Shown in pieces: positions 1-48,024 of a stretch of DNA of 48,024 nucleotides. The notes beneath the pieces are model-generated. The model had not been told where the DNA came from and did not search any database. It was given only the letters and a program-made list of their open reading frames with translations. The DNA is from Gloeomargarita sp. SKYG116. GTDB lineage: Bacteria; Cyanobacteriota; Cyanobacteriia; Gloeomargaritales; Gloeomargaritaceae. The stretch spans positions 1-48,024 of the forward strand of contig JANWVM010000010.1 of assembly GCA_025056115.1 (NCBI GenBank), written 5' to 3'. The position numbers and the translations under genes are program-made. The stretch's first letter is position 1, and each line of letters opens with the position of its first letter.

Positions 1-749
1 GGGCGGTGGCGGCTCTGGGCCAACTGCTGGAGTTGCGGCGGTGCAAAGTAGGGCGCCAAGGCCAGCATCTGCTCAAGGGGCCTGTGCAAATGGTCGGGGA
101 TCAACGTCCATTTCCCTGGTCTATTAACACTGATGGATAGCGCCACAATTGCTGCATCTACATTGCCTGTTTCTGCATACTGCTGGGTCTGCCGCACATT
201 TTCACCGAACACTAGCTTGGGTTGAATGGCGCTCCAAATTCCCACACTTTGCAGGGCTTCCCTGGCAGCTACTCCGTAAGGCGCATGGTCAGGGTTCGCA
301 ATTGCCACGCGTTTGATGCCTGGTTGCATCAGGTCGTTTAACGTTCGCAATTCCTGGCGGCTATCGGGTCGTTGCCACAGGGTAATTCGCCCCACGCCGT
401 AGAGCGCCTTACTGTCGGAATAAATCAGCCCTTTTTTATCCAGATCTTCGATAAATTTACGATTGGCCGCAGCAAACAAATCCACCGGCGCTCCCCGTTC
501 AATCTGCTGGGCTAATTGCCCCGTCGAACCAAAGTTAAACGTCACCCTGTTTCCTGTTTCCTGCTCCCACTGCTGGCCGATTTCTGGAAAGACATATTTC
601 AAGTCTGCTGCTGCCGAAACTACAAGGGTGATGGGTTGTTTCCCTGTGGTCACTGCAACCGGCTTGCCTTGGTGGACGATAACCGCCCCACCAATCCCCA
701 TCAAAAATGTCAATATAAATAGAAGCAAACGGCACCATTTCCTAGCCAT
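1..749 (-). CDS. modA: Molybdate ABC transporter, periplasmic binding protein (3' end cut off)
   Basis: Binds molybdate in the periplasm and delivers it to the ModBC permease, supplying Mo for nitrogenase. The reading frame starts MARKWCRLLLFILTFLM, a basic then hydrophobic signal segment, and continues with VVSAAADLKYVFPEIGQQW and NFGSTGQLAQQIERGAPVD, the typical ModA ligand-pocket segments. The frame stays open to the window edge, so the C-terminus is missing (about 249 codons present). The ATG at 749 is the first good start upstream of the signal peptide. It lies on the same strand as and downstream of the nif operon, but about 340 bp of noncoding DNA with its own candidate NtcA site separates them, so it is probably transcribed separately. 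Family assignment is firm from the sequence; Mo rather than W specificity is inferred from context. Confidence 0.88.
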   Translation of the reverse strand, partial: MARKWCRLLLFILTFLMGIGGAVIVHQGKPVAVTTGKQPITLVVSAAADLKYVFPEIGQQWEQETGNRVTFNFGSTGQLAQQIERGAPVDLFAAANRKFIEDLDKKGLIYSDSKALYGVGRITLWQRPDSRQELRTLNDLMQPGIKRVAIANPDHAPYGVAAREALQSVGIWSAIQPKLVFGENVRQTQQYAETGNVDAAIVALSISVNRPGKWTLIPDHLHRPLEQMLALAPYFAPPQLQQLAQSRHR

Positions 750-1062
750 ACATTAACAGTTTTTCAAATAATTCTAGCCACCATCGCAATGATATTCTCC
801 ATAAAATATGGTGCAAAGAGACCGGAAAAAATTCTGTAGTCTATTGTACAAATTTTGGACTTGTTTAGCCAACTATTGAGCGGTAGTTATATGCAAGTTG
901 TGGGACAAATTTTCATTCCTTTTCTCATAACCTAGACAGCTGATCCAGTGTTGTCAAAAACAGAAATAAAGACAGGGCTTTGTCCTACCACCCAAGGGAT
1001 GACACGCCGTAATATGTTGGGCTTCAGCAGGTGTATCTTAGCCTGAAAAAAGTCTCATGGGT
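750..1062. other. Intergenic region between fdxB and modA
   Basis: I see no gene in this stretch. It is AT-richer than its surroundings and contains the perfect GTA-N8-TAC site at 836-849, and an A6 run (1046-1051) that reads as a T tract on the minus strand, downstream of the fdxB hairpin. It most likely holds the modA promoter. Confidence 0.5.
836..849 (-). promoter_or_regulatory. Candidate NtcA binding site upstream of modA
   Basis: The sequence matches the palindromic NtcA consensus GTA-N8-TAC exactly, 87 bp upstream of the modA start. A TATTTT box (TAN3T type) lies 27 bp further downstream on the minus strand, slightly more than the usual 20-24 bp. About 12 such matches are expected by chance in 48 kb, so position, not the match alone, makes it credible. 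Confidence 0.45.
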
Positions 1063-1093
1063 CCTTCGAGGGAGTTATCCCTGACGACGAAGG
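1046..1093 (-). terminator. Terminator-like hairpin at the end of the nif operon
   Basis: CCTTCG (1063-1068) pairs with CGAAGG (1088-1093), and inside it AGGGA (1069-1073) pairs with TCCCT (1078-1082) around a GTTA loop. The structure directly abuts the fdxB stop codon. On the minus strand it is followed after 11 nt by six T residues. That spacing is longer than in a textbook intrinsic terminator, so it may act as a terminator or as a 3' stabilising structure. Confidence 0.45.
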
Positions 1094-1390
1094 TTATGTA
1101 GTCACCAATTGGGGGGCGTGGGTGTAGCAGTTTTTAGGACAAATGCGAGCGCAGGCTTGACAACCAATGCACCATTCGGGATGGGCAATGGTCATCACCT
1201 TGCGTTCGCTTTCCTCTTCGTCCTCATCCACAAACTCGAAGTCTTCGTTGACCGCCTGGAGATGCAAGACGTTGCGGCCACAAACTTTGAGACAACGGCC
1301 ACACCCCAAGCAGCGGGTCATGTCAATGGCCTGGACAAAGTAGGGGGTCCAGACGTGGCCGCCTTGGGTTAAACCGGTTAAGTAAGTCAT
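1094..1390 (-). CDS. fdxB: Nif-associated 2[4Fe-4S] ferredoxin FdxB (ferredoxin III)
   Basis: A 98-aa bacterial-type ferredoxin, a candidate electron carrier for nitrogenase or for cofactor synthesis. Residues C27, C30, C33 and C37 form [11 protein letters not shown], and C74, C77, C80 and C84 form [11 protein letters not shown], each able to hold a 4Fe-4S cluster. Between them is a very acidic stretch ([14 protein letters not shown]) typical of the nif ferredoxin III family. The ATG at 1390 is preceded by GAGGAG at good spacing. The frame can be extended upstream to 1558, but that extension is antisense to the mop gene and has no family match. It is the last gene of the long minus-strand nif unit, separated from hesB by 252 bp occupied on the other strand by mop. 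Confidence 0.9.
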
Positions 1391-1436
1391 GATGCATTCT
1401 CCTCTAGAATGGATGGTCGTAACGCGGGATAACGAG

Positions 1437-1646
1437 GTGCAAATCAGTGCGCGGAATGTCCTAAAGGGCAAGGTCAAAAATATTGTCACGGGGATGGTGA
1501 TTGCCGAGGTCACCCTGGAGATTGCGCCTGGGATTGAGGTCACGGCACTGGTCACCAAGGCGTCCTGTGAAAAGCTAGGGCTGACGTTGGGGAAGGAGGC
1601 TTACGCCGTGATCAAGGCGTCGGACGTGCTGGTGGCGGTTGACTAG
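1437..1646 (+). CDS. Mop-family molybdate-binding protein (single TOBE domain)
   Basis: A 69-aa molbindin that stores or buffers molybdate in the cytoplasm. The protein has the single-TOBE pattern [28 protein letters not shown] and [18 protein letters not shown], covering the whole length. A GTG start at 1437 gives the usual size of 68-70 residues; ATG starts at 1389, 1392 and 1413 would add residues with no family counterpart. It is coded on the plus strand, inside the gap of a minus-strand operon, and its stop TAG at 1644-1646 overlaps the stop of hesB on the other strand within one CTAG palindrome. The link to nitrogenase is Mo supply, supported by nearby modA. Its ribosome site is weak, so the exact start is less sure than the identity. 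Confidence 0.85.
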
Positions 1647-1966
1647 CGGCTGGGACAGGACGAGGGGGCAAAGGACTGACCGCAGTGACAACGGTAGGGA
1701 TGTTGGAAGATAAAGCCGCGGTTGAACAGCCCGTCCACGTAGTCCAAGACGACCTCCTCTAGGTAGGGCGCGCTGCGGCGCTCGATGTAGAGCGGCAGGT
1801 CGGGAAAGGGTAGCAACAGGTCGTCAGGCTCCGGCTGACGCACGAGCTTGAGGTCGTAGGTATAGCCCTGGCACCCCCCTGGCACAACCCGCAGGCGATA
1901 GACGCACCCGGGATGGGCGCTGAGCAACGACCGGAGCCGGTCTTGGGCTTGGGGTGTAATGTCCAT
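1643..1966 (-). CDS. hesB: HesB/IscA-type Fe-S cluster assembly protein, nif-linked
   Basis: A 107-aa A-type carrier that is expected to accept or deliver Fe-S clusters during nitrogenase maturation. Three cysteines in the family arrangement are seen: one in VVPGGCQGYTYDL and two in RCHCGQSF near the C-terminus. SD-like AGGAGA precedes the ATG at 1966. The gene follows hesA by 10 bp. Its stop codon shares the CTAG palindrome at 1643-1646 with the oppositely coded mop gene. The C-terminal tail after CGQSF is serine- and proline-rich and slightly longer than in housekeeping IscA. The A-type fold is clear; the specific client is inferred from the operon. Confidence 0.85.
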   Translation of the reverse strand: MDITPQAQDRLRSLLSAHPGCVYRLRVVPGGCQGYTYDLKLVRQPEPDDLLLPFPDLPLYIERRSAPYLEEVVLDYVDGLFNRGFIFQHPYRCHCGQSFAPSSCPSR

Positions 1967-1976
1967 GGCAGGTCTC

Positions 1977-2729
1977 CTAACGCTGAAACAGTGGACTGCA
2001 AACCGGACAGGCCGGCTCGCGGTACAGACGGTATTTGCGAAAGGTGAGGGTGTTCAGATGCATGACCAGCAATTCTCCGCACAACGCCGGCGCGCAACCG
2101 GTCACGTATTTGATGACCTCTAGGGCAGCCAGGCACGCCAGGGTTCCAGCCACGGCCCCCAGTACGCCAAACCCGTATTTATCCCAAGGGGGAAATTCGG
2201 GAAACAGGCACTGCAAACAAGGGGTTTGTCCTGGCACGAGGGTGGTCAGGTAGGCGGTCATTTCGTCCATTGCCGCCTCCACCATCGGTTTGCCCTGTTC
2301 GACGCAGGTGCGATTGAGCAAGGCCCGCTCCTCGAAGTTGTGGGCACAATCCACCGCCAGGTCGCAACGGGCCACCAGTTCCCGCCGGTTGGCGTCAGTG
2401 AGAGAGTCGGGGACGGCTTCAATCGCCACCTCTGGGTTGAAGGCGTGCAGGGTGTCTTTGGCTTTCCAGACGCGAGGCCGGCCTATCCAGTCCTCGGTCA
2501 TGAGCACCTGGCGGTTCAGGTCGTCCCAGCGTAGGTCCCCGCCCCGCACCAGGATGAGCTGGCCAATGCCGGCGGCGGCCAAATACAGCGCTACCGTACC
2601 ACCCAACCCCCCCACGCCGGTGACCAGGACACGGGTGCGCTTGAGGGCTAACTGCCCCGTTTCCCCAAAGTGAGGAAGTTGCATTTGCCGGCGATACCGC
2701 TCGCGTTCTTGGGCAGACAGTTCAACCAT
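1977..2729 (-). CDS. hesA: HesA, ThiF/MoeB-family E1-like enzyme
   Basis: A 250-aa member of the E1-like ATP-dependent adenylyltransferase family found in cyanobacterial nif clusters. The N-terminal [16 protein letters not shown] and the nucleotide-binding [17 protein letters not shown] (about residues 37-53) are typical. Two cysteine pairs, CLQC and CPVC, at about residues 172-175 and 241-244, form the usual structural zinc site. The start overlaps the end of nifW by 8 bp, implying translational coupling. HesA is thought to help sulfur or molybdenum handling for the cofactor; the precise reaction is not established, and nothing here settles it. Confidence 0.88.
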
Positions 2730-3045
2730 GGGTGGGTGCCTCGACCAGGTCGGATAGCAGCACCACGTGGGGAGCGGGTTGCTGGAATACCTTGAACAGC
2801 TTTTGCTCCTGGGCTGAAGAAGTAAGAAAGGTCTGGTAGGCGGTCTCCAGCGCTGTGCGGTAACGCAGAAGCCGCTCCTGCAGGTCGGTCATTTGCTGGT
2901 CAATGGTCTCTTTGAGCAGGCCAAACTTGCGCAGGATGTGCAGGCGGTAGACGTTGACCACCCGCGGGTCATAGGGCAGCCCAAAGAAGTGGAAGTAATC
3001 TTCGGCGTCAGTCAGCCGTTGGAATTGCTCCCAAGTGCCGGTCAT
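2722..3045 (-). CDS. nifW: NifW, nitrogenase stabilizing/protective protein
   Basis: A 107-aa protein of the NifW family, which associates with the MoFe protein and helps protect or mature it, particularly under oxygen. The family pattern is visible as [20 protein letters not shown], then [13 protein letters not shown]. Length matches the family. A strong ribosome site GGAGG precedes the ATG at 3045, inside the end of the DUF269 gene only 2 bp upstream. It overlaps hesA by 8 bp at its 3' end. The order DUF269-nifW-hesA-hesB is common in cyanobacteria. Confidence 0.92.
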
Positions 3046-3047
3046 AG

Positions 3048-3503
3048 CTACACCTCCGTAACAGCAGGAAAGCGGTCAATGAGCGCCAGGGCATTTTGCA
3101 CGTCCTTTTCACCTGCTTGGGCCATCTGCTCCAGGGACGCAAACCCAAAGCGCTGGGCATCCCGCAGAGGACGGGCCACCAGCAACAGTCGCCCGCTGAA
3201 AATCAAGGCCCAGCCAAAGCCCTCGTCGTGGAGGGAAATCACCACCTGCGTGAGCTTACCCCGCTGCTGCTCAATGAGACGGGCAATGGCGCTGTAAAAG
3301 CGGGTGATGCGCTCGCGGGTGGCGGGGTCCACCGGCTGGTCTAGGGAAATCTGGCGCTTCTGTTCTTTGGTGAGCACGTAGGGTTGCAGGAAACGCTCGT
3401 CGCTCCAGGAAGCGTAAATGCCGTAGGGGTCCTGGGCGCGGTATTGGGCCACAAGAGTTTGTAAAAAAGGAGATGCCACGATGGGGCTGGTGGTGGTGCT
3501 CAT
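3048..3503 (-). CDS. NifX-associated nitrogen fixation protein (DUF269)
   Basis: A 151-aa DUF269 protein, almost always coded beside nifX in diazotrophs; its biochemical role is not settled. The central [20 protein letters not shown], followed by [17 protein letters not shown], is the family core. SD GGAGGA lies 8 nt before the ATG at 3503. It starts 4 bp after the nifX stop and ends 2 bp before nifW, so it is almost certainly cotranscribed with both. There are no cysteines in the chain, which argues against direct Fe-S cluster ligation through cysteine. Confidence 0.9.
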
Positions 3504-3507
3504 GGGT

Positions 3508-3903
3508 CTAGTCCTCCGTAAAAGCGGGTTTGGTGCCGAGGGCTTTGCGTAACCAGGGGGGTGGGTTGCCCTGCAGGGTGCGCACCAGGTGGTCCAGGGT
3601 GGCCGAGATGGGGTCGGCTTCTGAGCGGGATTTCACTGGCATCACCCCCTGGTTGACCAGGCGGGCGGCAGCACTCCCCCCAATCGCGGCGACGTACACA
3701 ATCTTGCAGTCAGGGTGGGTTTTGAGAAATTCCAGCTTCGGCACCAGCTTGTCCTCGTTGCCGTCTTCGGTGCCGGTAGGAAAGGTGTGGTGCTCCACCA
3801 GGCGATAGCCCTCGGGCGTGACTTCGTACACCGACAGGAGCCTGGCCCAGCCAAAGTGGGCGTTGATGTGTTCCCCGTCGGTGGTGGCAAAGGCAACTTT
3901 CAT
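3508..3903 (-). CDS. nifX: NifX, FeMo-cofactor precursor carrier
   Basis: A 131-aa NifX protein that shuttles NifB-co or a FeMo-co precursor between NifB and NifEN. It begins MKVAFATTDGEHINAHFGWA, the start typical of the NifX/NifB-C-terminal fold, and includes YVAAIGGSAAARLVNQGVMPVK. Length equals the family norm. GGAGG precedes the ATG. The gene lies 19 bp after nifN, in the usual nifEN-nifX order. The C-terminal tail after residue 110 is Pro/Lys-rich and poorly conserved in the family. Confidence 0.93.
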   Translation of the reverse strand: MKVAFATTDGEHINAHFGWARLLSVYEVTPEGYRLVEHHTFPTGTEDGNEDKLVPKLEFLKTHPDCKIVYVAAIGGSAAARLVNQGVMPVKSRSEADPISATLDHLVRTLQGNPPPWLRKALGTKPAFTED

Positions 3904-3922
3904 GACAACACCTCCATAAGGT

Positions 3923-5200
3923 CTAGGGGTGATGGGGAGTTTCCAAGAGCAAATTGCTCAAGTCAAATAGCAACTGGGCGGTGCCCCGGTAACCCACGTA
4001 GGAACGCAGGTGATAGCCCAACCGGTCCCAAATCGGCAGACCCATGCGCAACAGGGGCAGGCCCAACGCCTGAGCAATCGGCGCTGCACGGCAATTGCTG
4101 ATGAGTACATCGGCGCCAGGGGCGTGCTGTTGCAGGTCGCTCAGGTCGCCAACAATGACCGTTTCGCAGGGCAGGTTCGCTAACCAGTCCGCCCGCGTGG
4201 GGGAGACCGCCGCCTGGATTTCCATCCCCATGCTCGCCAAAAAGTGGCCCATGACAAAAAGCTGGTTGGGTTCCAAAGCCAGAGCTACCCGTTTGCCGCC
4301 CAGGTAAAAGTGGGTATCGAGCATGGCATCCAGCAGTTGTCGTCGCTGCTGGCGGTACAGGGCAGGCACGCTCTGGCCACTCCAGGCCATCAGGCAGCGC
4401 ACCAGGTCATCGCTGGCGGCCAGCCCGGTCACCCCCGGCACCAAGGTATAGGGCACCTGGAAGCGCTCGCGCCATTGCTCGGCAGCCCGGCGCAGGGATT
4501 GGCCAATCACCAGCACGTGAGCAGAGCGTCCGGCTGCGCGCAGTTCCGCCAGGGACGTGCCCCCGGTGGTGACGCTGTGGTAGCCATTGGCCCAGTGCCC
4601 ATCCAAGGATGTGGAAAGGTCGGGGATGACGATGGGGGTTAAACCAAAGGCTTGGATCAGGGCCTTCACGTCGGCGACCTCCCCTGGGGTCAGGTCGGGA
4701 CCCGCCAGCACCGTCACCTGGTCGGCCAGCAGCGGCCCTGGTTGGGGGAGTTCCCGGATGATGGCCTCCACCGCTTGGCTGTACCCGTCGCTCAGGGAAC
4801 CGCCAAAGTCCGGCGCGCAGGCGTAAATAACGGGAATGGGCAAATGCAGTTGCCGCAAAATGCCGGCAATGTCTTCCCCACGGGTTTCGGCGAGAGCGGT
4901 CGAGCATAGGCCAATGAGTTGGGGTTGGGCTTTGGCAAGCAGGGTTTCCAGGCTCTGGCGGATGTTGTCCTCGCCCCCCAGGATGGTGCTGACTTCGGTG
5001 AGCGCCGTCGTGGCCAGCGGAATCGCCTCCCGGAAATGGCGCACCAGCATCACCTTGGCAAAGGCGGTACACCCTTGGGAACCGTGCAGCAGGGGCAGTG
5101 CGCCTTTGATGCCCAGGAAAGCCAGGGCGGCCCCCAGCGGCGGGCTGAGTTTCAAGGGATTGATCGCAACGGCGCGTTCAGGTACTTGTATCCGAGCCAT
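3923..5200 (-). CDS. nifN: Nitrogenase cofactor scaffold, beta subunit NifN
   Basis: NifN pairs with NifE to form the scaffold on which NifB-co is matured into FeMo-co. From the ATG at 5200 the protein has 425 residues. [14 protein letters not shown] (C44) and the [12 protein letters not shown] segment are the NifN counterparts of the NifK P-cluster region. The frame could start upstream at 5266, but ATG 5200 has a strong GGAGGAGG site 9 nt upstream and gives the conserved N-terminus [10 protein letters not shown]. The start lies inside the end of nifE (23 bp overlap), so the two are translationally coupled. Confidence 0.94.
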
Positions 5201-6572
5201 AGCGCAGGTCCTCCTCCCAGGGAGCCGGTTGCCGCAAGTGGGTCCACACGGGGCTGTACAGGGCATGGGTCAACTCCCGCGCCAGGGTCACCAGGCCCCG
5301 GTAGCCGGCGTAACCGTGGTGGCGTTCCTGGTTGATGTCCAGAAAGGGAATCCCAGCTTTGAGTGCGGTGTATTGGTTGCGACCGCCGGCAATCAACAGG
5401 TCAGCGCGGGTGCGGCGAATCACCTCCAGCAGTTCCTGGGCGCCGCCGCCTTCGATGAGCACGCCCTCATCCCCCAACAGTTGCTGGATGCGGGCTTTGT
5501 CCTCAGCCGTGCTCTTGCGAGTGCTGCTGGCGACCACGCGCATACCCAAATCCTGGGCCGCCGCAATCACCGACCAGCTTTTGACGCCGCCGGTGTAGAG
5601 TACCACCCGCTTGCCTTGGAGCTTGGCGCGGTAGGGGGCAAGGTCCTGCTCCAGACGCTGGGTTTCGTCGGCAATCAGGGCCTCCACCCGTGCGCTCAGG
5701 TCGGGGTCCTGGAAATGCTGGGCTACTTGCCGCAGGCAGCGGTTCATCTCTCCCAGGCCGTAAAACGAGCCCTCGATGTAGGGAATGCCGTAGCGCTCCT
5801 GCATCTTGCGCGCCACGTTCAGCAGGGCCTTGGCGCAGATCACCAGGTTCAAGTGGGCGCGGTGGGCGTAGGTGATTTCCCGGTAGCGGGCATCGCCGGT
5901 GATTTTCGCCAGCACCTGAATCCCCAACCGCTCAAACAGGGGCAAGACGTCCCACAGTTCCCCGGCAATGTTGTACTCGCCGATGAGATTGATGGCGAAG
6001 CGGCCCACCGCTGGCGGTTCCCCCGTGCCGATGACGTACTCCAGCAGGGCTTCCCCAGCCAGACGATTGCCCAGGTTTTTCCCCCCCACAAACCCCGGCG
6101 CCATGACGGGAATCACCGGCAACCCCACCTTTTCCCGGGCCGCCTGGCACACCGCCACCACATCTTCCCCCGTCAGGGCCGGCACGCAGGTGCAATAGAC
6201 AAAGATGGCGGCGGGCCGGTAGCGCTCAGCAATCTCCTGGATGGCCCGGTAGAGCCGCTTTTCGCCCCCAAAAATAATGTCCTGCTCGGTCAGGTCGGTG
6301 GTGAAACCCGTCCGAAACAGCAGGGGGCCGGACGACCCACTCCCGCGCGTACCCCAGGAATTGCCGGCACAGGCGATGGGGCCATGCACCAGGTGGGCGG
6401 CGTCGGTAATCGGCACTAGGGTAATACTGGCCCCGTCAAAGGCGCATCCACCCTGGGCCGCCCCCGGTTTGGCCTGTTGCCGACAGCTCCGGTTTTTCTG
6501 GTCCCCGTGCTGGTGGTGGTTGTGGGGGCAAGCCGGTTCCGTCAAAAGCTGGTTGATCTGGGTCCGAAACAT
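5178..6572 (-). CDS. nifE: Nitrogenase cofactor scaffold, alpha subunit NifE
   Basis: NifE is the alpha-type subunit of the NifEN scaffold. The 464-aa chain shows EPACPHNHH and [20 protein letters not shown], then [12 protein letters not shown] (C68) and VYCTC (C127/C129), equivalents of NifD cluster ligands. A later cysteine in [10 protein letters not shown] matches the cysteine near the precursor-binding site in this family. Length is normal. It starts 7 bp after the nifK stop with only a weak ribosome site, suggesting coupling to nifK translation, and overlaps nifN by 23 bp. Confidence 0.95.
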
Positions 6573-6579
6573 GGGGTCT

Positions 6580-8109
6580 TCAGCGGATCAGGTCAAAGGA
6601 GAAGTCGGTCTTGGCGGGAAGAATGGTTTGCCGGTCGAGTTCGTCCAGCACCGTATTCACCAGCCAGTTGAGCAGGTTAATTGCCCCTTGGTAGCCCAAG
6701 GTGGGATAGCGGTGCAGGTGATGCCGGTCGAAAATGGGGTAACCAATGCGCACCAGGGGCGTTTTCGTATCCCGCCACAGGTATTTGCCGTAGGAGTTGC
6801 CAATCAGCAGGTCCACGGGTTCGGTAAACAGCAGCGAGCGCAGGTGCCACAGGTCCTTGCCACCCCAGACCGTTGCTTCCCCACCGTTGGGATAGCGGGC
6901 CAACAGCTCCTTGGCTTCCTGCTCAAAGGCTTCGTTGCTGTTGGTCACCACGATGTGTACGGGTTCCATCCCCATCTCCAGGGTGAACGCCAGCAGGGAC
7001 AACACCAGGTCAGGGTCGCCGTAGATGGCAAAGCGTTTGCCGTGCAACCAGGCCTGGGAATCCGTCATGGCATCCACCGCCCGGCCCCGCTCGACCTCTA
7101 ACTCGGGGGGAATGGGTTTGCCGGTGAGCTTGGAAAGCTTCATCAAAAAGGCATCCGTCCCCTGAATCCCAAACGGGCGCAGCACACAGGTGGGCTGTTG
7201 CCAGACCGTCTGGATAAAATCCCGCGTCTTTTCCGTGGAATAGGCCTGCAACGCGACGGTGGCCTCCGCGTTGATCGCCTGGGCAGTCTCCTGCAGCGTG
7301 GTCCGCCCGTGGTACAGCACGTAGTGGCCGGTGTTGGGTGAATCGAAGGTGTCGGAATTGTCCGCCAGGATGGTGTGGGGGATGTCCATCAGGGTGAGCA
7401 TCCGCCGCAGCTCCCGGATATTGGCGATGTAGGGGTCAAAGCCAGGAATGAAGTTCAATTTGCCCGTGCTGTCCCCTTTCTTGCCCTCCAGGGTCTGCAG
7501 GATGGCCTTGAGCATGTTGTCGTAGCCGTCAATGTGGGAGCCGACAAAGCTGGGCGTATGGGCGTAGGGCACCGGCACGTCAGCCGGAAGCGCCCCCTCG
7601 TTTTTAGCGGTGGTGATGAAAGCCCCCAGGTCGTCCCCAATTACCTCCGCCATGCAGGTGGTGCAGACGGCGATCATCTTGGGTTTGTAGAGCGCATAGG
7701 CGTTCATCAGCCCCTCAATCATGTTCTGGAGTCCCCCAAACACCGCTGCATCTTCCGTCATGGAAGTGGACACGGCGGCAAAGGGTTCCTTGTAGTTGCG
7801 GGTCAGGTGGGTGCGGAAGTAGGCCACACACCCCTGGGACCCATGCACAAAGGGCAGCGTTTGCTCAAACCCGGCAGCGGCAAAGATGGCCCCTAGCGGC
7901 TGGCAGGCTTTGGCCGGGTTGATGGTGATGGCCTCGCGGGCGAAGTTTTTCTCCCGGTAGTCCCAGGTTTTGGTCCACTCGGCCACCCGCTGCACTTCTT
8001 CAGGGCTGGGGCAGGCCTCAAACTGGCGCTTGCGCTCAAAGAGTTCCTGGTACTCCGGCTGGTGAAAAAGCTGGACGTGGTCCTGAATGGCGTTGACGTT
8101 TTGAGACAT
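6580..8109 (-). CDS. nifK: Nitrogenase MoFe protein beta subunit NifK
   Basis: The beta subunit of dinitrogenase, which with NifD holds the P-cluster. In the 509-aa chain the P-cluster cysteines are in [11 protein letters not shown] (C69), [10 protein letters not shown] (C94) and [11 protein letters not shown] (C152). The N-terminus is of the short cyanobacterial type. The C-terminus ends FSFDLIR. GGGAGGA precedes the ATG at 8109, 12 bp after the nifD stop. No ligand is missing, so an active enzyme is expected. Confidence 0.97.
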
Positions 8110-8121
8110 GGCAGTCCTCCC

Positions 8122-9585
8122 TCAAACGGTGTCGGTGTGGGTTTTCCAGGGCGCTTTGACCAACCCCCAGGTGGGACTGTTCAGGGCCAGGTCCATATCG
8201 CGGGCGAAAACGGCAAAGCCATCGTAGCCGTGGTAGGGGCCGGAGTAGTCCCACGAGTGCATCTGGCGAAACGGCAGGGCCATCTTCTGGAAGACGTATT
8301 TCTCCTTGATGCCCGACGCAATCAGGTCGGGATGCAACCGGCGGGCGAATTCCTCAAATTCATAGGCCGTGACGTCGTCGTAGATGACCGTGCCAGGGTC
8401 GGCGTAGTGGGTGGTGCGCTGGTAGTCGTCGCTGTGGCCAAATTCATAGCCAGTGCCGATGACCTCCATCCCCAGATCCCGGAAGGCGGGGATCACGTGA
8501 CGCGGGCGCAGGCCCCCCACCATGATCATCACCCGCTTGCCCTCCAGCCGCGGGCGGTACTTGGCAATCACTGCATCGGCCTGGGGTTGGTACTTGGCGA
8601 TGACTGCTTCCGCCTTCTCCTGGATGGTGGCGTCGAAGTAGGACGCAATCTTGCGCAGGGAGTTGGCAATTTCCGTCGGCCCGAAGAAGTTGTACTCCAC
8701 CCAGGGGATGCCGTACTTCTCCTCCATGTGCCGGCACAGGTAATTCATGGAGCGGTAGCAGTGGATCAGGTTCAGCTTGACCCGGGGCGCTAACTTCATC
8801 TCCTGGAGCGTGCAGTCGCCGGAGAACTGGCACACCACCCGCAGGCCGATTTCCTCCAGCAGGATGCGGGACGCCCAGGCATCACCCCCGATGTTGTAGT
8901 CGCCGATGATGGCGATGTCGTAGGGCGACGGCGTGTAACCCAGCTCGTCGTTGCTGAGTTTGTCGTAGGCGGGGAAGACCCAGTCGCGGATGGTGTCGTT
9001 GGCGATGTGGTGGCCGAGAGACTGGGAAACGCCCCGGAAACCTTCGCACCGCACCGGCACCACCAGCTTGCCCAGGTCTTTGGTCTTGTGCCGCGCCACG
9101 GCTTCAATGTCATCCCCAATCAAGCCAATCGGGCATTCGGACTCGATGGTGATGCCCTTGGTCAAGGGGAACAGGGTGGCCAGTTCGTCCAGGGCTTTGG
9201 CCAGTTTCTTGTCCCCCCCAAACACGATGTCCCGTTCCTGGAAGTCGGTGGTGAACTGCATGGTGACGAAGGTGTCTACCCCAGTGGTGCCCACGTAGTA
9301 GTTGCGGCGACCGGACCAGGAGTAGTACCCACAGCCCACCGGGCCGTGGCTGATGTGGATGACGTCCTTCACCGGTCCCCAGACCACCCCTTTGGAACCG
9401 GCATAGGCGCAGCCGCGCGTGGTCATGACGCCGGGAATGGATTTGATATTGGACTTGACCCCGCAGTCGGATTTGCCCTCCTCGAGAACGTTCAAGTGCT
9501 TTTGGCGTTTTTTGCGGGTCTTTTCCGGGTAGGCCGCCAGCACGTCCTGAATGACTTGTTTTCGCTCTTGATAAACGCTGGTCAT
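8122..9585 (-). CDS. nifD: Nitrogenase MoFe protein alpha subunit NifD
   Basis: The alpha subunit of dinitrogenase, carrying FeMo-co. With the ATG at 9585 (GGAGG 8-9 nt upstream) it has 487 residues; an upstream in-frame ATG at 9624 would add 13 residues with no family match. P-cluster cysteines C59, C85 and C151 lie in [17 protein letters not shown] and [11 protein letters not shown]. FeMo-co ligands are C276 ([10 protein letters not shown]) and H443 ([10 protein letters not shown]). The reading frame is uninterrupted, so there is no nifD excision element as found in heterocystous species. The nitrogenase is of the Mo type, not V or Fe-only. Confidence 0.97.
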
Positions 9586-9619
9586 GGTTGGGTCCTCCAC
9601 GATGGATGGATGTGGGCTG

Positions 9620-9659
9620 GGCATCCAACCCCCGCCAGTGCTGGAAAGGGCCGGATGCC
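9620..9659 (-). promoter_or_regulatory. Hairpin in the nifH-nifD spacer
   Basis: GGCATCC (9620-9626) and GGATGCC (9653-9659) form a perfect 7-bp stem, with an inner CCAG/CTGG stem (9635-9638 and 9641-9644). It occupies most of the 81-bp nifH-nifD spacer. There is no T tract, so it is more likely a processing or 3'-stabilising structure for nifH mRNA than a full terminator. Structures at this position are known in other diazotrophs; its role here is inferred. Confidence 0.5.
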
Positions 9660-9666
9660 GGGGGAG

Positions 9667-10590
<924 letters not shown>

Positions 10591-10603
10591 TTAATCGCTC
10601 CCC

Positions 10604-10645
10604 CCGGGTCAACGGTGGTTGCGATGGGGGCGACCGTTCACCCGG
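10604..10645 (-). promoter_or_regulatory. Strong hairpin in the nifU-nifH spacer
   Basis: CCGGGT-C-AACGGT (10604-10616) faces ACCGTT-C-ACCCGG (10633-10645): twelve pairs in two 6-bp blocks around one C-C mismatch (G-G in the minus-strand RNA), with a 16-nt loop. No T run follows. Placed 56 bp before the nifH start, it could be a processing or stabilising structure that raises nifH transcript levels relative to nifBSU. Confidence 0.55.
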
Positions 10646-10677
10646 CACGACACCTCGGCACATGACCATCTCCTGCG

Positions 10678-11508
10678 TTACGACACGGCTTCCACCACCA
10701 GCGTCGGCCAGACCTCCTGGCGCAACCGCGCTTCGATGACCTCCTTCAAGGTGGTCCAACGACTGCTGCAATCGCCGCAAGCACCGGTCAGTTGCACCCA
10801 GACCTGGTCGCCCTCGACTTCGACCAACTCCACATCGCCACCGTCTTGCTGGAAATAGGGGCGCAGTGTGCTCAGGACGGCCTGGATGCGGTTGATTTTT
10901 TGCACAGTGGTCAAGCGCGGGGGCATGACGGTCTGGGCCAAAAGGTCGGCAATGACGTCGCGGCACATCCCGCAGCCACCTCCTGCTTTGATGTAATGGG
11001 TGACCGCTTCCACGGTGGTCAGGCGATTGTCCCGGATCACCTTACGAATGCGTTCCTCGCTCACCCCAAAGCAGGTACACACCAGGGGACTGTCGTTCTC
11101 GTGATGCACCGGCACCGCCACGCCCCGGTACTTGTAAATGGCCTGCTCCAAGGCTTCCTGGCCCATCACGGAGCAGTGCATTTTCTGCGGGGGCAACCCG
11201 CCCAGGTAATCGGCAATGTCCTGATTGGTAATGGCCAGGGCCTCCTCCAGAGTGCGTCCCTTGACCATTTCCGTCAGCGCTGACGACGACGCGATGGCGC
11301 TGGTGCAACCGAAGGTTTGGAACCTGGCTTCCACAATCCGCTCGCTGGCCCGTTCGATTTTTAGGTGCAGGCGCAGGGCGTCGCCGCAGGCCAGGCTCCC
11401 GACTTCACCGGTGACCACGGCAAAGGCTGGGTCGCCCGTGTCCTCGATCACTCCCTGGTTACGGGGGTGATAGAAGTGCTCCAAAACCTTGTCGCTGTAG
11501 TCCCACAT
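10678..11508 (-). CDS. nifU: NifU, Fe-S cluster scaffold for nitrogenase
   Basis: A modular scaffold on which NifS-derived sulfur and iron are assembled for nitrogenase. The 276-aa chain has three parts: an IscU-like N-terminal domain with cysteines in SLACGDAL, TFGCTSAIAS and KMHCSVMG; a central [2Fe-2S] domain with VCTCFGVS and GGGCGMCRD; and a C-terminal Nfu domain with GACGDCSS. The ATG at 11508 has GGAGG 6 nt upstream, located in the nifS stop region; a TTG at 11514 is a less likely start. It is 10 bp from nifS, forming the usual nifSU pair. Confidence 0.95.
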   Translation of the reverse strand: MWDYSDKVLEHFYHPRNQGVIEDTGDPAFAVVTGEVGSLACGDALRLHLKIERASERIVEARFQTFGCTSAIASSSALTEMVKGRTLEEALAITNQDIADYLGGLPPQKMHCSVMGQEALEQAIYKYRGVAVPVHHENDSPLVCTCFGVSEERIRKVIRDNRLTTVEAVTHYIKAGGGCGMCRDVIADLLAQTVMPPRLTTVQKINRIQAVLSTLRPYFQQDGGDVELVEVEGDQVWVQLTGACGDCSSRWTTLKEVIEARLRQEVWPTLVVEAVS

Positions 11509-11518
11509 GACCAACCTC

Positions 11519-12724
11519 CTAACCCGCCGCCATCAGCGCGTGGGTGCGTTGTTCCAGCCAGTCGCTCTCGTCATCCGTAAAGGGCGATAGAGACCGCAGT
11601 TGGGCCACAATCCCCGGCAGCACCGCCAGCAACCGTTCCACCTCCGCCGCTGTGGTATAGCGCGACAGGCTAAAGCGAATCGAGCCGTGCAGGACGCTGT
11701 AGGGCACGCCCATCGCCTTCAACACGTGGGACGGTTCCAGGGAATCCGACGTGCAAGCCGACCCCGACGACGCGCAAATGCCTTCCCGGTCCAGCAGCAG
11801 CAGGATGGCTTCCCCTTCGATGTACTTGAACCCAATGTTGCTGGTGTTGGGTAAACGGGGACTCCCCTGGCCGTTGACCACCACGTCAGGGATAGTCGCC
11901 AGGATGGCTTGCTCCAACCGGTTCCGCAGCGCCTGCACCTGCATGGTCATTGCCGTCAGGTGGTGCTTGGCTAAAACCGCCGCCTGACCCAGCCCCACGA
12001 TGCCCGCCACGTTTTCCGTGCCGCCGCGCCGGTTGCGTTCCTGGTGACCGCCGATGAGCCAGGGCCGAAAGGGAACCCCCCGGCGCACAAACAGGGCACC
12101 AACCCCCTTGGGCGCGTGGAACTTGTGCCCCGACAGCGTCAGGAAATCAATCGGGCTGTTCTGTAGATGGATAGGGACTTTGCCCACCGCTTGCACCGCA
12201 TCCACGTGGAACAACGCCCCGTAGGACTTCACCAGGTCGCCAACGGCGTCAATGGGAAACAGCACCCCGGTTTCGTTGTTGGCGTACATCACCGACACCA
12301 GCGCCGTATCCCCAGTCAGGGCCGCCTCCAGCTCCAGCAGGTCCAATTGCCCTCGCCGGTCCACCGACAGGTAGGTGACACGATAGCCCTCCTTCTCCAA
12401 GCGCTTGCACAGGTTCAGCACGCAGGCGTGTTCAACCTGAGTCGTGATAATGTGCCGCCGGTCGGGAAAGCTGGCCAGCGCTGAGCGGATGGCTGTGTTA
12501 TTGCCCTCGGTGCCGCCGCTGGTGAAAATCACTTCGGTCGGCGTCGCCCCGATTAGGTCCGCCACCTGCTCCCGCGCCGTTTTGAGCGCCCTGGCCACCT
12601 GGCCGCCGAAGCTGTGCATGCTGGACGGGTTGCCGTAGTAGGTAGTCAGGTAGGGCAGCATGGCCTCCAGGACTTCTGGGGCAACCGCCGTTGTGGCGTT
12701 GTTATCCAGGTAGATGACATTCAT
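11519..12724 (-). CDS. nifS: NifS, cysteine desulfurase
   Basis: A PLP enzyme that releases sulfur from cysteine as a protein persulfide for NifU and NifB. In the 401-aa chain the PLP lysine is K201 in SGHKFHAPKG, and the catalytic cysteine is C324 in SSGSACTS. The N-terminus [20 protein letters not shown] is typical of the NifS group. Its ATG overlaps the fdxN stop in an ATGA, with GGAGG upstream. The stop lies 10 bp before nifU. Confidence 0.96.
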   Translation of the reverse strand: MNVIYLDNNATTAVAPEVLEAMLPYLTTYYGNPSSMHSFGGQVARALKTAREQVADLIGATPTEVIFTSGGTEGNNTAIRSALASFPDRRHIITTQVEHACVLNLCKRLEKEGYRVTYLSVDRRGQLDLLELEAALTGDTALVSVMYANNETGVLFPIDAVGDLVKSYGALFHVDAVQAVGKVPIHLQNSPIDFLTLSGHKFHAPKGVGALFVRRGVPFRPWLIGGHQERNRRGGTENVAGIVGLGQAAVLAKHHLTAMTMQVQALRNRLEQAILATIPDVVVNGQGSPRLPNTSNIGFKYIEGEAILLLLDREGICASSGSACTSDSLEPSHVLKAMGVPYSVLHGSIRFSLSRYTTAAEVERLLAVLPGIVAQLRSLSPFTDDESDWLEQRTHALMAAG

Positions 12725-12999
12725 CGGCGACCTCCGACGAGTTGACGTTCCTGCAACTGGGCCAGCCGTTGCTGGTATTCGCTAAACCACTGGCGCCAGT
12801 AGCTGTTGATGTCTTCGAGCTGGTAGGGGCAATTGTTTTCAAAAATGCCGCCGCAGCGGTATTCCCCTTGGCCCTGGCAGCGGTCGCACAGGCGCTGGTC
12901 CCACCAGTAGTGGTGGTTGGCTTGTTTGATCGCCCCTTTGGGACAGCGGGCCTGGCATTCCGTCCAGCTCATATATTCATTCGGCGTTTTGTAGGGCAT
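12721..12999 (-). CDS. fdxN: FdxN-like nif ferredoxin with an incomplete first cluster motif
   Basis: A 92-aa protein in the position of fdxN, whose product delivers electrons to NifB. It has six cysteines: C15 and C19 in [12 protein letters not shown], and C38, C41, C49 and C57 in [12 protein letters not shown] and NNCP. The first motif should read CxxCxxCxxxCP, but the first two cysteines are Y9 and W12 here, so a normal first 4Fe-4S cluster cannot form from this motif alone. The second motif has the widely spaced FdxN form and looks intact. The start at 12999 has GGAGG upstream; it overlaps nifB by 23 bp and nifS by 4 bp. The long aromatic and Gln-rich C-terminal helix is also unlike minimal ferredoxins. 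Confidence 0.8.
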
Positions 13000-14404
13000 A
13001 ACCCACCTCCTTGTGCTGAGCCAGCCAGCGGTCATAGAACTTGCGGGCCACCACCTCAATCAGGTCGTAGTCCTCCACCGGTTCGATGCCCGCTTGGCGT
13101 AGTTTTTCTTGGGGACAGGGGCCGATTTTGGCGCATAGCACCGCTTGACAATCGCCGATGGCCTGCAAGATGTGGGTCATGGTGGCTTCTTCCCCGTAGC
13201 CGCCTTGGCAGTACTGGGCCACCTTGCGATGACCAACAAACCGCGCCCCTTGCCCGTCCACCTCGTAAACCATGAATTCCTTGGCATGGCCGAAATGTTG
13301 ATTCACCAAGCCACCGCCTTTACTGGCGACCGCCACTAGGATGGCCGGTGTGGGTTGGGTTGTCTGCGGGCGCAGTTGCGCTTTCTTCTGGGCCATGACT
13401 TGGCGTTCTAGTTCAATGCGGGTTTGGTGCAGACGGCGTTTTTCTGGGTCGTATTCAACCGGCATGGTCATGAACTTCTGCTTGGTGAATTCCTGGGAAC
13501 GGTCTTCGCCCAATAGCCCAATGGCATCCGCCCGGCACTGGCGACAATGGCGCATGACCTTCATCCCGACGGCGCATTTATCCTGCAACGCCTTCAGCTC
13601 TTGGGGCGTGGGTCCCCGCTGACCCGTCAGGCCAAAGTACGTGCCGTGTTCTGGCGCCGAAATCAGGGGCATGATGTTGTGCAAAAAGGCCCCCTTTTCC
13701 CGGATGACTCGGTTGACCTCCAGCAGGTGCTCATCGTTAATTCCCGGAATCATGACCGAATTCACTTTGCAGAGAATATCGGCCTCCTGAAGCGCCTGCA
13801 GCCCCTCCATTTGCCGCTCCAGCAAAATCTTGACCGCTTCCTTGCCGTAAATGCGTTTACGTTGCCAGCGAATCCAGGGGTAAATCCGCACGGCAATGTC
13901 GGGGTCAATGGCGTTGATGGTAATCGTGACGTGGTCAATGTTCAGGGCTTTAATCCGGTCCACATAGTCCGGCAAATTCAAGCCGTTGGTCGAAAGACAC
14001 AGCTTGATATCGGGCACGTGTTCCGCCAGCAATTCAAACGTGCGAAAGGTCTGCTTGGGATTGGCCAGCGGGTCCCCCGGCCCGGCAATGCCCACCACCG
14101 TCAACTGGGGAATTTTGCCGGCAATCACCAGCACTTTGCGCAGGGCCTCCTCCGGCGTCAGGACTTCGCTGACCACCCCAGGGCGGCTTTCGTTGGCGCA
14201 GTCGTACTTGCGGTTGCAGTAATTGCACTGGATGTTGCAGGCGGGCGCGACGGCCACGTGCATGCGGGCGTAGTGGTGATGCGCCTCCTCGCTGTAGCAA
14301 GGGTGTTTCGCAATGCGCGCCTGTAAACGGGCATCACGTTGGGCTAGGGCATCGGCGACTGCTGGCTGGGTGCAGTGGCAATTTCGGCTGGGCGCAGTAG
14401 TCAT
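12977..14404 (-). CDS. nifB: NifB, radical SAM FeMo-cofactor biosynthesis protein
   Basis: NifB fuses two 4Fe-4S units and inserts the central carbon to make NifB-co. The 475-aa chain has the radical SAM motif CNIQCNYC (C56, C60, C63), [12 protein letters not shown], and a C-terminal NifX-like domain from about residue 350 ([20 protein letters not shown]). This two-domain form is usual in cyanobacteria. It is the first gene of the minus-strand unit, with a weak AGG ribosome site, preceded by about 600 bp of control region. It overlaps fdxN by 23 bp. Confidence 0.96.
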
Positions 14405-15007
14405 GACAAGATGCCTGAGCTATTGGATGCCATGGTTATAGCACCCGCCTATTGCTGCGCCTGGGAGTCCCTAAAAATCCCTAATTAATCTATTCACGAT
14501 GTACTCAATTCCCTCAGTTGCCTTCCCAACGAAGCATCCACTTTTTGGCAGCTAGGGGAACGAGTATTTCTCACCCACCAAAAACCCATTTCTTATTCGG
14601 TTATCTTGAATAAATGCACTCGCTTAAACTTACCCCATTTTCCCTTCCGTATCAATAATAACATAAGACCTCTGAATTGTTACATGGAATACTAAAATAA
14701 TGCTTAAATTCCCCTGCCGCCTGGGAGCGAAGCCAGACAATAAAGCTAGGGGAAAAGAATCTGAGTACAGTAAGTCCCAAGCGGTCTTAGAAAAACGCCA
14801 ATTTTTATCGAGAAAAATTCTCGTACCCCCAGTTGTGGCAGCAGTGGGCCTCTCCTGTTTATGCCAGTTGATTCCGTGAGCAGCGAGCTAAGCGATCTGG
14901 TCGGAGGGCTTGAGTGCAATCTAATCAACAGATAAGAAATGGCCATCGGTCAGTTTAGCCGTTTGGACTGGCTTGGTATAGTGAAGCCAACAACCGAGAG
15001 ACTAACC
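14405..15007. other. Divergent control region between nifB and the nifV-side operon
   Basis: About 600 bp, AT-richer than the genes, with no convincing coding sequence. It holds two near-consensus NtcA sites (14649-14662 and 14679-14692), a TATAGT box at 14977-14982 that could serve the rightward genes, and a small hairpin CGAGAA-AAA-TTCTCG at 14809-14823. Both nif transcription units probably start here. Confidence 0.6.
14649..14692 (-). promoter_or_regulatory. Pair of imperfect NtcA-type sites before nifB
   Basis: On the minus strand GTA-N8-AAC (14692-14679) is followed by GTT-N8-TAC (14662-14649), each one base off GTA-N8-TAC. Their centres are 30 bp apart, about three helical turns. A TATTAT box lies 18 bp after the first and overlaps the second. 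This suggests one activating site plus a -10 region, but both matches are imperfect and the spacing is slightly short. Confidence 0.3.
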
Positions 15008-15259
15008 ATGATGGATACTGTCTTCATAGACCACATTGATTTTCTACCAGTTGGTGAGCGCTGGACCATCCGGGCGCGCCTACAAGAATTAGGCGTCAAC
15101 TGTGAATGTCTCGAAGGCGGTTCACTCGCTGTGGAAATCACAAATTCCTGGGTCGCCATTTTAGTATCAATGGTGCTTTTCCGGTTCGTGACATCGCGTC
15201 GGCAACAAGTGGAGTGGTTGGAACGATGTTGGCAGGTTTTAACTGCACCAGGAGGGTAA
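15008..15259 (+). CDS. Small conserved-looking protein, first gene of the nifV-side operon
   Basis: An 83-aa protein of unknown function. It resembles short cyanobacterial proteins with the pattern RWxxxxRLQEL...C.C followed by a hydrophobic segment and WLERCWQ; here these are ERWTIRARLQELGVNCEC and QQVEWLERCWQVL. There is no signal peptide and no clear domain. The hydrophobic stretch WVAILVSMVLFRFV is more likely buried than a true membrane span, but this cannot be decided. The ATG at 15008 has GAGAG 7 nt upstream; ATG 15011 is an alternative. Its 3' end carries the strong ribosome site of the next tiny gene, so it is cotranscribed toward nifV. Confidence 0.65.
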   Translation: MMDTVFIDHIDFLPVGERWTIRARLQELGVNCECLEGGSLAVEITNSWVAILVSMVLFRFVTSRRQQVEWLERCWQVLTAPGG

Positions 15260-15263
15260 GACC

Positions 15264-15368
15264 ATGACAACCTTCGCTCTGACTTTGATGAGTTTTTTGG
15301 GTTTTGTGGTGTTCTTAGGCCTGTATACCGCCGCCGTTTGGTGGTTTATCCAACACCTGTTTCGCTAG
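15264..15368 (+). CDS. 34-aa single-span membrane peptide upstream of nifV
   Basis: A tiny gene: ATG at 15264, stop TAG at 15366-15368, encoding 34 residues. It starts MTTFALTLMSFLGFVVFLGL and ends in aromatic and basic residues (WWFIQHLFR), a single hydrophobic span with a positive end, so the C-terminus is probably cytoplasmic-side. A strong GGAGGG ribosome site lies 7 nt before the ATG, overlapping the end of the upstream gene (4-bp gap). It ends 14 bp before the preferred nifV start. I do not recognise a family. The excellent ribosome site and placement argue that it is translated. Confidence 0.6.
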   Translation: MTTFALTLMSFLGFVVFLGLYTAAVWWFIQHLFR

Positions 15369-15382
15369 TTGTTGTCCAGGCT

Positions 15383-16576
15383 ATGCAGGAAACGATTTGG
15401 GTCACTGACACAACGCTGCGGGATGGTGAACAAGCAGCCGGTGTCGCGTTTACAGCCGCCGAAAAACTGGCCATTGCTCGTTTGCTCGACCAAATCGGCA
15501 TACCGGAACTGGAAGTCGGTATTCCCATCATGGGGGGTGAAGAAGCCAAAGCCATTCAACAGCTGGTTCAGGCCGGTCTGCAAGCCCACTTGATCAGTTG
15601 GAACCGGTGTCGCCTTGCCGATTTAGAAGCCTCCATCGCCTGTGGTTTACGACGAGTCCATATTTCTGTACCAGTGTCCGATGTACAAATCGCTGTCAAA
15701 TTCCAGGGCGACCGTTGGGCTATGCTCAAGCAACTGCGAGCCTGTATCGAATTTGCTAAATCCCAAGGGTTGTTTGTGGCGGTGGGAGGAGAGGATAGTT
15801 CGCGGGCAGACCCAGACTTTCTCCAAGACGTTGCCCTCTATGCCCAGGCGTGGGGCGCCGAGCGATTCCGGTTCTGTGATACGGTCGGTCGTTTAGACCC
15901 GTTTGCTACGTATGAGCAGGTGCGCCATTTAACCGCCGTACTGGACATTCCCGTGGAAATGCACACCCATGATGACCTGGGCATGGCGACTGCGAATGCC
16001 TTAGCAGGTATCCGCGCCGGCGCTCGTTCAGTCAACACAACCGTCAATGGCCTGGGAGAACGCGCTGGTAATGCTGCCCTGGAGGAAGTCGTCCTAGCGC
16101 TCAAGGAAATCTACGGTTACTCCCTCCCCATTGACACCACTCGTTTTTGGGAGCTGTCGCAACTGGTCGCCCAAGCCGCCAATTGTCACCCCCCCTTGTG
16201 CAAGGCAGTTGTGGGCGCCAACACCTTCTCCCACGAATCAGGGATTCACACCCACGGCTTACTAGCGCGGAGCGACACCTATGAACCCTATCCCCCCGAA
16301 ATAGTCGGGCGACAACGGCAGTGGGTGATTGGCAAACATTCGGGTACCCATCTCATCAGACATCTCCTGCAACAGGCCGGTATCCACGTCAGCGCCCAGC
16401 AGGCCCAAGCCATTTTAGCCATCGTGCGCCAGCGAGCTACCCAGCGCAAAGGTGGTCTTTCCCTGGAAGAACTGATTGTTATTAGCCGCACTGTACAGGA
16501 GGTATCCCCATGTCCCGACAGTCCAATGAACTCGACGCTCCCCCTCGGTTTGAACTCGGTCAAAAAGTCCGGCTGA
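15383..16576 (+). CDS. nifV: NifV, homocitrate synthase
   Basis: Makes homocitrate, the organic ligand of FeMo-co, from acetyl-CoA and 2-oxoglutarate. The 397-aa chain starts MQETIWVTDTTLRDGEQAAG, the DRE-TIM signature with catalytic and metal-binding residues, and has the metal-binding HTHDDLGMATAN and NTTVNGLGERAGN. A longer frame from 15338 overlaps the tiny upstream gene and adds unrelated residues. The last 67 bp overlap nifZ in another frame. The C-terminal tail after about residue 370 is encoded in that overlap and is not conserved in the family. Confidence 0.94.
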   Translation: MQETIWVTDTTLRDGEQAAGVAFTAAEKLAIARLLDQIGIPELEVGIPIMGGEEAKAIQQLVQAGLQAHLISWNRCRLADLEASIACGLRRVHISVPVSDVQIAVKFQGDRWAMLKQLRACIEFAKSQGLFVAVGGEDSSRADPDFLQDVALYAQAWGAERFRFCDTVGRLDPFATYEQVRHLTAVLDIPVEMHTHDDLGMATANALAGIRAGARSVNTTVNGLGERAGNAALEEVVLALKEIYGYSLPIDTTRFWELSQLVAQAANCHPPLCKAVVGANTFSHESGIHTHGLLARSDTYEPYPPEIVGRQRQWVIGKHSGTHLIRHLLQQAGIHVSAQQAQAILAIVRQRATQRKGGLSLEELIVISRTVQEVSPCPDSPMNSTLPLGLNSVKKSG

Positions 16577-16809
16577 CCCAAACTGTTCGTAACGATGGCA
16601 CCTTCATTGGCCGGGGCACCTACGATGTTCTAGCCCGCAAAGGAGACATCGGCTACATCGTGGCCATCGGCACGTTTCTGCAAGCCTTTTACATCTACAG
16701 TGTGCATTTTTTAGAACGCGGCATCGTGGTGGGTTGTCGCGCCCACGAACTAGAAGCACTAGAAGACGAACATCTAGTTAAATTAGATACCGAATCTACA
16801 TATTGCTAA
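16510..16809 (+). CDS. nifZ: NifZ, MoFe protein P-cluster maturation factor
   Basis: A 99-aa NifZ-family protein, which assists formation of the second P-cluster of NifDK. The family segment RNDGTFIGRGTYDVLARKGD followed by GYIVAIGTFLQ and YSVHFLERGIVVGCRAHELE is clear. GGAGG precedes the ATG at 16510. It begins inside nifV, with 67 bp overlap in a different frame, a long overlap even for coupled genes. No nifT follows. Confidence 0.9.
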   Translation: MSRQSNELDAPPRFELGQKVRLTQTVRNDGTFIGRGTYDVLARKGDIGYIVAIGTFLQAFYIYSVHFLERGIVVGCRAHELEALEDEHLVKLDTESTYC

Positions 16810-17112
16810 TCCATTTGCCATTCCTTGGGTTGCCGGCTCAGACCCATCCTGGATTTTCTGGTGATCTCCCAGACAAACGGTAGCCAGGTTATCTACGGTT
16901 GTTATCTCCTGGGTCGCAGGGCGTAGCCCCGTTCTGGGTTTGCTGATTGTCTCCAGCACAAACTCAACTGGTCTAGCTATAAAGTGGCTTGACTAGCAAA
17001 CCTAAAAATATGCTAAATGTGCTGCAAAAAGTACAAAAAACATCGGGAAGAAACCCTAAGGTTGGAGTGAGTCGAAAAACCTTCTCAGTTGCTTGCTGTC
17101 AGGAGGCGGGCG
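16810..17112. other. Intergenic region after nifZ with decayed repeat
   Basis: No gene is seen in these 303 bp. Two segments, 16851-16878 and 16936-16963, align at 20 of 28 positions with a period of 85 bp, suggesting an old duplication. A small GGGC-GTA-GCCC hairpin is at 16919-16929. The right end carries the ribosome site of the next gene; its promoter should be here. Confidence 0.35.
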
Positions 17113-18645
17113 ATGGCGGATGCAGATTGCACAAATTGCCCGATCCAGGTGTTTAAGGAGCAGTCCATAGGCCATCAGACAGGGGCAGAAAAAATCACCC
17201 TGGCGCCGCTGGATCCCCGGTGTCAGCAGGTCACAAATTGTCTGAGCGACGTGTTTATCGTACCGCCTGGCAAACCTGTGACCACTGATTATCCCCAGGC
17301 GAACGTCACCCTTTTTGAAAACGGCAAACAACAGGCTTTTGCATCTTGTTTGGTCATCTGGCAAGCCTGTCATCTGATGACCCAGCGACCCTACCACCGG
17401 TGGCAACCCGTCAACGGTTTCATCACGTATGAATATCACAGCCAAGCGGGGCGATTAATTTATCGGTTGCCGCATCGCTACTGGGAACAGGATGACGTAG
17501 ACATTCGAGTAATCTTAATTCATTTACTCTTTGCTGCCTGCGCCACCCAAAAAGTCCAGCCTTGGGCAGACCCAGTGGTGATTCATGACCGCATCATCGC
17601 CGAATTTCTGGGGCTGCATCAGCGCAAGGATATAAACCGTCTCAAAAAACTATTACTTATCGAGTCATTAGTCCGTCAGGCCTGCACGCTGGAGGTAGAA
17701 ATTTTTTGGCAAAAACGAGGTCAGATTCCCCCCGTCCATCTGTCCTTTGCGCCCTTGTGGTCAGCTAAGCCTCTCTATCACATTGCTAAGGCCAAAGATG
17801 GTTCGCCCTATCTCAGTGGGTTGTCCTTTCAAGTGGTAGCCGGTCCTTGGTCCACCTACTTTTTGAACCGTCAGCAAGCCCGTCAAACATCTGCCTATTA
17901 CCAGTATGGATGGCTGCCAATTTCCTTTGCGCCCCAGATCATGCATCTGTGGCAACGCCACCCTGGTTGTGTCGTGATGTTGCTCTATCTCTTATTCCGC
18001 CGGCGGGTGAGCCAAGAATGCAGCACCAAAGTCGGGACATTGCTCAAACTGATTTACGGTGAAGACTATCTCCAGCGGGCGTGGCATCAATCAGAAGTAC
18101 GACGCAGGGTTATGGCTACGTTTGAATCCGACCTTGAGCAACTTTTTCAGTATGGCTTTCGACCCCTGTTTGCCGACGATACCTACCCGCCATCCATTCA
18201 ACCTTGGTGGTTTACAACGCGGGACATTCCTGACGACCCTGATGCAGCGCTTGACTATTGGGCCGAAAAAGCCCGCGCCACTCCCCTAACGAATAATTCC
18301 CGTAAAAAGTGGTCGCAACTACTCAACGCTTGGGTGAGTCTGACAGAATTTCCTGAAGATTGGCGAACTGAAAACGCACAAGGAATTGCCCGTTCCAAAC
18401 CCCGTGTTTCTGCCCAGGCAACCTCAGCAATTACAGGAGCGATGATCAAACAAGCTCGTCTGCAACGAGGTATGAGCCAGCGACAACTTTCCGCCTTACT
18501 CCACAAAAGTCAAAGTTGGATTCGCGATATTGAATCGGGGAGGTATAAAATCAAACCCAAAGATATTGCTTTACTGGCGTCTGTGCTTGGGGATTTCACC
18601 AGCGCTCTCGGAAACAGGGTGAATCATTCCCAGCCAGACTTATAG
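17113..18645 (+). CDS. Large protein of unknown function with C-terminal XRE-type helix-turn-helix
   Basis: A 510-aa protein. The last 70 residues contain a clear XRE/Cro-type helix-turn-helix at about 445-493 (IKQARLQRGMSQRQLSALLH, then SWIRDIESGRY). The N-terminal 430 residues match no family I recognise. Near the start four cysteines, C6, C9, C37 and C43, could bind metal or an Fe-S cluster, but this is inference. The ATG at 17113 has AGGAGG upstream; an ATG at 17089 is less likely. It lies alone between the nif cluster and tRNA-Phe, with its stop 3 bp from the tRNA 3' end, and looks less GC-rich than the nif genes. It is not the ferredoxin-HTH regulator CnfR. It may be a nif-linked regulator or an island gene such as a replication or control protein. 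Confidence 0.7.
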   Translation: MADADCTNCPIQVFKEQSIGHQTGAEKITLAPLDPRCQQVTNCLSDVFIVPPGKPVTTDYPQANVTLFENGKQQAFASCLVIWQACHLMTQRPYHRWQPVNGFITYEYHSQAGRLIYRLPHRYWEQDDVDIRVILIHLLFAACATQKVQPWADPVVIHDRIIAEFLGLHQRKDINRLKKLLLIESLVRQACTLEVEIFWQKRGQIPPVHLSFAPLWSAKPLYHIAKAKDGSPYLSGLSFQVVAGPWSTYFLNRQQARQTSAYYQYGWLPISFAPQIMHLWQRHPGCVVMLLYLLFRRRVSQECSTKVGTLLKLIYGEDYLQRAWHQSEVRRRVMATFESDLEQLFQYGFRPLFADDTYPPSIQPWWFTTRDIPDDPDAALDYWAEKARATPLTNNSRKKWSQLLNAWVSLTEFPEDWRTENAQGIARSKPRVSAQATSAITGAMIKQARLQRGMSQRQLSALLHKSQSWIRDIESGRYKIKPKDIALLASVLGDFTSALGNRVNHSQPDL

Positions 18646-18648
18646 CAA

Positions 18649-18721
18649 TGCCAGGAGCCAGACTTGAACTGGCGACACGGGGATTTTCAGTCCCCTGCTC
18701 TACCGACTGAGCTATCCCGGC
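18649..18721 (-). tRNA. tRNA-Phe (anticodon GAA)
   Basis: A 73-nt cloverleaf on the minus strand. The acceptor stem GCCGGGA pairs with TCCTGGC (one G-U), the D-arm has AGCTCAGTCGGTAGAGC, the anticodon loop is CTGAAAA with anticodon GAA, and the T-loop is TTCAAGT. CCA is not encoded. Its 3' end faces the XRE gene and the nif cluster, the usual orientation for integration beside a tRNA. Confidence 0.95.
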
Positions 18722-18798
18722 AGGCAATAAACCATTATAACCTACCCAAAGCGAGGCAACTCCATTATCATGCAAGGTGTAGTTGTTTCCCACCACCC

Positions 18799-20043
18799 AT
18801 GGACCCTCGTACCCTCCGGCAAACGTTGCGCGATTCCGACCGTTACTTCCGCATGGGCTTTGGACGGGAAGCCGAGGTTGAACCGGTTTTACAAAAGGAA
18901 TACCAGAGCGCTTTGATTCAACGCATCCGCAGCCAGAACAACACCTTGACCCAGGGAGATGTGACCATTCGCCTGGCGGAAGCGTTTGGATTTTGCTGGG
19001 GGGTGGAACGGGCGATTGCCATGGCCTACGAAACCCGTCGCCAGTTCCCTAACGCCCGCATCTGGATCACCAACGAAATCATCCACAACCCATCGGTGAA
19101 CGAAAACTTGCGCCAGATGCAGATCGAATTTGTGCCGGTCGGTCCCGATGGCAAAAAAGATTTCAGCGCGGTCGAACAGGGTTCGGTGGTCATCCTACCG
19201 GCGTTTGGGGCCAGTGTTCAGGAAATGGAACTCCTCTATCAAAAAGAATGCATTATCGTAGATACGACTTGCCCCTGGGTGTCCAAGGTCTGGAATCGCG
19301 TGGGCAAACATCGCAAGGGGGGCTACACCTCAATTATTCATGGCAAGTATAAGCACGAGGAAACCATCGCCACTAGCTCTCATGCAGAACGTTATTTAGT
19401 GGTTCTGAATTTAGAGGAAGCGCGCTACGTGGCAAACTACATCCTGCACGGAGGCAACAAGGAAGAATTCCTAGAAAAATTCCGCAATGCCTATTCCCCT
19501 GGTTTTGACCCGGACAAGCACCTGGAGCGCATCGGCATTGCCAACCAAACCACCATGCTCAAGGGGGAAACGGAAGCAATTGGCAAATTGTTTGAACACA
19601 CGATGTTGCAAAAATATGGACCGGTGAATTTGCATGAGCATTTCCTGAGTTTTAATACCATTTGCGACGCTACCCAGGAACGGCAAGATGCTATGTTTGA
19701 GCTGGTGAAACAGCCGTTGGATTTGATGGTGGTTATCGGCGGGTTTAATTCGTCGAATACAACTCATTTGCAAGAAATTGCCATTGAGCATGGGATTCCC
19801 TCCTACCACATTGACAGCGCGGACCGGATTGGGCCAGGTAACCGTGTCCAACATAAGCCCCTGAGCCATGATTTGCATCATCTGGAAGTGACTGAACCCT
19901 GGTTGCCCGACGGGCCGATTACGGTGGGGGTGACCTCTGGGGCCTCGACGCCAGATAAGGTGGTGGCGGATGTGATTGCCAAAATCTTTGCCCTCAAGGG
20001 GGTAAACGCCAACCCTGTTGCTGAAGCTGTTCCTGCTTGTTGA
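18799..20043 (+). CDS. ispH: 4-hydroxy-3-methylbut-2-enyl diphosphate reductase IspH
   Basis: The last enzyme of the MEP isoprenoid pathway, a 4Fe-4S protein yielding IPP and DMAPP. The 414-aa chain is the long cyanobacterial/plant type, with an N-terminal extension before the catalytic domain. Cluster cysteines are in [20 protein letters not shown] and [14 protein letters not shown] 18799 is chosen because the earlier frame overlaps tRNA-Phe. Its last 50 bp overlap the 3' end of purE on the other strand. Confidence 0.95.
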
Positions 20044-20557
20044 GTACTTGCTGACTGAGAGCTTGCCGATAGTCCTGGACCCGGCGTAGGAGTGCAGGGT
20101 CGTGACTGGCCAGGATTTGCACAGCGAGCAACCCAGCATTGGTGCCATTGCCAATGGCGACGGTGGCGACGGGAATCCCCTTGGGCATCTGCACGATGGA
20201 GTACAGGGAATCCAACCCCTGGAGATGCGCGGTGGGAATCGGCACGCCAATCACTGGTAAGGGGGTCAGTGCCGCAACCATGCCAGGTAAATGGGCGGCT
20301 CCGCCAGCGCCAGCAATAATCACCCGCAAGCCCCGCTCATGGGCCGATTCGGCGTAAGTGACCATGCGGTAGGGGGTGCGATGAGCCGAGACAATCGCCA
20401 GTTCGTAGGGCACGTCAAAGTCGGCGCACACCTGGGCGGCCTGCTGCATCACCGGCAAATCCGAATCGCTGCCCATAATGATCCCAACCTGCGGCACTCT
20501 ATCCCTCAACTCAGCGTCTCCATCATACTGGATTGGTAGTATCGGTCTGACAAGCAT
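19994..20557 (-). CDS. purE: N5-carboxyaminoimidazole ribonucleotide mutase PurE
   Basis: Catalyses the carboxyl migration in purine synthesis after Pur[18 protein letters not shown] and [10 protein letters not shown] are the substrate-binding signatures of class I PurE, with [20 protein letters not shown] later. Starts at 20581, 20557 (ATG) or a downstream GTG are possible; 20557 gives 187 aa. The N-terminal 25 residues before the conserved core are not conserved. It converges on ispH with a 50-bp overlap and diverges from the DUF4359 gene, sharing a very short promoter region. Confidence 0.92.
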
Positions 20558-20573
20558 GGGGGGAAATCCAGCA

Positions 20574-20948
20574 GTGGTCAAGGTTAGTTGGGGCGCATTA
20601 GCGGTTGTGGGACTTGCCGCTGTAGGGTTAGCGGTTACGAATCCGTCGGAGCAACAGTTTTTGGAATACGCCTACAGCACGCTGCGACAAGAACTGTGTC
20701 CTCGTTTGCCGGAAATGCTCAAAGAAGCTAAGCAGACAGATGAACTGCTGCAATTTTTCACGCCTTACTTGCAGCAATCCTGTAGCGAGCTGCTGTTAGC
20801 TCTCAAGGAGCCAACTAAAGAATTTCTCCGCCGCAATACGAAAGTACAAAATTACCTGGTGTTTAGCATCTACACGACAGACTTATTTGGCACTCGTTAT
20901 CGCACCCTGGGTGTTGCTCGCCAGTTGATCACCATCCCGCCCCGCTAG
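20574..20948 (+). CDS. DUF4359-type small membrane-anchored protein
   Basis: About 124 aa, resembling the DUF4359 family of cyanobacteria, whose function is unknown. An N-terminal hydrophobic segment ([20 protein letters not shown]) should act as an uncleaved anchor or signal; then comes [16 protein letters not shown], with paired cysteines (about C37 and C66) and [13 protein letters not shown] near the end. A GTG start at 20574 with GGGGGA upstream fits family length; ATG 20556 is the alternative. It diverges from purE and precedes the TIGR02652 gene by about 40 bp. Confidence 0.7.
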
Positions 20949-20989
20949 ACCGTTACAATGGCAGTAGATGCGTGGGAGTGATTCTCTTG

Positions 20990-21490
20990 GTGGCACCGAG
21001 TTGGCAGTATCCGATTTTCGGCCCGGAGATTCCCTGCCCCCACTGCCGGCAGATGATCCCGGCGTTGACGTTGACGGATACCTATTTGTGTCCACGTCAC
21101 GGGGCGTTTGAAGCCAACCCAGAGACAGGGGAACTGGTACATTTGCAGTCGGGACGACGCTGGCGCCAGTGGCAACAACAGTGGTACCGGCAACACACCC
21201 ACCCAGATGGCATTCGCTTTGAAATCCACGAAGCCCTGGACCAGCTTTACAGCCAGGGGTACCGGGCGACGAAGGTGACGATTGCCCAGCGCTATCAGGA
21301 GTTAATGACCGGATATCTAGAAAAAACCACTCGCCCAGGGGAAGATGGCTGTCGTTATCGCCTGTACGGGTTGCCGGTGGTCTTTAGTCCTCATCCCAGT
21401 GAAGACCCCTGTTGGGAAGTGATTAACTTTGTCCTGGACAAGGAACCAGGGACGCCGGTACGGTATCCCTACCTGCGGTTGTTTGATTGA
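20990..21490 (+). CDS. Conserved cyanobacterial protein of the TIGR02652 family
   Basis: A cyanobacteria-restricted protein of unknown function. It shows QYPIFGPEIPCPHCRQMIPA, then LCPRHGAFEANPETGELVHL, a probable zinc-ribbon made by CPHC and the LCPRH cysteine and histidine. HTHPDGIRFEIHEALDQLY and the C-terminal VRYPYLRLFD are family hallmarks. Starts at GTG 20972, 20978 or 20990 are possible; 20990 fits the family N-terminus and has GGGAG 11 nt upstream. About 166 aa. It follows the DUF4359 gene and may be cotranscribed. Confidence 0.85.
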   Translation: MAPSWQYPIFGPEIPCPHCRQMIPALTLTDTYLCPRHGAFEANPETGELVHLQSGRRWRQWQQQWYRQHTHPDGIRFEIHEALDQLYSQGYRATKVTIAQRYQELMTGYLEKTTRPGEDGCRYRLYGLPVVFSPHPSEDPCWEVINFVLDKEPGTPVRYPYLRLFD

Positions 21491-21691
21491 GTGGTTGAGC
21501 AATTCTCATCTCATTCGTTAAAGTTAAGAATCTATAAGAATTTAGCAATTCTTCTAAATTGCCTGATATTCTGCCTGTAGCTTAGTCATCTAGGCTTGTC
21601 AATCTTGGGCTGCAGGGCGAGGTCTTCCCCATCATCTCAGTGACAAACTAAGTGTCTGAGCTATAAAGCAGGGAGTAGGGGGGTAGTGGTT

Positions 21692-22699
21692 ATGAAACGG
21701 TTTTTGTTAGCAACAAGTGTAATGCTCGGCACAGCAGTTGGTGTAGCCTGGGCACAGAATCGTAGTTTTCATCCGATAGATGCACCGGGCTTGTTGATAC
21801 CGACACGACCTGGTTATGCCAAGCCTGCGTTGACTAATCTGAATAAAACTACTCAGCAAGGCATCCTCGATTGCGACATTTTAGGTGCATGTATGGTTCG
21901 GAACATGCCATTACTGACACAAACCGATCCGCGTCTCGATGCGGATGTCAAAGATATGGGGCCAGTGGGTTGCTACGATACGTCTATCCTGACGGTTATC
22001 TTGACTGCTTTGGCGAATCGGGGACCCAAGTTGGCAACATTGTACGGTCGAGTTAAAGAACTAGATCAAGTTCAGGGAGACCCAGCGAAAAACATCCCAA
22101 AGGAAGTGAAGCAACTTTCTTGGTTTTATCGCATTGTCAAGGAAGCGCAAAAACAGGCCCAAGAAAAACCAGGCAAACAAACAGTCTTTCCGCTGTATTT
22201 CCCCGAAGTCGTTGCCAGTTTCAACCAGGGGAAGATTTTGGAGATGGTTACGAATAAATGCGACCCCTACAAATACGGAACTGCTGATAGCTGTCAAAGC
22301 GCAACGAATCTTTTTGGTAGCTCCTTCCGTCGGTTTACACCCGGCGAGGGCGTGCTGGCCTGGACGAACGAGGCGATTACCAATCTCATGAGGCAAAATT
22401 ATGTTCTGCTGATTGCTTACGGTCGTTATCGCCCTAAACTTGTGAAAGTTGGCAATCAATCTGAATTGCAATGGACAAAGGAAAGTCAACACAAAGTGGT
22501 TTTCAGTGGCTTTCAGAAAGATGATTACCCATTGCTCATCAATGATGTCGGCGATGGTCAGCGGTACCGAGTACGCTTGAGAGCTTGGACTGCTGCTTCT
22601 AAACCTGCTAATGCCAACCCAGTTGTTTTAGAGTATGAGGGTGCTCCCGCTGAACCTATTTTGTTCGTGGAGCATGTAGATGCTCTCAGATTGAGATAA
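21692..22699 (+). CDS. Secreted protein with a cysteine-peptidase-like residue pattern
   Basis: A 335-aa protein with a clean signal peptide, MKRFLLATSVMLGTAVGVAWA then QNR. No family is recognised. GPVGCYDTS (C94), QHKVVFSGF (H267) and LLINDVGDG (D285) are spaced and set like the Cys, His and Asp of papain-like/C39-like peptidases. Four further cysteines, C61, C67, C190 and C201, could form disulfides outside the cytoplasm. The ATG at 21692 is preferred over a GTG at 21686. The gene stands alone, AT-richer than its neighbours, convergent with thrC. Peptidase function is inference from motif layout only. Confidence 0.7.
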   Translation: MKRFLLATSVMLGTAVGVAWAQNRSFHPIDAPGLLIPTRPGYAKPALTNLNKTTQQGILDCDILGACMVRNMPLLTQTDPRLDADVKDMGPVGCYDTSILTVILTALANRGPKLATLYGRVKELDQVQGDPAKNIPKEVKQLSWFYRIVKEAQKQAQEKPGKQTVFPLYFPEVVASFNQGKILEMVTNKCDPYKYGTADSCQSATNLFGSSFRRFTPGEGVLAWTNEAITNLMRQNYVLLIAYGRYRPKLVKVGNQSELQWTKESQHKVVFSGFQKDDYPLLINDVGDGQRYRVRLRAWTAASKPANANPVVLEYEGAPAEPILFVEHVDALRLR

Positions 22700-22701
22700 T
22701 T

Positions 22702-22750
22702 TGCTTGACAGTGGGAAATTGACTAAGTAATGCATACCACTAGACAAGCA
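22702..22750. terminator. Inverted repeat between two convergent genes
   Basis: TGCTTG (22702-22707) with CAAGCA (22745-22750), and AGTGG (22710-22714) with CCACT (22737-22741), form an interrupted stem around a 22-nt loop. It sits exactly in the gap between the secreted-protein gene and thrC, so it could end transcription from both sides. No T tract follows. Confidence 0.35.
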
Positions 22751-22753
22751 CAA

Positions 22754-23809
22754 TCACAACCCCATCGCCTGCGCCAGGGCTGCGCGTTCTGGGGGAATGC
22801 CTTGGGTGAGATGGTGCGCATCGCTGTGCAGGGCGTTATCCGGGTCCTTTAACCCATTGCCAGTAAGGACACAGACGATAGTGGCGCCTTCAGGAATCTG
22901 GTCTTGCAGGTGAAACAAACCCGCAACTGATGCCGCGCTTGCCGGTTCACAGAAAATGCCCTCTTCTCGCGCGAGCAGATGATACGCCTGCAAAATTTCC
23001 TGGTCGCTGACAGCGTAAAATCCCCCTTGACTGGCGTCCCGCACGGCTAGAGCGCTGTGCCAATTCACCGGGTTGCCAATGCGAATGGCGGTGGCAATGG
23101 TTTCCGGGTGTTCAATCGGGGTTCCCCGCACCAAGGGAGCCGCTCCTGCTGCCTGAAACCCAAACATCCGGGGTAGGGTTTGACATTTCCCGTGCTGTAG
23201 GTACTGGCAAAACCCCATCCAGTAGGCGGTGATATTGCCCGCGTTGCCCACCGGGATACATAACCAATCCGGCGCCCGCCCCAGTTGGTCCACCACCTCA
23301 AACGCCGCCGTTTTTTGCCCCTCTAAACGATAGGGATTGAGTGAATTCACCAGGGTAATCGGGTAGTGCTCGGCCAATTCCCGCACCAGCGCTAGGGCCT
23401 GGTCAAAGTTGCCTTGAATCGCCAGCACCTGCGCCCCGTACATCAACGCCTGCGCCAATTTCCCCAGGGCCACATACCCATCGGGAATCAGTACAAACGC
23501 TTTCATTCCGGCGCGGCGGGCATAGGCGGCGGCAGATGCGGATGTATTACCCGTGCTGGCGCAAATCACCGCTTGGGAGCCCTGTTCTTTCGCCTTGCTG
23601 ATGGCCACGGTCATGCCCCGGTCTTTGAAACTACCGGTGGGATTCAGACCGTCAAATTTCACCCACACCTGCACGTCTTTTTTACCTAAGTAACTGCTGA
23701 TGCGGGGGACTGGAATCAGGGGTGTGTTGCCCTCATACAACGTGACCACCGGTGTGCGTTCGGTGACGGGCAAATACTCGCGGTAACCATGAATCAAGCC
23801 TCGCCACAT
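22754..23809 (-). CDS. thrC: Threonine synthase
   Basis: PLP enzyme converting O-phosphohomoserine to threonine. The 351-aa chain carries the PLP lysine in TGSFKDRGM, the phosphate-binding [10 protein letters not shown], and [18 protein letters not shown]. Length matches the short cyanobacterial type. The start lies 3 bp after the tldD stop, so the two probably form an operon, though their functions are unrelated. Confidence 0.94.
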
Positions 23810-23812
23810 GGG

Positions 23813-25237
23813 TCAACCGCCCCCAAAAACGTCCACGTTGGCAAACACAGCCACCGGCGACCCATGTCCCACCCGAATGGCCTGGTTGGGTTCTCCCTTA
23901 CCGCAGTAGGGTGAGCCGTACATTTCCCAGGTTTCCGGGCCACCCACCCGCACCAGATTGCGCCAGAACTCCAGCGTCACTCCCCGGTAGTTGGGATTTT
24001 TCAGCGTTTTGGTGAACCGGCCATTTTCAATCAAGCGGGCATACTCGCACCCAAACTGGAACTTGCGCCGGTAGTCGTCAATGGACCAGGAGCGATTGGA
24101 TTCCATGTAGATGCCGTGTTCAATTTCACTAATCACCGCCTGCAAATCACCGCTACCAGGTTCCAGGTTTAGGTTTGCCATCCGGTCAATGGGGGGACGA
24201 TTCCAGGAACAGGACCGCCCGCAGGCGACGCCAGCAATACCGGAGCGCATCTGGCTCTCGCGGCTTCCCAACCCCCGCAGCAGTTTGCCTTCTTTAATCA
24301 AATACACCCGTTGCGCCGGTTCGCCGGTATCGTCAAAGGCATAGGTTGCAAATTCCCCCGGCACGGTCGGGTCAAACGTGATATTCATCAGGGGGGAGCC
24401 GTACTGCAAATGCCCAAAGTCTTCTAACCGCACAAAACTCCAGCCGGCGTAATTGCGCTCATCCCCCAAAATCCGGTCTAGCTCCAGGGGATGCCCCACG
24501 CTCTCGTGAATCTGCAACAGCATTTGGTCGGGGGCCAACACCAGGTGCGTGCGCATGGTAGGGCAATTTTCCGCGTGCACCAACTCCACCGCCTGCGCCC
24601 CGATGCGTTCCACCCGCGCCCACAGGTCATCGGTCAGTAGCCACTCCAGACCCCCCTGGTAACACCGGGCTAGTGTCCCGTGGTCGGTGCGGGTTTGGGT
24701 TTCCGTTCCCACCTGGGCCGTTGCCGCAAAGTGATTGGCGACGTAATAAAACGTTTGGTGCACCTCAGCGCCGTTGCTAGTCACCCACCAGGTTTCTGTT
24801 TCGGTCAGAACCAGAGCGGCGCGGGTGCAAACAATGGCCTCGCTGACCTTGAGCGTATGACACACCTTGACCAGCAGTTCCGCCAATTCTTTGGGGTGTA
24901 AATCCCACCAGGGCTGGCGCAAGGGACTGGTGTAGCGACCGGTCACCGCTGGCGGTTCGGGAAACGCATGGGTGTGGGGAATGGCCGGATTTGCTGCGTA
25001 TGCATAGGCCCGCTGGGCGGCGCGCTGTAAACCGCTGGGGGAAACGTCGCTGGTGGCGCTATAAAAATGCCGGCCCTGGACGCTCACCTCCACCATCGCT
25101 CCCCAGGTGTCTTCGCGCCCCTGCTGTTCGGGATGGCCGTCGCGAAAGTAGTAGCGGGTCGCGGTTTGCCGCACCAACCGTAAACCTAGCCAGTCCGCCG
25201 GAACTGCAATCGCCTGGAGTAGTGTTTTCGGATTCAT
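23813..25237 (-). CDS. tldD: TldD-like metallopeptidase
   Basis: TldD/PmbA-family zinc peptidase that, with a partner, trims unfolded or modified peptides. In about 474 residues the metal-binding motif [12 protein letters not shown] (HExxxH) is intact, followed by the [17 protein letters not shown] region and [19 protein letters not shown] near the C-terminal domain. ATG 25237 or 25243 may be used; AGGTGAGG precedes both. The PmbA/TldE partner is not in the window. It lies immediately upstream of thrC. Confidence 0.88.
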
Positions 25238-25309
25238 GGGCATCGCCTCACCTGTCTTAATCTAGCGCAGGCTTGGCTACAATTCAGAAGGACGTTGGGG
25301 AGATTGCCC

Positions 25310-25762
25310 ATGGAACGGACGTTTATTGCCATTAAACCAGACGGGGTGCAGCGGGGGTTAGTTGGGGAAATCATCCGCCGGTTTGAAGCCAAGGGATTTA
25401 CGCTGGTGGGGCTGAAGATGATGCAGGTTTCGCGGGAGTTGGCCGAAAAACACTACGACGTTCACCGGGAGCGCCCCTTTTTCCCGTCGCTGGTGGCATT
25501 CATCACCTCTGGTCCGGTGGTGGCAATGGTGTGGGAAGGCGATGGTGTGGTCGCCGCAGCGCGGAAAATGATTGGGGCCACCAATCCCCTGAGCGCAGAA
25601 CCGGGGACAATTCGGGGCGATTTCGGCATCAGTATTGGGCGCAATCTCATTCACGGCTCGGATGCTATTGAAACGGCCCAGCGGGAAATTGCCCTGTGGT
25701 TTACGCCGGAAGAACTCGTCGCCTGGCGACCGGCAGTCCAGCCCTGGTTGGTAGAATCGTAA
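25310..25762 (+). CDS. ndk: Nucleoside diphosphate kinase
   Basis: Transfers phosphate between nucleoside tri- and diphosphates through a phosphohistidine. The 150-aa chain starts [20 protein letters not shown]; the catalytic histidine is in [16 protein letters not shown]. The ATG at 25310 matches the family length; five extra upstream residues are possible. It diverges from tldD, with a TACAAT box at 25278-25283 as candidate -10. Confidence 0.97.
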
Positions 25763-25789
25763 AAACCCTGTTTTCTGTGCCTATAGCCG

Positions 25790-26545
25790 ATGTCTGCTGA
25801 ACCACCGACCCCGGTTTTGGACCCGCTGGATGAAACGCCGGATGACGTGGAAATGCCACTGTTTGATCATTTAGAAGAATTGCGCCAGCGCATCTGGCGG
25901 GCCATCGCTGCGTTTGCCGTTGCGACCGTCATTTGTTTTATCGGGGTCAAACCCATTGTCCAGTTTTTGGAAGCGCCAGCGGGGGACGTGAAATTTTTAC
26001 AGATGGCGCCGGGGGAATTTTTCTTTGTCTCCCTGAAGGTGGCGGCCTACAGCGGTCTCATCCTCAGCAGCCCCATGATTTTGTACCAGATCATCGCCTT
26101 TGTGCTACCGGGGTTGACACGGCGGGAGCGACGATTACTAGGGCCAGTGGTGCTGGGGTCAAGTGTGCTGTTTGTGCTGGGGATGGCCTTTGCCTATGGG
26201 GTGTTGATTCCGGCAGCCTTGCGTTTTTTCCTGAACTACGGCGCGGACGTAGTAGAACCCCTATGGTCCATCGAGCGCTATTTTGAATTTGTGTTGATTC
26301 TGTTACTGGGGACGGGACTGGCGTTTCAAATTCCGGTGGTGCAGTTTGTGTTGAGCGCCTTGGGGCTGGTCTCTCCCCGGCAAATGCTGGCGGGTTGGCG
26401 CTATGTGGTGCTGGTTGCGGTGGTGGTGGCCGCCATTTTGACTCCTTCGACAGACCCCTTGACCCAAATTCTACTGGCGGGGGCCATGGCCGGTTTGTAT
26501 CTGAGCGGCATCGGGTTGGCCGTATGGTTTTTGCCGAAACGGTGA
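25790..26545 (+). CDS. tatC: Twin-arginine translocase subunit TatC
   Basis: Membrane receptor for twin-arginine signal peptides, in plasma and thylakoid membranes. The 251-aa protein starts with an acidic tail, then [18 protein letters not shown], the conserved cytoplasmic TatC segment, followed by six hydrophobic spans. [19 protein letters not shown] and the TPSTDPLTQ loop are family features. It follows ndk by 27 bp on the same strand. Confidence 0.95.
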
Positions 26546-26585
26546 TGCCTTATCATGAAACAATACGTGTTTGAGTGAAGGAACG

Positions 26586-27755
26586 ATGCAACCGGCCCGT
26601 CGTCTGCAGCAGATTCCCCCGTATTTATTTGCTGAAATTGACCGCAAGCGAGATGCCTTGGTGGCGCAGGGGGTGGATGTCATCAACATGGGGATTGGCG
26701 ACCCCGACCAGCCGACGCCCGCCCATGTAGTCCAGGCCATGCACCAGGCAATTGACGACCCCAGCACCCATAATTACCCCCCCTATCAAGGCACCAAAGA
26801 ATACCGGCAGGCAGCGGCGGCGTGGATGCAACGGCGGTTTGGGGTGACGGTGGACCCAGACCGGGAAGTGGTGTCTTCTATCGGTTCCAAAGAAGCTATC
26901 CACAACACGTTTTTGGCGTTTGTGGACCCCGGCGACTACGTGCTCATCCCTGACCCGGCCTATCCCGTCTATCGCACGTCCACGTTGTTTGCTGGTGGCG
27001 AAAGCTATGTCATGCCCCTGAAACAAGAGCGGGGGTTTTTACCGGATTTCACAGCGATTCCCACGGACGTGGCGCGGCGGGCTAAGTTGCTCTGGCTGAA
27101 CTATCCGAATAACCCAACGGGCGCGATTGCCGATTTGGACTTTTTTGCCGAAGCGGTGGCCTTTTGCCGGGAATTTGATATTTTGTTGTGCCACGACCAC
27201 GCCTACTCGGAAATGGCCTATGACGGCTACAAACCCCCCAGCGCGTTGCAGGTGCCAGGTGCCAAGGACGTGACGATTGAATTTCACAGCCTGTCCAAGT
27301 CCTACAATATGACTGGCTGGCGGGTGGGGTTTGTCTGCGGGTCAGCGGTGGGCGTCCAGGCGCTCGGTCAGGTGAAAACCAACGTGGACTCCGGCGTCTT
27401 CAAAGCCATTCAACGGGCGGCGATTGCAGCCTTTCAGACCACGGAAGCGCAATTGCAGGCGCTCATGCAGGTGTACCAACGGCGGCGGGACTTAGTGGTC
27501 TCGGGGTTGCAATCCTTGGGCTGGCCGATTACCGCTCCCAAGGCCACCTTGTACGTCTGGGCGCCAGTACCTCCTGGTTACACCTCCACCGAGTTCGCCA
27601 CTTTATTGCTAGAAAAATGCGGGATTATTGTGCCGCCGGGGAATGGTTATGGAGCCGCTGGGGAAGGCTTTTTCCGCATTGCCCTGACGGTGCCAGAAGA
27701 GCGGGTGAAACTGGCCATTGAACGGATGCAGCAAGCGGGGATTCGTTACTGCTAA
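26586..27755 (+). CDS. dapL: LL-diaminopimelate aminotransferase
   Basis: Converts tetrahydrodipicolinate directly to LL-diaminopimelate for lysine and peptidoglycan synthesis, the plant/cyanobacterial route. The 389-aa class I aminotransferase has MGIGDPDQPTP, NYPNNPTGA, and the PLP lysine in SLSKSYNMTGWRVG. ATG 26586 has AAGGA just upstream and gives the usual N-terminus. A related aminotransferase specificity is possible but the GDPDQPTP form fits this family. Confidence 0.82.
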   Translation: MQPARRLQQIPPYLFAEIDRKRDALVAQGVDVINMGIGDPDQPTPAHVVQAMHQAIDDPSTHNYPPYQGTKEYRQAAAAWMQRRFGVTVDPDREVVSSIGSKEAIHNTFLAFVDPGDYVLIPDPAYPVYRTSTLFAGGESYVMPLKQERGFLPDFTAIPTDVARRAKLLWLNYPNNPTGAIADLDFFAEAVAFCREFDILLCHDHAYSEMAYDGYKPPSALQVPGAKDVTIEFHSLSKSYNMTGWRVGFVCGSAVGVQALGQVKTNVDSGVFKAIQRAAIAAFQTTEAQLQALMQVYQRRRDLVVSGLQSLGWPITAPKATLYVWAPVPPGYTSTEFATLLLEKCGIIVPPGNGYGAAGEGFFRIALTVPEERVKLAIERMQQAGIRYC

Positions 27756-27760
27756 CTATG

Positions 27761-27810
27761 GCTGGTTGACTCGGTGGTTTAACTATATCACCAGAAAATT
27801 CTCTACCAGC
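27761..27810. terminator. Nested inverted repeat between dapL and prfB
   Basis: GCTGGT (27761-27766) pairs with ACCAGC (27805-27810) and inner GGTG (27773-27776) with CACC (27789-27792). It fills the short gap between convergent genes and could act as a two-way terminator, but lacks a clear T run. Confidence 0.3.
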
Positions 27811-27831
27811 TTGAACCAATAGATGCACTCC

Positions 27832-28966
27832 CTAATCGGCATTCACTTCTGACGTTTGAGCTGTCCCTCCCTGGCGCAAATAACTCTGAATAAACAAGTC
27901 CAAATCCCCGTTGAGTACCCCTTCCACATCGGGGGTTTCGACTTTGGTGCGCACGTCCTTCACCAGCCGGTAGGGGTCAAATACATAGTTACGAATTTGA
28001 TTTCCCCAGGTGGCCGCCACTGCATCCCCTCGAATCTGGGCAATTTCCTGCAAGCGTTGTTCCTGCATAATCACTAGTAATTTGGCTTTCAGAATTGCCA
28101 GGGCTTTTTGCTTGTTTTGCAGTTGGGAACGCTCCTGCGTACAGCGCACCGACAAGCCTGTGGGGATATGAACAATCCGCACCGCAGTTTCCACTTTGTT
28201 GACGTTTTGACCTCCCTTGCCACCTGACCGAGACGTAGTAATTTCCAAATCGCTTTCCGGGATTTCCACTTCCGAGATGGTCTGGTCTGGTAAGATGGGC
28301 ATCACTTCGACCCCCGCAAAACTGGTTTGGCGCTTGCCGTTGGCGTTGAAGGGTGAAATGCGCACGAGCCGATGCGTCCCCTTTTCCCCCTTGAGGTAGC
28401 CGTAGGCGTAGCGCCCTTCAATTTCCAGCGTTGCCGATTTGATGCCCGCCTCTTCCCCTTCGGATAAGTCCGTCAGACGCACTTTGTAACCCTGGCGTTC
28501 GCCCCAGCGCGTGTACATGCGTAGGAGCATTTCCGCCCAATCTTGCGCGTCAGTTCCTCCAGCGCCGGCGTTAATTGTTACAACTGCACCTTCCTGGTCA
28601 TAGGGACCAGCCAGGAGTTGTTCCAGTTCCCAGCGGTTGAGTTCCCGGTCGAGCTGGGTAAGAGTTTGGGTGGCTTCTACCCAGAGCGCCTCGTCACTCT
28701 CCACCGCCAACAGCTCAGCAATAGCTTGGCAGTCCTCCAGTTGTTGTTGCCAGCGTTTGAGTTGTTCTAGGCGAGTTTTGGTGTCGTTTAAGGCTTGCAA
28801 AGTCGCTTGGGCGCGTTCCGGGTCATTCCAAAAATCTGCTTGACCCGCTGTATGTTCTAGGTCACGCAATCGGGCTGTCAATGCTGCCGGGTCAAAGATA
28901 GTCCCGGGCATGGCCCAGGCGCGCACGCAGGTCGTCAATTTGCCGCTTCAGTTCACCGAGTTCCAT
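27832..28966 (-). CDS. prfB: Peptide chain release factor 2, programmed +1 frameshift
   Basis: Release factor for UGA and UAA. The body (27832-28893) carries the peptidyl-hydrolysis GGQ motif in SGGKGGQNVNKVE and the stop-codon-reading SPF motif in VRISPFNANG. The first 24 codons (28966-28895) read MELGELKRQIDDLRARLGHA and end at TATCTTTGAC: the in-frame TGA at 28894-28892 must be bypassed by a +1 shift at CTT, with a GGG upstream resembling the usual internal SD. The joined product is about 377 aa. This is the classic autoregulatory frameshift: low RF2 favours shifting. Confidence 0.95.
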
Positions 28967-29065
28967 CGCTGTTTTTAGGACTGAACAGGCATCAAGACTC
29001 TTTAATATACCATGCTAGTCGGGCGGACTGGCGAATGTGATAGGATAAAAACCTGGTGATTTTCT

Positions 29066-29150
29066 GGGTCGGTGCCCGAGTGGTTAATGGGGGCGGACTG
29101 TAAATCCGCTGGCTCTGCCTACGCTGGTTCGAATCCAGCCCGGCCCACCA
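29066..29150 (+). tRNA. tRNA-Tyr (anticodon GTA)
   Basis: An 85-nt class II tRNA with a long variable arm. GGGTCGG pairs with CCGGCCC; anticodon loop CTGTAAA carries GTA; the T-loop is TTCGAAT. The terminal CCA is encoded, unlike in the two other tRNAs of the window. tRNA-Thr follows after 4 bp and is probably cotranscribed. Confidence 0.96.
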
Positions 29151-29154
29151 CCGC

Positions 29155-29226
29155 GCCCGTGTAGCTCAGTGGTAGAGCACACCCTTGGTAAGGGTGAGGC
29201 CACGAGTTCAATCCTCGTCACGGGCT
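29155..29226 (+). tRNA. tRNA-Thr (anticodon GGT)
   Basis: A 72-nt cloverleaf: acceptor GCCCGTG with CACGGGC, D-arm AGCTCAGTGGTAGAGC, anticodon loop TTGGTAA with GGT, and T-loop TTCAATC. CCA is not encoded. It lies 4 bp after tRNA-Tyr, a common cyanobacterial pairing. Confidence 0.95.
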
Positions 29227-29381
29227 TTGGGGTTCACTTCTGGCTTGGGTTTTCCCAATTATCACTCCAACTAACGCGACTGGGCTATCGAGCATAATTT
29301 TGCCTAGCGGTGAGTCGCAAGGGGTCATAGCTGAGTGGGATACGATATAGTGTTACATGATTTGAAATACTGCAAGTAGCC

Positions 29382-30095
29382 ATGGCTCCCCTTCCAGCAG
29401 CAGAGGAGAAAAATCTTGTTAAAAACTACTTTGATGGCGTCGGTTTTGAACGCTGGCGCAACATCTATGGCGCTGGTCCAGTCAACCGTGTCCAGGCAGA
29501 TATTCGTGCTGGTCATCAACAAACGATTAACACTGTTTTGAACTGGTTACCCGCTGATTTGACGGGTTTGACGATTGCGGATGTCGGGTGTGGCACCGGT
29601 AGCTTGACCCTGCCACTGGCGGAACGGGGAGCGCGGGTATGGGCGAGTGATATTGCTGCCAAGATGGTTCAGGAAGCTCAAAATCAGGCCCGGCGTTGCC
29701 GTAGCGCTCATGGACAATTTTTGGACCAAAATATCGAGTTTGCTGTGGCGGATTTGGAAGACTTGCGGGGCATGTATGATGTTGTGGTCTGCCTAGATGT
29801 GCTAATTCATTATCCGGCCCCACGCGCTCAGCAGATGCTTAAACACTTGGCTCAGTGTGCTCGCCAGCGGTTAATCTTTAGCTTTGCTCCACAAACCCCT
29901 TTCTATAGCCTGCTCAAAAAAATCGGGGAACTTTTCCCTGGTGCTAGTAAAACCACTCGCGCTTATCTACACCCGGAATCGTTGATGACCCAAACCCTCA
30001 GTGAGCTGGGGTGGCAATTGCACCATCGCACGCAAATTAGCACCCGTTTTTACTTCGCTCGTTTACTGGATTTCACGCGACCGGCTGGTAGTTGA
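29382..30095 (+). CDS. chlM: Magnesium-protoporphyrin IX methyltransferase
   Basis: SAM-dependent methylation of Mg-protoporphyrin in chlorophyll synthesis. The 237-aa chain has an N-terminal [15 protein letters not shown] typical of ChlM, the SAM motif [20 protein letters not shown], and [21 protein letters not shown] box lies about 35 bp before the start. The last 23 bp overlap the 3' end of tpiA on the opposite strand. Confidence 0.92.
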
Positions 30096-30822
30096 CGATG
30101 CGGGCAAAGCTGTGGGGGTCTAAACTGGCGCTGCCAACCAGCACTCCATCAATCTCTGGCATGGCCATCAGCTCGTCAATATTGTCGGGCTTGACCGAGC
30201 CGCCGTAGAGAATTTGCACCCGGTCGGGCGTTTGCTGGGCCACCTGTTGTAGGAGGGTCACCTCTTTACGAATAAGCCCAATGACCCGGTTGGCTTCCTC
30301 GGCTGGGCAGGTGTTGCCGGTGCCAATTGCCCAAATTGGTTCGTAGGCAATAATGAGGCGAGATACATTGACCCCCACCAGCGCCTGGGCCAGTTGCGCC
30401 AGAATATGGGCTTCCGTCAGCCCCTGCTCCCGCTGCTCTAGCGTTTCGCCGACACAGAGGATGGGGGTCAACCCGTAGCGCTGGGCTGCCTTGAGCCGTA
30501 AATTCACGCGCTCGTCCGTTTCCCCAAAATACTGGCGCCGCTCACTGTGACCAATGATCACATACTGCACACCTAAATCGGTCAGCATAGGGGGACTGAT
30601 TTCACCAGTGTAGGCCCCTTCTGCTTCCCAATGCACGTTCTGTGCCCCCAGAGCAATGCCTGTGGCCGGCAGTTTTTCCGCCAGGGTTGCCAAGGCTGTA
30701 AAGGGTGCACACAGGACCACTTCCCGGTCCGTATTTGCCACCAGCGGCCCGAATTCCTGCACATAGGCCAGCGCTTCGCTTCGGGTCTTGTACATCTTCC
30801 AGTTGCCTGCAATGACTGCCAT
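30073..30822 (-). CDS. tpiA: Triosephosphate isomerase
   Basis: Interconverts dihydroxyacetone phosphate and glyceraldehyde 3-phosphate. The 249-aa chain has [13 protein letters not shown] (catalytic Lys), [14 protein letters not shown] (His), [11 protein letters not shown] (Glu) and [10 protein letters not shown] (phosphate binding), all intact. ATG 30822 gives the standard N-terminus. It converges with chlM, overlapping by 23 bp. Confidence 0.97.
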
Positions 30823-30933
30823 CGCCTGCCATAACCCCCTAACCATGCTTAGCTAGTTTACGCCAAGCCGGTGCCGGTGCGCTCAACTTGGCTGGGTATA
30901 ATCAGAATGTCCTGTCCACTATGAGGTATGGGC

Positions 30934-31416
30934 ATGAGTCCAAACCAACGGAACACAGTGCCCCCAATGCCTGGAACCCGCACGACCGTACCACCAGTCC
31001 CTACCACTACCAGTCTGCCATCCGCGCCTCCCACTGAGCTACGTCCCTGGGGCAGCTTTACGGTTCTGGAGGAGGGCAAGAATTACAAGATCAAACGCAT
31101 CGAGGTCAAACCGGGGCACCGGCTCAGTTTGCAGATGCACTATCACCGCAGTGAACACTGGATCGTTGTCTCCGGCACGGCCAAGGTTACTTGTGGCGAC
31201 AAGGAAATCTTGCTCAATACCAACGAATCCACCTTTGTCCCTCCTTGCACACCCCACCGTTTGGAAAATCCAGGATTGATTGACTTAGTGCTCATCGAAG
31301 TGCAAAACGGGCAATATCTAGGGGAAGACGACATTGTGCGCTTTCAGGATGATTACGCCCGCGTACCTGCCAACCCTGCCCCTGAGACGAACATGGACCA
31401 TCACCTACCGTCTTGA
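30934..31416 (+). CDS. Cupin protein like the mannose-6-phosphate isomerase domain of ManC
   Basis: A 160-aa single cupin. After a Pro/Thr-rich tail of about 30 residues comes RPWGSFTVLEEGKNYKIKRI, then HYHRSEHWIVVSGTAKVT with the metal-binding histidines and glutamate, and PPCTPHRLENPG. This matches the C-terminal isomerase half of type II PMI/GDP-mannose pyrophosphorylase as a stand-alone protein, so mannose-6-phosphate isomerase is likely but unproven. The ATG at 30934 has GAGG 7 nt upstream. The Pro/Thr tail looks disordered. Confidence 0.78.
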   Translation: MSPNQRNTVPPMPGTRTTVPPVPTTTSLPSAPPTELRPWGSFTVLEEGKNYKIKRIEVKPGHRLSLQMHYHRSEHWIVVSGTAKVTCGDKEILLNTNESTFVPPCTPHRLENPGLIDLVLIEVQNGQYLGEDDIVRFQDDYARVPANPAPETNMDHHLPS

Positions 31417-31566
31417 TAGCACTCAAGTTAGCAAAGGTTGCTGGTTTCCCTAAACTGACAGGCTGCCCAATTCTCTCTATTTACCGTTTGTGGCCCTAAG
31501 GCGTGACACCAGGCTGGTTACTTGATTTTAAGCCAGTTCCGTTTACCCACAAACCGATTGACCCCT

Positions 31567-31635
31567 ATGCCTGTAGTGGTTATTCTTTTGCTCGGGCTTG
31601 GACTAACCCTGACCCTACTGTTGTTGCTGCCATAA
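31567..31635 (+). CDS. Possible 22-aa hydrophobic peptide
   Basis: ATG 31567 to TAA 31633-31635 would encode [20 protein letters not shown] plus LP, a single membrane span. Small photosystem or cytochrome subunits have this size, but I cannot match it to one, and no good ribosome site precedes it. It sits 17 bp upstream of mnmA on the same strand, in a 235-bp gap otherwise empty. Leader peptide or chance ORF are equally possible. Confidence 0.22.
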
Positions 31636-31651
31636 TAGAAAAGAAAGGAAT

Positions 31652-32752
31652 TTGTTGCTTAAGGTGAACGGCGTACTAGTGTCCCCAGAAAAAGAACGGA
31701 TTGTCGTTGGGTTGTCGGGAGGGGTGGATAGCTCAACGGCAGCAGCTTACCTGGTTCACCAGGGCTACGATGTCATTGGCCTGACCCTGTGGTTGATGCC
31801 GGGCAAGGGCCAGTGCTGTAGCGAGGGGCTGGTGGATGCGGCCCGCATTTGTGATCAGTTGAACATTCCCCACCACGTGGTGGATGTGCGGGAGCTATTT
31901 CGCGGGCAGATCATGGACTACTTGGTGACAGGCTACAGCCAGGGCATTACGCCGCTGCCTTGTTCCCAATGCAATCGTTGGGTGAAATTTGGTCCCATGT
32001 TGCAATACGCGCGGGAAACCTGGGGGATTGAGCGCATCGCCACCGGTCACTATGCCCGCATCACTTACAATCCGGATACGGGGCGCTACGAACTCCGCCG
32101 GGCGGTGGACCGTCGCAAAGACCAGTCCTACTTCCTGTACACCCTGGAGCAAGAGCATCTGGCGGCGACGTTGTTTCCCTTGGGGCATTTCACGAAAGCG
32201 CAAACCCGGGCGCTGGCGGCTCAATATGGGTTGGCAACAGCGGAAAAACCGGAAAGCCAAGACTTATGCCTCATCGAGGCCTACGGGTCCATGCAGGCGT
32301 TTTTGGACCGGTATTTGCCCCCCAAGCCAGGGGAAATCGTTAATCGCCAGGGGCAAGTCCTCGGCTATCACACGGGCGTGCATCACTACACAATTGGGCA
32401 ACGACGGGGTTTGGGGATTGCCGCAGCCGAACCGCTATACGTGTTGGCGCTGGATGCTCCCAATAACCGGGTGATTGTCGGGACGCGGGAGGAAGCCCTC
32501 TGGCCAGGTTGTCATGTTCATCGCCTGAATTGGGTGAGCATTGCCCCGCCCACGACCCCTCTCGCTGCCCAAGTGCAAATCCGTTACCAATCGTCGGCAG
32601 TGGACTGCTGGGTGGTGCCCAATGGCGACGGCACGGTGGATGTGAAGTTTTCAGAACCCCAATTTGGCGTGACGCCGGGGCAAGCGGCGGTTTTCTATCG
32701 GGACGACCTGCTGCTAGGGGGTGGCATCATTCACAGCGCCACTGGTAAATAA
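31652..32752 (+). CDS. mnmA: tRNA-specific 2-thiouridylase MnmA
   Basis: Thiolates U34 of tRNA-Lys, Glu and Gln. The chain has the ATP-pyrophosphatase motif [16 protein letters not shown], the catalytic cysteines in [12 protein letters not shown] and ESQDLCLI, and the [10 protein letters not shown] tRNA-binding region. The start is uncertain: TTG 31652 has AAGGA upstream, while GTG 31664 or 31679 would be shorter; no ATG is close. Its 3' end overlaps ribBA by 26 bp on the opposite strand. Confidence 0.92.
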
Positions 32753-34361
32753 CTTGGGTGGTTAGTGGATCGTCGCTGGGATAAAGGCGTCGGTCCAATT
32801 GCACTTGCAGGTTCACCAGGGGGTCTTTGCCCGTCGCCAGTAAAAATTCGATGGACTTCAGCCCCGGCCACGTATGCACTTGGTGCAAAATGCCCATGAT
32901 GGCCTGGGTATAGGGGTGCTCCGGTTGCCGGTACCAATCGGGGGGCGCCAAATCTGGCTGGTCAAATCCCAGATGCACGATTAACTCTGCATGGTCAAAC
33001 ACGGCTGCTGCCACTGAGCGCGTCACCTCCCGCAACCGCAGGTCATGCAGGGTCGCCAAGTGCCGGAGTTTTTCCAAATAAGCATACCGTTCGCTGGGTG
33101 TAGGCGGCGTTCGCCAGTGCAAGCCCAGTGTCACCAGGTGGGTTTGCAGCAGCAGATGCCCTAGCTTATCGGCTTTGGTGGCCAGGTAGTGCAGGTTGTA
33201 ATGGGTGACTTCCACAATCAGGGGTACCCGCTCCACCACCGTCAACCCGTAGCCCCGCAAGCCCGCAATCTTCCGGGGATTGTTGGTAATCAAACGAATC
33301 TGGCTCACTCCCAGATCGTGCAGAATCTGGGCGCCCACTCCGTAATTGCGCAAATCCGCTGGAAAGCCCAGTTTTTCGTTGGCCTCTACGGTGTCAAAGC
33401 CCTGGTCCTGGAGCGCGTAAGCTTTGAGTTTGTTGATTAACCCAATACCCCGGCCTTCCTGGCGTAAATAGACCACCACTCCCTGGCCCGCATGTTCAAT
33501 CATCTTCAGGGCAGCTTGCAACTGGCGCCGGCAGTCACAGCGCAGGGACCCTAGAGCATCGCCTGTGAGGCATTCTGAATGCACGCGCACCAGCACCGGT
33601 TGATGGGGGAAGTGGCGCGGGTCGCCCTTGACGATGGCCACGTGTTCCAGCCCATCCCGCTGGTTGCGGTAGCCGTAGATTTGAAAATGCCCAAATTCCG
33701 TGGGCAAATCGGCGACCGTCTCTCGCACCACAAACCGCTCGTGCTGCAACCGGTACTGGATCAAGTCGGCGATGCTGATGATGAGCAAGTTATGCTTGCG
33801 GGCGTAGGCAAACAACTCCGGCAACCGCGCCATGGAGCCATCCGGATTCTGAATCTCACAAATCACCCCTGCCGGATACAACCCTGCCAACCGCGCTAAA
33901 TCAACGGCTGCTTCGGTGTGACCGGCCCGCTCTAGCACCCCCCCCGGTTTGGCGCGAATGGGAAACACATGTCCTGGTCGCCGCAAATCCTCTGGTCGCG
34001 TGCGGGGGTCAAGGACTACCTGAATCGTCCTAGCCCGGTCTTCTGCCGAAATACCCGTTGTCACTCCGAATTCGGGCGCGGCATCAATGCTGACCGTAAA
34101 AGCGGTTTGGTTGGGGTCTGTATTGTTGCTCACCATCAGGGGCAATTGCAATTCGTCGAGCCGCTCGCCCGTCAACGCCAAGCAAATTAACCCCCGCGCT
34201 TCCACCGCCATGAAATTGATCATGCTAGGGGTGGCAAACTGGGCGGCACACACCAAATCCCCCTCATTTTCCCGCTGCTCATCGTCCACTACCACAATTG
34301 CTTGGCCCGCGCGCAGAGCCGCTAATGCTTCAGGAATACTAGCAAACCGGTCTTCAACCAC
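32727..34361 (-). CDS. ribBA: Bifunctional DHBP synthase / GTP cyclohydrolase II
   Basis: Catalyses two entry steps of riboflavin synthesis. The 544-aa chain has an N-terminal RibB domain (about 1-200; [17 protein letters not shown] and [15 protein letters not shown]) and a RibA domain (about 205-400; [20 protein letters not shown] with zinc cysteines, [10 protein letters not shown]). A further 140 residues follow with no recognised motif; such a tail is common in cyanobacterial RibBA. It converges with mnmA, overlapping by 26 bp. Confidence 0.95.
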
Positions 34362-34476
34362 TCATGTCCCGTCAACCCACGCTGTTCCATTCTACTCCGC
34401 TGGCGATGGCAACCGCCGACTCCCAGCCCCATTCCCCCTCGGGAATACGACAAGAAATCGCGGCCCATCTGTCGTC

Positions 34477-34668
34477 CTACAACCCAGGCTCAATTCCCCA
34501 CTGGAACTTGAGGAAATGCTGGTACATCTTCTCCTTGAGCAGCATCTGATGGTAGAGCTTGACCAGAAACTCCTGGGCTTGCTCCCGGCTCATCTGCCGC
34601 ACCTGGGTTTCAAACGACCGCAGGCTGAACTCCTGCTCCAACGACAACTCAAACGGTTGGTCTTCCAT
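34477..34668 (-). CDS. nblA: NblA phycobilisome degradation adaptor
   Basis: A 63-aa adaptor that links phycobiliproteins to Clp protease during nitrogen or other starvation, recycling amino acids. QPFELSLEQEFSLRSFETQV and QAQEFLVKLYHQMLLKE are the family core; the tail reads FLKFQWG. ATG 34668 has GGAGG 7 nt upstream; a longer frame from 34716 has no family support. A perfect GTA-N8-TAC site ends 22 bp before the start codon, consistent with nitrogen control, although unusually close. Confidence 0.92.
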   Translation of the reverse strand: MEDQPFELSLEQEFSLRSFETQVRQMSREQAQEFLVKLYHQMLLKEKMYQHFLKFQWGIEPGL

Positions 34669-34690
34669 CTTGGCCTCCTCTGGGTCAACA

Positions 34691-34704
34691 GTATCCCCAG
34701 TTAC
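34691..34704 (-). promoter_or_regulatory. Candidate NtcA site just upstream of nblA
   Basis: An exact GTA-N8-TAC palindrome, 22 bp from the nblA ATG. An activator site at this distance leaves no room for a -10 box and leader, so it may repress, act on a transcript starting upstream, or be a chance match. nblA is nitrogen-regulated in other cyanobacteria. Confidence 0.4.
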
Positions 34705-34829
34705 CGAATATGACACTTAGTTAAGAAATATAAAGGTTTTCTTGACAAAGTGCCAGGTGAGGAGCAAGCGGACTGGGTTAGAAGATTCATAGCAAGAGTC
34801 CTGGGGGCAAATGGTTCATTATGAACGGT

Positions 34830-35468
34830 TCAGGGAGCGAGGCGATACTGCCGCCAGGCGCCATCGGGTTGTAAATCGTAGGCGATGCGGTCGTGCAGGC
34901 GGGAAGGGCGTCCTTGCCAGAATTCAATCCATACCGGGCTGAGGCGGTATCCTCCCCAGTAAGGGGGCCGGGGCACGTCTTTACCGTCGTATTCCCGCAC
35001 CAGTTGGGCAAAGCGTTCCTCGAGTACTCGCCGGTCAGGAATCTCTTGACTCTGGGGCGACGTCCAGGCACCCAGTTGACTCTCCCGGGGCCGCTGCCGA
35101 AAGTAGGCGTCGCATTCTTCAGCAGGTAGGGGTGTCACGGGTCCGCGAAACCGGACTTGACGCTCTAGCGGTTCCCACCAAAACACCAAAGCGGCGTAGG
35201 GATGATGGGCTAAATCCTGGCCCTTGCGGCTGGTCATGTTGGTGTAAAACTGTAACCCACTGCGGTCGAAGCCCTTCAGTAACACCACCCGCGCATCGGG
35301 GTTTCCCTGAACATCCACAGTTGCCAGCGTCATGGCATTCGGTTCGCGAATCGGCGCAGCGCAGGCGTCGGCAAACCAGCGTTCAAATTGCACCCAGGGG
35401 TCGGGGTCGGCGGTTAATAGCGTGTCCTGGTTATAGTCCCACCGGAGATTGGCGACATCCACGTTCAT
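34830..35468 (-). CDS. pdxH: Pyridoxamine 5'-phosphate oxidase
   Basis: FMN enzyme that makes pyridoxal 5'-phosphate. About 212 aa from ATG 35468 (a GTG at 35489 is possible). NAMTLATVDVQGNPDARVVL, FYTNMTSRKGQDL and the C-terminal RLHDRIAYD are typical FMN- and substrate-binding segments; the chain ends RQYRLAP, as in full PNPOx. It diverges from gloB. Confidence 0.92.
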   Translation of the reverse strand: MNVDVANLRWDYNQDTLLTADPDPWVQFERWFADACAAPIREPNAMTLATVDVQGNPDARVVLLKGFDRSGLQFYTNMTSRKGQDLAHHPYAALVFWWEPLERQVRFRGPVTPLPAEECDAYFRQRPRESQLGAWTSPQSQEIPDRRVLEERFAQLVREYDGKDVPRPPYWGGYRLSPVWIEFWQGRPSRLHDRIAYDLQPDGAWRQYRLAP

Positions 35469-35576
35469 GGTCAGCCAGGGATGGATCACCGACCCATATT
35501 ATGACAAATCCCTGGTATCGGTCTTCGCCGCTATGGGTGTGCTAAAATGCTACGGGCTAAACGGCACGGCTCGGTT

Positions 35577-36347
35577 ATGCACATTACCCGGTTACCGGCG
35601 TTACGAGATAACTACATCTTTGTGCTGTGGGATGAACCGGGGGGACAGGCAGCCGTTGTGGACCCGGCAGAGCCAGCGCCTGTACTGGACTTTTTACGCG
35701 CCAATCGCCTGGAGTTGACTGCCATTTTCAATACCCATCATCACGGCGACCATGTCGGTGGCAATCCCGATTTGTTGGCTCATTTCCCGAAGGCCGTGGT
35801 TTACGGGGGAGCCAATGACCGGGGCCGGATTCCGGGGCAAACCGTGTTTTTGTCAGCGGGCGATGACGTGCCATTTGCCGGGCGGCGCGCCGAAATTTTA
35901 TTCGTCCCCGGCCACACCAAGGCCCACATTGCCTACTACTTTTTACCGACGGCGGACCAACCAGGTGATTTGTTTATCGGGGATACGCTTTTTTCGGGCG
36001 GCTGTGGGCGGTTGTTTGAAGGGACGCCGGCCCAGATGCTACATTCCCTCCAACAGCTACGGCAATTACCCAACGACACGCGCGTGTGGTGCGCCCACGA
36101 ATACACCCAGAACAATGTACGGTTTGCCCTGACGGTTGAACCGGATAATGCTGCCCTCCAACACTACGCCCAACAGGTACAAGCCTTGCGTCAGCAGGGA
36201 GAAGCTACTATTCCCAGTACCTTGGGTTTAGAAAAACAAATTAATCCGTTCTTGCGTTGGGATGAACCGGCCATCCAACGGGCGATGGGGAGCAACGATC
36301 CGGTCACTGTTTTTGCCCGTTTACGCGCCCGCAAGGACCACTTTTAG
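35577..36347 (+). CDS. gloB: Hydroxyacylglutathione hydrolase (glyoxalase II)
   Basis: Hydrolyses S-lactoylglutathione in methylglyoxal detoxification. The metallo-beta-lactamase motif [38 protein letters not shown] and [12 protein letters not shown] provide all metal ligands. ATG 35577 gives 256 aa, the family length; ATG 35547 adds ten unmatched residues. First gene of a tight gloB-folB-recJ unit (3- and 4-bp gaps). Confidence 0.93.
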
Positions 36348-36350
36348 GCC

Positions 36351-36713
36351 ATGACGGACTGCATTTACTTACACAATATTCGCGCTTATGGGTACACCGG
36401 ATTTTTGCCAGAAGAACGGGCGCTGGGACAATGGTTTGCGGTAGATGTCAAGCTGGAATTGTCATTAGAAAAAGCTGGGCAAACGGATGATATGCGAGAC
36501 ACGCTGGACTACCGGCAGGTGATTCAACAAATTCGCACGACCATTGCCCAGGAGCGGTTTGCCTTGCTCGAACGACTGGCCTATGTTTTGCTGGAGCAGC
36601 TATTGGCATTCCCGCTGGTACAATCGGTGACGTTACGGGTGACGAAGGTGGCACCGCCAATTCCCGATTTCACTGGGCAAGTCAGTATTGAACTGCATCG
36701 GACCAAGGGGTGA
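36351..36713 (+). CDS. folB: Dihydroneopterin aldolase
   Basis: Folate-synthesis enzyme that cleaves dihydroneopterin. The 120-aa chain has IRAYGYTGFLPEERALGQ with the catalytic glutamate, DTLDYRQVIQQI, and a C-terminal VTKVAPPIPDFTGQVSIEL. Length is standard. It lies 3 bp after gloB and 4 bp before recJ, so it is surely cotranscribed. Confidence 0.92.
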   Translation: MTDCIYLHNIRAYGYTGFLPEERALGQWFAVDVKLELSLEKAGQTDDMRDTLDYRQVIQQIRTTIAQERFALLERLAYVLLEQLLAFPLVQSVTLRVTKVAPPIPDFTGQVSIELHRTKG

Positions 36714-36717
36714 TGGA

Positions 36718-38961
36718 ATGGCTACTTGGCCGCTCCAGCGCTGGTTACTGCCTGCGGCTGCACCAGTGGACCATCTGGCCCAAAAACTGGGTTTATCGCC
36801 ACTGACCGTCCAAGTTTTGATGCAACGGGGCCTGCAGACAGAGGCAGCCATTCGCCATTTCCTGGACCCGCAGTTGGAACCACTGCCGCCCCCAGAAGCC
36901 CATTTCCGAGACCTAGGGGCAGCCGTTGATATTCTGGTGCAGGCGGCGCGACAGGGACAGAAGGTTGCTATTTGTGGGGACTACGATGCGGATGGCATGA
37001 CCAGCACGGCGCTGCTCCTGCGGTTGCTGCGGGGGGTGGGGATCGCCGCAGACTACGCCATTCCCAGCCGGATGCAGGAAGGCTACGGCATCAATGAGCG
37101 TATTGTGCAGGAATTTCATGAACAGGGGGTGGCAGTGGTCATGACAGTGGACAACGGGATTGCGGCCCATGCCCCGATAGCGCTGGCTGTACAGTTGGGG
37201 ATGCAAGTGGTCATTACGGATCACCATGAACCCCCAACGGAATTGCCGCCGGCGCACGCCATTTTAAATCCCCACTTGATCCCTGAGGGTTCGCCTTATC
37301 GGGGTTTGGCGGGCGTTGGTGTTGCTTATGTGCTAGGACAAGCTCTGCTGCAACGGTTGGGCTACGATGCGGCTTTGGCGGAGCCGTTATTGGAATTGTT
37401 CACGCTGGGCACTATTGCCGATCTTGCGCCGTTAACAGGGGTGAATCGCCGCTGGGTGAAACAGGGATTGCGGTTGCTGGCCAACTCCCGTTTGTTGGGG
37501 GTGCGCACGCTGATAGCGGTAGCGGGGTTGGCCCAGGTGGAGGATTTCAATCCCGACCATATCGGGTTTCAGTTGGGGCCGCGCATCAATGCCATTGGAC
37601 GTATCGGCGACCCACAGGCGGTGATTGAGCTATTAACAACCGATGACCCCCAAATAGCCCAGCAGCGTGCCCAGGAATGTGAAATAGCGAATCAACGACG
37701 CCGCCAGTTGTGCGAGCAGATTGAACAGGAAGCCGTTGCTCTGCATGAACAAAGTCCCCAAGACTTTCAGCAGGAGCCGGTGCTCGTGCTGGTGCAACCA
37801 GGCTGGCATCACGGGGTGATTGGCATCGTCGCCTCGCGGTTGATGGAACGCTATGGAGTGCCGGTTTTTCTGGGAACCTATGAGGACGTCGCTCAAACGG
37901 TGATCCGGGGTTCAGCGCGGGGGATTCCCGAATTTCACGTGTATGAGGCGCTGCACGATAGCCGCGAATTCCTGGAACGGTACGGGGGTCACCGGGCAGC
38001 CGGAGGGTTTTCCTTGTTGGCTCAACATTTTCCCCAGTGGCGGGAACGGTTACAAGCCTTTGGACGACGCTGTTTGCAACCCCACCATCTGCGCCCCCTT
38101 CTACAGTTGCATGCCCAGGCGCGGTTAGGGGAATTGACGCTCGACCTGCACGACGAATTGCAACAACTGCAACCGTTCGGGATTGAGAACCCGACCCCCC
38201 AGCTCTGGAGCCACCGGGTGCGGGTGGTGGAACAGGCCACGATAGGCAAGGACCGGCAACACGCCAAGTTGAGGGTGCGAGACGACACGGGCGAGAAAGA
38301 AGTACTGGCTTGGGGATGGGCGGATTACTTGCCCCTGCCGGATTGCCTGGACATTGCCTACACGCTGCGGCGCAACGAGTTCCAGGGCCAAACGACGGTG
38401 AATTTAGAGCTGGTGGGCATCCGGTATCCGCTTCCCGACTTAACGATTCCGCCGCCGCCCCCCCTGGTGACCCGACCGACTTGCCAGCCAGTTGCCCAGG
38501 TAGAGGAACTTCTGTCCCAACACCCCCAGCGCCGCTTTTTGCTGTACGGTTATCGTCGGCCGGAATTTCCCGGCTGTCCCCATCTAACCTATGACCGTCC
38601 CCGTGACACGTGCGAGGTACTCATCCTGTGGACGCTGCCCCCTGACCCGATTTACCTGCGCTGGCTCGTGGCCAAGGCCCGTCCCCAGACCGTCTATGTC
38701 GCCCCGCACTGCCCGCCCATCCCTACAGCTACACAAGTCCTGGCTTGGGTTGAAGCCAGCCTCGCCCATCGTCCCGCCACCTGGAACCTCTTGGCCTTAG
38801 GGCAGGAGCATTGGGTCAGCCCGGCTGTTTGGGTGGCTGGTTTACGGACTCTAGGCTATGACGCCCCCCACTGGCCGCCAACTGCTGCTTTAGCTGCCGA
38901 ACTAGACCGGCTCAAGGACTGGTATCGTACCCCCGTAACCGACCTAGCGCAGCACCTGTGA
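36718..38961 (+). CDS. recJ: Single-stranded-DNA exonuclease RecJ
   Basis: 5'-3' single-strand exonuclease in recombination and mismatch repair. In the 747-aa chain the DHH phosphoesterase motifs are visible: CGDYDADGMTSTALLL, VDNGIAAHAP, ITDHHEPPTELP and GTIADLAPLTG; DHHA1 follows as RYGGHRAAGGFSL. The last 170 residues, rich in Pro and Trp, form a less conserved cyanobacterial extension. It ends exactly next to hup on the other strand without overlap. Confidence 0.93.
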   Translation: MATWPLQRWLLPAAAPVDHLAQKLGLSPLTVQVLMQRGLQTEAAIRHFLDPQLEPLPPPEAHFRDLGAAVDILVQAARQGQKVAICGDYDADGMTSTALLLRLLRGVGIAADYAIPSRMQEGYGINERIVQEFHEQGVAVVMTVDNGIAAHAPIALAVQLGMQVVITDHHEPPTELPPAHAILNPHLIPEGSPYRGLAGVGVAYVLGQALLQRLGYDAALAEPLLELFTLGTIADLAPLTGVNRRWVKQGLRLLANSRLLGVRTLIAVAGLAQVEDFNPDHIGFQLGPRINAIGRIGDPQAVIELLTTDDPQIAQQRAQECEIANQRRRQLCEQIEQEAVALHEQSPQDFQQEPVLVLVQPGWHHGVIGIVASRLMERYGVPVFLGTYEDVAQTVIRGSARGIPEFHVYEALHDSREFLERYGGHRAAGGFSLLAQHFPQWRERLQAFGRRCLQPHHLRPLLQLHAQARLGELTLDLHDELQQLQPFGIENPTPQLWSHRVRVVEQATIGKDRQHAKLRVRDDTGEKEVLAWGWADYLPLPDCLDIAYTLRRNEFQGQTTVNLELVGIRYPLPDLTIPPPPPLVTRPTCQPVAQVEELLSQHPQRRFLLYGYRRPEFPGCPHLTYDRPRDTCEVLILWTLPPDPIYLRWLVAKARPQTVYVAPHCPPIPTATQVLAWVEASLAHRPATWNLLALGQEHWVSPAVWVAGLRTLGYDAPHWPPTAALAAELDRLKDWYRTPVTDLAQHL

Positions 38962-39261
38962 CTACTTCTGCTGGTTTTTAGCGGCACTGTCGGCGACCTT
39001 CTCCCGGAATAATTTCCCCGCGGAAAAAGTGGGAACTGTTTTGGCAGGAATATGCAGCGGCGCACCCGTTCCAGGGTTACGACCCTCGCGGGCTTGCCGT
39101 TTGCGGGCCTCAAACGAACCAAAGCCCACCAGCGTGACCTTTTGCCCCTCCGCCACCGAATTAATAATCGCTTCTAACGTGGCATCTAAAACCGATTCTG
39201 CCACTTTCTTGGTTGTCCCCACCTTGGAGGCAACTTCGGTGACCAACTCTTCCTTGTTCAT
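38962..39261 (-). CDS. hup: DNA-binding protein HU
   Basis: Histone-like nucleoid protein. The 99-aa chain starts MNKEELVTEVASKVGTTKK and has VTLVGFGSFEARKRQAREGR followed by the DNA-intercalating NPGTGAPLHIPAK arm. The C-terminal tail AAKNQQK is slightly longer than in E. coli HU. Its stop codon abuts that of recJ. It is in a separate unit from ispF, with a 108-bp upstream gap. Confidence 0.96.
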   Translation of the reverse strand: MNKEELVTEVASKVGTTKKVAESVLDATLEAIINSVAEGQKVTLVGFGSFEARKRQAREGRNPGTGAPLHIPAKTVPTFSAGKLFREKVADSAAKNQQK

Positions 39262-39369
39262 ACCTTACGCCTCGTCAACACCCATTTAACTTGGTTAAGC
39301 GGTTGTCCTTGTGAAAAATGCAAGGCCGCGAATAGCGATAAAGCCATGGTTTAACGCTTCCCAGCTTAA

Positions 39370-39879
39370 TCAAACTTTCCCAGAATCGTCAACTGTTCGG
39401 GGCATCAAAAGTGCAACAGCATAAGCGGCAATTCCCTCTTCTTGTCCGACCGGTCCTAGTCGTTCGTTGGTCGTGGCTTTGACCCCCACCTGGTCGGCTG
39501 TAACCGCTAGCGCTGCTGCTAACCGCTGACGCATTTGGGGGATGTAGGGCTTGAGTTTGGGTCGCTCCGCGATCACTACCGAGTCCACATTTGCTACCTG
39601 CCACCCGCGTTCCGCCACCCACGCCCGCACCTGCTGCAACAATCGCAAACTGTCGGCACCCGCCCACTGGGGGTCCCCCGGTGGAAAATAATGCCCAATA
39701 TCCCCTAAGCTCAAGGCACCCAGCAAGGCATCCATAATGGCGTGGGTCAGGACATCCGCATCGCTGTGACCTAGCAAACCCAAGGAGTGGGGAATCTGGA
39801 CACCTCCCAAAATCAAAGGACGGTCCGGCACCAAGCGGTGAATGTCGTAACCATTACCAATGCGGAAGGGGGGAATCAC
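39370..39879 (-). CDS. ispF: 2-C-methyl-D-erythritol 2,4-cyclodiphosphate synthase
   Basis: MEP-pathway enzyme forming the cyclic diphosphate. The 169-aa chain has the zinc ligands in NGYDIHRL and [20 protein letters not shown], and [20 protein letters not shown] near the end. Its ATG overlaps the rpmB stop by 4 bp. It works in the same pathway as ispH at 18.8 kb. Confidence 0.96.
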
Positions 39880-40112
39880 AGTCGATGCAGATCAATTCCC
39901 TGTTCACGGGCAACTGCTTCTAGCCCCCGCCGTTGCAACGTCCGCATGGCCTGGGTGGATAGGCGTAACCGCACCCACTTGCGCCCCTCCGGCCACCAGA
40001 CTCGCTTCCACTGTAAATTCACATGCTGCAGACGCTTTGTGCGGCGGTGAGAGTGAGAGACCGCGAACGCATTATTCGCCTGCTTACCAGTGAGTTGACA
40101 ACGCCGTGCCAT
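39876..40112 (-). CDS. rpmB: 50S ribosomal protein L28
   Basis: The 78-aa chain starts [20 protein letters not shown] and contains [19 protein letters not shown], characteristic of L28. AGGAGG precedes the ATG. It is placed between trxA (13-bp gap) and ispF (4-bp overlap). Confidence 0.96.
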
Positions 40113-40125
40113 TGTTGGCTCCTCC

Positions 40126-40449
40126 TTAAAGATGCTGCTGGAGCGCCTTCACTAAAGTGGTTTTCGGGACAGCGCCCATCACGACATCGACCTTCTGCCC
40201 GCCCTTAAAGATCATTAGGGTGGGAATGCTGCGAATCCCGTACTCGTTAGCGGTTTTGGGATTGTCATCCGTGTTCAGTTTGACCACCTTGACCCGTCCC
40301 TCAAACTCTCGCGCCACTTCATCCACGACCGGAGCCACCATGCGACAGGGTCCACACCAGGGCGCCCAAAAGTCAACCAGCACTGGAATCGGGCTTTTCA
40401 GCACTTCTTGCTCAAACGTCGCATCGGTAACCGCGGCTGCCTCCGACAT
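40126..40449 (-). CDS. trxA: Thioredoxin
   Basis: A 107-aa m-type thioredoxin with the redox centre [12 protein letters not shown] and the conserved [14 protein letters not shown] cis-proline loop. ATG 40449 has AAGGA upstream and gives the standard N-terminus. It is the first gene of the trxA-rpmB-ispF unit, immediately downstream of the Yfr1 RNA gene, an arrangement conserved in cyanobacteria. Confidence 0.96.
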
Positions 40450-40538
40450 AAGCATCCATCCTTTCTATGATGAGGGAGTCACTCGTTCTGTTCATCTTAT
40501 CACATTATCACAAAATTCCCGGCGCCCCATCAGTTGGC

Positions 40539-40565
40539 AAAAAAAGACCTAAGCACCAGCTTAGG
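40539..40565 (-). terminator. Rho-independent terminator of yfr1
   Basis: Perfect 7-bp stem CCTAAGC/GCTTAGG with a 4-nt loop, followed on the minus strand by TC and seven T residues. It would end both Yfr1 and any read-through from guaB3. Confidence 0.9.
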
Positions 40566-40610
40566 CCAGAGTGTGGTGTGAGGAGTGAACGGAAACTTGC
40601 GTCTCCGCAC
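40539..40610 (-). ncRNA. yfr1: Yfr1 small regulatory RNA
   Basis: A short RNA of about 70 nt that base-pairs with mRNAs, including outer-membrane porin mRNAs in other cyanobacteria. On the minus strand a TATAAT box (40622-40617) precedes a 7-bp hairpin CGGAGAC-GCAA-GUUUCCG (40607-40590), then the unpaired ultraconserved ACUCCUCACAC (40586-40576), then the terminator hairpin CCUAAGC-UGGU-GCUUAGG (40565-40548) and a run of seven U. This is the complete Yfr1 architecture. It lies between guaB3 and trxA, the usual Yfr1 locus. The 5' end is estimated from the -10 box. Confidence 0.93.
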
Positions 40611-40616
40611 TACCCT

Positions 40617-40622
40617 ATTATA
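40617..40622 (-). promoter_or_regulatory. -10 box of the yfr1 promoter
   Basis: A perfect TATAAT on the minus strand, with the predicted transcription start about 7 nt downstream near 40610. No good -35 hexamer is present at 17 bp. Confidence 0.6.
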
Positions 40623-40729
40623 AACAAACTTTTAGGGAGTCGGGGAAGAGGGCACCCGGATGTCTTAAGAATCGCATCCGAAGCTTGCTTCACCGGAGAT
40701 GGCCGTGCTCAGGTAGCAGTACGTCATGA

Positions 40730-41899
40730 CTACTTGCCCATCCCCAGCTTCTGCGCCCGCTGGTAGACCTTGCCCTCAGTGAGCAACGACGGCGCAATCA
40801 CCACTTCAATCTTTTGCATCTCTCGCAGGTTTTTCGCCCCGACCGTGGCCATGCTGGTTTTCAACGCCCCTAGGAGATTGTGGGTGCCGTCGTCGAGTAG
40901 CGCCGGACCCCGCAGGATTTGCTCGAGCGTACCGGTCGTGCCCACGCGAATCCGGGTACCCCGGGGCAGAACCGGACTGGGCGTCGCCATACCCCAGTGA
41001 TACCCCCGTCCAGGGGCTTCTTGCGCCCGTGCCAAGGGCGACCCGATCATCACCCCGTCCGCGCCGCAGGCAATGGCTTTGCAAATATCGCCACCGGTGA
41101 CCAATCCCCCATCAGCAATCACCGGCACATAGCGTCCCGTTTCCGCCTGGTAGTCTTCCCGCGCCGCCGCGCAATCGGCAATGGCTGTCGCCTGGGGCAC
41201 GCCTACCCCCAAGACACCCCGAGACGTACAGGCTGCGCCAGGACCAATCCCTACTAAAATTGCCGCCGCGCCCGCTCGCATCAGGTTCAACGCCACTTCA
41301 TAGGTCACGCAGTTGCCTAGCACCACCGGCATGGGCATGTCTTGGCAGAAACGTTCCAAATCCAGCGCTTGGTGACCCGGCGCCGCCCAGTGCGTTGGCG
41401 AGACCACTGTGGCTTGGACGAAAAACAAATCGGCACCGGCTTCGGCGGCGAGAGGACCAAGGGTCATAGCCCGTCCCGGCGTACAACTGACTGCCGCAAT
41501 GCCCCCCTGCTGCTTAATCTCCCGGATGCGGGCCAGCACCAACTCTGGTTTGATGGGTTCCTGGTACAGCTGTTGCATCAGGCCCACAAACTCGTCATTG
41601 CCCACCTGTGCAATTTGCGCTAGTACCGGGTCGGGGTCTTCGTAGCGGGTCTGGAGTCCTTCCAAATTCAACACCCCCAGCGCCCCCAATTCGGTCAGCT
41701 TCACCGCCACTTTGGTATCCACGACTCCGTCCATGGCACTGGCAATGATGGGAATTTCGCGGGTGATGCCGCCAATCGTCCAGTGGGTATCCGTTAATGC
41801 CGGGTCAAGGGTAGCTGTGCCGGGAACTAAGGCAATTTCGTCAATCCCATAGGCCCGCCGTGCCAGCTTGCCCCGTCCAATCGGGATAGGTGCCTCCAT
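40730..41899 (-). CDS. guaB3: GuaB3-family IMP dehydrogenase-related protein
   Basis: A 389-aa TIM-barrel protein of the GuaB3 branch, lacking the CBS domains of true IMP dehydrogenase. The N-terminal [20 protein letters not shown] is typical of GuaB3; the nucleotide-binding active-site loop is [12 protein letters not shown] with its catalytic cysteine, and [19 protein letters not shown] binds phosphate. Some GuaB3 proteins have GMP reductase activity, so either direction of GMP/IMP conversion is possible. It lies upstream of Yfr1 and trxA. Confidence 0.9.
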
Positions 41900-41969
41900 A
41901 GCCGCCGTTCCTTAAATTTTATTTAAGTTAACAAATCCCCGGCGTTTCTGTCAAAAGGCCGACAGCAGG

Positions 41970-43841
41970 TCAGGCGTACATCTGTTCAATCAGGTCGCGG
42001 TAGCGTTCCATCACCACGTTGCGCTTGATTTTCAGGGTTTGGGTCAGCAGGCCGTTTTCGACGCTGAAGGGTTCCGCCAGCAACCGGAAGGGGCCAATTT
42101 GTTCAAAGGGGCGGACGCTCGGGCGGTTTTGGGAATGCACTTGGATTTCGTGTCGGTAGAGTTCCAACACTTCCGGACTGGCAAGGGTGTAAACGCCGGG
42201 GACAGGGGGTTCGTGGGACAGGCGCAACTGATGCCCCTGCGCTTCGGCCCAGGCTTGCAAGGCGGTTTCGTTGGGGACAATCAAACACCCCAGTTGCCGC
42301 GCGTCCTGACCCACCAGCACGATTTGGCTGATGTAGGGGCTTTGTAAACAGGCAGTTTCAATCGGCTCCGGTTCGACGTTTTCGCCGCTGCTGAGCACAA
42401 TTGTGTCTTTGGCCCGGCCCGTGAGCACCAAATCTCCCTGGGGCGTCAACCAGCCCAAGTCCCCCGTATCGAACCAGCCCTGGTCATCCAGCACCTTGGC
42501 AGTCGCCTCCGGGTTGCGGTAGTAGCCTTTCATGACCTGGGGGCCCCGCGCCAGCACCAGACCTTTGTGGGTCACGGGCAAGGGTTGCCGGGTTTCCGGG
42601 TCCACAATCTTGATTTCCGTCTGGGGCAAGGGCAAACCGGCGGAGTAGCGCAAGTTGTGGGTCACCCGGCGGGCAGTCAGCACCGGAGAGGTTTCGGTTA
42701 GTCCATAACCCACTACAATCGTGATTCCCACTATTTCGTAGAAGTCGTCCAGGTGGCGAGCCAAAGCCGCACCGCCGCTGGCACCCTCTCGCAGGCGTCC
42801 CCCCACTGCTTGCCGGATTTTGCGATACACCAGCGCGTCCGCCAGCCGATGCACCGGCCAGAGCACCAACGCCACCACGCCACTCGCCAGCCGCTGGAGG
42901 GGCGACGGACGCAGCGGTTCAAGCGACAAATTCTCCCAGACCCGCTTGGCATAGACATAGCGCTTGCTGAAGCCTAGTAGCCGTTGTACCAGGCGTTGCT
43001 TGTTGGCCGGTTGTTTGCGCAATTCGCGCTCGATGCCTTCGTAAATGGACTCCCACAGGCGAGGCACGCCGACGATGTGGTGGGGGCGAAAGCGGGTCAA
43101 ATCCTGTTTGAAATGGCGCAGGGTGCTGTAAATCTGGTGAATGCCCTGGGAGAGCAGGAAATACTCGCAGGCGCGCCCGTAACTGTGCCAGGTGGGGAGC
43201 AGACTCAAGGCAATGTTGCCTGGGCGGGGGGTAAAGACGACGCGCAGGTTTTCCAACTGGTGCAGCAAGTTGCCGTGGCTGAGCATAACGCCCTTGGGTT
43301 TGCCGGTGGTGCCGGAGGTGTACAGCAACGTCGCCAGGGAATCCGGCTGGAGATGGGGGGCTTTAAATGGGTGCGCTTCCCCGCGCTGCATCACTTGGCT
43401 AAAGCTGAGGATGCCATTGCCCCCGTCGCCCCACAGAAGAATCGTCGCCCGCGGTTGCCAGTCGGGAAGGTAGGGCGTCAACCGTTGCAGGAGTTCCGGG
43501 GTATCCACCACCAGAAAGCTGCTTTCGCTATGGCGGTAAATGTAGTCCAATTCGTCCACTGGTGCTTGGGCGCCCCGCACCACATCCACGCCCCCCGCCA
43601 TCATAATCCCCTGGTCGGCAATCATCCAGCGGGAACTGTTATCGGCAAAGAGGGCCACTCGTTCTCCCGGCTGTAGCCCTAGCGCTTGCATGCCTTGGGC
43701 GAAGCGTTGAATCTGCTGAGCCACTTCCGGGTAGGTCAGGCGCACAGGCGGTTGCCGGTGGGGTTCGTCCAAGGCGATGAGGGTAGGAAACCGCTGCGCC
43801 AGCTCGGGCCACATGGCGGGTAAACAAGACCAGGGAGACAT
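41970..43841 (-). CDS. aas: AMP-dependent acyl-ACP/acyl-CoA synthetase
   Basis: Activates free fatty acids; in cyanobacteria the single such enzyme recycles fatty acids released from membranes onto ACP. The AMP-binding motif YTSGTTGKPKGVMLSHGN is followed by GYGLTETSPVL, GWFDTGDLGWL and a final catalytic lysine region QTLKIKRN. ATG 43841 gives about 623 aa; the open frame continues upstream to 44150 but is then antisense to the DUF6825 gene. ATG 43895 is an alternative. ACP versus CoA specificity cannot be read from the sequence. Confidence 0.88.
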   Translation of the reverse strand: MSPWSCLPAMWPELAQRFPTLIALDEPHRQPPVRLTYPEVAQQIQRFAQGMQALGLQPGERVALFADNSSRWMIADQGIMMAGGVDVVRGAQAPVDELDYIYRHSESSFLVVDTPELLQRLTPYLPDWQPRATILLWGDGGNGILSFSQVMQRGEAHPFKAPHLQPDSLATLLYTSGTTGKPKGVMLSHGNLLHQLENLRVVFTPRPGNIALSLLPTWHSYGRACEYFLLSQGIHQIYSTLRHFKQDLTRFRPHHIVGVPRLWESIYEGIERELRKQPANKQRLVQRLLGFSKRYVYAKRVWENLSLEPLRPSPLQRLASGVVALVLWPVHRLADALVYRKIRQAVGGRLREGASGGAALARHLDDFYEIVGITIVVGYGLTETSPVLTARRVTHNLRYSAGLPLPQTEIKIVDPETRQPLPVTHKGLVLARGPQVMKGYYRNPEATAKVLDDQGWFDTGDLGWLTPQGDLVLTGRAKDTIVLSSGENVEPEPIETACLQSPYISQIVLVGQDARQLGCLIVPNETALQAWAEAQGHQLRLSHEPPVPGVYTLASPEVLELYRHEIQVHSQNRPSVRPFEQIGPFRLLAEPFSVENGLLTQTLKIKRNVVMERYRDLIEQMYA

Positions 43842-43912
43842 AGGCAAGGGGGAGGCGACACCAGTTATTCCTAGGGTAGCCTGGATGGAGACCATCGCCG
43901 ATGGTAAAGCGT

Positions 43913-43918
43913 TATAAT
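43913..43918 (+). promoter_or_regulatory. -10 box for the DUF6825-aarF unit
   Basis: A perfect TATAAT on the plus strand, 28 bp before the preferred GTG start. It lies in front of the conserved N-terminus, which supports the later start and not the ATG at 43901. Confidence 0.45.
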
Positions 43919-43945
43919 TTGGGCGGAATGGAAGGGAGCAGTATC

Positions 43946-44236
43946 GTGGTACGGGCATTTTTCGTGGGGCGAGCGCTGGCCCAAGCCTTGACGGAGCAGG
44001 TGGGTCATCTCGTCGGAGAAGTGTTGGCCGGTGTGGGACGGTGGGATGCCCAGCAGCGGGAAGCCCTACGCCAGCAGATTCAGACCATTTTGGAACGGGC
44101 AGCCCAAGAAGAGCAAAAAGTGACCCAGGCGCGTACCAGTACGCCACCACCCGATTTGCAAACCGTTATTGACGAATTGCGGGCTGAAATTGCACGTTTA
44201 CGGACGGAACTAAAACGTTATCGCCAGCAGACCTAG
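43946..44236 (+). CDS. Conserved small cyanobacterial protein (DUF6825-like)
   Basis: A 96-aa protein of unknown function resembling DUF6825. The N-terminal RAFFVGRALAQALTEQVG, middle RWDAQQREALRQQIQ and C-terminal coiled-coil-like DLQTVIDELRAEIARLRTEL match that pattern. GTG 43946 has AAGGGAG upstream and starts at the conserved core. It ends 1 bp before the AarF kinase gene, a tight pair. Membrane or thylakoid association is possible but unproven. Confidence 0.78.
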   Translation: MVRAFFVGRALAQALTEQVGHLVGEVLAGVGRWDAQQREALRQQIQTILERAAQEEQKVTQARTSTPPPDLQTVIDELRAEIARLRTELKRYRQQT

Positions 44237-44237
44237 G

Positions 44238-45923
44238 GTGACTGTCCACGTCCGCACCAGGCAGTACCGCTGGAATCGGGAACGCTACTCCCGCTGGCGT
44301 CGCACCGTGGATATTTGGCTATTCGTCCTGCGGTTTTTGGCGGCCCAGTGGTGGTACGAACGAAGCTGGAGCTACCCAGGGGGACCCACCCCGGAAAAAC
44401 GCGCGGCCCGGCGGCGACGGATAGCCATTTGGGTGCGCGAGAGCTTGCTGGATTTGGGACCAACCTTTATCAAAGTGGGGCAATTGTTCTCCACACGGGC
44501 GGACATTTTTCCGGCGGAATACGTCGAGGAGCTATCCAAGCTGCAAGACCAGGTGCCCGCGTTTGGCATGGACCAGGTGGCCCAAATCATCGAAGCGGAC
44601 CTGGGCAAACCGATTGAAAAACTGTTTCTCACCTTTGAACCGACGCCCCTGGCAGCGGCGAGTTTGGGACAGGTGCACCGGGCGGAGTTGCCCAGTGGGG
44701 AACAGGTGGTGGTGAAGGTGCAACGGCCAGGCTTGCGCCAGCTTTTTGACATTGACTTGGCGATTGTCAAAGATATTGCTCGCTATTTCCAAAACCATCC
44801 CAAGTGGGGGCCTGGCCGGGATTGGTTGGGCATTTATGAAGAATGTCGCCGCATTTTGTACGAAGAAATTGATTATTTGCAGGAAGGGCGCAACGCCGAC
44901 GAATTCCGGCGCAATTTTCGGGGGATTGAGTGGGTGAAAGTGCCCCGGGTCTATTGGCGGTATTGCTCGCTGCGGGTGCTGACGCTGGAGTATTTGCCGG
45001 GGATTAAAATTAGCCATTACAGCGCGTTGGAAGCGGCGGGGTTAGACCGGAAACGCCTGGCGGAATTGAATGCGCGCGCCTATTTGGAACAGGTACTCAA
45101 CCACGGCTTTTTCCACGCCGACCCCCACCCTGGCAATATCGCCGTGGACCCGGATGGGAGTTTGATTTTTTATGACTTTGGCATGATGGGGCGGCTCCAC
45201 CCCCAAACCAAAGAGAAGCTCATCCAAACCCTGATGAGTATCGTGAATCGGGACGCCGACGGGGTGATCCAAGCGCTGGTGGAGTTAAAGGCGCTGGTGC
45301 CCCAGGGGGATATGGGACCGGTGCGCCGTTCCTTGCAGTACATCCTGGACCATTTGCTGGACAAACCCCTGGAGATGCAATCGGTGGCGGCCATCAGCGA
45401 AGACTTGTATGCGCTAGCCTATGATCAGCCCTTCCGGTTTCCGGCGACCTTCACGTTTGTGATGCGGGCGTTTTCCACGCTGGAAGGGGTGGGGCGGGGG
45501 TTGGACGAAAATTTCCAGTTTTTCACGGTCGCGACGCCCTACGCGCTGCAACTGATGGACAACCGCAATCGCAACGGAGACCTGGATTTACTGGGGGAAT
45601 TGGGACGCCAGGCGGCGCAGATGGGCAATTCGGCTCTAAGTTTGCCCCGGCGCGTGGAAGCCACCTTGACCCAACTGGAGCGAGGAGACTTGGTGCTGCG
45701 CAGCCGCTCTTTGGAAACGGAACGCCTACTCCGCCGGTTAAGCGCTCAGCAGGCAGCGGGGAATTACCACATCCTGACGGGGAGCTTGCTCATCTGTGGG
45801 ACGATTTTGCTGGTGCATGGTTACGGCTGGCTGGCGGCTGTGGCGGTTCTCGGCGCGGGGGTCACTGGTTGGCGGGGCTGGCGGGCTTGGCAACGCCACG
45901 AGCGCATCGAGCGCATGTTCTAG
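44238..45923 (+). CDS. ABC1/AarF/UbiB-family atypical kinase
   Basis: A 561-aa UbiB-type protein-kinase-like ATPase, a family acting on quinone synthesis and on plastid/thylakoid lipid or pigment metabolism. The family-specific KxGQ motif is in TFIKVGQLFSTRAD; the Ala-rich nucleotide loop is PLAAASLGQVHRAEL; VVKVQRPGL has the kinase lysine; GFFHADPHPGNIAV and IFYDFGMMG are the catalytic and metal sites. The C-terminal end has hydrophobic spans (ICGTILLVHGYGWLAAVAVL). A GTG start lies 1 bp after the upstream gene. Substrate unknown. Confidence 0.9.
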   Translation: MTVHVRTRQYRWNRERYSRWRRTVDIWLFVLRFLAAQWWYERSWSYPGGPTPEKRAARRRRIAIWVRESLLDLGPTFIKVGQLFSTRADIFPAEYVEELSKLQDQVPAFGMDQVAQIIEADLGKPIEKLFLTFEPTPLAAASLGQVHRAELPSGEQVVVKVQRPGLRQLFDIDLAIVKDIARYFQNHPKWGPGRDWLGIYEECRRILYEEIDYLQEGRNADEFRRNFRGIEWVKVPRVYWRYCSLRVLTLEYLPGIKISHYSALEAAGLDRKRLAELNARAYLEQVLNHGFFHADPHPGNIAVDPDGSLIFYDFGMMGRLHPQTKEKLIQTLMSIVNRDADGVIQALVELKALVPQGDMGPVRRSLQYILDHLLDKPLEMQSVAAISEDLYALAYDQPFRFPATFTFVMRAFSTLEGVGRGLDENFQFFTVATPYALQLMDNRNRNGDLDLLGELGRQAAQMGNSALSLPRRVEATLTQLERGDLVLRSRSLETERLLRRLSAQQAAGNYHILTGSLLICGTILLVHGYGWLAAVAVLGAGVTGWRGWRAWQRHERIERMF

Positions 45924-45925
45924 CG

Positions 45926-47071
45926 TTACCCGTCGCCGTAGAGCTTGCTGGGGATGCCCTGACAGCCGCCGGGAATGGTACTGCGGGTACGAGGGCCGCC
46001 CCAGGAGCAGAGATAAAACCGCTGTTCTTCTGAGAGGTTGATAGCGCCGGTGAAATCCGCCCCTTCCACAATCGCGCCTGTGAATTCGCCAGTTTGTAGG
46101 TTCGGGCGGTGGCCTTTGACCCAGGGTTGACAGGGACTGGCATAGTCCAGCTTGTCTGGGTCGCCGTAGAAGAAAATCGCGCCCTGGAGATTGGCCCCCA
46201 CAAATTTGGCCCCCTGCAAGTTACTCATGGCGAAGTTGGTGCGGGTGAGGTTGCAGTGACTGAAATTCGTCCCGGTTAAATCCGCGCCGCTGAAATCCAC
46301 CCGCCGTAAATCGGTGCCAGCCATATCGGCTCCCGCCAGCATATTGCCCAGATTGATCACCCGCTCGCCGTTTTCCCGGTCTTCTTGGTATAGACCGTTG
46401 CCGTCCAGGATGGGGCGTCCCAGGCGCTGGTCCCGCTTGAGGGGCGTTAGCAGCTTCGCCATGGACAAAAACCGCACAACCTTGGCCTTGCCTTCGGCGT
46501 TGACGCTGCTGAGCAGGGCGGCGGTGCGACCTTCGGCGATCATCCGTTCCTGGGGCCAGTCTTCCAGGAGTCCCTGGTCGTCTAGGGCCAGCTCGGAAAT
46601 GCCCTGGAAGTAGGCGTCAATGGTTTGCTGCTGGGTGATGCGGTTCTGCTGCTCGGTTAAGACCTTGGAAATCACGTACTGTTGCCAGGAAATCACCGCC
46701 GCCACCACCGCCACTAGGATTTGCCCAACGGATCCGAGACTTTCTCCTAAAGCCGAAACCGCGTCCCAGTTGATAGGCAAGCCCCGCTGGCCCCATACCC
46801 ACACGCCCAGGCCAATCAATCCCGTTAATCCAGCTATCCCGCCCCACACCAGCGACGCCTGTTCCGGTGGAATTTCTTGGAAGAGCCGCTGCAGGGGTTC
46901 CCACCAGGAGGCCAAGGCCACTGCAAAAGCCAGTACCGTGACCAAACCCGCCAGCCAGTGCCAGCCAGTCGCCACCGCCACCAGCAGTAACCCCAGCACC
47001 AGCAGTGCCAGAACCACCTGTACTCTCCGAAACCAGCGACGCCAAGGCAAGAACAGGGTTCGGAACGTCAT
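45926..47071 (-). CDS. Membrane protein with pentapeptide repeats
   Basis: A 381-aa protein. The N-terminal part has about four hydrophobic spans (VVLALLVLGLLLVAVAT, LVTVLAFAVALASWW, LTGLIGLGVWVWG, ILVAVVAAVISW), then a soluble segment, then a pentapeptide-repeat block at about residues 255-320 (MAGTDLRRVDFSGADLTGTN, then NLTRTNF, NLQGAKF, NLQGAIF), which should form a right-handed quadrilateral helix. Function unknown. It starts 5 bp after the DUF29 gene. Confidence 0.8.
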   Translation of the reverse strand: MTFRTLFLPWRRWFRRVQVVLALLVLGLLLVAVATGWHWLAGLVTVLAFAVALASWWEPLQRLFQEIPPEQASLVWGGIAGLTGLIGLGVWVWGQRGLPINWDAVSALGESLGSVGQILVAVVAAVISWQQYVISKVLTEQQNRITQQQTIDAYFQGISELALDDQGLLEDWPQERMIAEGRTAALLSSVNAEGKAKVVRFLSMAKLLTPLKRDQRLGRPILDGNGLYQEDRENGERVINLGNMLAGADMAGTDLRRVDFSGADLTGTNFSHCNLTRTNFAMSNLQGAKFVGANLQGAIFFYGDPDKLDYASPCQPWVKGHRPNLQTGEFTGAIVEGADFTGAINLSEEQRFYLCSWGGPRTRSTIPGGCQGIPSKLYGDG

Positions 47072-47076
47072 GGGTG

Positions 47077-47532
47077 TCAGGGGAGCCACTGTTCGTCGAG
47101 GGCTTGCGCGAGGGTAAAGACCGGTTCAACCGGCACCCGCTGGGGGTCTATCTGACTGGCCTGCAAAAAGAGCTTCCGGCCATTGCGATACTGCTTGGGA
47201 AAAATCTCCTGGAGATAGCTGCTGAGACTGGGGCTGCTTTCCAGCAGGTCTTGGATTTCCAGGCGGAAGTTCAGGACTTCTCGTTCCCAACCCCGCAGGC
47301 AACGGGGTCGTTCCGCTTCCCAATACTTGATTCTTAGCAGGTGCTCACATAGCCGCCGTAAATCACTGGCCAGGGCGTGTTTCTCACTTCTACCCAAACT
47401 TGTTAGCTCGGTAATTAAGTTTTCCGAGTCGAGGTGTAGGAAATCGCGCGCCCGCAACTGGGCAATGGTCTGTTCCAGCCAGCATTGATAGTCCGTTTGA
47501 TACAAATGCTTAGGGTTTACCGGGGATGGCAT
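47077..47532 (-). CDS. DUF29 family protein
   Basis: A 151-aa protein of the DUF29 family, abundant in cyanobacteria and of unknown function. YQTDYQCWLEQTIAQLRARD, HLDSENLITELTSLGRSEKH and a C-terminal FPKQYRNGRKL are the family pattern. It is all-alpha by appearance and directly precedes the pentapeptide-repeat gene, so the two are probably cotranscribed. Confidence 0.85.
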   Translation of the reverse strand: MPSPVNPKHLYQTDYQCWLEQTIAQLRARDFLHLDSENLITELTSLGRSEKHALASDLRRLCEHLLRIKYWEAERPRCLRGWEREVLNFRLEIQDLLESSPSLSSYLQEIFPKQYRNGRKLFLQASQIDPQRVPVEPVFTLAQALDEQWLP

Positions 47533-47576
47533 GAGTCCCTAAAAGCCTGACCAATCGTTGTCTCTGGTTGATCATA

Positions 47577-48024
47577 TCAGACAGCGGCGGGAGCCATGCC
47601 CTTTTGATGCCAGCGCCAGGCGGTCTCAATGATGGTGGGCAAATCCGAGTACTGGGGCTGCCAACCCAACATTTTTCGTGCCCGTGTCACGTCAGCCACC
47701 AGAATCGGGGGGTCGCCAGGGCGGCGAGGGCCTGTTTGAACCGCTAGCTTTTGGCCTGTCACCTGCTCCACCGTCTCGATCACCTGCCGCACGGAATAGC
47801 CTTGACCCGTTCCCAGATTCACAATCAGATGGGTGTCCTGGGTCTGAATGTAATCCAACGCCTGCACGTGGGCCACCGCCAAATCCGTCACATGGATAAA
47901 ATCTCGCACCGGCGTGCCATCGGGGGTGTCGTAATCGGTGCCGAAGATGGTCACCGGCTCGCCCCCCAGCAAGGACAACAACAACCGGGGAATCAGATGG
48001 GTTTCCGGGTCGTGGCATTCCCCC
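47577..48024 (-). CDS. galE: UDP-glucose 4-epimerase, C-terminal part (5' end cut off)
   Basis: The last 148 codons or so of a GalE-type short-chain dehydrogenase/reductase. GECHDPETHLIPR leads to VTIFGTDYDTPDGTPVRDFI, then NLGTGQGYSVRQVIETVEQV and PRRPGDPPILVADVTRARKM, all characteristic of GalE. The N-terminal NAD-binding half lies beyond the window. The frame has no internal stop. Confidence 0.92.
   Translation of the reverse strand, partial: GECHDPETHLIPRLLLSLLGGEPVTIFGTDYDTPDGTPVRDFIHVTDLAVAHVQALDYIQTQDTHLIVNLGTGQGYSVRQVIETVEQVTGQKLAVQTGPRRPGDPPILVADVTRARKMLGWQPQYSDLPTIIETAWRWHQKGMAPAAV

Follow-up and report, generated by a model that had tools for sequence, protein, structure and literature searches.

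A Gloeomargarita ortholog of CnfR that has lost the canonical 2[4Fe-4S] ferredoxin domain and most likely still activates the nif genes

CnfR is the protein that switches on nitrogen-fixation genes, and at low oxygen levels it activates transcription of nifB. The published CnfR/PatB architecture joins a 2[4Fe-4S] ferredoxin domain to an XRE domain, and all CnfRs are stated to have the ferredoxin domain; in L. boryana, deletion of the Fe-S region abolishes nifB expression, and three conserved cis-elements upstream of nifB are probable CnfR sites (PMC8510180). In the same species coxB2A2C2 adjoins cnfR (PMC5943405), the cnfR gene of Thermoleptolyngbya is 1599 bp long (PMC8307165), and a published nif co-occurrence module includes all2512/patB together with asr1405 (PMC5862535). 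The locus analyzed here lies in a 48,024-nucleotide stretch of the Gloeomargarita sp. SKYG116 genome (the window), in which the original prediction had described a 510-aa ORF with a C-terminal XRE domain. Both are indeed present, as the start ATG is preceded by a ribosome-binding site (AGGAGG at 17101-17106) and a Pfam search of the 510-aa protein matched HTH_3 at residues 445-493 (E=5e-11). The gene and its neighbors are as follows:

17113..18645, + strand: cnfR ortholog, putative CnfR-lineage activator without the canonical 2[4Fe-4S] domain (510 aa; ORF, ribosome-binding site, homology, tree, nif co-occurrence)
17113..17292, + strand: residues 1-60, eroded ferredoxin domain (alignments; no Fer4 match; pLDDT 42-64)
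17335..18348, + strand: residues ~75-412, core domains with predicted fold similar to RctB domains 2-3 (Foldseek E=1.5e-4)
18436..18591, + strand: residues 442-493, XRE helix-turn-helix (HTH_3; alignment)
16510..16809, + strand: nifZ, directly upstream of cnfR
15338..16576, + strand: nifV, homocitrate synthase (annotated in the original prediction; synteny with the annotated nifV-nifZ of locus L048)
14939..15259, + strand: orf106, Asr1405/Asl0597 family gene, divergent from nifB (NF045598 E=1.9e-20)
12977..14404, - strand: nifB, which heads the probable target operon (orthologs placed in congeners)
12721..13029, - strand: ferredoxin in the fdxN position, first two cluster-I cysteines lost (alignment; no Pfam match)

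The cnfR gene lies downstream of nifV and nifZ on the same strand, and its position after these two genes is kept in 6/6 congeners. The probable target operon on the other strand has the order nifB-fdxN-nifS-nifU-nifH-nifD-nifK-nifE-nifN-nifX..., with the downstream genes named by NCBIfam, and the window nifH, D, K, E, N, X, and U all exceed the NCBIfam cut-offs. A tRNA-Phe gene (18648-18722, - strand) abuts cnfR, but the short flanks of five genus orthologs contain no tRNA, indicating that this adjacency is incidental, and a tRNA-island reading of the locus was rejected on the same grounds.

Residues 1-430 had been reported to match nothing. While no family in Pfam, PHROG, or NCBIfam matched this region, residues ~60-493 align to cyanobacterial CnfR/PatB with 34-43% identity, which overturns that claim. 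Homologs outside the genus are 527-550 aa long and combine an N-terminal CxxCxxCxxxCP...CxxC...CxxxC domain with a C-terminal XRE domain, and at the profile level the family resembles bacterial 2[4Fe-4S] ferredoxins (E 1e-13). A homolog length of 532 aa agrees with the Thermoleptolyngbya cnfR gene, and in one Nostoc the homolog is close to COX2 and COX1 genes. In a tree of 47 proteins with plasmid XRE paralogs as the outgroup, the genus forms one clade (support 100/100) that is nested among Fe-S-bearing CnfRs (95/80), although its long stem (2.5) makes its exact neighbors less sure. The window protein and CnfR also have in common the recognition helix KSQSWIRD, which reads SQGLISLIEN in the aligned plasmid proteins, as well as a ~23-residue segment around DIPDDPDAALDYW. 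The gene is present in a single copy, with no paralog in its own genome, of which the assembly lacks 1-2%. Judged from these comparisons, the 510-aa protein is a CnfR/PatB ortholog by descent and the only one in its genome.

The original prediction had called for a check on whether homologs co-occur with nif in other cyanobacteria, and the co-occurrence proved almost perfect. Among 386 cyanobacterial genomes, which are not phylogenetically independent, strong homologs (E<=1e-40) and nifD were both found in 73, the protein alone in 0, nifD alone in 1 (G238), and neither in 312, such that strong homologs occur in 73/74 nifD+ genomes versus 0/312 of the others. A scan of 39 relatives likewise recovered orthologs in five nif+ congeners and none in the nif-less congener G005; one relative has the protein without nifD (G033) and another nifD without the protein (G010), both being fragmented assemblies. 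Two further arrangements were observed. The 125-kb Pseudanabaena ABRG5-3 plasmid ABRG53d (L048) carries nifD, nifK, nifV, nifZ, and nifT together with an intact cnfR that is annotated just as an HTH protein, while genome G014 has two Fe-S-domain cnfR copies close together (L076:2866-8078), resembling CnfR1/CnfR2 in number, but adjacent to one another.

The N-terminal domain is where the genus diverges. Both four-cysteine motifs are present in 119/121 loci outside the genus, the two exceptions being a plasmid paralog (L018) and a divergent f22 protein (L017), whereas alignments reveal both motifs to be broken in 6/6 nif+ congeners. Pfam detects Fer4 matches in intact CnfRs and none in the window protein. 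AlphaFold2 models are similarly divided: in the window protein, residues 1-60 have pLDDT values of 42-64, whereas the ferredoxin region modeled for an intact CnfR reaches 63-80, and a fold search with this CnfR yields 2[4Fe-4S] ferredoxins. Only C9, C37, and C43 are invariant in the genus, C9 being the counterpart of the motif-1 CP cysteine in the alignment. C6 occurs in four of six congeners and is missing in G001 and G003, both of which retain a 'CDR' cysteine resembling the one that opens motif 2. The N-terminus carries four or more cysteines in each congener examined, and the fourth one varies between members. The proposal that C6, C9, C37, and C43 form a metal or Fe-S sensor was therefore rejected in its first form: the four cysteines do exist, but C6 is unconserved and the sensor idea is correspondingly weakened. 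By alignment, the window cysteines are instead remnants of the eight-cysteine ferredoxin domain. As the genus clade nests within Fe-S-bearing CnfRs, the loss is secondary, and as it is common to the whole genus, it is also old. Nor is it an artefact of the window assembly, since six genomes have the eroded cnfR, among them genomes assembled into a single contig and into four. Thus, with the Fe-S motifs broken in all six congeners and no Fer4 match, the gene is CnfR by descent and an Fe-S-less variant that lacks the defining feature of a canonical CnfR.

FdxN, whose gene separates nifB from nifS, likewise no longer has the first two cysteines of motif 1, both in the window and in five congeners; the eroded motif reads EYMSWxEC..RCPxGAI, and two nif-linked ferredoxin domains have therefore changed in this lineage. 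Elsewhere, genome G028 encodes a 426-aa CnfR-like protein beside nifV (L017/L074) whose ferredoxin domain is degenerate and which lacks an HTH; it adjoins a divergent nif cluster having no TGAGTAC sites in the region examined. Similar partial matches occur in G098, G232, and G320, and this type of protein is possibly a second, independent loss of the ferredoxin domain.

Candidate targets were located in the interval between nifB and orf106:

14500..14507, - strand: TGAGTACA element, 96 bp upstream of nifB, probable CnfR site
14615..14622, - strand: degenerate element CGAGTGCA, 115 bp from the 14500 element (conserved spacing)
14762..14769, + strand: TGAGTACA element facing orf106/nifV, probable CnfR site

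Only the two exact TGAGTACA elements are left in the window. Across the genus, nifB upstream regions contain 1-5 exact TGAGTACA copies per 640-740 bp versus 0.01-0.03 in shuffled sequence, and the fullest arrays have spacings of 114-115 and 61 bp; species in which CnfR is intact space their elements by 114-117 and 70-73 bp, and a TGAGTACTCA palindrome often stands at the center of the array. We infer that TGAGTACA is the published CnfR cis-element. A literature search for TGAGTAC together with nifB found nothing related, and NtcA-type GTAN8TAC sites were neither enriched nor found near cnfR.

From these results, it seems most likely that this CnfR ortholog still activates nif via TGAGTACA arrays despite having lost the canonical 2[4Fe-4S] domain. 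Against this stand the L. boryana deletion phenotype, the survival of only two exact elements in the window, and the disruption of cnfR and nifE in congener G002. The core and the XRE helix-turn-helix would bind the arrays between nifB and orf106/nifV, and the bound protein would switch on the nifB operon, perhaps along with the nifV-nifZ-cnfR side. Because the two oxygen-labile clusters cannot assemble the way they do in other CnfRs, oxygen control might be gone altogether, with the timing of nif set through cnfR expression (e.g. in dark anoxic mats), or it might operate through a reduced metal site or have shifted to a partner.

The second of these options is possible, if somewhat doubtful. 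CnfR would here keep one reduced metal site, built from C9, C37, C43, and a lineage-specific fourth cysteine, and sense oxygen or redox by a single Fe-S cluster or zinc. The three cysteines are invariant across orthologs of only 56-65% identity, at least four N-terminal cysteines are always available in the congeners examined, and the N-terminus is under some constraint: pN/pS between congeners was 0.35-0.77 for this region, compared with 0.19-0.38 for the core and 0.15-0.35 for the HTH, values that are relative only as dS is saturated. Conversely, the identity of the fourth cysteine is not fixed, the region is modeled with low confidence, and the cysteine spacing now fits neither ferredoxin cluster.

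It is improbable that the gene is a decaying, non-functional relic, with nif silent or under another regulator. The L. boryana deletion phenotype does imply that a CnfR lacking its Fe-S region might be inactive, and the domain loss and long stem branch would suit a relic. Decay is also evident in parts of the genus. In G002, the same ~1.1-kb insertion sequence interrupts both cnfR (L063:3000-4150) and nifE (L062 ~8069-9193), the copies being 99.9% identical and carrying a 355-aa transposase-like ORF, which suggests that nif is probably being lost in that species, while G005 has no nif at all. However, the cnfR reading frame is open in five of six congeners, the core and HTH are under purifying selection, CnfR-type elements are retained with their spacing, the nif genes are intact, and a genus-wide domain loss must be old. 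Regarding the window itself, positions 60-14507 are 98.3% identical in DNA to G001:C15:8849-23296, and this similarity stops at the first TGAGTACA element, beyond which (the nifV-nifZ-cnfR side) identity is 66-71%. The window genome (G000) is a 258-contig assembly whose identity to G001 is mosaic elsewhere too, indicating that related strains have either recombined or been merged into a chimeric assembly.

The two readings put forward in the original prediction fare worse. A nif-linked redox regulator distinct from CnfR was correct as to the nif linkage and would suit residues 1-430 having no named domain in general libraries, but distinctness is very hard to reconcile with the orthology of residues ~60-493 to CnfR, the tree, and a genome with no other CnfR. 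Least credible of all is a plasmid or island replication or maintenance gene, since the distant homologs found on 40 plasmid records beside CyRepA1 or ParAB genes have just 29-32% identity, fall outside the CnfR clade, and carry a different recognition helix, and, RctB-like core notwithstanding, the window gene has no visible rep or par neighbor and its presence tracks nif.

The plasmid proteins may still be informative about where an activator such as this one came from. The nearest non-CnfR homologs are plasmid-borne and located beside CyRepA1, DUF3987, or ParAB genes, and they neither group with CnfR nor carry the SQSWIRD helix. Directly downstream of the plasmid XRE gene, two loci have arrays of TGATTACA, which differs from the CnfR element TGAGTACA by one base: 11 copies in L049:11444-12268 and 8 copies in L051:11330-12040. 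These arrays lie in gaps of 711-825 bp, with 0.04 copies expected in shuffled sequence and none found elsewhere in the 17-21 kb locus. A Gloeocapsa locus (L050:11321-11983) has 0 TGATTACA copies and five TATTACAA copies instead. All three arrays are accompanied by CTAGAACCCC-type repeats and lie upstream of CyRepA1/DUF3987 genes, and these iteron-like arrays are probably replication origins. CyRepX proteins were also considered; they are described as helicase-like in a text that contains no XRE or HTH term (PMC10899382).

The predicted core fold points in a similar direction. Foldseek matched the eroded core to RctB domains 2-3 with E 1.5e-4, and an intact CnfR core with E 1e-4; structural comparison gave Z 9.0 over 239 residues (VIA) for the former and Z 10.0 for the latter, the alignments covering about 239-247 residues with an rmsd of 6.2-6.3. 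RctB is the initiator of Vibrio chromosome II. The core also matched a co-crystal series (9yzm and others) with Z ~8 over 206 residues, which we take to be RepE, as a sister entry (9yza) bears a RepE sequence. The fold evidence is moderate, because the structure-comparison tool warns that chance alone often yields Z of 7-8. Sequence profile comparison of CnfR with RepE detected no similarity, and nothing in a viral structure library matched with E below 0.001. We know of no replication role for CnfR. Taken together, fold, plasmid context, and repeats make it plausible that a replication protein that binds iterons was co-opted. It is slightly less than an even bet that CnfR arose from an iteron-binding plasmid replication protein to which a ferredoxin domain was added, and that the present lineage lost this sensor again, leaving an activator without the canonical Fe-S oxygen switch. 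Among the matches listed in literature searches, no paper was relevant to CnfR in combination with either Gloeomargarita or iterons.

If the link to plasmid initiators is true, it would account for both the source of CnfR and its array-type promoter. The genus departs from a literature in which the ferredoxin domain is universal in CnfRs and required for nifB activation, and what this domain does can be directly tested in a lineage that has nif, the regulator, and probable sites but not the Fe-S domain itself. Such a CnfR could also provide an activator working in air, useful for nif transfer to other organisms.

Compared with described systems, RctB and RepE-type plasmid initiators may share the predicted core fold of CnfR, at only ~10% identity and with no profile match in the case of RepE. 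The plasmid XRE proteins, such as those of Synechococcus PCC 7502 pSYN7502.01 and Leptolyngbya NIES-3755 plasmid3, are closer in having a homologous core and XRE domain without a ferredoxin domain, yet they lack the ~23-residue CnfR segment and are linked to plasmid replication rather than to nif. Relative to the arrays of intact-CnfR species, those of the genus lack the central palindrome and have their third element at 61 bp rather than at 70-73 bp. The closest counterparts are CnfR/PatB themselves (all2512 of Nostoc PCC 7120, L. boryana CnfR, and A. variabilis CnfR1/CnfR2); from these the window protein differs by its long branch and the genus-wide loss of both four-cysteine Fe-S motifs, while it resembles them in its core, recognition helix, co-occurrence with nif, single copy, and TGAGTACA arrays upstream of nifB.
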